64,000 nt of DNA, from assembly GCA_008501735.1 (NCBI GenBank), contig QQUF01000009.1:20862-84861 (forward strand), given 5' to 3'. Of the stretch, positions 1-64,000 are shown piece by piece. A program made the translations under genes and the position numbers. Positions within the stretch are counted from its first letter, which is position 1. Each line of letters opens with the position of its first letter. This stretch comes from Calditrichota bacterium (lineage in GTDB: Bacteria; CLD3). The notes below the pieces were generated by a model that worked only from the letters and a program-made list of their open reading frames with translations, made no database searches and was not told where the DNA came from.

Positions 1-2
1 GT

Positions 3-3000
3 TACTCTATTTCAGGATTAAACGATTCGACAGTTAACGAAATTCGGGTTGAAGCGGAAGCAATTAATGTTCTTAATGACACTTCCACAGTTTCAAAAAT
101 TTACTTACCTGACTTTCACGCTCCTTTGGTGAACACTTTTGCAGTTTCGCAAAGTTCCATATCAATCGGTGACACGACAGATGTTTTAGGAAATTTTGTA
201 GATTTCGTTTCGGGAAGTGTAGTTGGTTCAGGAGTTGACACAGTTTTTGTTCGAGTTAAAAAAGTTGGTAATCAAACAACAAGCACAATTTTTAGTGGTA
301 CAAATGCACAGTTTGTTAATTCGACAACAATTTTTACAACTCAAATTGCAGGAAATTATCAATTATTTTTAAGAGTTACTGATAATGTTGGTAATGTAAA
401 CAGAGATACAACTCAGTTTGTTGTGAATGCAGAACCTCACACTGTGGAATTCTCAGAATCTGAATTTGGGAATTTCTTTAATCCGAGTCCTCCGAATATT
501 TTTTCATTTTCTGTAATTCAACCTCAAAACGTGCTTCTCAAACCACAAACTCAACAAGGAATTCAAATTAGAGTTTTGGAAACTGCAAACGGCAATATTT
601 TGGAAGATACCTTTGTTCCAAATTACTCTGTAAGCGATACAATTGACATTGCTTACTCGTTTGGGACAGTTTTAGACACAAGTGTAACCGAAATTACTTT
701 GGAAGTTTTAGCAATTAATGTTTTGAATGATAGCACTTTAACAAGCACAAATTTTGTTCCTGATTACTTCGTACCTGAAATTTCTTTGCTTTCAATTTCT
801 GCTGATACAGTTGGAATAAACGAGAACCTTACTTTAAGTGCAAATTTTGATGATTCAATTTCAGGTATTTCTTTAAGTGAATTTGTGATTGTTAGACCTT
901 CACCTTTGGGAAGTTTGAATTTCACGAGTAACAACCAAAATAATTTCCAAGTTATTTTTGACTCAACAACTGTTGCAGGAAATTACACAGTTAATTTTAG
1001 TGTAACGGATAATGTAGGAAACTTGGTAAGCCAACAGGCTCAATTTTTTGTGAAATCATCACCGCCAGAAATTACTTTCGGAGGAGCAGAGTTTAATAAT
1101 TTTTTCAATCCGAACCCACCAAACTTATTGAATTTTACTGTTATTCAAAAAGATGAAATACCTGTTCAAGCTACAAATGGAATTTCCATTTCAATTTTTG
1201 GAAAACCCTCTGGTAATTTAATTTTTGGACCATTTCAACCAAGTTATGTTGTTAATGACACGATTCAAATTTCAACAAATGTAACCTTGAATATTCCACA
1301 AAATGATGAAGCTATTGATGTTAAAGTAATTGCGACAAATGAAATTGGAATAAGTGAAATGACTACGGAGACTTTTTTAATAGACGGGGTTAAACCTTCG
1401 GTAACTTTACTTTCTCCTCAAGTTGGTGAAGAATTTGCAAAAAACTCAAATTTTAATTTTATTGCAAATTACACAGATGAAATTCCAATAGGTTTGAGAC
1501 TTAGCAAAAATGAAATTTTAAAAATGGTTAAAAAGTCAAACTCCAAAATTTCTGAACTACTTGGAGCAGGAGTTGATTTGAGTTCGGTTTCTTTAGTTAT
1601 TACATCTCCTGATGGTTTAAAAACTGATGTAACTTCACTTACAAATATTACAGCAACAGGAATTGATTTTATAAGCTCTCAACTGACATTGGTTGGAAAT
1701 TATCTGATTGAATTAAAGGTTGCTGATAATGTTGGAAATTTGAATACAATTGTTACACAGATAAAAGTTTTAGAAGAAAAACCAGTTTTAAACTTCCAAA
1801 CATCTCAATTCGGAGACTTTTTTAATCCTGCAAGTCCAAACTCTTTTACTGTTTTATTAATAGAAAATGGTTCAACTCAATTTACACCAAGCAACATAAA
1901 AATCAATGTTAGTAGAGTAGTTGAGAGTGGAATTATTCCCGGAAGCACAAACATTCCGTTTGATTTTAACAGAAATGGTAATGAAGTTGAAGTTAGTTTT
2001 TTACCAAGCCTTACATTTGCAACTTCTGACATCGGAATGAAAGTTGACTTTATTTTAAATCACCCACTTTTTACACCCGACACTTTGAGTAAAATTTATT
2101 CGATAGACAATATTTCTCCTGAAGTTTCAGCTAATTCTCCTGAACCAAATGAAGAATTTATTCAAGATTCCCAAGTAAATATTTTCTTTAGTTTTGATGA
2201 TTCTCAAACTTCTGTCTTTTCCACTAAACCAAACGGGAAAAGCAGATTTGCTAAAACTAAAAGAGAGCAAACAACTTCACGCAAAAGCCAAAACAAAATC
2301 TTAGGAAACGGTTCAGGAATTGATACTTCAAGTGTAGTTTTTAGGCTTGAATTTCCTGACGGACATCAAGAGGTTAGAAACGGACTTGTAACACCAAATT
2401 CGTTTTCTCTGACAACAGAGCCACTAAACACACCGGGAAATTATGCAGCAATTTTGGTTCTTGCAGACAATGTTGGAAACACTAAACTCTTAAATCAAAA
2501 ATTTAAAATTAACAAACGAGTTCTTCCAACAACTGTTCCGCAAATTAAATTTGATGCACCATTTACCTTTGGAAGTAATCCACACAATTTCAATTTCTTG
2601 ACTTATGACGATGAAGGAATTTCAACAGTTACTCTAAAGATTTCAAGACTAAGAGCTACTTTTGAAAATCCCGAAGGAGTTTTGGAAGTTATAGAAGAAT
2701 CAGCAGAATTTGACCAAACAACACAAAACGACACTGTTTTTGTAAATTACTTAGCTCAATTTTCACTGAGTAACACAAGCTCAGCAAAAGATTTGGAAGT
2801 CGTTTTGGAGGCAAGCATTACGGATTTTGAAGGAAACTTAAAAATCTTTACTCAATCCTACAAAATTGACCAAGATTCTCCTGTTATTACTCAAATTACT
2901 CCAACGAATAACACACTAATAGAATCACTAACAAATTTCTCGGTTCGTGTTGACTTTGAAGACATTGGAATTGGAATTGAAAGTTCGGAACTTGAGGTAG

Positions 3001-3506
3001 TTGACTCCGAAGGAATTCAAATCCAAAAGGTTCAAGGGACAATTCAGGAAAGTGCTTCAGTTGGATTCGCTGAAATTTTTATTAGTGAAAGTTTGAAAGC
3101 TGACAATTACCAAGTAATTTTCACAGCTTCTGACAGCCTTGGAAATTCTACTCGTCAAGTAACGACATTTAGAGTGAACTCAAGCCTTTTTGTTGTTGAA
3201 GACATTCACAATTACCCGAATCCTTTCAAAATCGGCTCAACAACAACATTTGTTTTTACAGCAACCAAAGATGCACTTGTAACGATTCATATTTATGATT
3301 TTTTGGGAAGAAAAGTTAGGACTTTGTTAGAAGAGAGAGAATTTAGACCTCAAGGAAACGAAATAGAAATTGTTCCTGTCTGGGACGGGAAAGATGACTC
3401 AGGAAGCAATTTGGCTAAAGGAGTTTATTTTGCAAATGTTCTTGTCAAAGAGAAGAACGGAGAAGGTAAAAGTAAAAAAGTTGTTAAAATTGCATTAATT
3501 AAGTAA
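3..3506 (+). CDS. Giant secreted repeat protein with type IX sorting domain (5' end outside window)
   Basis: The frame is open from the first bases of the window, and the bases before the first possible start (TTG at 126) encode residues that match later repeats, so this is the C-terminal part of a longer gene. The visible 1168 codons hold about four copies of a 200-250 residue Ig-like unit. Its landmarks are a FFNP..PN motif (near 465, 1090 and 1810, with a weaker copy near 2565) and a DNVGN strand end. The last 100 residues, starting at NYPNPF and ending in a lysine-rich tail, match a type A type IX secretion C-terminal sorting domain, so the protein is inferred to be exported and attached at the cell surface or released. 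Function beyond surface display, adhesion or matrix is not visible. Two repeats carry Lys/Ser-rich insertions. The next gene, a PorV/PorQ-like protein, follows after 10 bases and fits a secretion context. Confidence 0.9.
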   Translation, partial: YSISGLNDSTVNEIRVEAEAINVLNDTSTVSKIYLPDFHAPLVNTFAVSQSSISIGDTTDVLGNFVDFVSGSVVGSGVDTVFVRVKKVGNQTTSTIFSGTNAQFVNSTTIFTTQIAGNYQLFLRVTDNVGNVNRDTTQFVVNAEPHTVEFSESEFGNFFNPSPPNIFSFSVIQPQNVLLKPQTQQGIQIRVLETANGNILEDTFVPNYSVSDTIDIAYSFGTVLDTSVTEITLEVLAINVLNDSTLTSTNFVPDYFVPEISLLSISADTVGINENLTLSANFDDSISGISLSEFVIVRPSPLGSLNFTSNNQNNFQVIFDSTTVAGNYTVNFSVTDNVGNLVSQQAQFFVKSSPPEITFGGAEFNNFFNPNPPNLLNFTVIQKDEIPVQATNGISISIFGKPSGNLIFGPFQPSYVVNDTIQISTNVTLNIPQNDEAIDVKVIATNEIGISEMTTETFLIDGVKPSVTLLSPQVGEEFAKNSNFNFIANYTDEIPIGLRLSKNEILKMVKKSNSKISELLGAGVDLSSVSLVITSPDGLKTDVTSLTNITATGIDFISSQLTLVGNYLIELKVADNVGNLNTIVTQIKVLEEKPVLNFQTSQFGDFFNPASPNSFTVLLIENGSTQFTPSNIKINVSRVVESGIIPGSTNIPFDFNRNGNEVEVSFLPSLTFATSDIGMKVDFILNHPLFTPDTLSKIYSIDNISPEVSANSPEPNEEFIQDSQVNIFFSFDDSQTSVFSTKPNGKSRFAKTKREQTTSRKSQNKILGNGSGIDTSSVVFRLEFPDGHQEVRNGLVTPNSFSLTTEPLNTPGNYAAILVLADNVGNTKLLNQKFKINKRVLPTTVPQIKFDAPFTFGSNPHNFNFLTYDDEGISTVTLKISRLRATFENPEGVLEVIEESAEFDQTTQNDTVFVNYLAQFSLSNTSSAKDLEVVLEASITDFEGNLKIFTQSYKIDQDSPVITQITPTNNTLIESLTNFSVRVDFEDIGIGIESSELEVVDSEGIQIQKVQGTIQESASVGFAEIFISESLKADNYQVIFTASDSLGNSTRQVTTFRVNSSLFVVEDIHNYPNPFKIGSTTTFVFTATKDALVTIHIYDFLGRKVRTLLEEREFRPQGNEIEIVPVWDGKDDSGSNLAKGVYFANVLVKEKNGEGKSKKVVKIALIK

Positions 3507-3516
3507 GGGAAGAAAA

Positions 3517-4566
3517 ATGAAAAAAATAATACTAATCCTTACAGTTTTGGTTATTTCCAGTGTGGAAATGGCTTTTTGTGGAAATAATCACGCTTTACCA
3601 TTTATGCGAATGAATGTTGGTGCAAAAGCAGAAGGTTTGGGTGGAGCATTCACTGCTTTGGCTGATGATGGAAGTGCAATTTATTGGAATCCTGCAAGAA
3701 CAATTTTCAACCGTGAAAAGCATTTACAAGGAAATTACTCGCATCTTTCTTTAGACAGAAGTTTCAATGTTTTAGCGTATTCTCATAAATTTGAAATTAA
3801 GGATTTTGCACTCGGAGCGATGTTTATTAATTCAGGAACTTCTGGTATTGAAGGTTACAGTTTAGACAATCAGAAGCAAGGAACTTTTACTGCAAGCGAT
3901 AATGTTTTGCTTGTCTCGGGGAGTTATGCCGTAAATCAATTTTTCTCATTTGGTGGAAATATAAAATTTTTGATGAATAAAGTTGAAAATCAAACTGACA
4001 GTGGTTTTGGAGTTGATTTGGCTACTTTTTATCGTCCAATTGAAGAGGTGAAAATTGGTTTAGTTGCACACGACATCTACACAAAAGTCGGTAAAGAGTC
4101 GGGAATTGGGAGGCTTCCTTGGAATGTCAAAATGGGAATAGCAGTTCAAGAAATTTTTGAGGAATTAACTTTTGCTTCTGACTTAACTAAAGTAGAAGGC
4201 AATTCTAAAATAGGTTATGCCTTTGGAGTGGAATGGAAATTTTGGGATAAAACAAGCGACCTTGAAATTGCTTTTCGAAGTGGAGTAAACACAATTTCTT
4301 TTGATAATTTAGGTTTTAGTGCAGGAGTTGGTTTTAAGAAAAATAGTTTCGGTTTCGATTATGCGTTTGTAAGTAATCAAGAAAGTGTTTTTGGACAATC
4401 ACACATAATTTCTACTTCTTATGCAATTGGCGAAACTTACGAATACGTTTCAAGGCGAATGAAATACGAAGAAAGAATGAACAAAACTCTCGAAGAAATC
4501 AGACAACAAAGAATGATTGAAGAGAAAAAACTTGAAGAACTAAAAAAGGAGCTAAAGAAAAAATAA
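3517..4566 (+). CDS. PorV/PorQ family outer-membrane protein
   Basis: 349 residues with an N-terminal signal peptide (about residues 1-21). The segment after it, with GLGGAFTALADD and YWNPA, is the hallmark N-terminal region of the PorV/PorQ (UPF0164) family of FadL-like outer-membrane beta-barrels, some of which shuttle or modify type IX secretion cargo. The remainder alternates short amphipathic strands as expected for a barrel. The last 45 residues are strongly charged (EERMNKTLEEIRQQRMIEEKK) and look like a helical, possibly coiled-coil, tail. A Shine-Dalgarno-like GGGAAG precedes the ATG. It lies 10 bases after a type IX cargo gene and is probably cotranscribed with it. It may be dedicated to that cargo, which is inference. 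The family call is solid; the exact paralogue (PorV, PorQ or other) is not assigned. Confidence 0.85.
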   Translation: MKKIILILTVLVISSVEMAFCGNNHALPFMRMNVGAKAEGLGGAFTALADDGSAIYWNPARTIFNREKHLQGNYSHLSLDRSFNVLAYSHKFEIKDFALGAMFINSGTSGIEGYSLDNQKQGTFTASDNVLLVSGSYAVNQFFSFGGNIKFLMNKVENQTDSGFGVDLATFYRPIEEVKIGLVAHDIYTKVGKESGIGRLPWNVKMGIAVQEIFEELTFASDLTKVEGNSKIGYAFGVEWKFWDKTSDLEIAFRSGVNTISFDNLGFSAGVGFKKNSFGFDYAFVSNQESVFGQSHIISTSYAIGETYEYVSRRMKYEERMNKTLEEIRQQRMIEEKKLEELKKELKKK

Positions 4567-4591
4567 AAGGACTCCAAAATTTGAAGTCCTT
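4567..4591. terminator. Stem-loop between convergent genes
   Basis: AAGGACT (4567-4573) pairs with AGTCCTT (4585-4591), and an inner CAA/TTG extends the stem past one mismatch. Read on the minus strand it is followed by a T-rich run (TTTTATTTTTT), so it can end transcription of the minus-strand DUF4249 gene. It also sits just after the plus-strand PorV/PorQ gene. Confidence 0.55.
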
Positions 4592-4603
4592 ATAAAATTA
4601 TTT

Positions 4604-5533
4604 CTAAGGTAAAACTGTGAAGTAGAATTTCTCGCGAATTGCTGAACCAAAAATTCCAATTCCGTCGCCTTCAATGTGAAATTTTGCTTCGTGGAAATTT
4701 CCGTCTGGTTCTTGGACTTCTGTGTGAGTTGACATATAATCACCGAAATTTTTATCAGCTGCATACATATTCACTTCGTATTCTCCATAAAACCAAGTAC
4801 TGAACCACTGAATATCTGAGTCAGAAGTTCCTGCATCTTTCGGAGTATTTTGAATCCAATCCCATTGGTATTGCCAATCTTCTAAATCAAACTGAACATC
4901 TTCTGGCTTTTCATCTGTAAATGGATTGTCGTAAATGTAATTCGCAGAATCTGCATTCAAAGCCTCGTAAGAAAAAGCATAAAATGTTGTTCCCGGTGAA
5001 CGATTGTATTTCACATTTAGTAAAATTGGTTCGTCATTTTCATCTTTCTCTCTGTAAGTAATTGAATCAGTAGCAACTGTATTTCCATTTGGGAAAAGTT
5101 TCCTTAACTCAGCAATATTAAATCCTGCTTCGGGAAGTGTTGTTGTAGAACTTGCCGAAACTGTTTGTCCGTCAATTTCTGCTGTTGCTGAAAGAGTGTA
5201 AGATTTACCTGTTTCGATTACCAAATCAGTTCCTAAATATTCGTGATACCAAGTGCTGTCATTGAAAGTAAGTTGGTAATCATTTCCATTTTCGTCAGTG
5301 AGTTTCACATCGGCAGTTGGTAGAAGTAATTCTAAAATGCTAATGTTTGAATTTAAAGGAAAGTTCCTTCTAATTCCGATTCTTGTTATAGGCTCGTTTG
5401 CAAAAATGTAAGCATCAAAAACAATTTGTGGCTCGTAATCATTTTTATCAAAAGTGACTGAAGGATTTCCACAAGAAGCCATTAAAATTGCAGTTAGTAG
5501 TAAGAGTAAATTTATTTGAATTTTATTCGTCAT
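4604..5533 (-). CDS. DUF4249 family lipoprotein
   Basis: 309 residues. The N-terminus is a lipoprotein signal ending in MASC (Cys at about residue 21), so the mature protein should be lipid-anchored. The following beta-rich segment (FDAYIFANEPI, RRNFPL, ADVKLTDENGNDYQL, GKSYTLSATAEIDG) fits the DUF4249 family. In Bacteroidota this family is regularly encoded next to a carboxypeptidase-regulatory TonB-dependent receptor, as here: the receptor gene lies 8 bases upstream on the same strand. The pair is therefore inferred to act together at the outer membrane, but the substrate is unknown. No catalytic motif was seen. Confidence 0.85.
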   Translation of the reverse strand: MTNKIQINLLLLLTAILMASCGNPSVTFDKNDYEPQIVFDAYIFANEPITRIGIRRNFPLNSNISILELLLPTADVKLTDENGNDYQLTFNDSTWYHEYLGTDLVIETGKSYTLSATAEIDGQTVSASSTTTLPEAGFNIAELRKLFPNGNTVATDSITYREKDENDEPILLNVKYNRSPGTTFYAFSYEALNADSANYIYDNPFTDEKPEDVQFDLEDWQYQWDWIQNTPKDAGTSDSDIQWFSTWFYGEYEVNMYAADKNFGDYMSTHTEVQEPDGNFHEAKFHIEGDGIGIFGSAIREKFYFTVLP

Positions 5534-5541
5534 TTTTTTAC

Positions 5542-7884
5542 CTAAAATTTAAAGTTTACGCCAAAAGTAGGAAGTACTGGAAACATTGTAATTTCTTCAA
5601 TTTCTTGATTTACATTGAGTCCTTGAGAATTATCTTCGTATTCAACGAACCAAACATTTCCTCTGTTTCCGATGTTGTAAATTTGGAAATAAGGTGCAAT
5701 TGACCAACTTTTGAACTGTTTCTCATAAGTAAAACTTACATCTAATCTTGAGTAAGCAGGAAGCCTTAATGAGTTAATTTTGTCAGGGTTTAAAAACAAA
5801 TCTGAGTTTCCATCAGGAACTGTTGAGTTTACGTAAGCTGAACTTGGTGCTGTCAAAGGTTGACCTGTTGCGTAAACGAAATTCATTCCGATTGTCCAAG
5901 TTCCGCTGTGTTTCTTGTGCGGTTGTCCTTTGAAAGTTCTCATTAAATTTTTGATGTCAAAATTTGAAACAAAGTTTACAGTTTGGCTTCTGTCGTGTCT
6001 TGGAGTGTAAGTTTTTCCTCTGTTAACGTCTTCAAATTTATTTTCAGTTTTTGCCAAAGAGTAACCAAGCCAACCTGTAACTGCACCAGTATTTTTTTTC
6101 AAGAGAACTTCAAAACCCATTGAGTTTCCGTCGCCTTGATTAAAAAGACCTTTCGTGTTGTCATAAATTGGGTCTCCATTTTCATTGTAAGTATTCGTTT
6201 CGAGGTCTGGCAAAAATGCTTGGTCAAATTCCAAAATATCTTTGTACTGTTTGTAGTAGGTTTCGACCTCAAGTTCGTAGCCTTCTGTCAAATCTTGTTG
6301 GTAACCTAAAATGTAGTGTCTTGATTTTGAGCCATTGTAGAATTCATTTGAAGTTGTCCAAATGTCAGCTACGAAGAATCGTGGAATTCGTTGCAAATAT
6401 TGGTTATAACTTCCGTAAGCGAATTTTAAATTTATATCACCTGTGAGACGGTATTTCGCAGAGAACCTTGGGTCAATGTCGTGAAAGTCTTTGTTCTTTG
6501 TATGGAAATAATTGTAACGCAACCCCGTTTCGATGTTCCAATAAATTGATGGAGTCCAAGTTGTTGTTGCGTAAGCAATTGAGTGTTTTGGTTTATCTCT
6601 AACGTCAACTAAACCTTCTGGAAAAGTTTGAATATATTTTGCGTCAAGGTTTTTTTGTTCAAAACCAAACTTCGATTTTAAAGCTCTTGAGTGGTAATAT
6701 TCTAAGTTTCCTTTGAAAGTTAAGTCTGTGATTTCATTTCTTTCTTCAATTTTCACAATGTCAATTTCAAAGTCTGAACTGAATTTGCTCGCAGTAAACC
6801 AAAAGTTACCGAAAAGTTGTGGTGAGAAAACTCTCGTCCAACGAACGCTTCCTGTTTTATTTCCCCAATCATAAGAAATTCCAGTTGGGTCAGTTGAATC
6901 TTCATTAAAATTTAAGTCTAAGAAATCACGTCCACCGTAACCGCTAATTGTTAATTTATTTTTGGAATCGATGTCATAAAATGCTTTCACATTTCCATCA
7001 TAAAAATAATAATCTGGGATTTTATCGAATTTTCTACCAACGGTTTGGTCAAAGTAAGTTCTTCTGAATGAGCCTGAAAGAGAACCTTTGTCTCCGATTG
7101 GCATTTGTAAAGTCGTTTTTGCCGAAAGTAGTGAAATTCCCGCCGAACCTTCAAATTCCTCGCGATTTCCGTCTTTATTCGTAACGTCCAAAACTGAAGA
7201 AAGCCTTCCTCCGTATTCAGCTCCAAAACCACCTTTTGAAAGCTCAGCTTTTTTGATTGCATCAGTATTGAAAGTTGAGAAAATTCCGAAAGCGTGTTCA
7301 GGATTGTAAACGTCTGTTCCGTCAATCATATAAAGATTTTGGTCAGGAGTTCCACCTCGAACGTAAAGTGCAGAAGAAAAATCTGAAAGCGGTAAAACTC
7401 CCGGTAAAGTTTGGAGAGAACGCAATAAGTCAGCTTCGGCAACTTGTGGTAAAGCGTTAATTTCAGAAGGTGAAAGTTCTACCTTGGAAATTGACTTTTT
7501 GTAAAGTTTATCGATTACTGCAACTTCTTCTTTTTCGGCGACGATTTCTACTTCATTTGTTGTCAAACCTTCTGGTTTGATAACAATTTTCAAAGTTTTT
7601 CTTTCGCCACTTTTTATAAAGATTTTTTCTTGGTGTTGTTTGTAACCAACGTAATCGCAAATTACTGTGTATTCCCCAGAAGGGATTCTTGGAATTACGT
7701 AGTAACCACTAACATTTGTAATCGAACCTAATTGCGTACTTTCTTTTAAGAAAACACTGCAACCAATCAATGCTTCTCCATCTGAAGCATCAGTAACAAA
7801 CCCACTCAAAGTTCCTTTATCTTGTGAATAAATTGTTGTGAATTGTAGTAAAAAAATGAGTAAAAATATTGGAATTTTTCGCAT
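5542..7884 (-). CDS. TonB-dependent receptor with carboxypeptidase regulatory-like N-domain
   Basis: 780 residues with a signal peptide (about 1-20). A CarboxypepD_reg-like beta domain (about 23-110, GTLSGFVTDASDGEALIGC) is followed by a plug domain (about 130-240) with LYVRGGTPDQNLYMIDG and a GFGAEYGGRLSSV strand, then a long beta-barrel ending in phenylalanine (GVNFKF), as typical for outer-membrane barrels. The family moves large or scarce ligands across the outer membrane using TonB energy. The substrate cannot be told from the sequence. The gene is first in a two-gene minus-strand operon with the DUF4249 lipoprotein. An imperfect inverted repeat lies 40 bases upstream of the start. Confidence 0.92.
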   Translation of the reverse strand: MRKIPIFLLIFLLQFTTIYSQDKGTLSGFVTDASDGEALIGCSVFLKESTQLGSITNVSGYYVIPRIPSGEYTVICDYVGYKQHQEKIFIKSGERKTLKIVIKPEGLTTNEVEIVAEKEEVAVIDKLYKKSISKVELSPSEINALPQVAEADLLRSLQTLPGVLPLSDFSSALYVRGGTPDQNLYMIDGTDVYNPEHAFGIFSTFNTDAIKKAELSKGGFGAEYGGRLSSVLDVTNKDGNREEFEGSAGISLLSAKTTLQMPIGDKGSLSGSFRRTYFDQTVGRKFDKIPDYYFYDGNVKAFYDIDSKNKLTISGYGGRDFLDLNFNEDSTDPTGISYDWGNKTGSVRWTRVFSPQLFGNFWFTASKFSSDFEIDIVKIEERNEITDLTFKGNLEYYHSRALKSKFGFEQKNLDAKYIQTFPEGLVDVRDKPKHSIAYATTTWTPSIYWNIETGLRYNYFHTKNKDFHDIDPRFSAKYRLTGDINLKFAYGSYNQYLQRIPRFFVADIWTTSNEFYNGSKSRHYILGYQQDLTEGYELEVETYYKQYKDILEFDQAFLPDLETNTYNENGDPIYDNTKGLFNQGDGNSMGFEVLLKKNTGAVTGWLGYSLAKTENKFEDVNRGKTYTPRHDRSQTVNFVSNFDIKNLMRTFKGQPHKKHSGTWTIGMNFVYATGQPLTAPSSAYVNSTVPDGNSDLFLNPDKINSLRLPAYSRLDVSFTYEKQFKSWSIAPYFQIYNIGNRGNVWFVEYEDNSQGLNVNQEIEEITMFPVLPTFGVNFKF

Positions 7885-7923
7885 TCCATTTAGTCCCTTT
7901 CCGTAAAAAATTATGTTAAAAAA

Positions 7924-7963
7924 CTCTAGTAAATGGTAGAAAAGCCTCTACATTACCATAGAG
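7924..7963. repeat. Imperfect inverted repeat upstream of TonB receptor
   Basis: The 16-base arm at 7924-7939 (CTCTAGTAAATGGTAG) faces an imperfect complement at 7948-7963 (CTACATTACCATAGAG) across an 8-base gap. It lies 40-80 bases upstream of the minus-strand receptor start, where a transcribed leader or operator would be. A role in regulation is inference only. The rest of 7885-8110 shows no gene. Confidence 0.35.
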
Positions 7964-8110
7964 TAATTTGTTTAAGTAAAATTGAACTATTTTTTATTGT
8001 TCCTTAAAAATAAAAATTGACCACGTAAAACACGAAGCGTACGAAAAAAAGTTCTAAAAAATTTCTCATTGCTCATATGTTTTCACTTAAAGTTATAATT
8101 TGTTATCCAA

Positions 8111-8341
8111 TCAATTTTCTAAATTTGCTTTTCCTTGTTCTAAACTTATTTTTTGACCGAATCCAAATTTCGCCCAATTTCAACCACTTTTCCATAACAG
8201 GAATAATGCTATAAAAATGCCAAAGAAGTAGCCAAAGTTTTTATCGGTAATAGACAGAATTGGAGCAATAATCATTACAATTATTACCATAAATGGCTTA
8301 GATAGAAAATTATATAATTTATTTATCATTCGCTTTTTCAT
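8111..8341 (-). pseudogene. Small membrane ORF with in-frame stop, possible remnant
   Basis: From ATG at 8341 the minus strand reads 53 residues (start MKKRMINKLYNFLSKPF) with two hydrophobic segments around a short polar turn (TDKNFG), then a TGA at 8182-8180. The same frame continues after the stop with protein-like sequence (NWAKFGFGQKISLEQGKANL) to a second TGA at 8113-8111. The stop lies where a tryptophan (TGG) would read naturally (LLWKSG-W-NWAKFGFG). That turn resembles the short Trp-rich linker seen in some CPBP-type membrane proteins, although this resemblance is weak. It could be a decayed gene or a genuine 53-residue membrane peptide. No strong ribosome-binding site was seen. The flanks at 7964-8110 and 8342-8512 show nothing else. 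Confidence 0.4.
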
Positions 8342-8512
8342 TTTTTTATGCCGCACAAACTCATTGCGGGTATCAGATTATATTTTCTTTGTTCACAAGT
8401 TGCGTTGGGTAAAAGTTAATTGTTTTAATTTTTCAAAAATAAAATTCAGTTCCTTGACAACGAAATTCAAAAAGGAAAACTAAAGTGTGCTTTTCAAAGC
8501 ATTCATTTAATT

Positions 8513-9244
8513 TTAGTTGGCAGCAGACTTGTTATAAATTACCGGCATTTGTCCTTTCCATTTTTCCCATAATTTATCCTCAGTCATTAAACGAGCTATA
8601 AAATTTCCGACGTTGATTCGGCTTGTTTGCCCTGCGTCAAAAATTGCACTTCTAATCGGTGAAGGGTAAATTTCATATTCCGTTACTTCTTCTAAGTCAA
8701 TCAAATTATCGGGTCTAACTACAGCCCATTCAACAGATTTACTGCTTTGTCCAATTTGAGTGCGTAAAAAATCCGCGGCCTTTTCATTGTCAGTGTGCGG
8801 AGGAAGTAGTAAGCGAAGAATTCCAATAACGCATTTTTGTGCGAATGAAATTGGCTCGTCCAAATCACGATTACTATTTCCCGTTGTATTCATCAAAACA
8901 AACCTAGTGGGACTCTTTGGCGAATTCATCTTTACTGCATCGCAGATTTTTCGAGTTGCATCTGTTACAAGTCTTCTTGGTTGCCCATAAATTCCTTTCC
9001 AAGTTAAATTGTGTCCAAGGCAAGAAGCAATTGAAGTACAATCGGAAATTTGTTCACTAATTTCTTTGTCGCTTAAATCCAAAATGCTTGCAGTAATGAT
9101 TTCGAGATTTTGATTTTCTTGCCAAGATTTAGGTAACTTTTCAGGAGACCTAACAATTGCTTTGACTTTGCGATTTTGACTTAGAAGTTGTTCAACTAAC
9201 TTTTTCCCTGTTGCTCCGCTTGCACCAAGCACTAAAGTTTGCAT
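8513..9244 (-). CDS. NAD(P)-binding atypical SDR / NmrA-like protein
   Basis: 243 residues. The N-terminus MQTLVLGASGATGKKLVEQL is a Rossmann-fold dinucleotide-binding motif of the GxxGxxG type used by atypical short-chain dehydrogenases (NAD(P)H-binding, NmrA/BVR-B-like). The protein length fits a single-domain member. The mid region (CTSIASCLGH, FVLMNTTGNSN) follows the usual pattern for substrate-site strands, and the WAVVRPDNLID segment is typical of the family's C-terminal half. No classical YxxxK catalytic pair is obvious, consistent with the atypical class. Substrate unknown. It precedes a cupin-like lipoprotein on the same strand, but the 65-base spacing does not prove an operon. Confidence 0.8.
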   Translation of the reverse strand: MQTLVLGASGATGKKLVEQLLSQNRKVKAIVRSPEKLPKSWQENQNLEIITASILDLSDKEISEQISDCTSIASCLGHNLTWKGIYGQPRRLVTDATRKICDAVKMNSPKSPTRFVLMNTTGNSNRDLDEPISFAQKCVIGILRLLLPPHTDNEKAADFLRTQIGQSSKSVEWAVVRPDNLIDLEEVTEYEIYPSPIRSAIFDAGQTSRINVGNFIARLMTEDKLWEKWKGQMPVIYNKSAAN

Positions 9245-9309
9245 AATATTTCTTTCTTTAGTTTGTGAATGAATCGAAAAAGGACTCTGCCTAATTTAGA
9301 TTCAACCTT

Positions 9310-10173
9310 TTAGTTAATCCAAATATTTCCATTGGTTCTTATGTAAATGATAATTTCACTTTCAGAACTATTTGATACTTTATGAATTGCTTTGTCAGTT
9401 GCACCAAAATAACTTCCTGCATCTAATTTTTTTGTTTCTTTTGTTTCTGGCATTTTATAATTCATTTCACCTTGAATTACAACTGAATGCAAAATATTTC
9501 CATCGCTTTTAATTTTTCCTTTGAACCCTTTCGGAAGTTTCACAAAAAGTCCTTTTTCTCCATTTGATTCTTTGCTTTCCCAAAGAAAGCTAATCGCAGC
9601 CTTACTTTTTGAACTAACCCAATTTGTTTTATCAGCAGTTAACCAAACAATGTTTGAAGCATCAATGTTTACAGGACGTTCACCATTATCAAATGCTTCA
9701 CTTGGTGGTTTGACTAAATAAGGTCCATTGTCAATTTCCACTAAAGCAATATTTTCTTTTCCTTTCGCGGAAGTAATATGTGATTCTCCTTGTGGTTGAG
9801 TCCAAAAACTCCCTGATTGCATCCACATATTTTCAGCTTTTGGGTCGTCATTGTGGATTTTCCCTTTAATAACTACAGCTCTGTAAGTAACATTATGAAT
9901 GTGAGGTGGTGAAGAAAATCCGTCAACAAATTTAGCGAGAAATCCCGTTGGAGCAGTTCCTTTTCTATCTCCCCAAATTGTTCCTGCTTGTGGGCTTTTG
10001 TCTCCACGTACAGGATTTAATTTTTCCCAAACGATTTCAGAACTTAACACAACTTTATTGGTTGGATTCTCAATCTTTTGAGAAATTTCTTTTTCAATAA
10101 TTTTCTTTTGATTGCTACAAGAGAATGTCAGACCCGAAATTAGCATTATTAAGTAAACAGGTGTTTTTTTCAA
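9310..10173 (-). CDS. DUF4437-type cupin lipoprotein
   Basis: A TTG at 10173-10171 is chosen as start. It follows an AAGG and gives a clean lipoprotein signal ([17 protein letters not shown], Cys at about residue 19). A longer reading to 10344 adds an unlikely hydrophobic extension. The mature part is about 270 residues and contains two cupin-like halves. The first has [19 protein letters not shown] and [12 protein letters not shown], and the second has [13 protein letters not shown] and [13 protein letters not shown], each with His residues that could bind a metal. The pattern fits DUF4437. The enzyme activity is not known, and it probably acts in the envelope. It is followed downstream by the SDR gene. 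Confidence 0.75.
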
Positions 10174-10433
10174 TTTTGATAACCTTAGAGTTTGATTGAT
10201 TGTTAGGTGAAGTTGTAAAATCGTCGTGCAAATTAGTAAAAAAAGTATGATTAACAAGTAATATTTGAGAGAGCTAAAAAGTATGTTATGAGATTGAATT
10301 TTTACAGAAATTTCTAATAGAAACAGATTTTTATTAGAAATCAATCTGTAAAATAATTCTTTGACATTACGGAATTTTTATGGAATGAGTTAGATGAAAA
10401 ACTGAACTTTATCTAACTCAGATTCTATTAGGA

Positions 10434-11573
10434 TTAGTTGTTAAGAATCCAAGTTGATATTTCTTCCAAAAATCCATCAACAAATTTCTTATCTAAAGTT
10501 CCGTATTCCTCTCTTTGTCCTGTTTTTGCTTTTTGAAAGTAATGGTTTGCATCATCAAATGTTACAAAGTGAAAATTTATTTGAGACTTGAGAAGTGCAT
10601 TTTCCATACGGTCTTTGTTTTGCTCAATTGTAACTTGCAAATCTTTGCCTCCAAATAACCCTAAAACAGGTAATTGTAATCTTTCATAGTCATTAGAAGG
10701 GTCATAGTAAAGAAAAGATGTAAGGGAAGGCAATGCATAAACTATTTCAAACTCGTTGGTTTTGTTAGTCGCCATTTTTTCTATTTTTGCATTAGGTTCG
10801 TTGGGTTTTAATTTAGACAAAATGGACTTTGAGCTTTCTTTGAATGTTTTAAGTGCTTTGTCTAATTTGTTGTTGTCTTTAATTGCTCTCATTAGTCTGT
10901 TATGAGCTGATACTTCCGCTTCAATAAGTGCCTTATCAAGATTTGTAGAAATGTATTCTTGCCTAACTTGATAAAGAACAACTTCAATTAAAGGAACTGA
11001 CGGAGCTCCCATTAACACAATTTTTTTCACATCTTGATTTTCTGCTGCTACATTTGCTGTAACTATTCCTCCTTGACTATGTCCAAATAGAATAAAATCC
11101 TTAAATTGATATTTTTTGTGTGATTTGAAAAAATTCATAATTTCTTTCAAATCTTCCGAATGGTCTTGGAGTGTGCTATTAGTGAAGTCGCCTGTACTTT
11201 CTCCTACACCTCTATCGTCATAACGGAAAGTCGCAATACCTTGTGTAGAAAGGTGTTTAGCAATTTCTTTAAAGATTTTAAAGCCATCAAGAGTTTCGTC
11301 TCTATCCTGAGGTCCACTTCCTGAACTCATAATTACTAATGAATTTATTCGTTGCTGAGGTGGAATGGTTAAAGTTCCACCTATATTTATATTATTCACT
11401 TGCATAATTATTTCAATTTCGTTCATATTTTCTTTACGAGAAAAAATGCTTTTTTTGATATTCAGGCTTTTATTTTCTGCTTTGGCAATTTTCAAATTAC
11501 TTAGAAAAGCAGAAGAAAAAAATGTTAAAAAAGTAATTCCAAATATTCCAAATGACTTCGCATACTTATTCAT
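10434..11573 (-). CDS. Exported alpha/beta hydrolase
   Basis: 379 residues with an N-terminal hydrophobic signal or anchor (about 7-33). An alpha/beta hydrolase core follows: the oxyanion region MSSGSGPQDRDE, the segment FRYDDRGVGEST, the nucleophile elbow GHSQGG (Ser about residue 168), a later acid (LFGGKDLQV) and the catalytic His near DDANHYF. This order fits S9/serine-aminopeptidase-like or esterase hydrolases of Bacteroidota, often annotated as acyl esterase or alpha/beta hydrolase. Substrate not determined. ATG start. It is transcribed away from the divergent two-component operon at 11855. Confidence 0.85.
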   Translation of the reverse strand: MNKYAKSFGIFGITFLTFFSSAFLSNLKIAKAENKSLNIKKSIFSRKENMNEIEIIMQVNNINIGGTLTIPPQQRINSLVIMSSGSGPQDRDETLDGFKIFKEIAKHLSTQGIATFRYDDRGVGESTGDFTNSTLQDHSEDLKEIMNFFKSHKKYQFKDFILFGHSQGGIVTANVAAENQDVKKIVLMGAPSVPLIEVVLYQVRQEYISTNLDKALIEAEVSAHNRLMRAIKDNNKLDKALKTFKESSKSILSKLKPNEPNAKIEKMATNKTNEFEIVYALPSLTSFLYYDPSNDYERLQLPVLGLFGGKDLQVTIEQNKDRMENALLKSQINFHFVTFDDANHYFQKAKTGQREEYGTLDKKFVDGFLEEISTWILNN

Positions 11574-11782
11574 TTTGTAGTGTTTATTTTATTAAAAGAT
11601 ATTTTCTTATTTTGATTGTAGCAGTGAATTCACCTACTCAAACTTCGTTCGTTACGAGTGTTTTTTGGGAAAAGTTAATTTTTAATCGCAAAAAATGTTA
11701 TTCGATTTTCATGAATTGCCTTAAAAGGAAATTAAGTATAAAATAGGTTTATGAAGTGAACTGTGTGAGAGAAAAATATTTT

Positions 11783-11804
11783 TTGCATAGAATCTCTACA
11801 GATT
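11783..11804 (+). promoter_or_regulatory. Imperfect tandem 11-bp repeat upstream of the two-component operon
   Basis: TTGCATAGAAT (11783-11793) and CTCTACAGATT (11794-11804) match 8 and 9 of 11 positions of the exact tandem repeat at 13860-13881. An 11-bp-spaced direct repeat is the usual layout for OmpR/PhoB-type regulator sites, so this is inferred to be an autoregulatory site for the response regulator that starts 51 bases downstream. The remainder of 11574-11854 shows no gene. Confidence 0.45.
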
Positions 11805-11854
11805 TAATGTTTAATTTCAAACCTAACTTTTAAAAATACTAAGCATAAAAATAG

Positions 11855-12538
11855 ATGAAAATTCTCATAGTTGAAGACAATCAGCACTTGGCGAGTGATA
11901 CACAACAGTTTCTGACTGAAAACGGTTACCTTGTCGAACACGTAGCAATGTTGATAGCTGCAAGTGAAAAAATATCCACTTACAATTACGACGTTGTTGT
12001 GCTTGATTTAGGATTACCTGATGGAAATGGTTTGCAATTGATTCCTGAAATCAAGGAAAAGAATCCTGAAACAGGTATTCTTATTGTAACGGCAAAAAAT
12101 TCATTAAACGAAAAGGTTGAAGGATTGGAAATTGGTGCTGACGACTACATTACAAAACCATTTCACAAAGCTGAACTTAATGCTCGTATTCGTTCAATCA
12201 TTCGACGAAGAAATTCGCAAGGAAGCAACATTCTAAAATTTAATGAAATTAGCATTGATTTACTTTCTTCGCAGGTATTTCTCGCTGACAAATTGGTTTC
12301 GCTTACACGCAAAGAATACGACCTTTTGGTTTATTTTATGTACAATCAAAACAGAATTCTTACAAAGGAAAATATCGCAGAGCATCTTTGGGGAGACCAT
12401 TTTGACCAAGCTGATAGTTTTGATTTTATTTACAATCACATTAAAAATTTGCGAAAAAAACTTACTTCTAAAAATGGGAAAAACTACATTCAAGTAATGT
12501 ATGGAATTGGCTATCGTTTTATGGAAACTTCAAAATGA
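11855..12538 (+). CDS. OmpR/PhoB-family response regulator
   Basis: 227 residues. A receiver domain (about 1-115) has the acidic pocket VEDN, the phosphoacceptor Asp51 in VVVLDLGLPDG and the Lys in DDYITKPF. A winged-helix DNA-binding domain (about 125-225) contains LTRKEYDLLVYFM and the C-terminal VMYGIGYRF hairpin. It overlaps the downstream histidine kinase by 4 bases, so the two form a cognate pair. It is inferred to control itself and the TonB-type receptor gene at 13960, because related 11-bp direct repeats lie ahead of both. The signal is unknown. Confidence 0.93.
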   Translation: MKILIVEDNQHLASDTQQFLTENGYLVEHVAMLIAASEKISTYNYDVVVLDLGLPDGNGLQLIPEIKEKNPETGILIVTAKNSLNEKVEGLEIGADDYITKPFHKAELNARIRSIIRRRNSQGSNILKFNEISIDLLSSQVFLADKLVSLTRKEYDLLVYFMYNQNRILTKENIAEHLWGDHFDQADSFDFIYNHIKNLRKKLTSKNGKNYIQVMYGIGYRFMETSK

Positions 12539-13845
12539 AGAAACTAAAAAATATTAGTTTATTAACTAAAACTACCTTGATTTATCTTGGCGTAACGTTT
12601 TTTGCTTTTTTTATAGTATCAATTTTTATTGCTCACGAGGTTGATACTTTTATTGAGAAAGAATTAGATTACCGTTTTTCTAAAGAAGAAAGGAAAATCT
12701 CTCACTTCATCAAAAAGGGGAAAAGAGTCCATTTGTTAAAACCTTACTCATCTGTTTTATCAGTTGAAAACTCATCAGCGGAAGATTTTTCTCCAGTTTA
12801 TTGCGATACACTTCTTTTAAATATTCATACAGAAGAAATTGAACATTACCGCAAAAAGATTACAGTAATTAATGTTAACGGAAAAAATTATAAACTTCAG
12901 ATGATGAAGTCAATTGAAGATTTTGATAAACTTCGGAATAACATTTTTGCTTTAATAATTCCAGCATTCATTTTGTTGGCAGTCGGAATTGTTTGTTTTA
13001 ATTTTTTCCTTTCAGGATTTTTGTTTCAGCCTTTTAACCGAATCCTCGCACAAATGCAAAGCTATCAGACTGGGCAGAAAATACATATTGAAAAACAAAA
13101 AACCACAACGAGTGAGTTTGTGAAAATGCAACGCCTTTTCCATTATATGCTTGAAAGAGTTGACAAAGATTACCGAAACCTCAAAGAGTACACAGAAAAT
13201 ATGGCTCACGAAATTAAGACTCCACTTGCTGTGATTCTCAATAAAACTGAAAGTCTTATCTCTGATGAAAAAATTATGGAAAAACAAGCCAAAGCAGTGA
13301 AAACAATTTATGATGAAGTAAATCATCTCACTCGCTTGGGAAATGTTCTGAATTTACTTACAAAAATTGAAAATAACGAGTTCAACAATTCACGCCGAGT
13401 GGGACTTCGTGAAATTATTGAACATCACGTTGAGGCTGTTCGCGAACTTATTGAACTTAAATCAATGAGTATTGAGTTAGACCTTTCCGACAAACATTCG
13501 ATAAATATTGACCCATTTCTACTTGACATAATTATCAAAAATTTATTACGAAACGCGATTCGTTACGGCAACATTAATGGCAAAATTAGAATTTGTACAG
13601 AAGAAGGAAAATTTTCTGTCGGGAACGAAGGAGAACCACTCACAGTTCCTTCTGAAATTCTCTTCAAAAGGTTTTACCGAAAAGATAATTCTAATGGTTC
13701 GCTTGGACTCGGATTGGCTTTGGTTAAAGAAATTTGTGAGTTAAGCAATCTTCAAGTAGAATATTTTTACCAATCAGGTCAGCACGTCTTTTCGATTTCT
13801 GAAAACAAAGAACAGAAATTAATTTCAAAAAATTTGGATTTATAA
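12535..13845 (+). CDS. Membrane sensor histidine kinase, partner of upstream regulator
   Basis: 436 residues. Transmembrane segments lie at about 12-34 and 140-163, enclosing a roughly 105-residue periplasmic sensor region. A short linker leads to the HisKA domain with the phosphoacceptor His at about 224 (MAHEIKTPLAVI). The HATPase domain has its N-box near 334 (KNLLRNAIRYG) and a G-box GLGLALVKEI near 388, so all key kinase motifs are present. The ATGA overlap with the regulator gene indicates translational coupling. The periplasmic domain resembles no family I can name, so the stimulus is open. Confidence 0.92.
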   Translation: MKKLKNISLLTKTTLIYLGVTFFAFFIVSIFIAHEVDTFIEKELDYRFSKEERKISHFIKKGKRVHLLKPYSSVLSVENSSAEDFSPVYCDTLLLNIHTEEIEHYRKKITVINVNGKNYKLQMMKSIEDFDKLRNNIFALIIPAFILLAVGIVCFNFFLSGFLFQPFNRILAQMQSYQTGQKIHIEKQKTTTSEFVKMQRLFHYMLERVDKDYRNLKEYTENMAHEIKTPLAVILNKTESLISDEKIMEKQAKAVKTIYDEVNHLTRLGNVLNLLTKIENNEFNNSRRVGLREIIEHHVEAVRELIELKSMSIELDLSDKHSINIDPFLLDIIIKNLLRNAIRYGNINGKIRICTEEGKFSVGNEGEPLTVPSEILFKRFYRKDNSNGSLGLGLALVKEICELSNLQVEYFYQSGQHVFSISENKEQKLISKNLDL

Positions 13846-13859
13846 AATTTTAGTTCTAT

Positions 13860-13881
13860 TTCTACAGAATTTCTACAGAAT
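13860..13881 (+). promoter_or_regulatory. Exact tandem 11-bp direct repeat, probable regulator site
   Basis: TTCTACAGAAT occurs twice head to tail (13860-13870 and 13871-13881), about 80 bases ahead of the TonB-type receptor start at 13960. One-turn spacing is typical for dimers of OmpR-class regulators, and a degenerate version lies ahead of the regulator gene itself. Binding is inferred, not shown. Confidence 0.55.
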
Positions 13882-13959
13882 CTTTCCTTAAAATTGTGCC
13901 ATTCAAATTATTGAATCTTCAAACAGTCTTTACAAATCAAAACTAATCAAGGTATAAAA

Positions 13960-16371
13960 ATGAAAAATCTACTTCTGCGTTTACTACTCTTACTAAGTCT
14001 TCTAATCTCAACAGCATTTGCCCAACAAGGTTCGAGAAAACCTAAAATGCGAATCACAGGAAAAATTGTAGATTCCTCCTCAAAAACTCCTCTCGAATAC
14101 GCAAATGTTGTTCTTTACAATAAAAGTGATAGTTTGCAGGTTACAGGAACAACGACAGACGAAAAAGGAGAATTTCGGATTTTAGCTTCTTCGGGAGAAT
14201 ATTTTATTGAAGTATTTTTCATCGGTTATGAAGAGAAAAAAGTTGGTATTCCATCAAATAAATCTCCAATTACTCTTGGAGATATTCCTTTAAAAAATAT
14301 CGCTGTTTTTTCAGATGAAGTTCAGATTGAAGCGGAGCGTTCGCCTGTTACTTCTCACATTGATAAAAAGGTAGTGAATGTTAGTAGTCAAATTACTTCG
14401 ACTTCTGGTAATGCAACTGATGTTCTTGAAAATGTTCCTTCTGTTGCAGTTGATATTGACGGGAATGTTAGTCTTCGTGGGAGTGAAAATTTTCGTGTTT
14501 TGATTGATGGAGTCCCAAGTGTTTTGGAATCAAGTGAAGCGCTTCAACAAATTCCTGCAAGCACAATTGATAGAATCGAAATTATCACAAATCCTTCTGT
14601 AAAATATGCTCCAGACGGAGATTCAGGGATAATAAATATTATTCTCAAAAAAGGTGAACTTTCAGGGACAAGTGGAGTTGTGAATTTAGACGGTGGAACA
14701 AACAAAAGTCACGGTGCAGATTTTTTGATTAATTACCGAAAGAAGAATTACCAATTTTTTCTTGGAGCGGATTACAAAAATAATAAACGTCCGGGTTCTG
14801 TAACAAATATTAACCGAACTACTGAAAATGGAGTTAACTCTTACATTAATTCCGACGGAAGCAGTGCTCGGAATCGAAAATCAATGGGAGTTAATTTGGG
14901 CACAAGAATTAACCTAACTTCTAACGATATTTTGAGTCTTTCAACAAAAATTGGAAATCGTAGTTTCGGTCGTGCTTCTTCACTTGATTATGAGCAGTAT
15001 TCTGATTTATCTGAGAATCGCCTTTATTATCAAAGTGAAGATGAGTTTAAACGCTCAGGAAATTTTTATTCAGTTTCTACGGATTACAAACACGAATTCC
15101 AGAAAAAAGGTCACGAAATTTCTGCTCAATTTGTTTACAATAGACGAAATGCAGACGAACAAAGCACAAATGAATTAACCGACGCGAATAATAAAATTAT
15201 TGACGGACAAATTTCTAATGAAATTGATGACCCAACAACAAGCATTGAAACAAGATTAGATTACATTCTTCCTATAACCGAAGAGGGACGTTTGGAGATT
15301 GGAACACAAACAAGATTTCGTTTGTCAGAGGAAGAGACTGATTTATCAGTTTACGATACTTTGCAAACAGCTTATATTTTGCAAGATGGTTCAGTCAGAC
15401 ACACTGAATACGACCAAAATATTCGTTCTGTCTATGGACTTTATGCAAATAGTGGCGAAAAGCTTGGTTACCAATTTGGAGTAAGAGCAGAATACACAGG
15501 AAGAAATATTTCAGTTGAAGAGGATAACTCAGAATTTAAAATAAATCGTTGGGACTTTTTCCCGACAGCTCATTTTTCTTACGAATTTTCTAAAAAGAGT
15601 AGTTTTATGACAAGTTATACGAGAAGAATTGAGCGACCAAGAGGCTGGTATCTTGAGCCATTTGAAACTTGGACAGATTCTTACAATGTTCGTCGTGGAA
15701 ATCCAAGTTTAAAGCCTGAAAATATTGACTCTTTTGAAATGGGCTATCAAACATTTATTGGAAACAGTTCTTTCTCATCTGAAATTTATTACCGAACTTC
15801 TGGTAATAAAATTGAGCGAGTTCGTTCTGTTTATGGTGAAAATATCACTTTACTCAGTTTTGCAAATGTTGGAAGAGACCATTCACTTGGTGCAGAATTT
15901 ATGCTAAACACTGGTTTCGCTTCTTGGTGGGATGTAAATTTTATGCTAAACTTATTTAATTACAGAGTTAAAGGTGAATTAGACGGAGTATCATTCGATA
16001 GAAATAGTAATAGTTGGAGTTCTCAAGTTAATAATACTTTTAAAATTAGTAAAGATATTAGGTTTCAATTAAATAGCAATTATCGTAGTTCAACAGCTTC
16101 TGCCCAAGGGAAAAACAAAGGAACTTTGACTTTTAACTCTGCATTAAAGTATAATATTATTCCGAAAAAATTGACAGCAACTCTTCAAGCAAAAGACATT
16201 TTTGGAAGTTCAAAACGTGAATCAACTACCGAAGGACCAGGATTTTATGAATTTAGTTCTCACGACCGTGACTCTCCAACAATTTTGCTAAACCTTAGTT
16301 TGAACCTTAATAACTACAAACCTGAAAGAAATAAACGTCGTGACGGTGGTGATGACGGAGGTGAATTTTAA
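13960..16371 (+). CDS. TonB-dependent receptor-like outer-membrane beta-barrel protein
   Basis: 803 residues. A signal peptide (about 1-21, ending AFAQ) is followed by a CarboxypepD_reg-like domain (about 28-115, ITGKIVDSSSKTPLEYANVV), then a plug domain (about 125-235) with SLRGSENFRVLIDGVPS and RIEIITNPSVKYAPDG. A long barrel of the 'outer membrane beta-barrel family' type follows and includes ERPRGWYLEPFETW. The end is unusual for a barrel: a charged, glycine-rich tail (KRRDGGDDGGEF) follows the last strand. It sits 114 bases after the sensor kinase gene with an exact tandem repeat between, so it is a likely target of that two-component system. Its ligand is unknown. Confidence 0.9.
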   Translation: MKNLLLRLLLLLSLLISTAFAQQGSRKPKMRITGKIVDSSSKTPLEYANVVLYNKSDSLQVTGTTTDEKGEFRILASSGEYFIEVFFIGYEEKKVGIPSNKSPITLGDIPLKNIAVFSDEVQIEAERSPVTSHIDKKVVNVSSQITSTSGNATDVLENVPSVAVDIDGNVSLRGSENFRVLIDGVPSVLESSEALQQIPASTIDRIEIITNPSVKYAPDGDSGIINIILKKGELSGTSGVVNLDGGTNKSHGADFLINYRKKNYQFFLGADYKNNKRPGSVTNINRTTENGVNSYINSDGSSARNRKSMGVNLGTRINLTSNDILSLSTKIGNRSFGRASSLDYEQYSDLSENRLYYQSEDEFKRSGNFYSVSTDYKHEFQKKGHEISAQFVYNRRNADEQSTNELTDANNKIIDGQISNEIDDPTTSIETRLDYILPITEEGRLEIGTQTRFRLSEEETDLSVYDTLQTAYILQDGSVRHTEYDQNIRSVYGLYANSGEKLGYQFGVRAEYTGRNISVEEDNSEFKINRWDFFPTAHFSYEFSKKSSFMTSYTRRIERPRGWYLEPFETWTDSYNVRRGNPSLKPENIDSFEMGYQTFIGNSSFSSEIYYRTSGNKIERVRSVYGENITLLSFANVGRDHSLGAEFMLNTGFASWWDVNFMLNLFNYRVKGELDGVSFDRNSNSWSSQVNNTFKISKDIRFQLNSNYRSSTASAQGKNKGTLTFNSALKYNIIPKKLTATLQAKDIFGSSKRESTTEGPGFYEFSSHDRDSPTILLNLSLNLNNYKPERNKRRDGGDDGGEF

Positions 16372-16423
16372 TTTTAGATTAATCACTTTTCCTATTTTGT
16401 GCAACAAAGGGAAGCCTTACTAC

Positions 16424-16463
16424 AAAAACAAGTTCAGTTTCTTAGATTCTGACTTGTTTTTTT
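16424..16463 (+). terminator. Rho-independent terminator after the receptor gene
   Basis: AAAAACAAGTTCAG (16423-16436) pairs, with one bulged T, to CTGACTTGTTTTT (16449-16461). The T-run TTTTTTT provides the release signal. It lies 50 bases after the receptor stop. Confidence 0.65.
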
Positions 16464-16514
16464 GATAAATAGTTGCGACCTAAAATCTAAACTTTATCGT
16501 GTGAGCCAAAGATT

Positions 16515-16847
16515 CTACGAATGTAAATTATAAGGATTTAGTAGTTTCATTTTTGCCAAAACCTCATTCAAAACTATTTCCAGTGAGAAAATATCTGTTA
16601 TAATTGACTCATCTACAGGAGGAATGAAACTTTGCATTGCCTCAAAACTCAAGTAAACCGTTTTACCTGAAAGTTCTTTTGCAATAATATTTTCTTTGTC
16701 TAAAACTTTGATGCTTTCTCTACTACTAAGATAGATCTCGACTAAATCTAATACGTTACCTGCATTACTAAAAACGTGAAATAAAATATTCCCTAAGCTG
16801 TTATAAGAAATGCGTAATAAAAAAATCAATTTATTGTAGAGAAACAA
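16515..16847 (-). CDS. Hypothetical protein, possibly 5'-truncated
   Basis: A 110-codon open frame on the minus strand reads from a TTG at 16847 that practically abuts the plus-strand start at 16851. Its composition (balanced Glu, Asp, Gly, Val and Ser, for example GKTVYLSFEAMQSFIPPVDES) looks coding rather than a random AT-rich shadow, and the plus strand here has no competing gene. No ATG with a ribosome-binding site was found at the 5' end, and the true start could be a TTG at 16829. It may therefore be the C-terminal remnant of a gene cut when the downstream segment joined. No family was recognised. The rest of 16372-16514 holds only the terminator. Confidence 0.4.
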   Translation of the reverse strand: MFLYNKLIFLLRISYNSLGNILFHVFSNAGNVLDLVEIYLSSRESIKVLDKENIIAKELSGKTVYLSFEAMQSFIPPVDESIITDIFSLEIVLNEVLAKMKLLNPYNLHS

Positions 16848-16850
16848 AAT

Positions 16851-18491
16851 ATGAAAACATCAGATTTATTCGTCAAAGCCTTAGAAAACGAAGGCGTTGA
16901 ATATATTTTTGGAATTCCAGGAGAAGAGAACTTGGATTTCCTTGAGTCGCTTAGGAATTCTAAAATCAAATTAATTTTGACAAGACACGAACAAGGTGCA
17001 GGATTTATGGCAGCAACTTATGGAAGATTAACAGGGAAACCTGGAGTCTGTATTTCGACTTTAGGACCTGGAGCAACAAATTTTGTAACTTCTGCTGCTT
17101 ACGCTCATCTTGGAGCAATGCCAATGGTAATGCTTACAGGTCAGAAACCCATCAAGAAAAGTAAACAAGGTCGATTTCAAATCATTGACGTTGTGGATAT
17201 GATGAGACCGATTACTCAGTTTACAAGACAAATTGTGAATGGGAATAATGTTCCTTCTGTAGTCAGAGAAGCATTCAGAATTGCGAGTGAAGAACGTCCA
17301 GGAGCAGTTCACATCGAACTTCCAGAAGACATCGCAAGTGAAGATGCAATTGACAGAGTTTTTGAAGTTACAAAACCCAAAAGACCAACAGCCTACAACG
17401 GTGCAGTCTTAGAAGCGAAAAAAATGATTCACCAATCGAAAATGCCTTTGCTTTTAATCGGAGCAGCTGCAAATAGAAACAGAACAGGTAAAGCACTTTT
17501 GAAGTTTGTTGAGAAAACAGGAATTCCATTCTTCAACACACAAATGGGAAAAGGTGTGATTGATGAAAGGCATAAAAAGTTCTTGGGAACTGCCGCACTT
17601 TCTGACAATGATTTTCTCCATTGTGCAATTGACAGAGCAGATTTGATTATTAATGTTGGACACGACGTAATCGAAAAACCACCATTTTTTATGGAACAAG
17701 GTGGAAAAAAAGTAATTCACATCAATAACTTCACTGCTAATGTTGATGAAGTTTATTTTCCACAGTTGGAAGTTGTTGGAGATATTGCGGATTCCATAAA
17801 AAAATTAACAGAATTTCTTGATGAAAATGATTCTTGGGATTTTGGCTACTACGGCAGAGTTAAAACGGAAATTGACACTCAACTTTCAAAATATTCAGAC
17901 AGCACAAATTTTCCTGTTTTGCCACAAAGGGTAGTGAAAACAGTGCGTCAAATTCTTCCAGAAGATGGAATTGTAACTTTGGACAACGGAGTTTATAAAA
18001 TCTGGTTTGCAAGAAATTACAAATGCTATCAGCCAAACACTTTACTTTTAGACAACGCTTTAGCGACAATGGGAGCTGGACTTCCTTCTGCAATAGCAGC
18101 AAAATTGATTAATCCAGACAAAAAGGTAATTTCAGTTTGTGGCGATGGCGGGTTTATGATGAATTCACAGGAAATTGAAACAGCAGTTCGGCTTGGGCTT
18201 GATTTAGTTGTGATAATTTTGAATGATAATGCCTTCGGAATGATTAAGTGGAAACAAGAAGGAATGGGATTTCAAAACTTCGGACTTGACTATGGAAATC
18301 CTGATTTTGTAAAATACGCAGAAGCTTACGGAGCATTTGGTCACAGACCAAAAAGCACAGAAGATTTTGAAGAAACTTTAGAAAAATGTGTAAATTCCAA
18401 AGGTGTTCATTTGGTTGATTTGGCAGTTGATTACTCACTAAATCACCCAATTTTAAACGAATTGTTAAAAGCAAAAGCCTGCATAATTTAA
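16851..18491 (+). CDS. Acetolactate synthase-like thiamine diphosphate enzyme
   Basis: 546 residues with the three-domain layout of the acetohydroxyacid synthase family. The N-terminal pyrimidine-binding domain carries the catalytic Glu47 (RHEQGAGFMA) and GPGATNFV. The central domain spans about 190-320. The C-terminal diphosphate-binding domain has GDGGFMMNSQEIETA (about 430) and NDNAFGMI. The family condenses two pyruvates to acetolactate, for branched-chain amino acid synthesis or acetoin formation. No small regulatory subunit (IlvH) gene follows. Instead an aldehyde dehydrogenase starts 10 bases downstream, so a catabolic or other ThDP-dependent role is as likely as biosynthesis. Confidence 0.85.
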   Translation: MKTSDLFVKALENEGVEYIFGIPGEENLDFLESLRNSKIKLILTRHEQGAGFMAATYGRLTGKPGVCISTLGPGATNFVTSAAYAHLGAMPMVMLTGQKPIKKSKQGRFQIIDVVDMMRPITQFTRQIVNGNNVPSVVREAFRIASEERPGAVHIELPEDIASEDAIDRVFEVTKPKRPTAYNGAVLEAKKMIHQSKMPLLLIGAAANRNRTGKALLKFVEKTGIPFFNTQMGKGVIDERHKKFLGTAALSDNDFLHCAIDRADLIINVGHDVIEKPPFFMEQGGKKVIHINNFTANVDEVYFPQLEVVGDIADSIKKLTEFLDENDSWDFGYYGRVKTEIDTQLSKYSDSTNFPVLPQRVVKTVRQILPEDGIVTLDNGVYKIWFARNYKCYQPNTLLLDNALATMGAGLPSAIAAKLINPDKKVISVCGDGGFMMNSQEIETAVRLGLDLVVIILNDNAFGMIKWKQEGMGFQNFGLDYGNPDFVKYAEAYGAFGHRPKSTEDFEETLEKCVNSKGVHLVDLAVDYSLNHPILNELLKAKACII

Positions 18492-18501
18492 GAGGTAAAA
18501 A

Positions 18502-19896
18502 ATGTCCAGTACTTTAAAAGTTTTCTCTCCTTTTGATGGAAGTTTGATTAAAGAGTTAGAGCTTCAAGATGCAAATCAAGTTGAAAAAGCAATAGTAACA
18601 GCTAAAAATTTATTCGATGACCGTTCAAAGTGGATTCCAAAATATGAACGAATTGAAATTTTAGAACGTGTTGTAAAAATTATGGAAAGTAGAGTAGAGG
18701 AACTCACTAAAATCGCAGCAGAGGAAGGTGGAAAGCCTTATGTCGATTCTAAGGTTGAAGTGCTAAGAGCAATTAACGGAGTAAAACTTGCAATCGAAAA
18801 CATCGGACAACTTGGTGGAACAGAAATTCCAATGGGACACACAAAGTCTTCTGCAAATCGAATGGCTTTCACAATGTGCGAACCGATTGGAGTTGTTGTT
18901 TCAGTCAGTGCTTTTAATCACCCTTTAAACTTGACAATTCACCAAACGATTCCTGCTTTAGCAGTTGGTTGTCCAGTAATAATCAAACCTGCTTCGACAA
19001 CTCCACTTTCTTGCTTAAATTTTGTTGAAATCCTAAAAGAAGCCGGACTTCCTGAAGGTTGGTGTCAAGCAATTGTTTGTGGAAGAAATGAAGCTGAAAA
19101 GCTTGTTACAGATTCAAGAATTGGTTTCTTCTCCTTCATAGGTTCTGGTGGAGTTGGTTGGAGGTTAAAATCAAAATTAGCAAACGGAGTTCATTCAGCC
19201 TTAGAACACGGAGGAGTTGCTCCTGTAATTGTTGAACCTGACGCAAAAATTGATGAAATGCTTCCACTTTTGGCAAAAGGTGGTTTCTATCACGCTGGGC
19301 AAGTTTGCGTTTCAGTACAAAGAGTTTTTGCCCACGAATCAATTTGTGACGAAGTTGCAAATCGTTTGTCGAAACTTGCGAAAAATCTAAAAGTTGGCGA
19401 CCCTTTAAGTCCTGAAACAGAAGTTGGACCTTTAATTACAAAAGGTGAAGTTGACCGAGTCGAAAAATGGGTAAACGAAGCAAAAGAAAACGGTGGGAGA
19501 ATACTTTGTGGTGGAAACCGAATTTCAGACTTTTGTTTCGAGCCGACAGTAATTTTAAATCCACCGCAAAACGTTGAAATCTCACAGAAAGAAGTTTTTG
19601 GACCTGTTGTTTGTGTTTATTCTTACAAAGACAGAAACGAAGCAATCAAACTTGCAAATTCACTTCCTTACTCATTTCAGGCATCTGTTTTTACGACGAA
19701 CTTGGACACAGCTTTTGACACTTTACAAAAATTAAAAGCGGCAGCAGTAATGGTGAATGATCACACAGCTTTTCGCGTCGATTGGATGCCGTTTGGTGGA
19801 AGAGAGGATTCGGGAATTGGCGTTGGTGGAATTCCTTTTTCAATGGAAGAGATGACAGCGAAAAAATTAATGGTTTTCAAAAGTTCAGTGCTTTAG
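18502..19896 (+). CDS. NAD(P)-dependent aldehyde dehydrogenase
   Basis: 464 residues, normal for the ALDH superfamily. Visible landmarks are the cofactor region (FNHPLNLTIHQTIPAL, IIKPASTTPLS), the glycine-rich SFIGSGGVGWRL, the general base Glu235 (LEHGGVAPVIVE) and the catalytic Cys269 in GQVCVSVQRVF. A conserved KEVFGPVVCVYSY motif and C-terminal PFGGREDSGIGVGG follow. It oxidises an aldehyde to an acid, but the particular substrate cannot be told from the sequence. The 10-base spacing after the acetolactate synthase-like gene suggests one operon and a linked substrate. A strong palindrome and terminator follow. Confidence 0.9.
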   Translation: MSSTLKVFSPFDGSLIKELELQDANQVEKAIVTAKNLFDDRSKWIPKYERIEILERVVKIMESRVEELTKIAAEEGGKPYVDSKVEVLRAINGVKLAIENIGQLGGTEIPMGHTKSSANRMAFTMCEPIGVVVSVSAFNHPLNLTIHQTIPALAVGCPVIIKPASTTPLSCLNFVEILKEAGLPEGWCQAIVCGRNEAEKLVTDSRIGFFSFIGSGGVGWRLKSKLANGVHSALEHGGVAPVIVEPDAKIDEMLPLLAKGGFYHAGQVCVSVQRVFAHESICDEVANRLSKLAKNLKVGDPLSPETEVGPLITKGEVDRVEKWVNEAKENGGRILCGGNRISDFCFEPTVILNPPQNVEISQKEVFGPVVCVYSYKDRNEAIKLANSLPYSFQASVFTTNLDTAFDTLQKLKAAAVMVNDHTAFRVDWMPFGGREDSGIGVGGIPFSMEEMTAKKLMVFKSSVL

Positions 19897-19931
19897 AAAA
19901 GCAAATTTTTTTAAAAATTTTAAACACTTAC

Positions 19932-19987
19932 AGGAGTGCCGACTTTAGTCGGTTCTTTTGATTTAATCGACTAAAGTCGGCACTCCT
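19932..19987. repeat. Perfect 20-bp inverted repeat (REP-like palindrome)
   Basis: AGGAGTGCCGACTTTAGTCG (19932-19951) is exactly complementary to 19968-19987 across a 16-base loop. Each arm also contains the small palindrome CGACTTTAGTCG/CGACTAAAGTCG. There is no T-run, so it is not a normal terminator. It resembles an intergenic palindromic repeat, and a related core (CCGACT...AGTCGG) occurs at 60262-60276. Confidence 0.75.
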
Positions 19988-20005
19988 ATTTTCATTTTCA
20001 ATTTT

Positions 20006-20047
20006 AAAGACCTAAAAGGTTCTTAAAACTTTTTAGGTCTTTTTTTC
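20006..20047 (+). terminator. Rho-independent terminator
   Basis: AAAGACCTAAAA (20006-20017) pairs perfectly with TTTTAGGTCTTT (20031-20042), with a T-run behind it. It closes the acetolactate synthase-like/aldehyde dehydrogenase operon before the PPC-domain gene. Confidence 0.8.
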
Positions 20048-20119
20048 TTAAAACTCTTTGGTCGCACAAAATAATTTGCTTAACATTCCTAAATTATTTT
20101 GAAAATTTTGAGGACTTTA

Positions 20120-20539
20120 ATGAAATACTTAAAAGAAAATGACCGCTACGTTTTGATTCTTCACAAAGACGACAAAATTAACGAATCAATCAAAAAGCTT
20201 GCTGTTGCGGAAAAAATCGAAAATGCTTCTTACACAGGAATTGGTGGAGCAGATATTCTCACACTCGGTTATTTAGATTTGAAAACAAAACTTTATGTTG
20301 AAAAAGAATTTTCAGCTTACTACGAGATTTTGAATTTAACAGGAAACATTTCTACTCTTGATGGCGAATCTTTTTGCCACACTCACATTACACTTTCTGA
20401 TACAGAATTTAATTGTTTTGGCGGACATTTGGTTGAAGGGCAAATCGCTGTTACAGCAGAAATCTTTATTTACGTTAGTGAAACAAAATTGGAGCGAAAG
20501 CCAGACCCCGATTTTGGTTTTAATTTCATCACACTTTAA
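20120..20539 (+). CDS. PPC (DUF296) domain DNA-binding-like protein
   Basis: 139 residues from the ATG at 20120, which is preceded at 5 bases by AGGA; an upstream TTG at 20099 in frame has no such signal. The whole protein is one PPC/DUF296 domain: RYVLILHKDDKINESIKK, YTGIGGADILTLGYLD, a GNISTLDGE turn, then CHTHITLSD and FGGHLVEGQI with the conserved His residues (CHTH, GGH) that bind metal in structural members. In bacteria these are small trimeric proteins of poorly known role, sometimes called DNA-binding because of plant AT-hook relatives. No AT-hook is present here. The hutI gene follows after 29 bases. Confidence 0.82.
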   Translation: MKYLKENDRYVLILHKDDKINESIKKLAVAEKIENASYTGIGGADILTLGYLDLKTKLYVEKEFSAYYEILNLTGNISTLDGESFCHTHITLSDTEFNCFGGHLVEGQIAVTAEIFIYVSETKLERKPDPDFGFNFITL

Positions 20540-20568
20540 TTCCCCAAAAAAATATTTTAGGACAAAAA

Positions 20569-21825
20569 ATGGATTTAATTTTAAGAAATATCAGCCAATT
20601 AATTTTGCCACAAAAGAAAATGTGGAAAATCAAACGACCCAAAAATGCGAGTCTTTTTATAAAAAATGGAAAAGTTGTTGCAGCAGGCTCAAATGAATCT
20701 TCTTACTTACAACTCAAAAAGAATCTTAAAGATGACTGGAACAATTTTCTATCAAGCACAGAAGTTTTAGATTGTTCAGGGAAAATCGTAACTCCAGGGC
20801 TTGTTGATCCTCATACTCACAGTGTTTTTGGAGCAACTCGTCAGAATGAATTTAAAATGCGAAGTGAAGGAAAATCTTACTTGGAAATTGCAGAATCTGG
20901 TGGTGGAATTCGTTACTCAGTTCGTCAACTTCGCAAACTTTCAGAAAGAAAATTAGTCGAAGCAACAATTCCATTTTTAGACAGGTTTTTTGAACTTGGA
21001 ACAACAACAGTAGAAGTCAAAAGTGGTTATGGGCTTAGTCTAAAAGATGAATTAAAAATGTTAAAAGTAGTGCGTAGATTGAACGCTGTCCACAAAATTA
21101 CCTTGATTCCAACTTTTCTTGGAGCCCACGAAGTTCCTGATGAATACAGAGACAACCGCGAAAAATACATTGACATAATTACTCAGGAAATGATTCCCGA
21201 AGTTGCAGAAAGTCGTTTAGCAGAATTCTGTGATATTTTCACTGAGACAGGAGTTTTCACAATTGCCGAATCTGAAAAAATTCTCGGAGTAGCGAAAGAT
21301 TTTGGACTAAAAATTAAAATGCACGTCGAAGAATTTACTGATATTGGAGGAGCAGAACTTGCAGGAAAACTCGGAGCAGTTTCAGCCGACCATTTGGAAT
21401 GCGTTTCTGATGCTGGAATTAAATCGATGAAAAACGGTGGAACAGTTCCTGTTTTGCTTCCGGGAACAGCACTTTTTCTTGGACTTAAGAATTATCCACC
21501 TGCAAGAAAAATGATTGAAGCGGAATTACCTGTTGCACTCGGAACAGATTTTAATCCTGGTTCTTCATTCACACAAAGTTTGCCGTTGATGATGACAATT
21601 GCTTGTACACAAATGAAAATGACACCTGATGAAGCATTTTACGCTGTTACTGTCAATTCTGCAAAAGCAGTTGCTCGTGAAGGGCTTGGAACTTTGGACA
21701 TTGGCTCTGTTGCAGATTTTGTTGTTTGGGACGCAAAAGATTTAGAAACTTTGCCTTACTACTTCGGTGGCAATTTAGTGGAAAGAACTTATAAGAACGG
21801 CGAATTAGTTTACTCAAAAAAATAA
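20569..21825 (+). CDS. hutI: Imidazolonepropionase
   Basis: 418 residues, normal for HutI, the amidohydrolase that opens 4-imidazolone-5-propionate to N-formimino-glutamate in histidine breakdown. Metal and substrate motifs are present in order: VDPHTHS (about 82), the characteristic ESGGGIRYSV, the VEVKSGYGL segment, MHVEEF, SADHLE and LGTDFNPGSS. The reaction order would need HutH and HutU, but neither is in this window; the neighbours are unrelated small genes. An ATG start with an upstream AGGA-like signal. It is probably cotranscribed with the DUF302 gene 12 bases downstream. Confidence 0.93.
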   Translation: MDLILRNISQLILPQKKMWKIKRPKNASLFIKNGKVVAAGSNESSYLQLKKNLKDDWNNFLSSTEVLDCSGKIVTPGLVDPHTHSVFGATRQNEFKMRSEGKSYLEIAESGGGIRYSVRQLRKLSERKLVEATIPFLDRFFELGTTTVEVKSGYGLSLKDELKMLKVVRRLNAVHKITLIPTFLGAHEVPDEYRDNREKYIDIITQEMIPEVAESRLAEFCDIFTETGVFTIAESEKILGVAKDFGLKIKMHVEEFTDIGGAELAGKLGAVSADHLECVSDAGIKSMKNGGTVPVLLPGTALFLGLKNYPPARKMIEAELPVALGTDFNPGSSFTQSLPLMMTIACTQMKMTPDEAFYAVTVNSAKAVAREGLGTLDIGSVADFVVWDAKDLETLPYYFGGNLVERTYKNGELVYSKK

Positions 21826-21837
21826 GAAGGAAATAAA

Positions 21838-22224
21838 ATGACTTACCATTTTTCAAAAAAAATAGATGTTACTTTTGAGGAAGCACTTACAAAAGTTGAA
21901 GATGCTCTCAAAATCGAAGGTTTTGGAATTCTGACCCAAATTGACGTAAAAGCAACTTTCAAAAACAAATTAGACGTTGATTTTAGGAAATATAAAATCC
22001 TTGGAGCTTGTAACCCGAACTTTGCAATTCAAGCAATTTCTGCCGAAGCCAAAGTCGGAACACTGATGCCTTGCAACGTTATTGTGCAGGAAACGGAAGA
22101 CGGGAAAGTCGAGGTATCAGCGATTAACCCAAGAGTTACTGTCGGAGCAATTGGAAATAAGAATTTAGATTCTCTTGTTGACGATGTTACTAACATTATG
22201 AAAAAAGTTGTTAGTAACTTGTGA
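21838..22224 (+). CDS. DUF302 domain protein
   Basis: 128 residues forming a single DUF302 domain. It opens with YHFSKKIDVTFEEALTKVEDALKIEGFG, continues through GACNPNFAIQAIS and TLMPCNVIVQE, and ends in a helix. The pattern of paired alpha-beta elements with the central NP-FA turn is typical. The molecular function of the family is not established. An AAGGAAA lies before the ATG. Its stop overlaps the GTG start of the next gene by 4 bases, indicating translational coupling. Confidence 0.87.
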   Translation: MTYHFSKKIDVTFEEALTKVEDALKIEGFGILTQIDVKATFKNKLDVDFRKYKILGACNPNFAIQAISAEAKVGTLMPCNVIVQETEDGKVEVSAINPRVTVGAIGNKNLDSLVDDVTNIMKKVVSNL

Positions 22225-22460
22225 GAAATATTGGACATAAATCTCTTTCTCTTCTGCACAAAGTTGGAATTTATAACCTTGAAGATTTGAGAAGAGTTGG
22301 AGGTTTGGAGACTTACCTCAAACTCAAGAAAATTGATTCAAGTGTTACAAAAAATATGCTTTGGGCTTTGCTTGGTGCAGAACTAAATATGGATTGGCGA
22401 GAACTTCCGATTGAGTTAAAAAATGATTTACTAATGAAGTTAGAAAATGAAAATATCTAA
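22221..22460 (+). CDS. TfoX C-terminal domain protein, stand-alone
   Basis: 79 residues from GTG. The sequence RNIGHKSLSLLHKVGIYNLEDLR and the downstream MLWALLGAELNMDWRELP match the C-terminal helix-hairpin-helix-like domain of TfoX/Sxy proteins. The N-terminal TfoX domain is absent, and stand-alone copies of the C-domain are known. A direct role in competence is not supported, although dprA occurs elsewhere in the window. It overlaps both neighbours (4 and 14 bases), so it belongs to a translationally coupled run. Confidence 0.78.
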   Translation: MRNIGHKSLSLLHKVGIYNLEDLRRVGGLETYLKLKKIDSSVTKNMLWALLGAELNMDWRELPIELKNDLLMKLENENI

Positions 22461-23547
22461 TTCCAAACTCCTCTTAATTTCAATTCTAATTTCAGTTTTC
22501 CTCCTTGAAGTTGCTTCTTTGGTAGTTTATAAATTCTTACCTGAGCATTTCAACAATGGAAAACGAATTGTAGCAATTTACTTAGGAAATGAGCCTGAAA
22601 TTCAAAGTAAAATCGAACCTCATCCTTACTTGCTTTACCAAACAACAAAGAATTTTAGTGGAAAGGGCTTCTTACAACACAATTCTTTGCGTTATCGGAA
22701 TGAGGAGTTTGAAATTGAAAGAGATTCTTCTGTAACGAGAATTCTTGCTCTTGGTGGTTCAACAACTTATATGTTTCCTTACGTTCCAAATCCCAACAAT
22801 ACTTGGGTTGGGCAACTTGAAAATCATTTGAATAAACAAGGAAAAGGAAAGTTTCAAGTCATAAATGCAGGTTTGTCTTACGCAACAACAGCTGAACTTT
22901 TAGCCTCTTACGCTTTTAGACATCAATTTTTAAAGCCTGACATTTTGATAATTCACACAGGTGGGAATGACATTACTCCACTTTTTTACGAAAATTACGA
23001 TTCGGAATACACGCATTTTCGTGCTTCAGGAAATGGTCTAAAACCTCGAAAATTTGAAAAATACATTTTAAAAATTAGTGCAACTCTTAGGCTTTTTTAC
23101 ACAATTTGGCTAAATACTCAAGAAACAGTTTACCAATCTCAACCTTACACTTTGGATTTGATTGACAGAGAAAAAGCTCTTGAAAGGGTCAGGCAAAATG
23201 AAAGTTTGGGCTTCCGACGAAATTTAGAAACTCTTGTAAAAATGGCAAAAAATGATGGTGTAAAAGTTTTACTTTTTGGCTTTTTACAAGCGAGAGAAGG
23301 GAACCTTTCAACAAACAAACCTGTTCTCAAAGGATTAGAAAAAGCCTATTCGATTGGATTACAAAAGCACTACAAAATTATGGAAGAGATTTCGCAAAAA
23401 TATGAAGTCCCGTTTATAATTCCCAAACAAGAATTGTTTGAAGATTCTTGGTTTTTGGATAATTGTCATTTGAATGAAGAAGGTGAAAAGGTTAAGGCAA
23501 AAATTTTGTTTGATTTTTTTACAGAAAGGAATTTTATGAATGAGTAA
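22447..23547 (+). CDS. Membrane-anchored SGNH/GDSL-like hydrolase
   Basis: 366 residues with a hydrophobic N-terminal anchor (about 8-30). An SGNH hydrolase core follows. Block I is ILALGGSTTYMFP (Ser about 100), the next block is VINAGLSYATTAE, then HTGGNDITPL (the GxND block). Near the C-terminus a Asp/His pair is seen in FLDNCHLNEEGEKV. The family removes or adds acyl or acetyl groups on lipids or glycans, with the substrate unknown here. The start ATG overlaps the previous gene by 14 bases and its end overlaps the VOC gene by 8, so all are one transcript. Confidence 0.85.
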   Translation: MKISNSKLLLISILISVFLLEVASLVVYKFLPEHFNNGKRIVAIYLGNEPEIQSKIEPHPYLLYQTTKNFSGKGFLQHNSLRYRNEEFEIERDSSVTRILALGGSTTYMFPYVPNPNNTWVGQLENHLNKQGKGKFQVINAGLSYATTAELLASYAFRHQFLKPDILIIHTGGNDITPLFYENYDSEYTHFRASGNGLKPRKFEKYILKISATLRLFYTIWLNTQETVYQSQPYTLDLIDREKALERVRQNESLGFRRNLETLVKMAKNDGVKVLLFGFLQAREGNLSTNKPVLKGLEKAYSIGLQKHYKIMEEISQKYEVPFIIPKQELFEDSWFLDNCHLNEEGEKVKAKILFDFFTERNFMNE

Positions 23548-23884
23548 TTGGTATTCAAGACCTGTGTTTTTTGTTAGAAATGTAGAACTTGCAATTGAGT
23601 TTTACACTCAGAAACTTGATTTCACTTTAGCTTGGAATCACTCTGAAAATGGCAAAATTTTAGTCGCTCAAGTGAGCAGATTCGACTTGGAAATTATTCT
23701 GACTTTGGACGAAGAAAAGTGTGGAAAAGGACGGATTTTCATTTCACTCGAAGAAGAGGAAACAGAATTTTTAAAAACTGAAATTGAAGCAAAATCAATT
23801 GATTCAGAAGAAATAACTTGGGGAATGCCAGTAATAAAAATTTTGGATGTTGATGGGAATGAGTTATTTTTTACAACGGTTTAA
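23540..23884 (+). CDS. VOC (glyoxalase/bleomycin resistance) family protein
   Basis: 114 residues, one vicinal-oxygen-chelate domain: SRPVFFVRNVELAIEFYTQKLDF at the start and VIKILDVDGNELFF at the end, with beta-alpha-beta units between. These small proteins are either metalloenzymes or ligand-binding resistance proteins. Here the usual metal ligands are not all obvious (the first strand lacks a His, and a Glu is near the end), so catalysis is uncertain. The start ATG overlaps the SGNH hydrolase gene by 8 bases. Confidence 0.82.
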   Translation: MSNWYSRPVFFVRNVELAIEFYTQKLDFTLAWNHSENGKILVAQVSRFDLEIILTLDEEKCGKGRIFISLEEEETEFLKTEIEAKSIDSEEITWGMPVIKILDVDGNELFFTTV

Positions 23885-23936
23885 GTTTGTTTCTTATAGA
23901 AAAAAGTAAATTACGTAAAAATTTAAGGAGATAAAA

Positions 23937-24614
23937 TTGTCTAAATTTATAAGTTTAGTTTTAATGCTTGTTTTTATGGGTTTTGGTTGTCGTAGTTCAA
24001 TTTCCGAACCAAACCTTCCAAAGGATCTAAAATATACAATAGTTGAAGATGCCAAAATGATTGGGAGAATTAAAAGGTCTATTGTAGTTTTGTTAAATAA
24101 AAAAGTAGATGTAAAGGTTTTATCTAAATTAGCTCGTAAACTTAGAAATAGCGACCCAGTTGACTATGATAAAACTTTTATTAGATATTTAATAGATAAA
24201 GAAGATTCTTTGGGGTATTGGGCAAGTTCACATTTTACACCGTATTTAAATGTGAAAATTTTAAGACCTTTCATTGAAGGGTCTGAGAAAAAACTCATTG
24301 AATCCAAATTTAAATCAAATGGCGAAATAATTGGTACTTGGAGAAGTAACCAATTCGAACTTGATTTTACAGAGAGTAGTACTAGATTCCTATTTGTAGA
24401 AGGGAGGTATTTTTCTGAGAGTTTGTTACTTTCAGATAGTAGCGAAACAACAATTTTGTTTGAAATGGAGAAGATTGAATGTGGTAATGAAAGGATATGT
24501 TTTAAGGCGAGATACGGAAGTTCCCCTTTTCATCATAATGCAATTAATAGTGAAGGTGAGTTAGAACATTGGTATCAAGGTAAGATTACTTCCATAGATA
24601 AAAGTATCAAATAA
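23937..24614 (+). CDS. Hypothetical lipoprotein
   Basis: 225 residues from TTG, supported by an AAGGAG signal 7 bases before it. A short signal with lipobox GFGC (Cys at about residue 18) predicts a lipid-anchored envelope protein. The mature part has an N-terminal helical half (VLSKLARKLRNSDP) and a beta-rich C-terminal half containing GTWRSNQFELDF and LFVEGRYFSESL that may be a small lipocalin-like or barrel fold. I recognise no family. It stands alone between a run of small genes and the convergent korB gene. Confidence 0.75.
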   Translation: MSKFISLVLMLVFMGFGCRSSISEPNLPKDLKYTIVEDAKMIGRIKRSIVVLLNKKVDVKVLSKLARKLRNSDPVDYDKTFIRYLIDKEDSLGYWASSHFTPYLNVKILRPFIEGSEKKLIESKFKSNGEIIGTWRSNQFELDFTESSTRFLFVEGRYFSESLLLSDSSETTILFEMEKIECGNERICFKARYGSSPFHHNAINSEGELEHWYQGKITSIDKSIK

Positions 24615-24643
24615 AATTAATTCTATTTGAGGAGTCAATTTTA

Positions 24644-24678
24644 AGACAAAAAAGGCGATAACAAATGTCATCGCCTTT
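24644..24678 (-). terminator. Terminator after korB, minus strand
   Basis: AAAGGCGAT (24651-24659) pairs with ATCGCCTTT (24670-24678). On the minus strand the stem is followed by a T-run (complement of the A-run at 24647-24653). It ends the korAB transcript and lies just past the plus-strand lipoprotein gene. Confidence 0.65.
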
Positions 24679-24697
24679 AAAAATAGAAAATTATTTT

Positions 24698-25723
24698 TTA
24701 ATCTTCAACTATCCAAGTATCACCTTGATTGAGAAGTGCTTCCAAATCGCCTTCGCCTTTTTGTTCTTTAGCGTAATCAATTTGTTTAACTAACTCGTCT
24801 TCGTAACAAGGTTTTTCGATTGAACGTAAAACCCCGATTGGTGTTGGAAAGTCAGGTTTCTGAGAAAGTGAACTCAAAATATGAGCCAAGGTTACATCTT
24901 CAGCATATTGGTCGTGAACCAATAAATCTTCAATTGAATGCTTACCATCTTCAAGAGAAACAACGACAGGTTTCAAACCGTCAAGTTTAATTCCTTTATT
25001 ATCGTCTTTTCCAAAAACCATTGGTTTATCGTGTTCGAGGTAAAGGCAATTTTCAAGTTTCGATACTTTATCTGTATATTGGAGAAAAGCACCGTCATTG
25101 AAAATGTTACAGTTTTGGTAAACTTCTACAAAAGAAGTTCCTTTATGCTTTGCAGCAACTTCCATCAATTCACCAAGATGTTTTGTATCTCTGTCAATTC
25201 CTCTTGCCACAAAAGTAGCTTTTGCACTAAGTGCAACATCTGAAGGATTGAAAGGTTCTTCAATCGAACCGAAAGGAGTTGATTTTGTAATTTTACCTTT
25301 TTCAGAAGTCGGAGAATATTGTCCTTTTGTCAAACCATAAATTCTGTTGTTAAACAAAATTACGTTAATGTTTGGGTTTCTTCTAAGTAAGTGGATAAAG
25401 TGATTTCCACCAATACTTAACGAATCTCCGTCTCCTGTTGCAAGCCAAACGTCAAGTTTAGGATTTGTTGCTTTGATTGCTGTTGCAAAAGCTGGTGCTC
25501 TTCCGTGAATTGTATGAAAACCATAAGTATTCATATAATAAGGAAAACGACTTGAGCAACCGATTCCTGACACAAAAACAGTTCCTTCTTGAGTGTTTCC
25601 GAGAACAGGCATAATCTTTTGTACTGATGCTAAAATTGCGTAATCTCCGCAACCTGGACACCATCTTACGTCCTGATCAGATACAAAATCTTTTTTCTTT
25701 AATTGTTGAGTTTCTGTTGACAT
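24698..25723 (-). CDS. korB: 2-oxoacid:ferredoxin oxidoreductase beta subunit
   Basis: 341 residues. The N-terminal WCPGCGDYAIL motif supplies iron-sulfur cysteines, and WLATGDGDSLSIGGNH is the thiamine diphosphate/Mg binding motif (GDG..N). FNNRIYGLTKGQYSPTS is the characteristic substrate-channel region of the KorB/PorB class. The C-terminal tail is rich in acidic residues. It pairs with the alpha subunit 23 bases upstream; together they decarboxylate a 2-oxoacid (2-oxoglutarate or pyruvate) to acyl-CoA with reduced ferredoxin. The substrate choice cannot be made from motifs alone. The gene symbol is therefore a class label. Confidence 0.9.
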   Translation of the reverse strand: MSTETQQLKKKDFVSDQDVRWCPGCGDYAILASVQKIMPVLGNTQEGTVFVSGIGCSSRFPYYMNTYGFHTIHGRAPAFATAIKATNPKLDVWLATGDGDSLSIGGNHFIHLLRRNPNINVILFNNRIYGLTKGQYSPTSEKGKITKSTPFGSIEEPFNPSDVALSAKATFVARGIDRDTKHLGELMEVAAKHKGTSFVEVYQNCNIFNDGAFLQYTDKVSKLENCLYLEHDKPMVFGKDDNKGIKLDGLKPVVVSLEDGKHSIEDLLVHDQYAEDVTLAHILSSLSQKPDFPTPIGVLRSIEKPCYEDELVKQIDYAKEQKGEGDLEALLNQGDTWIVED

Positions 25724-25746
25724 ATTTTTCTTTCAGAGTTTTTAAA

Positions 25747-27582
25747 CTATTTACCTATTACTTCAGCAATTTTTGCCTGAATTTCACCAACAACAAAAGG
25801 TTGCCCTTTTACTTTGCTGTAACAAATTGCATCAACAACGTATTTATCACGAATCAAATGAACGAGTTGACCATTATTTAATTCAGGAATAAGAACTTTT
25901 TTAAAGTTCTTAATAATCCCACCTAAATCATTTGGTAATGGATAGACATATCTTAAGTGAGCGTGAGAAACAGAATAACCTTCTTCTCTTGCTCTTTCAA
26001 CAGCTGTTGCTGTTGCACCGTAAGTTCCACCCCAACTAATAACTAACAAATCACCTTTTTCGTCTCCAACAACTTTTGTTGCAGGGTATTCATTAGCAAT
26101 TCTATCGACTTTTTCAAATCTTAAGTCATTCATTGTTTGGTGATTATCAGGGTCGTAACTAATATTCCCTGTTACGTTTTGTCTTTCGATTCCACCGATT
26201 CTGTACTGCAAACCTTTAGTTCCTGGAATAATCCATTTTCTCGCTAAAGTTTCAGGATTTCTTGTGTAAGGATGGAAATTATCAGGGTCTGCTGTGTGGT
26301 CGTATTCAATTGGTTTTAAGGTGTCAATGTTTGGAATTTTCCAAGGTTCAGCACCATTTGCAACGTAATTATCAGTTAAAAGAATGACAGGAGTCATATA
26401 TTTTATTGCAATTCTTGTTGCTTCGTAAGCCATTTCAAAACAATCAGAAGGAGTTGCTGCTGCCATAACAGGAATTGGAGCATCTCCATTTCTTCCATAA
26501 ACTGCTTGAAAAAGATCAGATTGCTCAGTTTTGGTTGGCATTCCAGTACTTGGTCCAGCTCTTTGAACATCAATTATTACTAAAGGAAGTTCAGTAGCAA
26601 TTGCGAGTCCGATTGCTTCTGTCTTAAGAGCAAGTCCAGGACCACTTGTTGCAGTAACACCAATTGCTCCAGCATAAGAAGCACCAATTGCAGAACAAAC
26701 TCCTGCAATTTCATCTTCTGCTTGGAAAGTTTTTATACCAAAGTTTTTATGCTTTGCAAGTTCGTGTAAAATATCACTTGCAGGAGTGATTGGATAACCA
26801 CCGTAAAACATTTGCTTTTTAGCTTTGCTTGTAGCTGCGACCAAACCGAGTGCAAGAGCAGTGTTCCCCATAATACTTCTGTATTTTCCAGGAGCAAGTT
26901 TTGCGGGCTTAACTTCGTAAGAAATTGCAAATGCTTCTGTTGCTTCACAGTAAGCGTAACCGCCTCTTAAAGCTAAAATATTAGCTTCTGCGACTTTCTC
27001 TTTCTTCGCAAATTTTTTCTTAATAATATTTATAGTAAAATCAAGAGGTCGGTTGTAAAGCCAGAAAACCATTCCGAGTGCGAAAAAGTTTTTACATCTG
27101 TCAATTCCTCTTGTATCCAAACCAGTTTCTTTTAGTGCTTCTCTTGTAAGGTTTGTAATATTTACAGGGAAAACTTGATACTTATCAAGAGTGTAATCTT
27201 CAAGAGGATTTGATTCGTATTTTGCTAAAGCGAGATTTTTTTTCTCGAAATTTGCAGTATCAACAATCAAAACACCATTTGGTTTTAATTTAGGTAAATT
27301 TACCTTTAATGCAGCTGGGTTCATTGCGATTAAAGTATCGCCAATATCACCAGGAGTTCTTAAATCATAGTTACCAAATTTAAGTTGGTAACCACTAACA
27401 CCTGCAAGAGTTCCTTGTGGAGCTCTAATCTCAGCAGGAAAGTCCGGTAATGTTCCAATATCGTTACCAACAATCGCAGAAGTGTTAGCTAATTCGTTAC
27501 CGACTAACTGCATTCCGTCTCCAGAATCACCTGCGAAAATTACTGTAACATCTTTTAAGGTCTCGACAACCTTTTGTGCCAT
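25747..27582 (-). CDS. korA: 2-oxoacid:ferredoxin oxidoreductase, fused gamma-alpha subunit
   Basis: 611 residues. The N-terminal 190 residues are the gamma domain (VIFAGDSGDGMQLVGNELA, FPAEIRAPQGTLAGVSGYQLKFG). The rest is the alpha domain with GGYPITPASDILHELAK, EDEIAGVCSAIGASYAGA, TSGPGLALKTEAIGLA and QRAGPSTGMPTKTEQSD. This gamma-alpha fusion with a separate beta subunit is the usual form in Bacteroidota and many anaerobes or facultative organisms. It forms an (alpha-gamma)2-beta2 complex with KorB. Stop and start are 23 bases apart, so the pair is an operon. Confidence 0.92.
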   Translation of the reverse strand: MAQKVVETLKDVTVIFAGDSGDGMQLVGNELANTSAIVGNDIGTLPDFPAEIRAPQGTLAGVSGYQLKFGNYDLRTPGDIGDTLIAMNPAALKVNLPKLKPNGVLIVDTANFEKKNLALAKYESNPLEDYTLDKYQVFPVNITNLTREALKETGLDTRGIDRCKNFFALGMVFWLYNRPLDFTINIIKKKFAKKEKVAEANILALRGGYAYCEATEAFAISYEVKPAKLAPGKYRSIMGNTALALGLVAATSKAKKQMFYGGYPITPASDILHELAKHKNFGIKTFQAEDEIAGVCSAIGASYAGAIGVTATSGPGLALKTEAIGLAIATELPLVIIDVQRAGPSTGMPTKTEQSDLFQAVYGRNGDAPIPVMAAATPSDCFEMAYEATRIAIKYMTPVILLTDNYVANGAEPWKIPNIDTLKPIEYDHTADPDNFHPYTRNPETLARKWIIPGTKGLQYRIGGIERQNVTGNISYDPDNHQTMNDLRFEKVDRIANEYPATKVVGDEKGDLLVISWGGTYGATATAVERAREEGYSVSHAHLRYVYPLPNDLGGIIKNFKKVLIPELNNGQLVHLIRDKYVVDAICYSKVKGQPFVVGEIQAKIAEVIGK

Positions 27583-27778
27583 TTTGAAGTACCTTGCTTA
27601 TTTAAAAAAAAATTAAATTAACTATTTATTTACAAAAAGTTTTGAAAGATAAAAGATTTTGCTTTGCTATCAAAATCAATTAATCTAACCTTTAAAAATC
27701 AAATTTTTGTTATCTTGTTGAAACTTTAAACTAAGTTTATTTGTAATAAAAATTTTAATTCTAAAATAAGATTTATTT

Positions 27779-28798
27779 ATGCAAAACGAGTTTGTAAATC
27801 CATCTATAAGTTCCGAAGACTTAGAAATTGAACAGTCACTTCGTCCTTCGCTTTTTGATGAGTTTGTTGGACAGAGGAAAATTGTTGAAAATCTGAAAGT
27901 TTTCATCGAAGCTGCAAAAATGCGGAATGATGCCTTAGACCACGTTTTACTTTTCGGTCCTCCAGGTCTTGGTAAAACTACAATTTCCAATATTATTTCA
28001 AAGGAACTTGGAGTTCAAATGGTTACGACTTCTGGTCCTGTTTTGGAACGCCCTGGAGATTTAGCAGGAATTTTGACAGGACTTGAAGAAAATGATGTTT
28101 TGTTCATTGATGAAATTCACCGTTTGAACAATGTTGTTGAGGAATACCTTTACTCTGCGATGGAAGATTTTAGACTCGATATTTTAATTGACAAAGGACC
28201 AAACTCAAGAAGTGTACAGCTTGAGTTACCAAAATTTACTTTGATTGGAGCAACAACGAGAGCAGGGCTTTTGACAGCTCCAATGAGAGCAAGATTTGGA
28301 GTGATTAGCCGTTTGGATTACTACGATGCGGAAGAACTTGATAAAATTGTAAAACGCTCAGCGAGAATTTTGGAGTTGGAAATTGACGTACACGGTTCAC
28401 TCGAAATTTCCAAACGTTCACGAGGAACTCCAAGAATTGCAAATAGGCTGTTGAGACGTGCAAGAGATTTTGCCCAAATCAAAGGCAACGGAGTAATTAC
28501 AAAAAAAATCGCAGATTATGCTTTGACAATGCTTGAAGTTGACCAAAATGGTCTTGACGAAATGGACAAACGAATCTTAAAAACAATTATCGAAAAGTTT
28601 AATGGCGGACCTGTTGGGCTTAACACAGTTGCTGTTGCTGTTTCAGAAGATGCAGGAACTTTGGAAGAAGTTCACGAACCTTACTTGATTCAACAAGGTT
28701 ACTTGCAACGAACTCCAAGAGGGAGAGAAGTAACTCCATTAGCTTACACAACAATGGGTTTTACTCCAAAAAGTGGTATGCAGGAAAAATTGTTTTAG
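27779..28798 (+). CDS. ruvB: Holliday junction branch-migration ATPase RuvB
   Basis: 339 residues, the normal length. The order of motifs is exact: [12 protein letters not shown] at the start, the Walker [12 protein letters not shown], sensor and Walker [11 protein letters not shown], the arginine-finger region [25 protein letters not shown] and the C-terminal winged helix ([20 protein letters not shown]). The protein forms a hexameric ring that drives branch migration with RuvA, neither of whose partners (ruvA, ruvC) lies next to it here. Confidence 0.97.
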
Positions 28799-28971
28799 AA
28801 GAATTTAGGACTCAAGAGCATTGGAACGAGAAAATAACGAAAAATAGTTAAAACAAAGTTGCTGGTTTTACGCTTACAGCGGAATGCACACTCCAAATTT
28901 TCACTTGAAACAATTTTAATTTTTACTCCGTAACAAATTCAACTTCAAACAAAAATTTATAGGTGTTAAAA

Positions 28972-29442
28972 ATGAAAATTTATTTTGAAAATTGTTCAAG
29001 TTTAAAAAATGTTGAATTTGAAATTTTAGATGGTAGAGTCCAAGTTTTTAAAAAAGACTCAAACAAAATTTTATTTGAAATTAATGACAAGGCTGAAATT
29101 TTTGTTAATCTTGAAAAAGTCGAAATTACAGAATCACAAAAAGAAATTTCTCAAAAATATTATGAATTAGCAAATAAGGCTTTTGAAGCAGGAAAAGGGA
29201 TTGGTAAAGAAGGAATTCTTGTTGGAAAAGACGGACTAAAATTAGCTTTTTCTGCAATTAAGAGTATTTTCCAAGGTGAAGAAGGTGAAGCAAGAGTAGA
29301 GGCTGAAGCAAAAGCAATTGAAGAAAAAGCTCAAAACCTTGAAAGTGGTGCTACAGAACTAGAAAGTTTGGTTGAAGAATTTAGTAAAATCCATTCAATC
29401 TTAATAAATGAGATTGATGAACTTAGTGTAAATCTTTTTTAG
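28972..29442 (+). CDS. Hypothetical coiled-coil protein
   Basis: 156 residues from the ATG at 28972, preceded by AGGTG; a GTG at 28963 in frame is less likely. The N-terminal 60 residues are strand-rich (KIYFENCSSLKNVEFEI), a Gly-rich segment (AGKGIGKEGILVGKDG) follows, then a long charged helix with heptad-like EARVEAEAKAIEEKAQNLES. No signal peptide or membrane span. I do not recognise a family. It lies between ruvB and the YbaK-like gene and may be cotranscribed with the latter (12 to 42 bases apart depending on that gene's start). Confidence 0.7.
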   Translation: MKIYFENCSSLKNVEFEILDGRVQVFKKDSNKILFEINDKAEIFVNLEKVEITESQKEISQKYYELANKAFEAGKGIGKEGILVGKDGLKLAFSAIKSIFQGEEGEARVEAEAKAIEEKAQNLESGATELESLVEEFSKIHSILINEIDELSVNLF

Positions 29443-29484
29443 AGTAGAGTTATCATTTTTGAAAAAATAAAATCGTTCCTCCAA

Positions 29485-29919
29485 GTGAACGAAGTTGAGT
29501 TCGAGGTTTTTCATCACGAGCCAACTTTGACCTCCGAAGATTCTGCCAAAGTTCGAGGTGAAGAACTAAAAACAGGCGGAAAAGCACTTTTGCTAAAAAT
29601 TGATAAAGGTTTTAAACTCTTTGTCTTGGCAGCTGATAAAAAACTAAATTCCAAGAAAATTAAAAAAAATTTTAAAGTTAAAAGTATTCGGTTTTCTACC
29701 AAAGAAGAGCTGTACACACTAACTCAACTTGTTTCGGGTTCTGTTCCACCTTTCGGAAAGCCTATTTTAGATTTTGAACTTTTCGTGGATAATTCGATTT
29801 GTAAAAATGAAGTAATTTGTTTTAACGCAGGAAGTTTAGAGGATAGTATAAGAATGAAAGTTAGGGATTACATAAAAGTTGCGAAGCCAAATGAAATTTT
29901 TGACTTCAGCAACTCTTAG
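29485..29919 (+). CDS. YbaK/ProX-type aminoacyl-tRNA editing protein
   Basis: 144 residues from GTG at 29485. The core matches the YbaK/aminoacyl-tRNA deacylase fold: HEPTLTSEDSAKVRG, the conserved ALLLKIDKGFKLFVLAADKKL, the Gly-rich LVSGSVPPFG and NAGSLEDSIRMKV. The family hydrolyses mis-charged tRNA such as Cys- or Ala-tRNAPro. The frame is open further upstream and, from an ATT at 29455, adds FEKIKSFLQVN, which looks like the usual YbaK N-terminal helix. So the true start may be the rare ATT at 29455 rather than the GTG, which has no clear Shine-Dalgarno signal. Confidence 0.85.
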   Translation: MNEVEFEVFHHEPTLTSEDSAKVRGEELKTGGKALLLKIDKGFKLFVLAADKKLNSKKIKKNFKVKSIRFSTKEELYTLTQLVSGSVPPFGKPILDFELFVDNSICKNEVICFNAGSLEDSIRMKVRDYIKVAKPNEIFDFSNS

Positions 29920-29930
29920 CTATTTTTCAA

Positions 29931-30116
29931 TTACTTAGGTTCTGAAACACCGTATCTTTTTTTCTTCATTCTGATTTCGTGCATTCGTTCACTTGGGCTT
30001 ACATAAAATGATCTTTCTCTGTATCCGCGAACTACTTTGTTTTTATTACACTCAGTTGTAAATCTCCTTAAAGTCTTTTCAAAAGATTCGTTGTCTTTTA
30101 CTTTTACTGATAACAT
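29931..30116 (-). CDS. rpsU: 30S ribosomal protein S21
   Basis: 61 residues. The start at 30116 is chosen because AGGAG stands 7 bases before it, and the product begins MLSVKVKDNESFEKTLRRF, the standard S21 start. The body has the basic pattern GYRERSFYVSPSER and ends in a Lys/Arg-rich MKKKRYGVSEPK. A longer frame to 30152 would add a non-conserved leader. It acts near the 3' end of 16S rRNA in the small subunit. Convergent with the YbaK-like gene. Confidence 0.95.
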   Translation of the reverse strand: MLSVKVKDNESFEKTLRRFTTECNKNKVVRGYRERSFYVSPSERMHEIRMKKKRYGVSEPK

Positions 30117-30453
30117 TGCATTTCTCCTGTGAGTTAGATTTCGTAAGTACAATTTCTTTAAAAAACTTAATCAATTAGTTGCATATTCATAAAATGTGCC
30201 AAAAGAAAAACACTTTCCAAGTAATTCTTTCGTTGGTTTAGTGGGTAAAATTTTTGCACTGCTTCATTTTTAAACCACTTTTGAATTTTCAAAAAATTTA
30301 AAAAGTAAAGATTTTCAAAAGTCGTTGAAATTAAAACTCTGATTTCTTAAATTCGTTGCCCTTAAAAATGTTAAAAACTACTTTTTTCATTATTTATGGG
30401 AAAAATGGGAGTTTTTAAATAAATGATACAATCAGAAACAAAAGGAAATAGTT
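30117..30453. other. Divergent intergenic region between rpsU and ABC operon
   Basis: About 340 AT-rich bases without an open frame of note on either strand. Promoters for both flanking genes must lie here, but no box could be assigned with confidence. A ribosome-binding-like AAAGGAAA precedes the ABC gene start. Confidence 0.5.
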
Positions 30454-31377
30454 ATGATTAGTATTCAAAACGTAACAAAATCCTACGGTGCTTCTAAAGC
30501 CGTAAATAATATTTCCCTTGAAATCGAAAAAGGGGAAATTCTTGGTTTCTTAGGTCCAAATGGTGCTGGAAAAACAACAATGATGAAAATGATTACTTGT
30601 TTTTTTCCACCAACCGAAGGAACCATAGAAGTTGACGGATTCAATGTGTTCGACCAAAGTTTTCAAGTTCGTGAACTTATTGGATATTTGCCAGAACACA
30701 ACCCACTTTATTTAGAAATGAATGTCGTTGATTATTTAAAATTCGTAGCGGACATTCGTAAAATTTCTGATAAAAGTGGTAGAATTCGTGAGATTATTGA
30801 ACTTTGTGGAATTGGTGAGATGAAATCAAAACTCATCGGGCAACTTTCCAAAGGTTATCGACAGAGAGTCGGGCTTGCACAGGCATTGATTCACAATCCA
30901 CCGATTTTGATTCTTGATGAACCGACGACTGGTCTTGACCCGAATCAAATTGTTGAGATTCGTAACTTGATTAAGCAACTTGGACAAGACAAGACTGTAA
31001 TTTTTTCGACACACATTCTTTCAGAAGTCAAAGCAATTGCAAATAGAGTTACAATCATTAATCGTGGTGAAATCGTTGCTGATGGTTCATCAGAAGATTT
31101 GCAAAACCAAGCAAGTGGAACTACCAAAATTAATCTCGAAATTAAAGTTGGTGGTACAAATTCAGTTGCCGAAAAACTTTCTGCAATAAATGGTGTCAGT
31201 AATGTGAAGACTTTGAACCAATCAAATGAAAACTATGAAATTCAACTTGATGCAACTGGTGGTTCTGACCCAAGGGAAGAGATTTTTAATCTTGCAGTTT
31301 CTAATGATTGGAAACTTCTTGAAATTCACAGAGACAGAATGGACCTTGAAGACATTTTCAGAAGTTTAACACAGTAA
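30454..31377 (+). CDS. ABC transporter ATP-binding protein (GldA-like)
   Basis: 307 residues. Walker A GPNGAGKTTMMK (about 35), the signature SKGYRQRVGLAQAL, Walker B ILILDEPTTGLDPNQ and the switch His (STHILSEV) are all present. The extra C-terminal 90 residues fit GldA/NatA-type ATPases. It starts a four-gene set with a membrane permease, a Gldg-family protein and a DUF4340 protein. This order is known as the Gld-like export or gliding-associated ABC system of Bacteroidota. Whether it supports gliding or another envelope role here is unknown. Confidence 0.92.
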   Translation: MISIQNVTKSYGASKAVNNISLEIEKGEILGFLGPNGAGKTTMMKMITCFFPPTEGTIEVDGFNVFDQSFQVRELIGYLPEHNPLYLEMNVVDYLKFVADIRKISDKSGRIREIIELCGIGEMKSKLIGQLSKGYRQRVGLAQALIHNPPILILDEPTTGLDPNQIVEIRNLIKQLGQDKTVIFSTHILSEVKAIANRVTIINRGEIVADGSSEDLQNQASGTTKINLEIKVGGTNSVAEKLSAINGVSNVKTLNQSNENYEIQLDATGGSDPREEIFNLAVSNDWKLLEIHRDRMDLEDIFRSLTQ

Positions 31378-31395
31378 AAAGGAAGGACAACGAAA

Positions 31396-32106
31396 ATGAC
31401 AAATATAATTTCGATTTTCAAAAAAGAACTGAATTCATTTTTTGACTCTTCATTAGCTTACATTGCGATTTTTCTTTTTCTAATAATTACAGGAGTTGGG
31501 TTTTTCAACTTTAGTTTTTTCTTACAAAAACAAGCTGACGTGAGAGATTTATTTTTCTTTTGCAGTGCAGTTTACATAATTACAATTCCTGCAATTACGA
31601 TGCGGCTCATTTCAGAAGAACTCAAAAATGGAACTTTAGAACTTCTTACAACTTACCCTGTTACAGATTTTCAAATTGTTTTCGGGAAATTTTTAGCTTC
31701 GCTTACACTTCTCACAATTACAATTGCTTTAACTTTTGTTTATACTTTTTCAGTTTCCACTCTTGGGAACTTGGACGAAGGAATTGTTATGGGAGGTTAC
31801 ATTGGACTGATTTTGATGGGAGCAGTTTTGATTGCTCTTGGAGTTTATATTTCGAGTGCAACTGATAGCCAAGTTGTTGCTTTGATTGTAAGTGTTGCAG
31901 TGATTTTCTTTTGGATTTTCTTGGACAACATTTTAATCTTCATCGGTGGAAATGTTAGAATCTTTGAATTTATCGCAATTGACACGCATTTCACGAACAT
32001 TCAACGTGGCGTTGTGGACTCAAGAGACATAATTTATTATTTCTCTTTTATCACTCTGTTCTTGTTTCTTGCAACTCGTTCACTTGCCGGTAGAAAATGG
32101 GCTTAG
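31396..32106 (+). CDS. ABC-2 type permease (GldF-like)
   Basis: 236 residues with about six hydrophobic spans (first about 20-42, last about 212-230). The conserved segment TMRLISEELKNGTLELLTTYPVTD is the permease signature found in ABC-2/NatB/GldF proteins. It follows the ATPase gene by 18 bases. The two proteins should form a membrane complex, with the next protein as the exporter's accessory. Confidence 0.88.
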   Translation: MTNIISIFKKELNSFFDSSLAYIAIFLFLIITGVGFFNFSFFLQKQADVRDLFFFCSAVYIITIPAITMRLISEELKNGTLELLTTYPVTDFQIVFGKFLASLTLLTITIALTFVYTFSVSTLGNLDEGIVMGGYIGLILMGAVLIALGVYISSATDSQVVALIVSVAVIFFWIFLDNILIFIGGNVRIFEFIAIDTHFTNIQRGVVDSRDIIYYFSFITLFLFLATRSLAGRKWA

Positions 32107-32121
32107 AAAGGAGAATCAAAA

Positions 32122-33708
32122 ATGGCAAATAGAAAAACAGATTTTAAAGTCAATTCAACAGCAATTTTAGGTTTGCTAATCGGAATAATTATTGCGGTAA
32201 ATGTAATCTCGAATTACTTTTTTGTAAGACTTGACTTGACTGAAGACAATATTTTTACGCTTTCACCGATAAGTATTGAATCGGTTAGCAATCTCGACGA
32301 CAAAATTTTTGTTCGTGCTTATTTTAGTGCAGACATTCCTGCACCGCTTTCCAACACAAGACAATTTCTTCAAGACCAACTTGATGAATTTAGAGCTTAC
32401 TCAGACGGTAAACTTGACTACGAATTCATCTCTGAAAATCTTGACGAAGTCGGAACAAAAGCTGGAATTCAGCCAGTGGATTTGCGTGTTGTAGAAAATG
32501 ACGAAGTTTCGGTTAGAAGGGTTTACTTAGGTCTCGTAATGCAATACGAAGACAAACAAGAAGTAATGCCTTTCATTCAAAATTCAAACGGGCTTGAGTA
32601 TGACTTAACCAAAAGAATTTTGAAACTCACATCAGAATCAACGAAAAAAATCGGTTTCTTAACTGGACACGACGAAGTTGGAAATGACCTTTTACAAAAT
32701 GCTCGTTCTCATCTTTCTGAACAATACCAACTCGTTCCTGTTTCATTGGAATTTGGAAAAACAGTTCCAGCAGACCTTGAAGCATTACTTGTTATTGCTC
32801 CGAAAAAAGCACTTTCAGATTGGGATAATTACGCAATTGACCAATACATTATGACTGGCGGAAAAGTCGGTTTTTACTTGAACAAAGTTAGTGCAGATAT
32901 TTCGACTCAAACCGCTGAAAATATTGAGTTGAACGTTGACGGGTTAATGACTCATTACGGAATTAAAGTAAATTCAAATCTTGTTCAAGATTTGTTAAAT
33001 CAACCGATTAGCGTTTCTGAAAGACGTGGAATCTTTAATGTTCAAAGACAGGTGCCTTATCCGTTTTTACCTTTGATTCGTGATTTTGCAAAAGAAGATG
33101 CGATGGTAAAAGACCTCGAAAATGTTTCGCTTTATTTCTCAAGTACAATTGACACAACTTTAGCGGCTGACAAACCTGACGTAACTTTTACTCCAATAGC
33201 TTTTACTTCACCAAAAACCAAATTAGTTTCAAATAATTACTCACTTTATCCACCTGACCCAAAAACTTTGAATCCAAATGAATACAATCTTGGAAGACAA
33301 GCAGTTGCAGCAACACTTCAAGGAAAATTCACTTCTTACTACCACAACAAAGACAAACCACAGTTTTTGAAGGAAGATTCAACAGTTGGTTTTGACCCTC
33401 AATCAACTTTGCTTGAAACAGAAAATGCAAGAATTTTTGTTGCTGCTGATGGTGATTTTATGCAAGACAACTTTATGAACCAACCTGACAACTTGAACTT
33501 TTTCTTGAATTCAGTTGATTGGCTTGCTTCGACAGAAGGTTTGATTCAAATTCGTTCAAGAGGAGTTACGGATAGACCTCTTGAAGAAATTGATGACGGA
33601 ACAAAAAATATGATTAAATGGGGTAACAGTGTTGGTTTGCCTTTACTCGTTTTACTTTTCGGACTCGTAAGATGGCAAATGCGTAAAAATAGAAAGGTTG
33701 AAATCTAA
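32122..33708 (+). CDS. Gldg family ABC auxiliary protein
   Basis: 528 residues. Transmembrane segments lie near the N-terminus (about 17-37) and at the C-terminus (about 500-520), with a large periplasmic body between, as in GldG and eukaryotic IFT52-like ABC_transp_aux proteins. Landmarks are the N-terminal DLTEDNIFTLSP, a VYLGLVMQYEDKQEVMPF strand, the GFLTGHDEVG segment and the closing ASTEGLIQIRSRG. It lies 15 bases after the permease and overlaps the DUF4340 gene by one base. Confidence 0.88.
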   Translation: MANRKTDFKVNSTAILGLLIGIIIAVNVISNYFFVRLDLTEDNIFTLSPISIESVSNLDDKIFVRAYFSADIPAPLSNTRQFLQDQLDEFRAYSDGKLDYEFISENLDEVGTKAGIQPVDLRVVENDEVSVRRVYLGLVMQYEDKQEVMPFIQNSNGLEYDLTKRILKLTSESTKKIGFLTGHDEVGNDLLQNARSHLSEQYQLVPVSLEFGKTVPADLEALLVIAPKKALSDWDNYAIDQYIMTGGKVGFYLNKVSADISTQTAENIELNVDGLMTHYGIKVNSNLVQDLLNQPISVSERRGIFNVQRQVPYPFLPLIRDFAKEDAMVKDLENVSLYFSSTIDTTLAADKPDVTFTPIAFTSPKTKLVSNNYSLYPPDPKTLNPNEYNLGRQAVAATLQGKFTSYYHNKDKPQFLKEDSTVGFDPQSTLLETENARIFVAADGDFMQDNFMNQPDNLNFFLNSVDWLASTEGLIQIRSRGVTDRPLEEIDDGTKNMIKWGNSVGLPLLVLLFGLVRWQMRKNRKVEI

Positions 33709-34643
33709 TGAAGAACGTAGGAATTTTAGTTGTAATTTTATTAGTTCTTGGTGGAATCGCTTACTTTGTCGTGAACAGTAGTGATTCTACAGTTGACTCG
33801 GATTTGACAAAGGATTTCTTTGCAGTTGACTCTGCAAGCATTACAAAAATTGAAATGAATTCTGTAGCTAACGGTGATGTTATTCTTTCAAAAGAAAGCG
33901 GAACTTGGATGCTCACAAAACCTGTCAATTACAAAGCTGACACGTCGAGAGTTTATTCTTTACTTAAAGAAGCTAAAAGCATTAAAGTTATAAACCCTGA
34001 GGTTTCCTCGAACCCAACAAAACACGCAAAATTTAATGTTGATGATTCTTTAGGAACTTCTGTCAAACTTTATTCTGCAAACGGTTTGGCAGCAGAATAT
34101 GTTATTGGCAAAAGAACTAACGGCGGAATTTTCATAAGACAACCAAACAGTGATGTTACAATTCTCACAAGCACTTTCAACTCTTTTGCCTTTGCACAAA
34201 AGGCAGAGCAATTCCGTGATAAAGTGATTTGTAAGTTAGAGTCTGAATCGATTACGGGTTACGAAGTAACTTCTCCAATTGGAAAAATCACAGTTGAAAA
34301 AGCTGATTCACTTTGGTTTGTTAGCGGAGAACGTAAAAAGGAAAAAAGAACCGAAGCAAACGGTAACTTCATAAACACTTGGAATACAAGATTCGGTAAT
34401 TTTTACACTTCAAAGTTCAAAGATGAAACTTCGGGAGCAGATTTCTCAAAACCTGAAATCCTGATAAAAGTAACGACTACCTCGGGTGAGAAGTCAGTAG
34501 CAGCAGTCTTGGATTTGGAAGACAAAAACTTTTTCCAAGTTAAGTATTCCGATTCAGAACAAATCTTCCTCGTTTCAAAAGGAGTCATTGACTCTTTCGC
34601 AAAACCTTACGAAGACCTTAAAAAAATCGAAGAAAAGAAATAG
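33708..34643 (+). CDS. DUF4340 domain protein
   Basis: 311 residues. A single N-terminal transmembrane segment (about 5-25) anchors a periplasmic body of repeated beta units: SITKIEMN, TWMLTKPVNYKAD, EYVIGKRTNGGIFIR and WFVSGERKKEKRTE. This is the DUF4340 pattern. These proteins usually follow the Gldg gene, as here (TAATG overlap). Its role, presumably stabilising or working with the ABC complex, is inferred from context. Confidence 0.88.
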   Translation: MKNVGILVVILLVLGGIAYFVVNSSDSTVDSDLTKDFFAVDSASITKIEMNSVANGDVILSKESGTWMLTKPVNYKADTSRVYSLLKEAKSIKVINPEVSSNPTKHAKFNVDDSLGTSVKLYSANGLAAEYVIGKRTNGGIFIRQPNSDVTILTSTFNSFAFAQKAEQFRDKVICKLESESITGYEVTSPIGKITVEKADSLWFVSGERKKEKRTEANGNFINTWNTRFGNFYTSKFKDETSGADFSKPEILIKVTTTSGEKSVAAVLDLEDKNFFQVKYSDSEQIFLVSKGVIDSFAKPYEDLKKIEEKK

Positions 34644-34651
34644 TTTTTCTC

Positions 34652-34687
34652 AATCCTGAAAGGATTTTAAACCTTTCAGGATTTTAT
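34652..34687. terminator. Bidirectional terminator between convergent genes
   Basis: AATCCTGAAAGG (34652-34663) pairs with CCTTTCAGGATT (34672-34683), followed by T-rich sequence on the plus strand; on the minus strand the complement also gives a run of Ts. It sits between the DUF4340 gene and the FnIII/WD40 gene. Confidence 0.75.
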
Positions 34688-37128
34688 TCGATTTCAACTT
34701 CTCGCCATTCCCAGTTAAGTTGCCAAAGGTTTATTGAGTTGTTATAGTCTCCAATAATTACTTTTGAACCATCAGGGCTTATATCAAATGACCAAATTGC
34801 TTCTGAATGAGTTCCTTCCCAAAGTAATTGCCCATTTGAAGAATCCCAAATTTTAAGAGTTTTACCTGCAATACTTAACACTTTGGTTCCATCAGGACTA
34901 AAAATCACTTTACGGGTTGTACCAGAATGAGTTTTGCTCCATTTCTCAGAAGCATTTTCAACATCCCAAACTTTTACGTAAGGACTTTCACCACCGCTTA
35001 CAGCTAGTTTACTATCAAAACTAAAATCTACAGAAAGAACATATCCTGAATGATAGCCTGTTAATAAAACAGAGCCTGTTGCTATATCCCAAACTTTAAT
35101 ATTATCTTGATAACTTCCAGATATTAGTTTAGAGCCATCAGGGCTAAACCTAATAGGATGAATGTCAGGGTGATTGCTACGCCAAATAATAGAATCGCCT
35201 TCCAGTGATGAAAGATATAAATATGGATTTTGTGCTCCTGCTATTTTTTGCCCATCATTGCTGAAATCAAGAGATGTACTACCACCAAAATTGTGTAAGA
35301 TTGTACCATCGAAAGCATTAAATATCTTTAATCCATTACCAACCATTGCAACTTGATTATCAGTAGGACTATATTTTATTTGGGTAACGAACCCAGAAGC
35401 ATCATATGACCAAATTAAAGAACCTGTTTGAAGGTTCCAAATATTTAATTTTCCTTGACTTCCACTTGCAACTTGTGAACCATTTTGATTACTAGCAATA
35501 GAAGATACTCTTTGTGAATGAAGTCCTGTCCATTGTAATGAACCATCTATCGAATCCCAAACTTTGATTGTTTTATCTTCGCTCCCACTTATAATTTTAT
35601 TTCCATCGGTGCTAAATTGAACTGTTAGAACTTTATCAGAATGATTTGCTGTCCAAACAGTTGTTCCTTCCAAGCCATACCTTACTTTTAGTAATGCAAC
35701 ATTTGAATTGTTTGAATTTGTAAATGCAGTTAGTTTATAAGTATAATTTAACCAAGTAAAAATATCAGTATCTATGAAAGAAACTGAGTTTGAGGGTAAT
35801 ATTGCTAACTCTTGAAAATTCCCATTATTGATTTGTCTTTCAATTTTATATTCGACATCAAAGCTATAATTACTTTCCCAAGTTAGTTCAAGCTCAGAAT
35901 TGCTGATTATCTGCATTTTGAAATTTGTCGGAGCTGGGAAATTTGTTTGAATACTTTTTTCTTGAGTGTAAGAAGAAACATTAAAGTTTGAGAATGCTTT
36001 GACTCTATATCTGTATTCTTTTGTAGGTAATAGACCATTATCAGTAAAGTTTGTTGAGTTTGGTAAAGTAGAATGAACTTCAGTAAAGTTTCCATTTTCT
36101 TCTTTTCTTTCGATTATAAAACCATTTTCAAAAGTAGAATTATCCTGCCATGTCAATGTTACTTCAGAGCCTGTGTATTGAATTATTTCTAAATTTGATG
36201 GAGCAGGGAAGTTTGTTTGAATGCTTTTTTCTTGTGTATAAGCCGAATAAGTAGAATTTGTAAATGCTTTGACTCGATAAGTATAATTATTTGAAATAAG
36301 AAGACCACTATCTTTAAAATTTGTTGAACCTGATGAAGTGGAATGAATTGCCGAAAAATTTCCATTGTTTACTTTTCTTTCAATTGTAAATCCTTCTTCA
36401 AAACTTGAATTGTCTTGCCAGTTCAAGTTTGCTTCTGAGTCTGTAACTTGAGCAATTTCTAAGTTTGTAGGAGCAGAAAAGCCAGTGTTAATATGGGCTT
36501 CATTTGAGTAAGTAGAATTGTTAATTTGGCTAAATGCTCTAACTCTATAATTATAAGTTTGTGTCTCGGAAAGTGTAGAATCCAAATAGCTGGTTGAATT
36601 AAAGGGTAATATCGCAAGTTCTTCGTAAGTATTATTTATTTCTTTTCTTTCGATTTTGTAACCGCTTTCAAATTCACAATTATCTAACCACGAAAGGTTA
36701 ACTTTTGAATCTGAAATCTGCAAAATCTCTAAGTTTGTTGGTACGGGAAAATTAGTTTGGACATTTGAAGATTGCGAGTAATAGGAAGAATCATTTTTTG
36801 CAAATGCACTTACCCTATAAGAATAAATCTTTGAAGTTGAAAGACCAGAATCAATAAAACTTGTTGAATCGGCATTTACAAAAATAATCTCAATAGAGTT
36901 TTCCTCATTAATCTTTTTCTCGATTTTAAACCCTTGAAGTTTTTTTAGAATTTCAACATCTTTTGAAAATTGCCAAGATAATTGAACCTTAGAATCAGAA
37001 ATTTGACTTGTCTGTAAACTATCAGGGGAAGGGAAAATACTCTCATTTTTGTCAATTTTTATATCCATATCGTCTCCAAAACATGAATAAAGACAAAAAA
37101 TCGTTAGAACTAAAATAATTGCTCTCAT
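34684..37128 (-). CDS. Lipoprotein with fibronectin-III repeats and a WD40 propeller
   Basis: 814 residues. A lipoprotein signal ends in LYSC (Cys about residue 16). Residues about 35-480 hold five fibronectin type III repeats of roughly 90-95 residues, marked by APTNLEI.Q and W..N..FE.GF.IERK. Residues about 485-805 hold about eight WD40-type blades (HS..V..V.FS.DG...SG....IKVWD). The fold points to a surface scaffold or binding protein rather than an enzyme, and no catalytic motif was seen. Repeats 3 and 4 are very similar, also at DNA level, which suggests recent duplication. It ends at the shared terminator with the ABC operon. Confidence 0.88.
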   Translation of the reverse strand: MRAIILVLTIFCLYSCFGDDMDIKIDKNESIFPSPDSLQTSQISDSKVQLSWQFSKDVEILKKLQGFKIEKKINEENSIEIIFVNADSTSFIDSGLSTSKIYSYRVSAFAKNDSSYYSQSSNVQTNFPVPTNLEILQISDSKVNLSWLDNCEFESGYKIERKEINNTYEELAILPFNSTSYLDSTLSETQTYNYRVRAFSQINNSTYSNEAHINTGFSAPTNLEIAQVTDSEANLNWQDNSSFEEGFTIERKVNNGNFSAIHSTSSGSTNFKDSGLLISNNYTYRVKAFTNSTYSAYTQEKSIQTNFPAPSNLEIIQYTGSEVTLTWQDNSTFENGFIIERKEENGNFTEVHSTLPNSTNFTDNGLLPTKEYRYRVKAFSNFNVSSYTQEKSIQTNFPAPTNFKMQIISNSELELTWESNYSFDVEYKIERQINNGNFQELAILPSNSVSFIDTDIFTWLNYTYKLTAFTNSNNSNVALLKVRYGLEGTTVWTANHSDKVLTVQFSTDGNKIISGSEDKTIKVWDSIDGSLQWTGLHSQRVSSIASNQNGSQVASGSQGKLNIWNLQTGSLIWSYDASGFVTQIKYSPTDNQVAMVGNGLKIFNAFDGTILHNFGGSTSLDFSNDGQKIAGAQNPYLYLSSLEGDSIIWRSNHPDIHPIRFSPDGSKLISGSYQDNIKVWDIATGSVLLTGYHSGYVLSVDFSFDSKLAVSGGESPYVKVWDVENASEKWSKTHSGTTRKVIFSPDGTKVLSIAGKTLKIWDSSNGQLLWEGTHSEAIWSFDISPDGSKVIIGDYNNSINLWQLNWEWREVEIE

Positions 37129-37210
37129 TAAAAAGCTCCGTAGTTTTTAATATTTATTCAAAATAATATTATTTTGAATAAATATTCTACAAAATTTTGC
37201 TTTTTATTTC

Positions 37211-38299
37211 TCAGCTTTTAATAAAAAATTTTCCGGGATACTGTTTTACAATTCCTTTTAGTTCTAATGCTAAGGCGATTGTTAGGCAACGGAAAACAGG
37301 AATTTTTGTAATTTCTGCGATTTTATCGATGTGAGTTCCATTTGGTTCAAGTGAGCTTACAAAACTTTCTTCTTCGGGCAAAAGTTGTGGCAAAAGTGAA
37401 GTCTGTTTTTCCTTTGCATCAACGTTAAAATAGAACTCTAATTCTTGAACAATGTCTTCGATTCCTGTCGTTAGTTTTGCACCATTTTGGATTAACTGAT
37501 TTGTTCCTGCACTTTTTGGGGAATTGATTGGACCGGGAATTGCGAATACCTCTTTTCCTTGTTCGAGTGCGATGTCAGCTGTAATTTTTGCACCACTTTT
37601 GATTCCTGCCTCAACAACTACAACTCCAAGAGACATTCCACTAACGATTCGGTTTCTGATTGGAAAATTTCTTGAGTCTGGTCTTGTCCCAAATGGAAAT
37701 TCCGAAACAATTGCACCTCCGTTAAAAAGCACTTTGTCAACTAAATCTTTGTTCTCAGAAGGATAAATTACATCTAAACCAGAACCTAAAACAGCAACGG
37801 TTTTTGCTTCTTTAGCGACAGTGCAGCGGTGTGAAATTGAGTCAATTCCGCGAGCAAAACCGCTGACAATTGTGCAATTTCTTTCTACAAGTTCGTTGAC
37901 AATTTTTTCAGTAACAAACTTACCGTAAACAGTGGGAGCTCTCGTTCCGACAACTGCAATCGGGATTTCTTTGAGTGTTGGCAATTTTCCCAAAACGTAA
38001 AGTATTAATGGTGGAGAATGGATTTCTTTCAAAAGTTGTGGATAATCGGAATGCCAAAAGTGAATTGCTTCTGCACCAGTTTTTTCTAAAGACGAAATTT
38101 GTTTCTCTAAAAATTTGTCAGAGTCAAAAGAAAGGATTTTTTCGGCAGTTGCCTTTTCGATTCCTTCAATTTGGATTAAATCTTGGATTGAGGCATTAAA
38201 AACATTTTCGGGAGTTTCAAATTTTGAAATTAATTTTCGGATTTTTGCTTGACCAACGCGAGGAACAAGACTCAGTTTTATCAAATTTTCTAAATTCAT
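37211..38299 (-). CDS. dprA: DNA-processing protein DprA
   Basis: 362 residues. An N-terminal helix-hairpin-helix-like region (about 1-60), then the Rossmann-like core with GTRAPTVYGKFVTE, TIVSGFARGIDSISHRCTV, VLGSGLDVIYPSEN, SEFPFGTRPDSRNFPIRNRIVSG and VVEAGIKSGAKITADIAL. A C-terminal winged-helix-like domain (about 300-360) follows. DprA protects incoming single-stranded DNA and loads RecA in natural transformation, and is widespread also in non-competent lineages. It lies downstream of ftsI on the same strand, 98 bases away, so cotranscription is possible. Confidence 0.95.
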   Translation of the reverse strand: MNLENLIKLSLVPRVGQAKIRKLISKFETPENVFNASIQDLIQIEGIEKATAEKILSFDSDKFLEKQISSLEKTGAEAIHFWHSDYPQLLKEIHSPPLILYVLGKLPTLKEIPIAVVGTRAPTVYGKFVTEKIVNELVERNCTIVSGFARGIDSISHRCTVAKEAKTVAVLGSGLDVIYPSENKDLVDKVLFNGGAIVSEFPFGTRPDSRNFPIRNRIVSGMSLGVVVVEAGIKSGAKITADIALEQGKEVFAIPGPINSPKSAGTNQLIQNGAKLTTGIEDIVQELEFYFNVDAKEKQTSLLPQLLPEEESFVSSLEPNGTHIDKIAEITKIPVFRCLTIALALELKGIVKQYPGKFFIKS

Positions 38300-38397
38300 T
38301 TTCTCATTTTATTTTCTTGAATGGAAGTTGTTTCTCTTTCAAAATAACTAAAAAATTGAAAATTCAGAATTAAGAATTTTGTGCTAAGAGTTTTTAG

Positions 38398-40527
38398 TTA
38401 GTCGCAGATTAGTTTACAGACAGAGTAAATTTTCACTTTTGAGTTTGGAGGTGGAACTTGCTTTTTGACGAAACCGTTGCCGACCAAAGCGAAGTCAATC
38501 TGCTCTAAAGCCAAGCGGTTTACGGCTTCTCTCACAGAAAGTCCGACAACTGAAGGAACTTCTCGCAAGTCATTTTCAGGAGGTTTTTCTTGGGCAAGTT
38601 TAACTTCAACGAAAGATTGTTTTTCTAAATCACCACCTGCTTCGGGGATTTGTTCAACAACGATTTTACCAACACCCGAAAATTTAATTTCTAAGCCGAT
38701 TTGGTTGAGCTTATGTTTTGCATCGTCAAGATTCATTCCTTTTAAATCAGGAACGTCGATTTCAGGTAAAACTTTTTTTGAGAATTTCTCGCCTGACTCA
38801 AGTGCAAGGTCGATTTGGTAGTTTGCACCTCGCAAAAGTCGAATAATTCGTTCAGTGATTCTTTTGAAAGTTGGACCGGAAATGTAGCCTCCCCAATAAT
38901 TTCCCTTTTTCGGAGTGTCAATCATTACGAGGCAAACAATTTGTGGATTTTCAAGCGGATAAATTCCAACGAAAGAAGCAAGGTAATCTCTTTGTGAATA
39001 ACCTCCTTCTTCTCCAGGTCTTTGAGCTGTTCCTGTTTTTCCACCGACTCTAAGACCTTTTACAGCTGCTTGTTCGGCAGTTCCACCTTCTTGCACAACT
39101 CCTTCAAGAAATGGAATCATCTTTTCGGCTGTTTCTTCTGAAACGACTCTTCTTACAAAAACAGATTCCTTTCGTTCAAGCATTTCCATTTGGTCGTTTA
39201 AAACAGCTTTAACAATCATTGGCTTCATTAATTTTCCACCGTTTGCTATCGCACAATAAGCATTTGCAGTTTGTAAAGCTGTAACTGCGACTTCGTGCCC
39301 GATTGAAATTTCAGCCCTTGAAATTCCAGACCAATCAAGTGGGTTTTTCAAAATCCCTTTAACTTCACCAATCAGCTCGATGTCTGTTTCTGTTCCAAAG
39401 CCAAAAGCTCTTGCGTAACGAAATAACTCACTGTTTCCAAGTGAATCGGCAACTTTGATTACACCAACGTTACTTGATTTTGCAAAAACATCTTTGAAGG
39501 AAAGCCAGCCATATTTTTTAGAATCTTTAATTGTTGTTCTATAAATTTTAATTTTCCCATTTTCGCAAAAAATAGAATCATCAGGCGAAATAATTCCATT
39601 GTTCAAAGCTCCAGCTGCTGTAACAAGTTTAAAAGTCGAACCCGGTTCATAAATGTCTGTTATTGCTTTATTCTTTCTTGCACTTGGGTCGTAATTTAGT
39701 GTCGTATTTGGGTCGTAAAACGGATAACTAGCCATTGCTAAAATCGCACTATTCTTAGGGTTCATCAGAACTACAACTCCACCTTTTGCTTCTGAATCAA
39801 TTACAGTTTTGCTAAGCTCTTCTTGAACAATCGCTTGCATTTCGCCGTCAATTGTAAGGACAATATTTTTTCCATCAACAGCTTGTTTTTGCGGATACTC
39901 TAACGAAGGTAAACTTCTTCCCCAACCGTCAGCTTGTTCAACTAAAAATCCTTCACGTCCATTTAATAAAGTATTGAAGTTTTTTTCAATGCCATTTTGC
40001 CCATTGTTCTCAGAGTTTGTGTAACCGAGAATCTGAGCAGCTAATTCATTTCTTGGGTAATACCTTTTCGGATTCTTGTGGGTAAAGACATTTTTATTTT
40101 TCGCCTCAATTAGTTTTTTCGCTAAGTCTTCCTCAATGTCTTTTTCGAGCCAAACGAATTGTTTTTTAGATTGAAGTTTATTTTGGTAAAAACTTTTGGG
40201 TTTATTGAAAGTTTCAGCAAGAAGATTTAGAAGAATTTCTTTTTCTTTGTTTTTTTTTCTTAGTGAATGCGGATTTGCTGAAAAGGAATATTTGATTTTA
40301 TTAGTTGCGAGAATTTTGAGGTTTCTGTCGTAAATCGAACCTCGAATAGGATAGAGAATCTTTTTAGATTTGTGTTGCCTTTCGGCGAGATTTTCGTAGT
40401 AACCTTTGTCTTTGACTTGGATTGTAAAAAGTTTGCCCAAAATTATAAGGGCAAAAATTAATCCGAAAAGAATTATAGAATTAATTCTTTTCTTACAACG
40501 TCTCTCGTGAGCTTGGATTTCTTCCAT
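38398..40527 (-). CDS. ftsI: Division peptidoglycan transpeptidase (PBP2/FtsI class) with two PASTA domains
   Basis: 709 residues. One N-terminal transmembrane anchor (about 16-36), the PBP dimer domain (RGSIYDRNLKILATN), then the transpeptidase with active Ser297 (EPGSTFK), the SSN motif (AKSSNVGVI) and KTGTAQRPGEEGG. Two PASTA domains follow (about 585-645 and 650-709: VPDLKGMNLDDAKHKL and VPSVVGLSVREAVNRL). This fits the FtsI/SpoVD-type PBP of the division complex, which cross-links septal peptidoglycan. The rsmH-ftsL order upstream supports that. The next gene after ftsI is dprA rather than murE. Confidence 0.93.
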   Translation of the reverse strand: MEEIQAHERRCKKRINSIILFGLIFALIILGKLFTIQVKDKGYYENLAERQHKSKKILYPIRGSIYDRNLKILATNKIKYSFSANPHSLRKKNKEKEILLNLLAETFNKPKSFYQNKLQSKKQFVWLEKDIEEDLAKKLIEAKNKNVFTHKNPKRYYPRNELAAQILGYTNSENNGQNGIEKNFNTLLNGREGFLVEQADGWGRSLPSLEYPQKQAVDGKNIVLTIDGEMQAIVQEELSKTVIDSEAKGGVVVLMNPKNSAILAMASYPFYDPNTTLNYDPSARKNKAITDIYEPGSTFKLVTAAGALNNGIISPDDSIFCENGKIKIYRTTIKDSKKYGWLSFKDVFAKSSNVGVIKVADSLGNSELFRYARAFGFGTETDIELIGEVKGILKNPLDWSGISRAEISIGHEVAVTALQTANAYCAIANGGKLMKPMIVKAVLNDQMEMLERKESVFVRRVVSEETAEKMIPFLEGVVQEGGTAEQAAVKGLRVGGKTGTAQRPGEEGGYSQRDYLASFVGIYPLENPQIVCLVMIDTPKKGNYWGGYISGPTFKRITERIIRLLRGANYQIDLALESGEKFSKKVLPEIDVPDLKGMNLDDAKHKLNQIGLEIKFSGVGKIVVEQIPEAGGDLEKQSFVEVKLAQEKPPENDLREVPSVVGLSVREAVNRLALEQIDFALVGNGFVKKQVPPPNSKVKIYSVCKLICD

Positions 40528-40565
40528 TTAAAAATTTTCCAAAAACTCAGAAAAATTAGATGAGT

Positions 40566-40958
40566 TTAATTATTTGATGCTTGAGCAGTTTCTGTACTAA
40601 TTTGAAAATCAAACGTTTCTTCATCTTGGTGAATTTCCTTACGCAATGTTCGTTTTTCGTCCTTGAAAAAACAATCAGCACTAACAACGATTTTTTGTGG
40701 TTCTTTTGTATCAAAGACCAAACCGTGTTTCTCTTGAGCGATTTTGCCAAGTACTTCAAAACTTGCAAAAGAAGCAAATTCAGCATTAAGTCTTGAGTTC
40801 TCTTTAACTAAATTTTCTTTAGTTTTTTTCAGAGACCTGTTTGCAAAAGCTAATTTGTTACAATAATTTTGTTGGAACAAAAATGCAAGCACCAAGACAA
40901 CGCCAATACCTGAAACGACGAAAGTCTTGAAAGAATTTTTTGGATGTAAGTTATTCAC
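40566..40958 (-). CDS. ftsL: FtsL-like cell-division protein
   Basis: 130 residues from GTG, with GGGGAG about 9 bases before it. One transmembrane span (about 12-30) is followed by a leucine/heptad-rich coiled coil (LKKTKENLVKENSRLNAEF) and a polar, acidic tail. Sequence identity is low, as usual for FtsL, so the name relies on size, topology and place between rsmH and ftsI. FtsL helps recruit and activate the septal synthase with FtsB/FtsQ. Confidence 0.78.
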   Translation of the reverse strand: MNNLHPKNSFKTFVVSGIGVVLVLAFLFQQNYCNKLAFANRSLKKTKENLVKENSRLNAEFASFASFEVLGKIAQEKHGLVFDTKEPQKIVVSADCFFKDEKRTLRKEIHQDEETFDFQISTETAQASNN

Positions 40959-41015
40959 TATGTTTTACTCCCCCTCAGAAGTTCATTTTTGTGAAATTTA
41001 ACTGAGCTTTTCTTA

Positions 41016-41933
41016 CTAAATTTTTTCTGCAATTCTCAATTTTGCACTTCTTGCTCGAGAATTAATGTCAATTTCTTCTTGAGCAGGCATAATTGGTTTT
41101 TTTGTTAAAATATTAACTGTTGAAACTTTATCACAAGTGCAAATCGGCATTTTAGGCGGACAAACGCAATCCATTTTCTCGTGCCTAAAAAACTCTTTTA
41201 CAATTCTGTCTTCTAATGAGTGATAAGAAATCACTCCGATTCTTCCACCTTTAGCCAAAAGTCCAATTGCACTTCCCAATGCAATTCTTAGGCTTTCAAG
41301 TTCTTGGTTCACTTCAATTCTAAGAGCTTGAAAAATTCGAGCTAAAGTTTTTGTTAAAAATCTGCCACCACTTACTTGAGAAATGACTTCAACAAGTTGT
41401 GAGGTGGTTTCAATTAACTTTTCCTTTCTGACTTGAAAAATATGACCTGAGATTTTCCAAGCATTTTTTTCTTCACCAAATTCTCTGAAAATTTTTGTTA
41501 AATCTTCACGTGAGTAAGAATTAACAATGTCTTTTGCACTTAAAGTTAGATTTTTATCCATTCGCATATCAAGTTCAGCATCTTTTTGGAAACTGAATCC
41601 TCTCTCAGCATTATCAATCTGAAAAGATGAAACACCTAAATCCAAAAGGATTCCCAAAAGAGGTTGAGCGTTGTGTTGAAGTGCAAATGAAGTCATTTCT
41701 TTGAAGTTTCCTTCACAAAAAGTGAAACGGTTTTCAGGAAATTTATTTTTGTTTTCAATTAATGCATCTTTGTCGCAATCAATTCCCAAAACTTTAATTT
41801 GAGGGAACTTTTCTAAAATTGCTCTTGTGTGACCTCCACCTCCTAAAGTTCCGTCAATAAAGTAGCCTTCTTTTTCCGAAGGTATAAAATTTAGAACTTC
41901 ATTGAGAAGAACAGAAATGTGGTAATTTTTCAA
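41016..41933 (-). CDS. rsmH: 16S rRNA m4C1402 methyltransferase RsmH
   Basis: 305 residues from TTG (41933), with no clear ribosome-binding site. The opening HISVLLNEVL and IDGTLGGGGHTRAIL are RsmH hallmarks; GILLDLGVSSFQIDNAERGFSF, ARIFQALRIEVNQEL and GVISYHSLEDRIVK follow. It methylates N4 of C1402 in 16S rRNA using S-adenosylmethionine. It heads the rsmH-ftsL-ftsI set; no mraZ precedes it in the window. Confidence 0.96.
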   Translation of the reverse strand: MKNYHISVLLNEVLNFIPSEKEGYFIDGTLGGGGHTRAILEKFPQIKVLGIDCDKDALIENKNKFPENRFTFCEGNFKEMTSFALQHNAQPLLGILLDLGVSSFQIDNAERGFSFQKDAELDMRMDKNLTLSAKDIVNSYSREDLTKIFREFGEEKNAWKISGHIFQVRKEKLIETTSQLVEVISQVSGGRFLTKTLARIFQALRIEVNQELESLRIALGSAIGLLAKGGRIGVISYHSLEDRIVKEFFRHEKMDCVCPPKMPICTCDKVSTVNILTKKPIMPAQEEIDINSRARSAKLRIAEKI

Positions 41934-42029
41934 ATTTTTTATTTTTGTAAAAGGTCAAAAGAAAGAGCCATTTGGCTAATTCTAAGAAGAAATGTGACGT
42001 ATGTCAAATAAAAAATTAATTTCGGAAAG

Positions 42030-42063
42030 CCCAAAAAATTATCTTTAAAGATAATTTTTTGGG
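42030..42063. repeat. Perfect 34-bp palindrome in divergent region
   Basis: CCCAAAAAATTATCTTT (42030-42046) is immediately followed by its exact complement (42047-42063), giving a 34-base palindrome with no spacer. It lies in the 409-base region between rsmH (minus) and the signalling island (plus). It is too AT-rich and lacks a tail for a normal terminator, so a DNA-level role or a hairpin in RNA is possible. Confidence 0.6.
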
Positions 42064-42069
42064 TAAAGG

Positions 42070-42114
42070 CACTAAATATTGTGTGCTTTGTGTGATTTGT
42101 GTCAATATTTAGTG
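42070..42114. repeat. 12-bp inverted repeat flanking a TGTG-rich spacer
   Basis: CACTAAATATTG (42070-42081) and CAATATTTAGTG (42103-42114) are exact complements around a 21-base spacer rich in TGTG. It is placed upstream of the receiver-PP2C gene and is a candidate operator. Together with the 34-bp palindrome and a third repeat at 42173-42229 (AAACGTAAAA facing TTTTACGTTT), this divergent region is unusually rich in symmetry. Confidence 0.5.
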
Positions 42115-42342
42115 AGTTTTAAAACTTGAGCTACTCATAATTTTATTGAAGAAAAATTAACTTTTTTTCTGTAAACGTAAAATGTTAGGGCTTTCTCTTA
42201 AGAAATTACTTTAAGTGATTTTTACGTTTGTCGAAGTTAAGTTCAAACTCGTCAAAAAAAAGTTTCTTTTTTTTTATTTTTGTTTAGATTTTACGAATTG
42301 TTTAATTCCCAAAATAACAAAACTCACAATCGAAGGAAAAAT

Positions 42343-43536
42343 ATGCGCATCCTAATTGCTGATGATGATTTTGATGTCAGATTACTTTTATCAAGAACTG
42401 TTCAAAAATGGGGACACGAAGTCTTAACTGCTGAAGATGGTGCGGAAGCTTTAGAGCTAATTAAAAGTGAAAATATTACTTTTGTAATTAGTGATTGGAT
42501 GATGCCGAATATGGACGGTTTGGAACTTTGCAGAAATATTCGCGAACTTGATGAAGCAAATTCTGGCTATACTTATGTGATTCTTCTTACGGCTAAAGAA
42601 TCGAAAACTGAATTGATTCAAGGAATGGATGCAGGAGCTGATGATTTTGTAACTAAACCTTTTGATAAAGACGTTTTAAAAGTACGAGTTAGAGCCGGTG
42701 AAAGAATTCTTGAGTTAAAAGAAAATCTTGATGAAAAGAATAAAAAACTTACAGCTGCTTTACAAACAATCGAAAAGGATTTGGTTTCCGCAGCAAAAAT
42801 GCAAAAAGGCTTACTTGCACCAACCCCTTCGACACTTTCAAACGTTAGGTTTGATTCAATTTACATTCAGTGTAGTTTCGTTTCTGGAGACATTTACAAC
42901 TTTTTCCAATTCGACGAAGACCACATTGGGTTTTATTTACTTGATGTTGCAGGACACGGAATTCCGTCTGCTATGCAATCAGTAACTTTGAGTCGAGCTG
43001 TAAATCCGCTTCCTGAACAAACAAGCCTTTTAAAAAGATACATTTCTGAACTTTCAAAATATGAAGTTGTAAACCCTGCTCTTGCTGTCAGTCGTTTGAA
43101 CGAGCAGTTTCAAGCAGACGAAGATACAATGCTTTACTTTACAATGGTTTATGGAATTATTAATACAAAAACAGGTTTGACAAAATTAACTCAAGCTGGT
43201 CATCCATCACCGATTTTTGTCCACAACGACGGAGGAGTAAAGTTCATCGGTGATGGAGGTTTTCCTGTTGGAATGTTGCCAGGAGTCGAATTTGATGAAC
43301 ACGAATTATACCTTCATAAAGGTGATAGACTTTTCCTTTATTCTGATGGTGTAACTGAATGTACTGGCGAAAATAATGAACTTTTTTCAGAGGAAAGGCT
43401 GCTTCAAACTCTTCAAGAAGAAAGGCACTCTCCTTTAAAAGATACTTTAGCAACACTTGAAGACTCTTTACGACTTTGGCATAATCAACCTGAATTTGAA
43501 GATGATGTAACTTTGCTAGCTATCGAAATTATCTGA
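42343..43536 (+). CDS. Receiver-PP2C (SpoIIE-type) phosphatase response regulator
   Basis: 397 residues from the ATG at 42343 with a GAAGGA before it. The receiver domain (about 1-120) has the acidic pocket ADDD, phosphoacceptor Asp51 ([13 protein letters not shown]) and [10 protein letters not shown] coiled coil (about 122-150) leads to the PP2C/SpoIIE phosphatase domain (about 160-397) with metal-site motifs [30 protein letters not shown] and EDDVTLLAI. The family dephosphorylates phospho-STAS proteins to switch a partner-switching pathway. A STAS protein and an RsbW-like kinase close this same gene set, which makes them probable partners. Phosphorylation by one of the hybrid kinases is inferred. 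Confidence 0.92.
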
Positions 43537-43573
43537 TTCTAACTTTAAAATTTCCTTAGGTTCATCAATTACA

Positions 43574-46228
43574 ATGAAAACGAATGAACTAAAATACACT
43601 GTTTACGGCTTTGCTTTTGGACTACTTTTTCCAATTATCGCAACTTTAATTGAGGCGTTAGTTAGTTTCGGAAGTTTGGGAATTAGTGCAATTTGGCAAT
43701 CTCAAATGACCCAACCACTTCTTTGGATAATTGACACTGCACCATTTGTTTTGGCTTTCTTTTCAAGAATTGCAGGAAAGCAACACGACGAACTTGAAAA
43801 GTCAATTATTCGCCTAAAGCACGTTACAGTTTCGAGAGATGAATTAGCACAAGAAGTCGCAGAACGTAAAAAAGTTGAGGCTTTATTACAAAATGCAAAA
43901 GAAGAAGCCGAGTCTGCGAACATTGCAAAAAGTGAATTTCTTGCAAATATGAGCCACGAAATCCGAACTCCAATGAATGCAATTATTGGAATGACGGAGC
44001 TTACTTTAGACACTCAATTAAAAGATGAACAAAGAAATTTTCTTAGAGTCGTGCATTCTTCGTCTGAAGCACTTTTGAGGGTAATTAATGATATTCTAGA
44101 TTTTTCAAAAATCGAAGCAGGTTTGATGGAAGTCGAATCAGTTCCATTTTCAGTAAGAGATGTTGTTGAACAAGTTGGTGAAATTCTCGGAATTCGTGCA
44201 AGCGATAAAAATTTAGAGCTAATAAGTTACGTCCAACCTGAAATTCCTATTAATGTTGAAGGCGACTCGACAAGACTAAATCAAGTTTTGATGAACCTTG
44301 TTGGTAATGCGATTAAGTTCACAGAAACAGGCGAAGTCGTAATGAAAGTTGAAAAGAAAGAGTTAATTGTCAACGAGGAAGATGGAAGTCAAAAAGTGAG
44401 GTTACTTTTTTCAGTTTCGGATACAGGAATTGGAATTACTCACACACAACAGAAAAAAATCTTTGAGAAATTTTCTCAAGAAGATTCTTCAACAACTCGT
44501 CAGTACGGTGGCACAGGACTTGGGTTGACAATTTCAAAATCTATCGTTGAACTTATGGACGGGAGAATTTGGTTAGAAAGTGAAAAAGGGAAAGGTAGTA
44601 ATTTTCTTTTTGAAATTGACTTTCCTTTCAAACCATCTGAAGAAAATATTACAGAATTTGCTTATCCTGATTTCAAAAATATTTCGGTCTTGGTAGTTGA
44701 TGACAATAAAACAAACCGTTTCATTCTAAACAATGTTCTTAATTCTTGGGGATTTACTGTTGCAGAAGTTCCGAGTGGACAAGAAGCAATCGATCATTTA
44801 AAGAATCCTGAAAATAAAGTTGATTTAGTTGTCTTAGATCACCAAATGCCTGGAATGGATGGAGTTCAAGTTGCTTACTCAATTCGTAATGATATGAATT
44901 TGAAAGACTTAAAAATTGTGATGCTTTCTTCTTGGGGAGGACTTTTACAGAAAGACAAAATTGCTTTGGATTTGGCAGATTCTGTAAGTAAACCAATAAA
45001 GCAATCTGTTTTGTTTGAAGTTTTGATGAAGGGATTGAGGTTTGAAAAAGCTACAGTTCAAACTCAGGAAACCGAAGTTCAAGTCAAAAAAGAAAAACGT
45101 AAAATTGTAAACCGTCAACATATTAGAATACTCTTAGTTGAAGACAATATTGACAATCAAAATTTAGCGAAGAAAATTTTGGAGAAAGCGGGTTTTTCAG
45201 TTGACGTTGCTAACAATGGTCAAATTGCTCACGAAGCAGTGAAGAGATTTTCTTTTGATTTGATTTTGATGGATATTCAAATGCCTGTAATGGGAGGCTT
45301 TGAAGCAACTACAGAAATTCGTAAATGGGAAAAAGAGACCAAGCACGCAAGAATTCCAATTGTTGCTTTGACTGCTCACGCTTTGGAAGGATATAGAGAA
45401 AAATGCCTTGAAAATGATATGGACGATTACATCACTAAACCTCTAAAAAGAAAAGATTTAATAAAAATTATTGACAATTGGGTTGACACAAGACCAATAA
45501 TTTTTATTGTTGATGATTTGGAAGAAAACAGACTTTTAATTGAAAGCTATTTGAAAAAAGACGGCTCTTACAAAATTTTAATGGCTGAAAATGGTAAGCA
45601 AGCTGTTTCATTATTTTTGCAAAAACCTGTTTCTCTGATTTTAATGGATATGGAAATGCCAGTTAAAAATGGTTATGAGGCTGCGAAGACGATTCGTGCT
45701 TTAGGAACAGGGAAAACGATTCCCATTGTAGCAATGACTGCTCATCAAGGTGCAGAGGAAATTAAAAAATGTATTGATTCAGGTTGTTCAGATTATATTC
45801 CAAAACCTATTCGAAGAAAAGATTTGTTTGAAATAATTGAAAAGAATTTGTTTCAAGAGAAACCTTCTTCAAAAACAGGTAAAGATTCTTCGAGAAAATT
45901 TCACCAAAATGAAATTGATGTTTACGTCGAAGGTGAACTTACAGAGTTAACGCCTAAGTTTTTACATAACCAATTTCTTAACGTTGACACAATTAAAAAG
46001 CTACTCGTAAGTAAAAGTTATCAAGAAATTAAAAAGATTGGTTTGACAATGCGTAACTCTGGTAGTGTTTACGGTTTTAATGAAATTAGCATTCTTGGAA
46101 AGGAAATTGAAAAGGCATCGGAAGATAACAATAGCGAAAAAATTGAGGTCTTAACAAACGGCTTAGTTGAATATTTACACCGCGTTAAAATTTATGATTC
46201 GGATAAAAAACTAATTTCTTTTGAATAA
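43574..46228 (+). CDS. Membrane hybrid histidine kinase with three receivers and a histidine-less HPt
   Basis: 884 residues. Two transmembrane segments (about 10-35 and 45-65), a coiled-coil linker, then HisKA with His128 ([17 protein letters not shown]) and HATPase ([21 protein letters not shown]). Three receivers follow in a row: Asp422 ([13 protein letters not shown]), Asp567 ([13 protein letters not shown]) and Asp692 ([13 protein letters not shown]). The last 90 residues align well with the free HPt protein at 50651, but the phosphoacceptor position reads IGLTMR instead of IGHSMK (Leu824). So this C-terminal domain cannot be an ordinary phosphotransfer site. It probably serves as a docking or regulatory domain. 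It follows the receiver-PP2C gene by 37 bases. Confidence 0.93.
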
Positions 46229-46347
46229 ATTTAAAAAAGTAGAATTTTTAATTACGGATTTCACGTTACATTAAAAAATAATGTTTGAATTTTTAGGTAA
46301 GTAATATCTTAGTAATAATTTTTATTTAAAATAAAGGAAGTGACAAA

Positions 46348-47496
46348 ATGAAACTTGAACAATTACTTTGGACAGAACAAAACGGTTGGCAAAACGAATC
46401 ACCTGAAAAAAGTGTTGAAAACCCACAACTTGTTCTTTACTTCGGAAGTACAGGGGTTTTGGAATCGGGAGAACGTTATGATGATTTAAAAAAACGTTAC
46501 CCAAATTCAAATTTAATCGGTTGTACGACTTCAGGTGAAATTATTGAAGAAGATGTTTTTGATGATTCAGTTGTAGTAACTGCTATGGAGTTTGCTTCAA
46601 CAAAAACTCAAATTGCCACTTTAAAAATAGGTGATGTCGAAAATTCAACAGAAGCAGGAAAGAAATTAGCAGAAGAATTAAATTCTGACGGATTAGCTGG
46701 AGTTATGGTGATTTCAGATGGAGGAATGGTAAATGGAAGTCAATTAGTTAAAGGGCTTTCAAGTATTTTAGGAACTGAAATTCCAATTACTGGTGGATTA
46801 GCAGGAGATGGAGCAAGGTTTCAGAAAACTTTAGTCGGTTTTAACAATAGACCTGAGCAAGGAAGAATTGTCGCTATCGGACTTTACGGAGATAAAATTA
46901 CAATTGGTCACGGTTCAGTTGGTGGTTGGGATACTTTCGGACCTGAAAGAGAAATCACTCGCTCAAAAGACAACGTGCTTTTTGAACTTGATGGTAAGCC
47001 TGCTTTAGAACTTTACAAACTTTATCTTGGTGAAGAAGCAGCAAACTTACCAGGAAGTGCTTTACTTTTCCCACTTTCTGTCAGACCAAAAGACAGCAAA
47101 GAACAGGGAGTTGTAAGAACAATTCTTACGATTGACGAAGAGCAGCAAAGTATGACTTTTGCAGGTGATTTGCCAGAAGGTTACTCTGCACAACTTATGA
47201 GAGCTAATTTTGAAAGACTCATTGACGGAGCAGAAGAAGCAGCAAAAATTGCAAATACCGAAAATGAAATTGACGGTGAAAAATTAGCAATTTTAATTAG
47301 TTGTGTTGGCAGAAAAATGGTCTTGGGACAAAGAACTCCTGACGAAGTAGAAGCTGTTCACGAACTACTTGGTGAAGATGTTGCACAAATTGGATTTTAT
47401 TCTTACGGAGAAATTTCTCCTCACGTTGAAATTTCAGGCAGTTGTGAACTTCACAATCAAACAATGACTATTACTTTGCTCTCGGAAAATGCATAA
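46348..47496 (+). CDS. FIST-domain sensor protein
   Basis: 382 residues with FIST_N (about 20-215: [38 protein letters not shown]) and FIST_C (about 215-365: [13 protein letters not shown], closing [11 protein letters not shown]). FIST is a predicted small-ligand sensory module found in signal transduction, often beside or within kinases. No other domain is present. Its last 8 bases overlap the start of the hybrid kinase at 47489, so the two should be made together and probably form one sensor complex. The ligand is unknown. A good AAGGAAG precedes the ATG. Confidence 0.93.
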
Positions 47497-50400
47497 ACTC
47501 CTTGAAAAACAATTAAAAAGAGCTTCCAAAAGAACCTCTGACGGCGAACCGAATTTGGAAAAGTTGCTTGAAATGATTTCGGCAACTTATGACGAAGCAG
47601 ACAAAGAACGTCGTCTTAGAGATCGCTCACTTTCTTTAATGTCTGATGAACTTTTAGGTTTAAACAGTAAGATTAAAGAACAGGGTGAAGCTCGAATTCA
47701 CGGAATAATGGATAACGTTGTTGATGGAATTCTAACTATTGATAGTCAAGGGAGAATTGAATCTTTCAATTCTTCAGCAGAAAGAATTTTTGGCTATTCC
47801 GCAAGTGAGATTTTGGGACAAAGTGTTACTTATTTATTTGAAAATATTAATAATGATTTTGAAAATTTTATAGAAAAGTATTTCAGTGACAAGGATTCCG
47901 AATCAACTAAAATTCGTGATGAAGCGACTGCACGTCGAAAGGATCTTTCTGTTTTCCCAAGTGACTTAGCTGTAAGTTCGATGACAGTTGGTGAAGAAAA
48001 ACTTTTCATTGCCACAGTGCGAGATATTACAGAACGTAAAAAAGCTGAAAATGAGCTTCTCAAAAGGGATATTTTACTTCAAGCTGCTTCACAAGCAACA
48101 AATTATTTACTTAGGGGAAAAGACCTTGAAAGTTCAATTAAACAAGTTCTTGAAACTTTGGGAAGAGCTACTTTTTCAGATAGAATTCACATTTTCCAAA
48201 ACTTGGAGTTGGAAGATGGAACTAAAGTTTATTCTCAAAGATATGAATGGACGGCATCTCACTCAAATTCATTAATCCACAGTCCGGAATCCAAACTTTT
48301 TACTTGGGGGAAATTTGGTCTTGAGCGTTGGTTTGATTTGTTCAGCCGTGGAGAAACCATTTCTTCAAAAGTGAAAGATCTTGAAGAGAAAGAGCAATTT
48401 ATTTTGAAGTCACAAGGAGTTCTTTCTTTTTTAAGTGCTCCAATTTTCGTAGGTGATAAATTTTGGGGATTTATTGGTTTTGATGATTGTCATTCTGAAA
48501 GAGAATGGTCAAAAAATGAGGAAGCAATTTTATTTTCGGCTTCTGCAAGTATTGGCGAAGCGATAGAACGACAGAAAGACAAAAATAATTTGATTGAAGC
48601 AGTAAATGCTGCTGAGCAAGCTAATGTTTCTAAAAGTGAATTTTTGGCAAATATGAGTCACGAAATCCGAACTCCACTTAATGCAATCATTGGAATGACG
48701 GAGTTAACTTTAGATACTGATTTAAATCGCGAACAAGATGGATTTCTGAAAGTTGTGCTTTCCTCTTCTGAAGCACTTTTACGAGTCATTAATGACATTC
48801 TTGATTTTTCAAAAATTGAAGCAGGGCAAATTGAATTAGAACACATTGGATTTAATATTCGCGAAGTTGCAGAGAGCGTTGCTGAGGTTTTAAGTGTTAA
48901 AGCAAATGAGAAGAAAGTCGAAATGATTTGTTTTGTCGAACAACAAATTTCGCCTTTTGTAGTCGGAGACCCTGATAGAATTAGACAAATTTTGATAAAC
49001 CTTGTTGGTAATGCTATAAAATTTACAACAATTGGTGAAGTTGTCATTAAAGTTGAAATGGAAAGTGTAGAAGAAAATCAAAATGGTAAAAAAATACAAC
49101 TTCACTTTACTGTCTCGGATACTGGAATTGGAATTGCACAAGAAAAAGTCGGTAAAATTTTTGAAAAGTTTGCACAAGAAGACAGTTCGACAACTAGAAG
49201 ATTTGGGGGAACTGGACTAGGGTTGAGTATTAGTAAACTTCTTGTCGAATTGATGGGCGGAACAATTTGGGTTGAAAGTGAAGAAGGAAAGGGAAGTAAA
49301 TTTCACTTTACTTTACCTTTTGAAATTTCTGAACAGCAACCTGAGAAAACCGAATTTATCTACCCAAGTTTTGAAAACTTTAATGTTTTGATAGTTGACG
49401 ATAATTCGACTAATCGTTTAATTCTTAGAAAAATGCTCCTTGCTTGGAATTTCAAAGTTGAAGAAGTTAGCAGTGGAAGAGATGCACTCAATTTACTTCA
49501 AGCAAAGCAAATTGATTTGGTAATTCTTGACCACCAAATGCCTGGAATGGATGGAGTTCAAGTAGCTGAACTAATTTCACATAACCCGAAATTAAGTAAA
49601 ACAAAAATGATAATGCTTTCTTCTTGGGGTGGAATAAAAATTGAAATTGCAAGAAAGTATGGAATCTCTCATTCAATTACAAAGCCTGTCAAACAATCAA
49701 ATTTATATAATATTTTGCTTGAGGTTTTTAGGCTTAAAAAATCAATTGTTGATGAAAAACAAAACCGTTTAATCACTGAAACAAGTTTGAAAAACAAACC
49801 TAAGATTTTACTAGTTGAAGACAATCCAGATAATCAGAATTTGGCAAAAAATATTTTGACAAGAGCTGGTTACGAGGTTTCAATTGCAGATGATGGTAAA
49901 ATTGGCTACGAAAAATTTATGGCTTTCCAATATGATTTGGTTTTAATGGATATTCAAATGCCTATTATGGATGGATTTGAAGCAACCAAAGCAATTCGTG
50001 ATTTCGAGAGGAAAGAACAATTAGAACGCATTCCAATTGTTGCCTTTACAGCACACGCAGTTACTGGTTATTATGAAAAATGTCTTGAAAATGATATGGA
50101 CGATTATATCACTAAACCTTTGAAAAGAAAGACTTTTTTGCAAAAAATTGACAGTTGGATTGATAGAAGACCAAAAATTTTAATAGCTGATGATTCGGTT
50201 GACAATCAAAAATTATTCAAGATTTATACTAAAAAATTAGAAGATTTCAGATTTATATTTGTTACGAATGGGCAACAGGCTTTAGATGAGTTTAATCGTC
50301 AAAGTATTTCATTAATTTTAATGGATATGGAAATGCCAGTTATGGATGGATACACAGCAACTACAAAAATTCGTGAGCTAGAAAATGGTAGTAAAGTTCC

Positions 50401-50575
50401 AATTATCGCTTTGACTGCTCATCACGGAACTGAAGCTGTAAAAAAATGTTTGAGTGCTGGCTGTAATGACCACCTTGGAAAACCGATTAGGAAACAGAAA
50501 TTAATTGAATTAATCAAGAGTTACTTTGAAAGTGGTGAAAATGCCAAGACTGATGAAAGTAAAAAAATTGCTTGA
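47489..50575 (+). CDS. Soluble PAS-GAF hybrid histidine kinase with three receivers
   Basis: 1028 residues, no transmembrane span. A charged N-terminal helix (about 1-70, resembling the linker that follows FIST proteins), a PAS domain (about 72-185: [20 protein letters not shown]), a GAF domain (about 205-365), HisKA with His391 ([10 protein letters not shown]), HATPase ([21 protein letters not shown]) and three receivers with Asp681 ([10 protein letters not shown]), Asp821 ([11 protein letters not shown]) and Asp946 ([11 protein letters not shown]). All phosphotransfer residues look intact. It is coupled by an 8-base overlap with the FIST gene and is followed, after 75 bases, by a free HPt protein, its most likely partner. 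Confidence 0.93.
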
Positions 50576-50650
50576 GTTAAAAATGCTTTTTCTTAATTTA
50601 TCAAAGTTGGCATTTATAAATTAAGATTGAAAATTTGAGGTTTTAAAATA

Positions 50651-50965
50651 ATGAGCGAACAAATTGTTGTTTACGTTGATGAAGATTTAGAAGACTTGGT
50701 TCCAGGGTTCTTAGAAAACCGAAATGAAGATATTGATTCAATTAAACAGTTGATTCAAGATGGAAATTTTCCAGATGTTCAAAGAATTGGACACAGTATG
50801 AAAGGTTCTGGTGGAGGTTATGGATTCGACAAAATTAGTGAAATAGGAAAGGGGATCGAAGAATTTGCCAAATCAGAAAGCAAAGATGAAATCCTAAAAC
50901 TTGTAAATGATTTAGCACATTACTTGTCTGTTATCAAAATTGAATTCATCGAAAGTGAATGGTAA
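50651..50965 (+). CDS. Stand-alone HPt phosphotransfer protein
   Basis: 104 residues, essentially only an HPt four-helix bundle. The phosphoacceptor is His48 in VQRIGHSMKGSGGGYGF, with the small-residue pattern that leaves room for the imidazole. An N-terminal extension (IVVYVDEDLEDLVPGFLENR) is shared with the degenerate domain at the end of the kinase at 43574, so the two are paralogous. It is the only HPt with a His in the island and can connect the kinases' receivers to downstream receivers such as the receiver-PP2C protein. Confidence 0.9.
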   Translation: MSEQIVVYVDEDLEDLVPGFLENRNEDIDSIKQLIQDGNFPDVQRIGHSMKGSGGGYGFDKISEIGKGIEEFAKSESKDEILKLVNDLAHYLSVIKIEFIESEW

Positions 50966-51007
50966 AATTTTAATTTCAAATCGGGATTAATAAATTCAGG
51001 TAATTTT

Positions 51008-53650
51008 ATGACTCAAGAAAACCCAAAATCTAATCAGAATATTCTTGAGTTTGAAGAATCTATCGCTCTTAGTTCCGAAGAAGTAACTCGCAGAAATGAA
51101 AAACGAAAATATTTTGTAAACGTAAAAAGAGTTCCTCTTCTTAGAGTTTTTGGCTTCATTTGTATTGCAATTTTCGTTTATCTTCACAACACTTTTATTC
51201 TCAAATCTTTTTCCCTATCAGACTACTTGCTTTTGCTTGGAATTTCCTTTTCCTACTCATTCATCTCTTGGGGAGTTCTTTATCTTTTTTATGAAAAAGT
51301 TAAATTTTTTGATTTGGGAATTTTCTTTTTAAGCCTTGATATTTTCTTCTTCACTTTACCTGTTTATTTTTCTGGTGGAACGGAAAGTTGGCTTTTTATT
51401 CTTTTAATAATTAGGGTTGCTGACCAAACTAATACGACTTTTAAAAGAGTACTTTTGTTTTCTCACCTTTGTACGATTTCCTATTTAGGAATGTTAGTTT
51501 ACATCGAAAATGTTGACAATACCCCTGTGGATTGGAGTGTCGAATTAATAAAAGCACTTTGCATTTACCTTTCTAATATTTACATCTCATTAACTGCACA
51601 AACTGCCGAAAAATTAAGAATGAAAACAGTTAAATCAATCGAAACGGCTAAAGGTTTGATTTTTAAATTAAGTGAGAAGACAGAAGAGTTAAAAGAAGCT
51701 CAAGAAGAAGCTGAAAACTTAAGCCAAGCTAAAAGTGAATTTTTGGCGAATATGTCTCACGAGATTCGTACTCCAATGAATGCAATTATTGGAATGACGG
51801 AATTGACTTTGGAAACGGAACTTTCTGTTGAACAAAAAAGATTCCTTGATACAGTTAAGTCTTCAACCAATTCTCTACTTAAAATTGTTGATGACATTTT
51901 AGATTTCTCAAAAATTGAAGTCGGGCAAATTGACCTTGAAGAAATTCATTTCAAAATTATCGAAGTAATCGAGGAAGTATCAGAAAGTTTTGCTCAAAAA
52001 GCTTACATAAAAGGCATTGAATTAATTCATTTTGTTGATTCAGAAGTTCCGCAAACTCTTAAAGGTGACCCTTTAAGACTCAAACAAATTCTAATTAATT
52101 TGCTAAGTAATGCCGTAAAATTCACAGAAAAAGGTGAGATTTTTGTAAAGGTTGAAGTTAATTCTTTTGACCAAGAAGCAAAAAATGTGGACTTACTTTT
52201 CACAATTTCAGACACTGGAGTTGGGATTTCCGATGAAAAGAAAGTTACAATTTTTGAAAAATTTTCTCAAGCTGATTCATCTACAACAAGAAAATACGGT
52301 GGAACAGGTTTAGGGCTTTCGATTTCAAAATCTCTAATTGAATTGATGGGTGGAAAAATTTGGGTTGAAAGTGAAGAGGAAAAAGGTAGTAAGTTTTTCT
52401 TTACCTCAAAGTTTAATCTTTCTGATTTAAAATCAAGTTCTTCAAATTCAGACAACCTTCAAGGTGATTACTCAAAAATCAAAGTATTAGTCGTTGACGA
52501 TAATGAGACGAATCGGTTCATTTTAAAATATGCTTTGAAAAGTTGGAAGTTTGAAGTTAAAGAAGCAGAAAATGGAAAAATTGCTTACAATTTGTTGAAA
52601 AAAGAAGAATTTCATCTTTTATTACTTGACCACCAAATGCCAGAAATGAGTGGAATTGATTTGGCGAAAGAAATACGTTTGAAGCTGAAAAATGACAGCC
52701 TTCAAATTTTAATGCTTTCTTCAGATATGAGAATCGAACCTAAGGTTTTCAAGAGTTTGAATATCTTTGAACTTCTTAACAAACCTGTCAAACGTGAAAA
52801 ATTAGAAAATAGTCTGAAACTTGTCATTGATGAGATTTTACATCAGAAGAAAGAAGTTGTAAAGCCAAAAGTAAAATTGCGTTCCAAAAAAGTGAGGCAC
52901 AGAATTCTTCTTGTTGAAGATAGTTTGGACAACCAAAAATTAGCAAAAATCATTTTGAAAAAAGCAGGTTACTTTGTTGATATTGCTGATAACGGTGAAA
53001 TTGCGGTGAAAATGTTTGGGAAAAATGAATATGATTTGATTTTGATGGACATTCAAATGCCTGTGATGGACGGATTTGATGCAACTCGTAAAATTCGTGA
53101 AAATGAGCAATTAAACAGACTTGAACGGGTTCCAATAATTGCATTAACAGCCCACGCAATGGCTGGTTATCGCGAAAAATGTATTGCAAATGGAATGGAC
53201 GATTACGTTACAAAACCAATAAATAAAAAGTTTCTGATGACAAAAATTATAGAATGGATTGATTTTAGACCATTAATTTTGATTGGGAATTTGCCAAGTG
53301 AAATTAATAAAAAGATTACGTCTGAACTTAGTGGCGAAAATTTTAGAGTTTGTAATTTAGAAAGTCAAAATGAGATTTTGAATAAATTTGAAAGAGCTGC
53401 GGTCTCTGCTTTGATTTTAGATTTTGAAGAGGTTAAAAAAGATGATTTTGCTTTAATTTTCAAAATTCGTGAAAACAAAGAGTTTACTTCAATTCCAATT
53501 TTGATTTATTCAAAAGAGGAAATAATTCTCGATGATTTTGAAAAGAACGGTTTGGATTTGAGAGAAAGAATTTTATGTTTAGCAGACTTAAGTAAGATTT
53601 TAGAAAAATTAAATTTTGCTTTGGAAATTACAATCGCAGAAAAACCTTAG
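51008..53650 (+). CDS. Membrane hybrid histidine kinase with a degenerate third receiver
   Basis: 880 residues. A cytoplasmic start (about 1-40) precedes about six transmembrane segments (about 42-195), then a coiled coil, HisKA with His251 ([10 protein letters not shown]), HATPase ([21 protein letters not shown]), receiver 1 (Asp541, [10 protein letters not shown]) and receiver 2 (Asp681, [11 protein letters not shown]). The third receiver position (about 755-875) is degenerate. It keeps an Asp805 (LILDFEE), but the acidic pair of the first strand is replaced by ILIGNLP, and the conserved Lys is not apparent. So it is probably a pseudo-receiver with a structural role. The multi-span membrane sensor is of a kind I cannot name. 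Confidence 0.92.
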
Positions 53651-53709
53651 TTACAAAATGGATTTTTGTCAGAGCAAATGTGTAAAAACTCTATCTAGGA
53701 GAAAAATTT

Positions 53710-54048
53710 ATGAAATTTGAAGAAATCAAAGACGAAGATATTTGGATTTTAAAATTTTTGGAAGACAGGTTTGACTCAATGTCAGTTTCAGATTTTAAGG
53801 AAAAAATCACTGCGGAAGTTGAAAATGGTAATAATAAAATTTTACTCAATTTAAATTACGTTGATTTTGTCGATAGTAGTGGCTTAGCGGCCTTGGTTTA
53901 TTGTTTTAAGATTATTGGAGCAGGAGGAAAATTTGGCATTTGTCAACCAAAAGATACTGTAATGAGTATGTTAAAATTGACACGAATGGATAGAGTTTTC
54001 AAGATTTATGAAAGTGAAGAGCAAGCAATTTCTGATTTTAAAAAATAA
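53710..54048 (+). CDS. STAS-domain anti-anti-sigma factor
   Basis: 112 residues, a single STAS domain. The phosphorylation loop reads NYVDFVDSSGLAALV, with the Ser in the normal place for SpoIIAA/RsbV-type proteins, and the rest (GAGGKFGICQPKDTV, LKLTRMDRVFKIY) is standard. It is expected to bind the RsbW-like kinase encoded next when unphosphorylated, and to be the substrate of the PP2C phosphatase at 42343. No sigma-factor gene is present in the window. TAGGAG lies before the ATG. Confidence 0.92.
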   Translation: MKFEEIKDEDIWILKFLEDRFDSMSVSDFKEKITAEVENGNNKILLNLNYVDFVDSSGLAALVYCFKIIGAGGKFGICQPKDTVMSMLKLTRMDRVFKIYESEEQAISDFKK

Positions 54049-54161
54049 TTAACAAAATAGTTGTAAAAATTTTTTTGAATAACAAAATTAAAATTGTAAT
54101 TTACTTAGAAGCTGATTTACGATAGAAATTTGAAATCCCAAAACTTTTGGAGAAATTTCTT

Positions 54162-54599
54162 TTGAAAGAAAGAAAGATAAAATTTACAGTTGATAGCAAT
54201 TTGGAAGATGTAGCGTTGATTGGAACATCTGTTAATAGATTGTGTACAACTATGAACTTATCTGATGTTGAAGCTTATAACATTGAACTTTGTGTTGTTG
54301 AAGCGGCAAATAATTGTGTAAAACATGCATATAACTTTCAAGGTGGTAGCGAAGTTGAAGTTGTTTTTACATTTTTTAACGGCGAAATTAAAATTGAAAT
54401 TTGTGACAGAGGGCAGACAATGCAAAGAAAGTCAGAAACTCCAACTTTAGAGTTTGATCCTGACGATATGGAATCATTACCTGAAAGTGGAATGGGACTT
54501 TACATAATCAGCGAAGTAATGGATAAAATGGAGTACGCAACTTCAGAGGGTAAAAATATTTTAACAATGATTAAAAAGATTGCTCCTGTAACCTTATAA
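54162..54599 (+). CDS. RsbW/SpoIIAB-like ATP-binding anti-sigma kinase
   Basis: 145 residues from a TTG at 54162, chosen because GGAG lies 8 bases before it; an in-frame TTG at 54147 overlaps that signal. A HATPase_c_2 fold is seen: N-box NIELCVVEAANNCVKHAY, G1-like CDRGQTM and G2-like ESGMGLYIISEVMDKMEY. Such proteins phosphorylate a STAS antagonist and bind a sigma factor or another output protein. It completes a PP2C-STAS-kinase partner-switching set with genes at 42343 and 53710. The regulated output is not encoded in the window. Confidence 0.9.
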   Translation: MKERKIKFTVDSNLEDVALIGTSVNRLCTTMNLSDVEAYNIELCVVEAANNCVKHAYNFQGGSEVEVVFTFFNGEIKIEICDRGQTMQRKSETPTLEFDPDDMESLPESGMGLYIISEVMDKMEYATSEGKNILTMIKKIAPVTL

Positions 54600-54678
54600 T
54601 TATTGTTCTAAAAACCAAAAAGTCATCTATAAAAATTTAACTCACTTTAATATTTAATCAAATTTTGGAAACAAAGTA

Positions 54679-55194
54679 ATGAAAAGAATGAAAACAATTA
54701 CAATCGGGTTATTAATGCTCTTAGCTTCATTTGCATTTGCAGATAATATCCTTGTAGAAGTTCACGAAGCTAAAGAAGGTAAAAAGCTCTACTACAGAGT
54801 CGGAACTATGGGAACAAGTTCTGTTGATGTTGTTTGGGGAACAGCTACTGAATACACTAGCGGAAAAAGTCCTAAAGTAGCAATGAGTGGAGAATATGTA
54901 GTTATTATCCACCAAGGTTACAATAACGAAGATTTATATTGCACAGTAGGTGTTATTAACGCTGCAAACAAATCAATTGATTTAGGACAGCCAGCTCGAT
55001 TTATCAAAAAAGGTGCTAGACCTTCAATTGCACTTAAAGGAAAAGATGTTGTTGTAACTTACCAAAAAGTAGGTTCTGAGTCTTTACTTTATATGGTTGG
55101 ATCTCTTGAGCCTGAAAACAGAAAAATCGTTTTTGCTGCTGAGAAAAAATACGAAAGTGGAAACAGACCAGCTGTTGCAATGGAAGCAAAATAA
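54679..55194 (+). CDS. Short secreted protein of three beta-propeller-like repeats
   Basis: 171 residues with a signal peptide (about 1-21, ending AFAD). The mature protein is two and a half copies of a roughly 48-residue unit: LYYRVGTM...VAMSGEYVVIIHQG, LYCTVGVI...IALKGKDVVVTYQ and LLYMVGSL...VAMEAK, where the last stops before its final strand. The unit resembles a blade of a sugar-binding or sialidase-type beta-propeller, too few to close a ring in one chain, so oligomers or truncation are implied. Function unknown. It sits at the 3' end of the signalling island and may be its output or a separate gene. A strong terminator follows. Confidence 0.78.
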   Translation: MKRMKTITIGLLMLLASFAFADNILVEVHEAKEGKKLYYRVGTMGTSSVDVVWGTATEYTSGKSPKVAMSGEYVVIIHQGYNNEDLYCTVGVINAANKSIDLGQPARFIKKGARPSIALKGKDVVVTYQKVGSESLLYMVGSLEPENRKIVFAAEKKYESGNRPAVAMEAK

Positions 55195-55215
55195 GAATAA
55201 AATGATTTTTATTTT

Positions 55216-55250
55216 AAAGCCTCAAAGGAAATTCCTTTGAGGCTTTTTTT
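55216..55250. terminator. Strong bidirectional terminator
   Basis: AAAGCCTCAAAGG (55216-55228) pairs with CCTTTGAGGCTTT (55234-55246) over a 5-base loop, followed by a run of Ts on the plus strand and a matching A-rich flank on the other. It ends the signalling-island end gene and lies directly after the stop of the convergent arginine deiminase gene. Confidence 0.85.
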
Positions 55251-56544
55251 ATGCTCTAATTATTGGGCAAGTAAGACATCTTGGTCCGCCTCTTCCTCTC
55301 GAAAGTTCGTAACCAAATATCGTAATTGCCATCTTTCTACTAAAATCATTTAAGAATAAATCGGCATTTCTTACAAACTCATCTGATGAAATTACTTCAT
55401 AGCCAACTTTGTTTAGTTCTTTCAAGGTATGTTTATTTCTCTCATACATTAATATTTTCCCAGGTGCAATAGCAAAAGCATTTGCTCCGTCAGACCATTG
55501 TTCACGAGCTTGGTGAATTGGGTTTGAGCCACCACAAATGATTGGATTAAGGTGTAAATTATCTTGCTCTAAAACACGAATTAAATTTGAACCAACGGGA
55601 TTCTTATGTTCAAATTTCTTTTCATCAGAAGTAAAACGGTAAATGTTTAAGTGTAAATCATCAGTTCCCTCTGCAAGAATAATTGGAGAAAAAGTTAAAC
55701 ATTCATCTATGTTTGTTCTTGTGAAAATTGTATCTAAATGCATAGTTGCACGTTTCTTGGGCATATCAACTGCATAAATCACTTCAAAACCTTGTGCAAA
55801 AATTTGAGGAGCTAAATGTTTTACGACATCAAATCTTGTTCTTTCACTAATTCCGATTAAAACAATTTTGTCAGAAATGACTAAAATATCACCGCCTTCA
55901 ACAGTCAATTTTTTCTCTGTTCCTTGAAGGTCAATAATTTCACATTCTGCAAAAGCTTTGTGGTTCTGAATAATTGTTCGGCTTAAAAGCATATCTCTTT
56001 TACGTGCATTTTCACTTGCATAACTAAGTACAAACGCATTTCCAACTGCAGCAACTAAGTCTCTTGCAAACATTGTGTTAGGAAGTGGCCAATTCAAGAC
56101 TTTCTCGTAATTATTAGGTAAGTAACCACTCATAAGAACGAAAGAAAGCTCGTGTGGGTCAAGATTGTTTTGCATTAATTTTTTATGCTTATCAGAAACT
56201 TTCCAACCGTAAGATTTTTCTTGGTTTACGATTTTATCAATGAGTTCGATTTTGACTTTTTCATAGTGTAAAACTCCTTCGAGGAGTTGAGTAAAATCAT
56301 AAACATTTTCATAGCCACAAGTTGCAACCAAAACATCTTTCAAATGTGCGTGGTCTTGTTGCATTCTCGAAAGCAAAACTATGTCATCAAAAAGCAAGTA
56401 ATCTGGGTTTGCAATAATTTGCCCGTCTTTTTCGATGTACTCAGCAACATTATTTGGTTCTACAAAATTATGTTCACGTCCAGGACTGTGAATCATAATT
56501 TTTTGTAAACGGCTGATTTCTGAGAAAATATTTACTTTATGCAT
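55249..56544 (-). CDS. arcA: Arginine deiminase
   Basis: 431 residues. Landmarks are RLQKIMIHSPGREHNFVEP, the FARD motif (MFARDLVAAV), TVEGGDILVISDKIVLIGISERT, the catalytic His in MHLDTIFT and the catalytic Cys near the end in RGGPRCLTCPI. The enzyme converts arginine to citrulline and ammonia, the first step of the arginine deiminase pathway or of acid/ammonia physiology. No arcB, arcC or transporter is adjacent; instead it follows murE by 5 bases, an unusual partnership. A length of 431 is slightly longer than the usual roughly 410. Confidence 0.93.
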   Translation of the reverse strand: MHKVNIFSEISRLQKIMIHSPGREHNFVEPNNVAEYIEKDGQIIANPDYLLFDDIVLLSRMQQDHAHLKDVLVATCGYENVYDFTQLLEGVLHYEKVKIELIDKIVNQEKSYGWKVSDKHKKLMQNNLDPHELSFVLMSGYLPNNYEKVLNWPLPNTMFARDLVAAVGNAFVLSYASENARKRDMLLSRTIIQNHKAFAECEIIDLQGTEKKLTVEGGDILVISDKIVLIGISERTRFDVVKHLAPQIFAQGFEVIYAVDMPKKRATMHLDTIFTRTNIDECLTFSPIILAEGTDDLHLNIYRFTSDEKKFEHKNPVGSNLIRVLEQDNLHLNPIICGGSNPIHQAREQWSDGANAFAIAPGKILMYERNKHTLKELNKVGYEVISSDEFVRNADLFLNDFSRKMAITIFGYELSRGRGGPRCLTCPIIRA

Positions 56545-56549
56545 TATTT

Positions 56550-58004
56550 TTAATTCCTTTCAAATGCTTTTCTAATTTCTTCCCTGTCATCGAAATGAGA
56601 TTTTTCTCTTCCGATGATTTGGTAAGTTTCGTGTCCTTTGCCTGCAACAATTAAAACATCTCCCAAATTTAATATTTTAACTCCAAATCCAATTGCTTCT
56701 TTTCGGTTTGGAATCACTTGGTAAGAATTTGCTTCAAGTCCTTTGACGATATTTTCGATAATTCCTAATGGATTTTCCGTCCTCGGATTGTCAGAAGTAA
56801 TGATTACTTTGTCTGCTAATTCTGTTGCAATTTTTCCCATCAAAGGTCTTTTCTCTTTGTCTCTATCTCCTCCGCAACCAAACACGAGAATAATTTTTCC
56901 ATTTGTAACTTCTCGAACAGAAAGAATTATCTTTTCTAGAGCATCAGGAGTGTGGGCATAATCTACAATTGCAGTTAGTTTATTTTTGCGAATAATTTCG
57001 AAACGCCCTTCGACTGTTTGGACTTTTTCAAGTGATTCAATAATTATTCTTTTGTTGAGTTGTAAGGTGAAGATTGTAAGTAAAGAAGCTAAAGTATTAC
57101 TTAGATTGAATTTTCCCAATAAATTTGTTCTAACATTATAGTTCGAATCGTCAAAAACCAATTTGAAACTTGTTCCTCCCAAATCAAATTTTGGACTTGA
57201 GGCTGTCAAATCTGCCTTAGGACTTTGCCCATAAGTAAAAGTTTTTGCTTTAGTAACTTTTCTAAAAAAATTAGAATTTATGTCATCTTCATTCAAAATT
57301 GCAAAAGAATCTTCTGATAAATTTTCAAATAAAATGGCTTTAGCTTCACGATAATTTTCCATTGTTTTATGAAAATCAAGGTGGTCTTGAGTGAGATTTG
57401 TAAAAACTCCAATCTTGAAATTTAGCCCAAAAACTCTGTCCATTGAAAGTGAGTGTGAAGAAACTTCCATAATTACAACTTTTACGTCCTCACAAACCAT
57501 TTTAGCAAAAAGTTGGTGAAGTTCCAAAGATTCAGGAGTTGTGTGAGATGCTTCTAACTTTTCTTCTCCGATGTAGTAACCTGTTGTTCCGACCAAGCCT
57601 GTTTTCACCTCCATCGAATCCAAAAGTGATTTAAGAATGAAAGAGGTTGTTGTCTTTCCATTCGTTCCAGTAATTCCAATTAATGTGAGTTTCTCGGCAG
57701 GATTTCCATAAAAAGCAGAAGATAGTAGGGCTAAAACCTTGCGAGATTGTTTGACTTTGAGAACTGTAATTCCTTTGGGAACTTCTACTTCATCTTCAAG
57801 AATTATTACCGAAGCACCTTTTTGAATTGCTTGGCAAATGAAAATGTGACCGTCTGTTTGGAAACCTTTTATCGCAACAAAAAGCGAATCATTTACAACG
57901 GTTCGTGAGTCGTAATGAATGCTTGAAATTGCAGGTTCAAGTTCACCCTGCAAAAGTTCAAATTCAATATTTTTGAGAAGTTCTTTAAGAAGCAAATTAG
58001 ACAA
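56550..58004 (-). CDS. murE: UDP-MurNAc-L-Ala-D-Glu:meso-DAP ligase MurE
   Basis: 484 residues from TTG (58004), overlapping the cyclase-like gene by 8 bases; a TTG 9 bases downstream is an alternative. The N-terminal domain (SIHYDSRTVVNDSLFVAIKG) precedes the ATP-binding P-loop GITGTNGKTTTSF and the helix TTPESLELHQLF. NPRTENP with the preceding Asp (DNPR) is the motif that selects meso-diaminopimelate over lysine, then GKGHETYQ. It adds the third residue to the peptidoglycan stem. It lies away from the ftsI-rsmH cluster, so the division/cell-wall cluster is split here. Confidence 0.96.
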   Translation of the reverse strand: MSNLLLKELLKNIEFELLQGELEPAISSIHYDSRTVVNDSLFVAIKGFQTDGHIFICQAIQKGASVIILEDEVEVPKGITVLKVKQSRKVLALLSSAFYGNPAEKLTLIGITGTNGKTTTSFILKSLLDSMEVKTGLVGTTGYYIGEEKLEASHTTPESLELHQLFAKMVCEDVKVVIMEVSSHSLSMDRVFGLNFKIGVFTNLTQDHLDFHKTMENYREAKAILFENLSEDSFAILNEDDINSNFFRKVTKAKTFTYGQSPKADLTASSPKFDLGGTSFKLVFDDSNYNVRTNLLGKFNLSNTLASLLTIFTLQLNKRIIIESLEKVQTVEGRFEIIRKNKLTAIVDYAHTPDALEKIILSVREVTNGKIILVFGCGGDRDKEKRPLMGKIATELADKVIITSDNPRTENPLGIIENIVKGLEANSYQVIPNRKEAIGFGVKILNLGDVLIVAGKGHETYQIIGREKSHFDDREEIRKAFERN

Positions 58005-58479
58005 AGCCTTTTTTAATAAAGTTTTTCAAATCTTCAGAAAGCACAAAATCACCATCAGTTAACAAAGCTGCTTTGTTAACTGTATTACCAAAAACATCAA
58101 ACCTTTTGTCTGTTTCAGTTCCGATTTCGCCACAAGCAACTTCACCAAAATTAGCTTTGATACTTAAAGTTAAATCTTTACCAAAATTTAAGAGAAATTT
58201 ATCAATTTGTGATTGCAGTTCTTTGAGCGAATCAACACCTTCTTTGACAAAATTTTCGTCAAAAACAATGAGCATAGAGTCACCCATAAATTTTACAATT
58301 TTACCACTTTGATATTTTGAAATGACATTGCCTGAATGAAGATAAAATTCACTTAGGAATTTAAAAATTTCACTTGGGTTTTTCCTAGAACAGAATTTTA
58401 CAAAGCCGTTAATGTCCGCAAATGCAACTAGCATTTTACAGGTTTTAGAAGAGTTCTTGTGCATTGTTCCTCTCTTCAT
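57997..58479 (-). CDS. Class III nucleotidyl cyclase-like protein, arginine missing
   Basis: 160 residues, a lone cyclase homology domain with no sensor part. The metal Asp22 (FADINGF) and the second Asp67 (KFMGDSML) are present. The transition-state Asn (VNKAALL, Asn135) is in place, but the conserved Arg of the VNxAARL motif is replaced by Leu139. The substrate-selecting Lys may be at about 63. It is thus either inactive or atypical, perhaps a binding or regulatory protein. The start could also be the ATG at 58464 (GAGGA just before). The overlap with murE by 8 bases suggests translational coupling to cell-wall synthesis. Confidence 0.83.
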   Translation of the reverse strand: MKRGTMHKNSSKTCKMLVAFADINGFVKFCSRKNPSEIFKFLSEFYLHSGNVISKYQSGKIVKFMGDSMLIVFDENFVKEGVDSLKELQSQIDKFLLNFGKDLTLSIKANFGEVACGEIGTETDKRFDVFGNTVNKAALLTDGDFVLSEDLKNFIKKGFV

Positions 58480-58513
58480 TTTTTATGAAGATTCTTTCTT
58501 TTTCTTTGTAAAC

Positions 58514-58545
58514 AAAAAAAGCCACAGGAAAAATTCCTGCGGCTT
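58514..58545 (-). terminator. Rho-independent terminator after ahcY
   Basis: On the minus strand AAGCCGCAGGAA pairs with TTCCTGTGGCTT (one G-U pair, plus positions 58545-58519) with a TTTTTTT run behind. It ends the ahcY transcript ahead of the cyclase-murE-arcA operon. Confidence 0.75.
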
Positions 58546-58616
58546 CAAATTTAACGATTTTACTTCAAATTAAGAAGCAAATCTCAAAGAAATAATCTCT
58601 TGAAAATCTTAAAAGA

Positions 58617-59927
58617 TTAATATCTGTAATATTCAGGTTTGTAAGGACCTTCGACCTTTACACCGATGTATTCAGCTTGGTCTGGTCTTAAAGTTTCTAA
58701 CTCAACACCGATTTTTGCCAAGTGAAGTCGAGCCACTTTTTCGTCTAAATGTTTTGGTAACATATAAACATCGTTGCCATAATTGTCTGAATTGTGCCAT
58801 AACTCAAGTTGAGCTAAAGTTTGGTTTGTAAAAGAGTTACTCATTACAAATGAAGGATGACCAGTTGCACAACCTAAATTCACTAAACGACCTTCTGCTA
58901 ACAAAATTACGTCTTTTCCATTGATGTTGTACATATCAACTTGTGGTTTTACAGTGTCTTTTGTGTGTCCGAAGTTATCGTTTAACCAAGCAACGTCAAT
59001 TTCATTGTCAAAGTGACCAATGTTACAAACGATTGCTTTGTCTTTCATTTTTTCAAAATGACGACCTAAAATGATGTCTTTGTTTCCAGTTGTTGTAACA
59101 ACGATGTCAGCTTCTGAAACTGCGTTGTCCATTGTTTTAACTGCAAATCCGTCCATTGCTGCTTGCAAAGCACAAATTGGGTCAATTTCTGTAACAATTA
59201 CTCTTGCTCCAGCACCTCTTAAAGAAGCAGCAGAACCTTTCCCAACATCTCCGTAACCAGCAACAACTGCAACTTTTCCAGCCATCATTACATCAGTTGC
59301 TCTTCTAATTGCATCAACCAAAGATTCTTTACAACCGTATTTGTTGTCAAATTTTGATTTTGTAACTGAGTCGTTTACGTTAATTGCAGGCATTGGTAAA
59401 GTTCCGTTTTTCACTCTGTCGTAAAGTCTGTGAACACCTGTTGTAGTTTCTTCAGAAAGACCTTTAATGTCTTTTACTAATTCTGGGTATCTGTCAAGAA
59501 CCATATTTGTTAAATCGCCACCATCGTCCAAAATCATATTTAATGGTTGACCATCTTTGAAGTGTAAAGTTTGTTCGATACACCAATCAAATTCTTCTTC
59601 GTTCATTCCTTTCCAAGCGAAAACAGGAATTCCAGCAGCAGCAATCGCAGCAGCAGCGTGGTCTTGAGTTGAGAAAATATTACAAGATGACCACGTAACT
59701 TCTGCTCCAAGGTGAACTAAAGTTTCAATTAAAACAGCAGTTTGGATTGTCATATGAAGACAACCTGCAATTCTTGCACCTGCAAGTGGTTTGCTATCTC
59801 CGTATTCTGTACGTAAAGACATTAAACCTGGCATTTCAGCTTCCGCTAAAGTGATTTCTTTTCTTCCCCAATCTGCGAGGGAAATATCTTTTACTTTGTA
59901 AGGTAATTTGTCGATTTGAACTGACAT
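58617..59927 (-). CDS. ahcY: Adenosylhomocysteinase
   Basis: 436 residues, the usual length. Present are the substrate region [31 protein letters not shown], the NAD-binding [47 protein letters not shown] and the C-terminal YKPEYYRY. It splits S-adenosylhomocysteine into adenosine and homocysteine, removing the inhibitor of methyltransferases such as RsmH. It is apparently monocistronic, with AAAGGA 6 bases before the ATG and its own terminator. No SAH-riboswitch-like structure was seen in the AT-rich leader. Confidence 0.97.
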
Positions 59928-60118
59928 TTATTCGTCCTTTGTTAATATTTGAGTTAAGTATTTTTCAAAATTTTCAATTTTAATACAAGTCTTGTTTTAA
60001 AACCTTTCGCCAAAAATCCCAAAAAATTTATTTATCAAATCTTATTTCTTAGAAAAATTTAATTTTTTCTGAAAGTTAAAGCTCTAAACTTTTTTTAAAA
60101 TCCTCTAAACAAAGATTT

Positions 60119-60241
60119 GTGATTAATAAGCAAGATATAATTGACATCAAAAAAGATTGTGTCAGAGTAGACTACGAACTCCAAGAAATCGGAGAACCAA
60201 ACCTCGAAAAAGTTTTAGAAGATTTTTGGAAGAAACACTAA
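60119..60241 (+). CDS. Possible small protein of 40 residues
   Basis: A GTG-started frame of 40 codons, INKQDIIDIKKDCVRVDYEL then QEIGEPNLEKVLEDFWKKH, has a soluble helical, acidic-basic composition and ends immediately before three hairpins. The frame has no clear ribosome-binding site and no family was recognised. It could be a genuine small protein or a chance frame. The rest of 59928-60118 shows no gene. Confidence 0.3.
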   Translation: MINKQDIIDIKKDCVRVDYELQEIGEPNLEKVLEDFWKKH

Positions 60242-60247
60242 ACTGCG

Positions 60248-60328
60248 AAAAGAGTGAGATTCCGACTCAAAGTCGGGCTCTCACTCTTTTCCGAAAACTG
60301 AGAGCCTCACTACGAGTGAGAAGCTCAG
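60248..60328. repeat. Pair of intergenic hairpins sharing the CCGACT/AGTCGG core
   Basis: AAAAGAGTGAGA (60248-60259) and TCTCACTCTTTT (60279-60290) frame the inner stem CCGACT/AGTCGG. A second hairpin, CTGAG...CCTCACT/AGTGAG...CTCAG, follows at 60298-60328. The inner core is shared with the palindrome at 19932-19987, which suggests one family of intergenic palindromes. The first could also act as a terminator (TTTT tail). Confidence 0.6.
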
Positions 60329-60340
60329 AAAACCAATTTT

Positions 60341-60378
60341 AGCCCTAACAGGTTTTCAAAACCTGTTAGGGCTTTTAG
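60341..60378 (+). terminator. Strong hairpin terminator
   Basis: AGCCCTAACAGGTTTT (60341-60356) and its exact complement (60358-60373), separated by one base, are followed by TTTTAG. It stands between the small frame and the giant protein gene. Confidence 0.75.
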
Positions 60379-60455
60379 CTTGAAACCACACTTTTTTCGG
60401 CTTAACTTTAGAAGATTAATTTTTACAAATTTCAAAGATTTTGAGGATAAATAAA

Positions 60456-63400
60456 ATGAAGAAATGCCTATTTAGTTTTGTTTTGGTGCTTTGGGCAAGT
60501 TGTGCTTTTGCTGCATTAATCACTTATTCCACATATATAGGATCTAGTGGTTCTGACAAAAGTACTGATATAGATGTTAATGATAATGGTGAAGCATTCA
60601 TTATCGGATTGACTGCTTCAAGCGGATTTCCAACAACAGCAGGTTCTTATCAAACTTCTAATAATGGTGGAAGTTGGGATATTTTTGTTACTAAAATAAC
60701 AAATGATGGATCTTCCTTAGGGTACTCTACCTTTCTTGGTGATTCTGGAGATGATAGAGGATTTGGAATAATACTTGACGGAACTGGAGATGCACTTTTG
60801 ACAGGAATTACAAATTCATTGAATTTTCCGATGCAGAATGCTTTCGATAATTCTTATAATGGCAATTATGATATTTTTGTTTCCAAAATTTCCTCAGATG
60901 GTTCAATGTTAATTTATTCTACTTTTCTTGGTGGTTCCGAAATCGATTACAGTTACGGAATTACATATGAAGGAAGTGGGAATTTTTTACTAACTGGAAA
61001 CACTGCTTCAATTGACTTCCCAACTCAGAATGCATTCGATAATTCTTATAATGGTGGAAATTATGATGTTTTTATTTCTAGGTTTACAAGTGATGGTTCA
61101 ACTCTAAATTATTCTACTTTTCTTGGTGGTTCGGGAGATGACTATGGTAGTGCAATTCAAACTGACTTTAATGGAGATATATTAATTACTGGGTTCACGA
61201 ATTCAACCAACTTTCCAACTCAAAACGCACTTGACAATTCTCAAAATGGTGGGACTTATGATGTTTTTGTTACCAAATTATTAGCAGATGGTTCTAGTTT
61301 AGATTATTCGACATACTTAGGTGATTCTGGAAATGAGAAAAGTAACGAAATTATTGTTGATGGGAATGGGAATGCCTTACTAATAGGAATTACCAATTCA
61401 GGAAACTTCCCAACACAAAATGCATTCGATTATTATCTAAATGGAAACTATGATATTTTCATTTCTAAAATTTCAAGCGATGGCTCAGCTCTGATTTATT
61501 CCACGTTCCTAGGCGGTTCTTCAAGTGATTACGGTTATGGGTTAGGGCTCGACGAAAGCGATAATATTTTATTAACAGGAATGACGTTGTCAAGTAACTT
61601 CCCAGTTCAGAATGCATATGATGACTCATATAATGGAAATGGTGATTTATTTATTACTCAATTAAATTCTTCAGGCTCTGCATTAGAATTTTCTACTTTT
61701 CTTGGTGGAAGCACAAATGAAACTCAAAGTGATTTTGGAGATCCTGCTGGTAATCCAGTTGTCTATAAAAATGGTAATCTGTACATTACTGGTACAAATG
61801 CCTCATACGGTTTCCCAACTACAAATGGTGCTTATAACGTAAGTTCTAATGGTGGAAGCGACGCAATAGTTGCAAGTTTCCAAATCAAAACAGGGGACTT
61901 GACACCAAATTCTTTAGTTTCTTCAACCTCAACTAATTCAGCACTTACTTACATTCCACAGATAAAAATATCAAATTTAGATTCAAGTATAATTTCAAAT
62001 ACAACGACTACAACAATGAAAATTTCTTTTAACGGAAATCAATTCTATTCTGACACTCAAATAGTTCCTGAAATTGCTCCTCTTTCCGACTCAACCGTAA
62101 CTTTTACTTCAATACTACCTTACAAAAGTGGGAATTATGAGGTTGTTGTGTTCACCGAATTTGGAGGTGACTCCAATACAAGTAACGACACCCTTTATAC
62201 AAATTTTGAAGTTATCGGAGACTTAGCAATTAATGAGTTTTTGCCAATTGGGAATTCAGCTTTCGACCCTACTTTTACAGAATTTTTTGAAATTGCTAAC
62301 ACAACAAACCAAGCTGTTGATATTTCGAATTGGACAATACGAAATTCACTTGGAAATGTAATTGCAGTCGCAAATGGAACAACGATTCCTGCAAATTCAT
62401 TTTTTGTCTTCACAAAATTTGACAACGGAATTTTGAATGGTGGAACTCCTTTTGATTACTTTTTCAATCCAACTGTTTTCACTTTGACTGACAATTCTGG
62501 CTACATTTTAGTCAAAGATTCAAATTCTCAAGTTGTGGATTCTGTAAATTATTTCGGTTGGAACAACATCACTCAAGGTGAAACATTCGAGAGAAAAAAT
62601 TACAAACTTGATTCAAGCGATGAAAACTCTTGGTGTCTTGGAACAACAGTATATGGAACAGAAAACAACAAAGGAACACCTGGAAGCATTTCTTCCTGTT
62701 TAGTTCAACTTATTAATGGTTATGTTTCTGATTATTCAGTTAATTTTGAGAATGTTATAGTTGATTCAACTTCTACTTTATCTATAACACTTTACTCAAA
62801 TGGAGATGGAATCCTGAATGTTAGCAGTCTTCAAATTTCGGGAAGTGGATTTTCAACTGACTTAACAAATGTTTCTGTTCTGACAGGAGATTCAACGACT
62901 TTTAATGTGAGTTTTACGCCGATTGATGATAGCAATGTTTCTGGAAGCCTTGAAATTTTTACAAACGATTGGAACACACCTTCTTACTCAATTTCCCTAA
63001 GTGGAAAAGGAGTTGATATTTTTCCGCCTTCTGAGATTTCAAACTTTGCTTTAGTCGAACACAACGGAACAAGTGTGAAACTTCGTTGGATAGCAACAGG
63101 CGACGACACAACAAGCGGAACTGCAACAAGTTATGAAATTCGACAAAGCACAAACGAAATCTCAGAACTAAATTTTGCTTCGGCAACTCTTGTTTCAAAC
63201 ATTCCAACTCCTTCTGCAAGCGGAACTTTAGACAGTGTAACAGTTACAGGTTTGACAAGCGGAACTCAGTACTACTTTGGAATCAAAGCAATTGACAACG
63301 ACGGAAACGAAAGCCCAATTTCAACTGCAAACAGTTTTGACAGACCTGAAATCACTTCGATTACTGACGTTCAAAACGACAACGGCGGAAACGTCAGAAT

Positions 63401-64000
63401 TACTTTTGACGCAAGTCTTAACGATTACACAATCGGAACAGGTTTGAATTGTGTCGGTTACTCGATTTTGCGAAAAGTAAATCCGAATTTCTCACCAAGT
63501 GCAAAAATTAACAATCAAATTTTTGAAACTCTACCAAGCGGAACTTGGGAAGTGATTCAATCAATTTTTGCAGCAGGCGAACAAAGTTACACAACAGTTG
63601 TTCCGACTCTTGCAGATTCGAACTCAACAGGCACAAACGAATTTGAATTTTTGGTTAGAGCGATTAGCAGTGTTTCACCTGTTTACAACTCGGTTTCAGA
63701 GGTAGTTTTAGGTTACTCAATTGACAATTTGCCTCCAACAATTCCACCAAACCAAAATTTCACGAACAACGGAAACGGAACAACAACCGCAAATTGGAGT
63801 TCAGTTTTTGATTCTGACTTAGACTTTTACACAATTTGGGCAGAAGTTTCTTTAGACAGTTTTACACTTGTTATACAAGTTTTACCAAGCGGTTCAGGAA
63901 CACAAAGTGAGACTTTCAACGATGTTTCTGGAGCGATTTCTTACGCTGTCGGAAGTGTTGATATTAACGGAAACGAAAGTCTTCCTTTTGCTAACAGAAT
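60456..64000 (+). CDS. Giant secreted SBBP-repeat, lamin-tail and FnIII protein (3' end outside window)
   Basis: ATG at 60456 with GAGGA upstream; the frame runs open to the window end (1181 codons seen). A signal peptide (about 1-21, ASCAFAA) is followed by seven SBBP-type beta-propeller repeats of about 64 residues (about 25-470; YSTFLGGS, a GN.LLTG strand and FPTQNAF). A lamin-tail (LTD) domain comes next (about 588-745: LAINEFLPIGNSAFDPTFTE), then a choice-of-anchor/ASH-like beta domain (about 755-850: GDGILNVSSLQISG) and FnIII-like repeats with GLTSGTQYYFGIKAIDNDGNES. The C-terminal sorting domain is not reached. The make-up fits a type IX secreted surface protein, as at the other window end. 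Function unknown. Confidence 0.88.
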   Translation, partial: MKKCLFSFVLVLWASCAFAALITYSTYIGSSGSDKSTDIDVNDNGEAFIIGLTASSGFPTTAGSYQTSNNGGSWDIFVTKITNDGSSLGYSTFLGDSGDDRGFGIILDGTGDALLTGITNSLNFPMQNAFDNSYNGNYDIFVSKISSDGSMLIYSTFLGGSEIDYSYGITYEGSGNFLLTGNTASIDFPTQNAFDNSYNGGNYDVFISRFTSDGSTLNYSTFLGGSGDDYGSAIQTDFNGDILITGFTNSTNFPTQNALDNSQNGGTYDVFVTKLLADGSSLDYSTYLGDSGNEKSNEIIVDGNGNALLIGITNSGNFPTQNAFDYYLNGNYDIFISKISSDGSALIYSTFLGGSSSDYGYGLGLDESDNILLTGMTLSSNFPVQNAYDDSYNGNGDLFITQLNSSGSALEFSTFLGGSTNETQSDFGDPAGNPVVYKNGNLYITGTNASYGFPTTNGAYNVSSNGGSDAIVASFQIKTGDLTPNSLVSSTSTNSALTYIPQIKISNLDSSIISNTTTTTMKISFNGNQFYSDTQIVPEIAPLSDSTVTFTSILPYKSGNYEVVVFTEFGGDSNTSNDTLYTNFEVIGDLAINEFLPIGNSAFDPTFTEFFEIANTTNQAVDISNWTIRNSLGNVIAVANGTTIPANSFFVFTKFDNGILNGGTPFDYFFNPTVFTLTDNSGYILVKDSNSQVVDSVNYFGWNNITQGETFERKNYKLDSSDENSWCLGTTVYGTENNKGTPGSISSCLVQLINGYVSDYSVNFENVIVDSTSTLSITLYSNGDGILNVSSLQISGSGFSTDLTNVSVLTGDSTTFNVSFTPIDDSNVSGSLEIFTNDWNTPSYSISLSGKGVDIFPPSEISNFALVEHNGTSVKLRWIATGDDTTSGTATSYEIRQSTNEISELNFASATLVSNIPTPSASGTLDSVTVTGLTSGTQYYFGIKAIDNDGNESPISTANSFDRPEITSITDVQNDNGGNVRITFDASLNDYTIGTGLNCVGYSILRKVNPNFSPSAKINNQIFETLPSGTWEVIQSIFAAGEQSYTTVVPTLADSNSTGTNEFEFLVRAISSVSPVYNSVSEVVLGYSIDNLPPTIPPNQNFTNNGNGTTTANWSSVFDSDLDFYTIWAEVSLDSFTLVIQVLPSGSGTQSETFNDVSGAISYAVGSVDINGNESLPFANR

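Follow-up and report, generated by a model that had tools for sequence, protein, structure and literature searches.

We predict that eight consecutive genes in the window (the whole stretch of DNA analysed, 64,000 nucleotides) form a self-contained island that joins a phosphorelay to a partner switch, and that the island probably works like the kinases-HptB-HsbR-HsbA network of Pseudomonas aeruginosa. The parts, their intact catalytic motifs and their order are kept in a second genus of the same family (genome G001). The genes span 42343-54599, all on the plus strand, in the order REC-PP2C, HK1, FIST, HK2, HPt, HK3, STAS and RsbW-like ATPase (ORF list; Pfam backs every assignment), with spacing of -8 to 119 nt inside the island. 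The initial annotation had placed eight plus-strand genes here, with the REC-PP2C gene at the front and the STAS/ATPase pair at the back, and we recovered all of these ORFs with domains supported by Pfam. The features are as follows.

42343..43536, plus strand: REC-PP2C (SpoIIE-type) response regulator, 397 aa (Pfam Response_reg 99.7 bits, SpoIIE 151.6 bits)
43574..46228, plus strand: HK1, with a membrane segment, HisKA, HATPase, three receivers and a C-terminal decayed HPt (Pfam)
45911..46192, plus strand: decayed HPt of HK1, His lost (IGLTMRNSG versus IGHSMKGSG)
46348..47496, plus strand: soluble FIST_N/FIST_C protein (Pfam 168 and 130 bits)
47489..50575, plus strand: HK2, PAS-GAF-HisKA-HATPase-three receivers (Pfam)
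50651..50965, plus strand: intact stand-alone HPt, 104 aa (Pfam Hpt 32.9 bits)
51008..53650, plus strand: HK3, with a multi-pass membrane N-terminus, HisKA, HATPase, two intact receivers and one degenerate (Pfam)
53300..53647, plus strand: degenerate third receiver of HK3, acid pair and Lys gone; intact in G001 HK3
53710..54048, plus strand: STAS anti-sigma-antagonist-like protein (Pfam STAS; DSSG motif; 54% identity to the G001 copy)
54147..54599, plus strand: RsbW/SpoIIAB-like HATPase_c_2 protein (Pfam HATPase_c_2)

All eight genes occur in G001 in the same order and orientation, encoding proteins 45-69% identical to those of the window; the conserved synteny in relatives that had been proposed as a check is thus present in this genome. 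Three G001 contigs were joined by overlaps (C182/C203, 153 nt with 4 mismatches; C203/C188, 31 nt exact, within cheR; no overlap was found when C182 and C188 were tested for a direct join) into a single 30-kb run encoding seven hybrid kinases, a nucleotidyltransferase, CheR and CheB. The block occupies a different genomic location in G001: its upstream neighbour is mraW in the window and a copper P-ATPase in G001, so something other than the surroundings holds the block together. Because the order of all eight genes is kept while the upstream neighbours differ, their co-location is not due to chance. The whole island was found in these two genomes only, in a FIST-query contig scan of the best 80 of 586 relatives plus 98 genomes.

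Three hybrid kinases with intact kinase cores are present (motif alignment). HK1 is 55% identical to its G001 orthologue. The motif IGHSMKGSG is shared by G001 HK1 and the stand-alone HPts of both islands, whereas window HK1 has IGLTMRNSG. Pfam Hpt finds no match on the C-terminus of the window copy and does match that of G001, where the HPt is intact. The earlier reading of the kinase-fused HPt as dead is thus borne out for the window. Hybrid kinases normally need an HPt for onward phosphate transfer, and, as its attached HPt has lost the His, HK1 would need one in trans. HK2 has the predicted PAS-GAF sensor part, and the N-terminus of HK3 is conserved with that of G001 HK3. Three tandem receivers had been assigned to each kinase; this stands for HK1 and HK2 (three by Pfam) but not for HK3, where Pfam detects two and the third is degenerate. 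Seven of the nine inner branches of a kinase-core tree were unresolved, and HK1-HK3 were therefore assigned as orthologues from their gene order and best matches.

The FIST protein is the sole FIST of the genome and is 70% identical to the G001 copy. Its predicted fold (pLDDT 89) matches FBXO22 FIST structures, and His369 is invariant in 83 relatives. The gene is co-oriented with that of HK2, which it overlaps by 8 nt, and a kinase gene lies directly 3' of the FIST gene in 57 of 83 FIST loci from several phyla. The FIST protein is presumed to be an input for HK2. Assignment as NosP was rejected (73.9 bits against the NosP equivalog cut-off of 450, NF041558) and NosP is retained as an analogy; nitric oxide is at most a possible ligand.

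One intact HPt had been proposed for the run, and both the Pfam Hpt match and the His-containing IGHSMKGSG motif of the 104-aa protein agree. It shares 62% identity with the HPt of the G001 island. The motif of HK1's HPt occurs in this genome otherwise only in the island HPt; the remaining stand-alone HPts of the genome adjoin LytTR-like regulators. The island HPt is presumably the common relay node.

The REC Asp and Lys and the PP2C GD, DVAGHG, SDG and DD motifs are intact in the window and G001 copies of REC-PP2C (alignment). The closest solved structure is 3eq2, a probable two-component response regulator of P. aeruginosa, and the closest NCBIfam is RssB of Pseudomonas (152 bits, below the cut-off of 700). 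From these features the protein is a candidate for both the relay end point and the STAS phosphatase. The STAS protein scores above the cut-off of TIGR00377 (anti-sigma factor antagonist; 58.3 versus 53.45 bits), and Ser57 of its DSSG motif is the predicted phospho-site. The N, G1 and G2 boxes of the RsbW-like protein are intact, and its solved relative is RsbW 6m36/6m37. Membership of the RsbW/SpoIIAB fold family, with its motifs, is clear, although scores lie under the curated cut-offs (RsbW models, 60-71 versus 145-155 bits; SpoIIAB, 53.8 versus 135). Purpose-built STAS and RsbW profiles matched the window copy alone, with the RsbW profile in a later run also catching the HATPase domains of kinases. 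A second STAS protein is encoded next to metH.

A flow from the kinases through HPt, REC-PP2C and STAS to RsbW is plausible; all transfer steps, their signs and the client are what we infer from these parts. The FIST protein with HK2, membrane HK1 and membrane HK3 would each provide a route of autophosphorylation, and the receivers of each kinase would hand phosphate to the single dedicated HPt. The HPt would phosphorylate the REC domain of REC-PP2C, thereby setting phosphatase activity. The RsbW-like kinase would phosphorylate STAS and the REC-PP2C phosphatase would take the phosphate off; unphosphorylated STAS would then bind RsbW, releasing its client (perhaps a sigma factor). The extra G001 kinases sit between HK2 and HPt, which fits a many-to-one funnel. 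The G001 nucleotidyltransferase gene, between STAS and RsbW, would be unexpected for a dedicated switch, and the kinases' own receivers could be end points; both points count against this wiring, as does the lack of a SigB-, SigF- or FliA-type factor among the sigma-70 proteins that were classified.

There is published precedent for each step, which supports the proposed wiring (PMC5085249, PMC11784011, PMC6482189). In P. aeruginosa, PA1611, ErcS' and SagS feed HptB, which acts on HsbR (REC-PP2C-kinase) and, through it, on HsbA (STAS) (PMC5085249; PMC6482189). NosP inhibits NahK (=ErcS', PA1976), which passes phosphate to HptB (PMC11784011). Like this network, the island has several hybrid kinases (one with an adjoining FIST gene) and a single stand-alone HPt, together with REC-PP2C and STAS proteins and a kinase module of the SpoIIAB/RsbW type. 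As in HptB-HsbR-HsbA, the HPt gene lies in the same run as the REC-PP2C and STAS genes, an order kept in G001. However, the P. aeruginosa kinases are scattered outside the hptB-hsbR-hsbA operon, whereas here the sensors are encoded in the block, and the kinases are multi-receiver. In HsbR, REC, PP2C and kinase share a single chain; here its phosphatase and kinase halves would correspond to two proteins, as REC-PP2C lacks a HATPase and a separate gene, at the opposite end of the run, encodes the RsbW-like protein (Pfam). An orthologous HsbR system was rejected on this ground, and by analogy the island may work like it. The combination had been thought undescribed. The same wiring and domain set, including FIST, exist in P. 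aeruginosa; what is new is the single island, the split of phosphatase and kinase on two proteins and the variable kinase number.

Other known systems share parts of the design. In Vibrio cholerae, CqsS, LuxPQ, VpsS and CqsR feed one HPt, LuxU, and the gene for the FIST protein VpsV lies immediately 5' of that for VpsS (PMC4398556). The island similarly combines multiple kinases, one HPt and a FIST gene beside a kinase gene, but the output of the LuxU relay is the transcription regulator LuxO, with no partner switch, and its genes do not form one block. In NosP/NosK, the FIST gene is directly 5' of the kinase gene (PMC12570481), as here, although in addition to the low NosP score the C-terminus of the FIST-partner kinase reaches 199.6 against a cut-off of 400. 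The PP2C, STAS and HATPase_c_2 set with intact motifs is shared with CrsR-CrsA of Shewanella, RsbU/RsbV/RsbW and SpoIIE/SpoIIAA/SpoIIAB; the proposed input here differs, entering through a receiver to which a multi-kinase relay leads.

The output may be of another kind. It is possible, though we hold it as the lesser prospect, that the RsbW-like protein does not act as an anti-sigma factor and that STAS is the output, binding a target other than a sigma factor, by analogy with the binding of phospho-HsbA to the diguanylate cyclase HsbD (PMC5085249). Twelve proteins of the genome have sigma-70 region 2; two long ones are RpoD-like (285 aa) and the others were classed to region 2 only. The lack of a SigB-, SigF- or FliA-type factor among the classified sigma-70 proteins (2 of the 12 region-2 proteins) favors this output, as do the HsbA-HsbD precedent and the failure to reach the curated RsbW models. 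Against it are the clear RsbW/SpoIIAB fold and motifs, and an RpoD-like or ECF sigma could be the client, given that Shewanella CrsR binds RpoS, an RpoD-like sigma (PMC6482189). This alternative concerns the output alone and is compatible with the relay-to-switch wiring.

We consider it unlikely that two separate systems adjoin, with the kinases, FIST and HPt serving another regulator and REC-PP2C, STAS and RsbW driven by a different kinase. Each half does occur by itself: in other phyla, compact REC-PP2C/RsbW/STAS sets adjoin a single histidine kinase in the absence of HPt or FIST (HK-REC-PP2C-RsbW-STAS in L147; L146 is similar), and Larkinella loci (L052, L063-L065) encode FIST-HK/HPt/REC with no switch. 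The island here has all of these parts, and the kinases and HPt of both genera are interleaved between REC-PP2C on one side and STAS/RsbW on the other, whereas one would expect independent sets to separate or not interleave. It is very improbable that the HPt is mainly a phosphate drain or cross-talk node with REC-PP2C phosphorylated directly by one kinase: several receivers per kinase, as in branched relays, and the L147 kinase directly adjoining REC-PP2C with no HPt would suit this, but all three window kinases are hybrid, and thus normally HPt-dependent, and the HPt is retained in both genera.

The relay-to-switch island may also be relocatable, with a core that stays constant (REC-PP2C at the start, the HPt, and STAS and RsbW at the end) and a sensor-kinase slot that can expand (three kinases versus seven plus CheR/CheB), a proposal to which we give even chances. 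If so, a single locus would integrate many sensors, with a FIST subfamily as one input. Most known multi-kinase networks with a common HPt come from Pseudomonas and Vibrio; the kinases there are scattered, and members were found through years of genetics. A block encoding sensors, relay and switch in a poorly studied class shows which parts form a unit and offers them as a set for reconstitution. Three versus seven kinases, and HPt decay in one lineage, indicate how funnels may grow and shed parts.

Three further features flank the island.

42030..42063, no strand: perfect 34-nt palindrome in the divergent intergenic region preceding the island
54679..55194, plus strand: 171-aa secreted protein (ninth plus-strand gene), 79 nt 3' of the RsbW-like gene
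55216..55246, plus strand: terminator-like hairpin (pattern match only), 3' of the 54679-55194 gene

Scans for Rfam families and tRNAs gave no hits in the window, and the 171-aa protein has no Pfam match. The hairpin is the sole terminator-like site in 41900-55400 (approximately 6.6 expected by chance). Given its location after the ninth gene, the island is likely one transcription unit, of which the gene for the secreted protein is possibly the last.

Eight open reading frames, all in one direction, fill positions 42343-54599 of the window, and the reading frames and Pfam matches agree with the domains proposed in the initial annotation. A ninth frame lies downstream.

Gene 1, plus strand: receiver and SpoIIE-type PP2C phosphatase (REC-PP2C)
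Gene 2, plus strand: HisKA-HATPase_c kinase with three receivers (HK1)
Gene 3, plus strand: FIST_N and FIST_C
Gene 4, plus strand: PAS-GAF-HisKA-HATPase_c kinase with three receivers (HK2)
Gene 5, plus strand: Hpt, the stand-alone phosphotransfer protein (HPt)
Gene 6, plus strand: HisKA-HATPase_c kinase with two receivers (HK3)
Gene 7, plus strand: STAS
Gene 8, plus strand: HATPase_c_2 (RsbW-like)
54679-55194, plus strand: secreted protein of 171 aa that repeats short motifs, without a Pfam match

Intergenic gaps within the island range from -8 to 119 nt. A single terminator-like site occurs in 41900-55400. It comes after the ninth frame, the secreted protein gene, which is the final plus-strand gene ahead of it and is possibly co-transcribed with the island. 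Alignments show intact kinase H, N, G1 and G2 motifs, receiver Asp residues, PP2C Asp motifs, STAS DSSG and RsbW boxes, with two exceptions. The HPt-like tail of HK1 has lost its His, bearing out the dead HPt proposed for one kinase. Three tandem receivers per kinase hold for HK1 and HK2 but not for HK3, whose third receiver is visible but degenerate (the acid pair and Lys are missing).

The relatives sampled comprise one genome of the same family but another genus (G001), seven of the same class, which is thinly sampled, and others sharing only the domain. No FIST protein was identified in the seven same-class genomes at E <= 1e-10; that of G001 is 69-70% identical to the window protein. The synteny first suggested as a check was found in G001, where the eight genes are collinear across three contigs.

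C182: REC-PP2C, HK1, FIST, HK2, then contig end
C203: CHASE4 hybrid kinase, HAMP-GAF hybrid kinase, start of CheR
C188, minus strand: CheR (cut), CheB, REC-HK-REC3 kinase, 2090-aa propeller-PAS-GAF kinase, HPt, HK3, STAS, nucleotidyltransferase, RsbW-like

Joined by overlaps rather than by the assembly, these form one run of ~30 kb with seven hybrid kinases. The C182/C203 overlap (153 nt, four mismatches) spans the HK2 end and following spacer, and the C203/C188 overlap (31 nt, exact) lies within cheR. Identities in this two-genome comparison of the whole island are 69% (REC-PP2C), 55% (HK1), 57% (HK2), 62% (HPt), 45% (HK3), 54% (STAS) and 54% (RsbW).

The signalling logic of the island is already known. 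The HptB-HsbR-HsbA network of Pseudomonas aeruginosa, with the FIST protein NosP acting on kinase NahK, likewise joins HPt, FIST and several kinases, so the combination, initially called undescribed, has a precedent as a network; for a single gene run, no description was found in the one literature library searched, which cannot prove absence. On our best reading, we infer each transfer of a relay in which the kinases would phosphorylate HPt, and HPt the REC-PP2C, which would act on STAS, the putative partner of the RsbW-like protein. This order is modelled on HptB-HsbR-HsbA (PMC5085249, PMC6482189) and NosP-NahK-HptB (PMC11784011). Phosphorylated HsbR is a phosphatase on HsbA (PMC5085249, PMC6482189), and by analogy receiver phosphorylation is expected to switch the PP2C phosphatase on, with the same sign.

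The FIST gene is the only one in the genome. Its predicted structure (pLDDT 89.2) matches FBXO22, and its score against the NosP equivalog model is far under the cut-off, so NO sensing is an analogy only. Among the matches listed in relatives, the gene directly 3' of FIST encodes kinase domains in 57 of 83, a PAS-containing protein in 10 of 83 and a PP2C protein of 328-349 aa in six of 83. These six loci (L022, L024, L033, L047, L062, L073), labelled Flavobacteriales or Bacteroidetes, have a SpoIIE/PP2C partner without a kinase. FIST and SpoIIE-type phosphatases thus associate independently of this island, possibly as a direct pair. In Larkinella (L052, L063, L064, L065), FIST, a hybrid kinase, a stand-alone HPt and REC occur in one run, which may represent a smaller FIST relay in a different phylum. 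FIST was sought in a single scan of named genomes plus roughly a hundred other genomes, and the island could be present beyond these.

The HPt of HK1 is intact in G001, which places the decay either in the lineage of the window or in this genome alone. The motif IGHSMKGSGG is common to HK1's HPt and the stand-alone HPt and is absent from other HPts of both genomes; the three other stand-alone HPts adjoin REC proteins with LytTR-like sequence (assigned by eye). Contigs C12 and C44 of the genome hold more kinases with three receivers, so the island kinases are part of a larger family. Both genomes encode a second STAS protein of the island subfamily beside metH (L144 379-723, L145 6570-6908; 43% and 41% identity with the island STAS of the window), which could be a second antagonist and a second partner of the RsbW-like protein. 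Given two additional PP2C-STAS-RsbW sets (C32, C17) and one additional REC-PP2C (C24), switch specificity within the cell needs proof and is not to be assumed. An alternative sigma factor is a candidate client of the RsbW-like protein; the two long sigma factors are RpoD-like, and the others were detected by region 2 alone.

The island sits between minus-strand mraW-ftsL-ftsI (38398-41933) and an arginine deiminase-like gene and murE (55249-58004, also minus strand), and thus breaks up an apparent cell-division gene cluster. Upstream of REC-PP2C, G001 instead carries genes for a copper P-type ATPase and for a deoxynucleoside kinase-like protein; the flank comparison covers this side, as C188 stops 482 nt past the RsbW gene. 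The intergenic region ahead of the island contains a perfect 34-nt palindrome (42030-42063) and a second inverted repeat (42065-42119), a candidate terminator or operator. A short ORF (57997-58479) that has murE on one side and the SAH hydrolase gene on the other resembles, by eye, a class III nucleotide cyclase domain.
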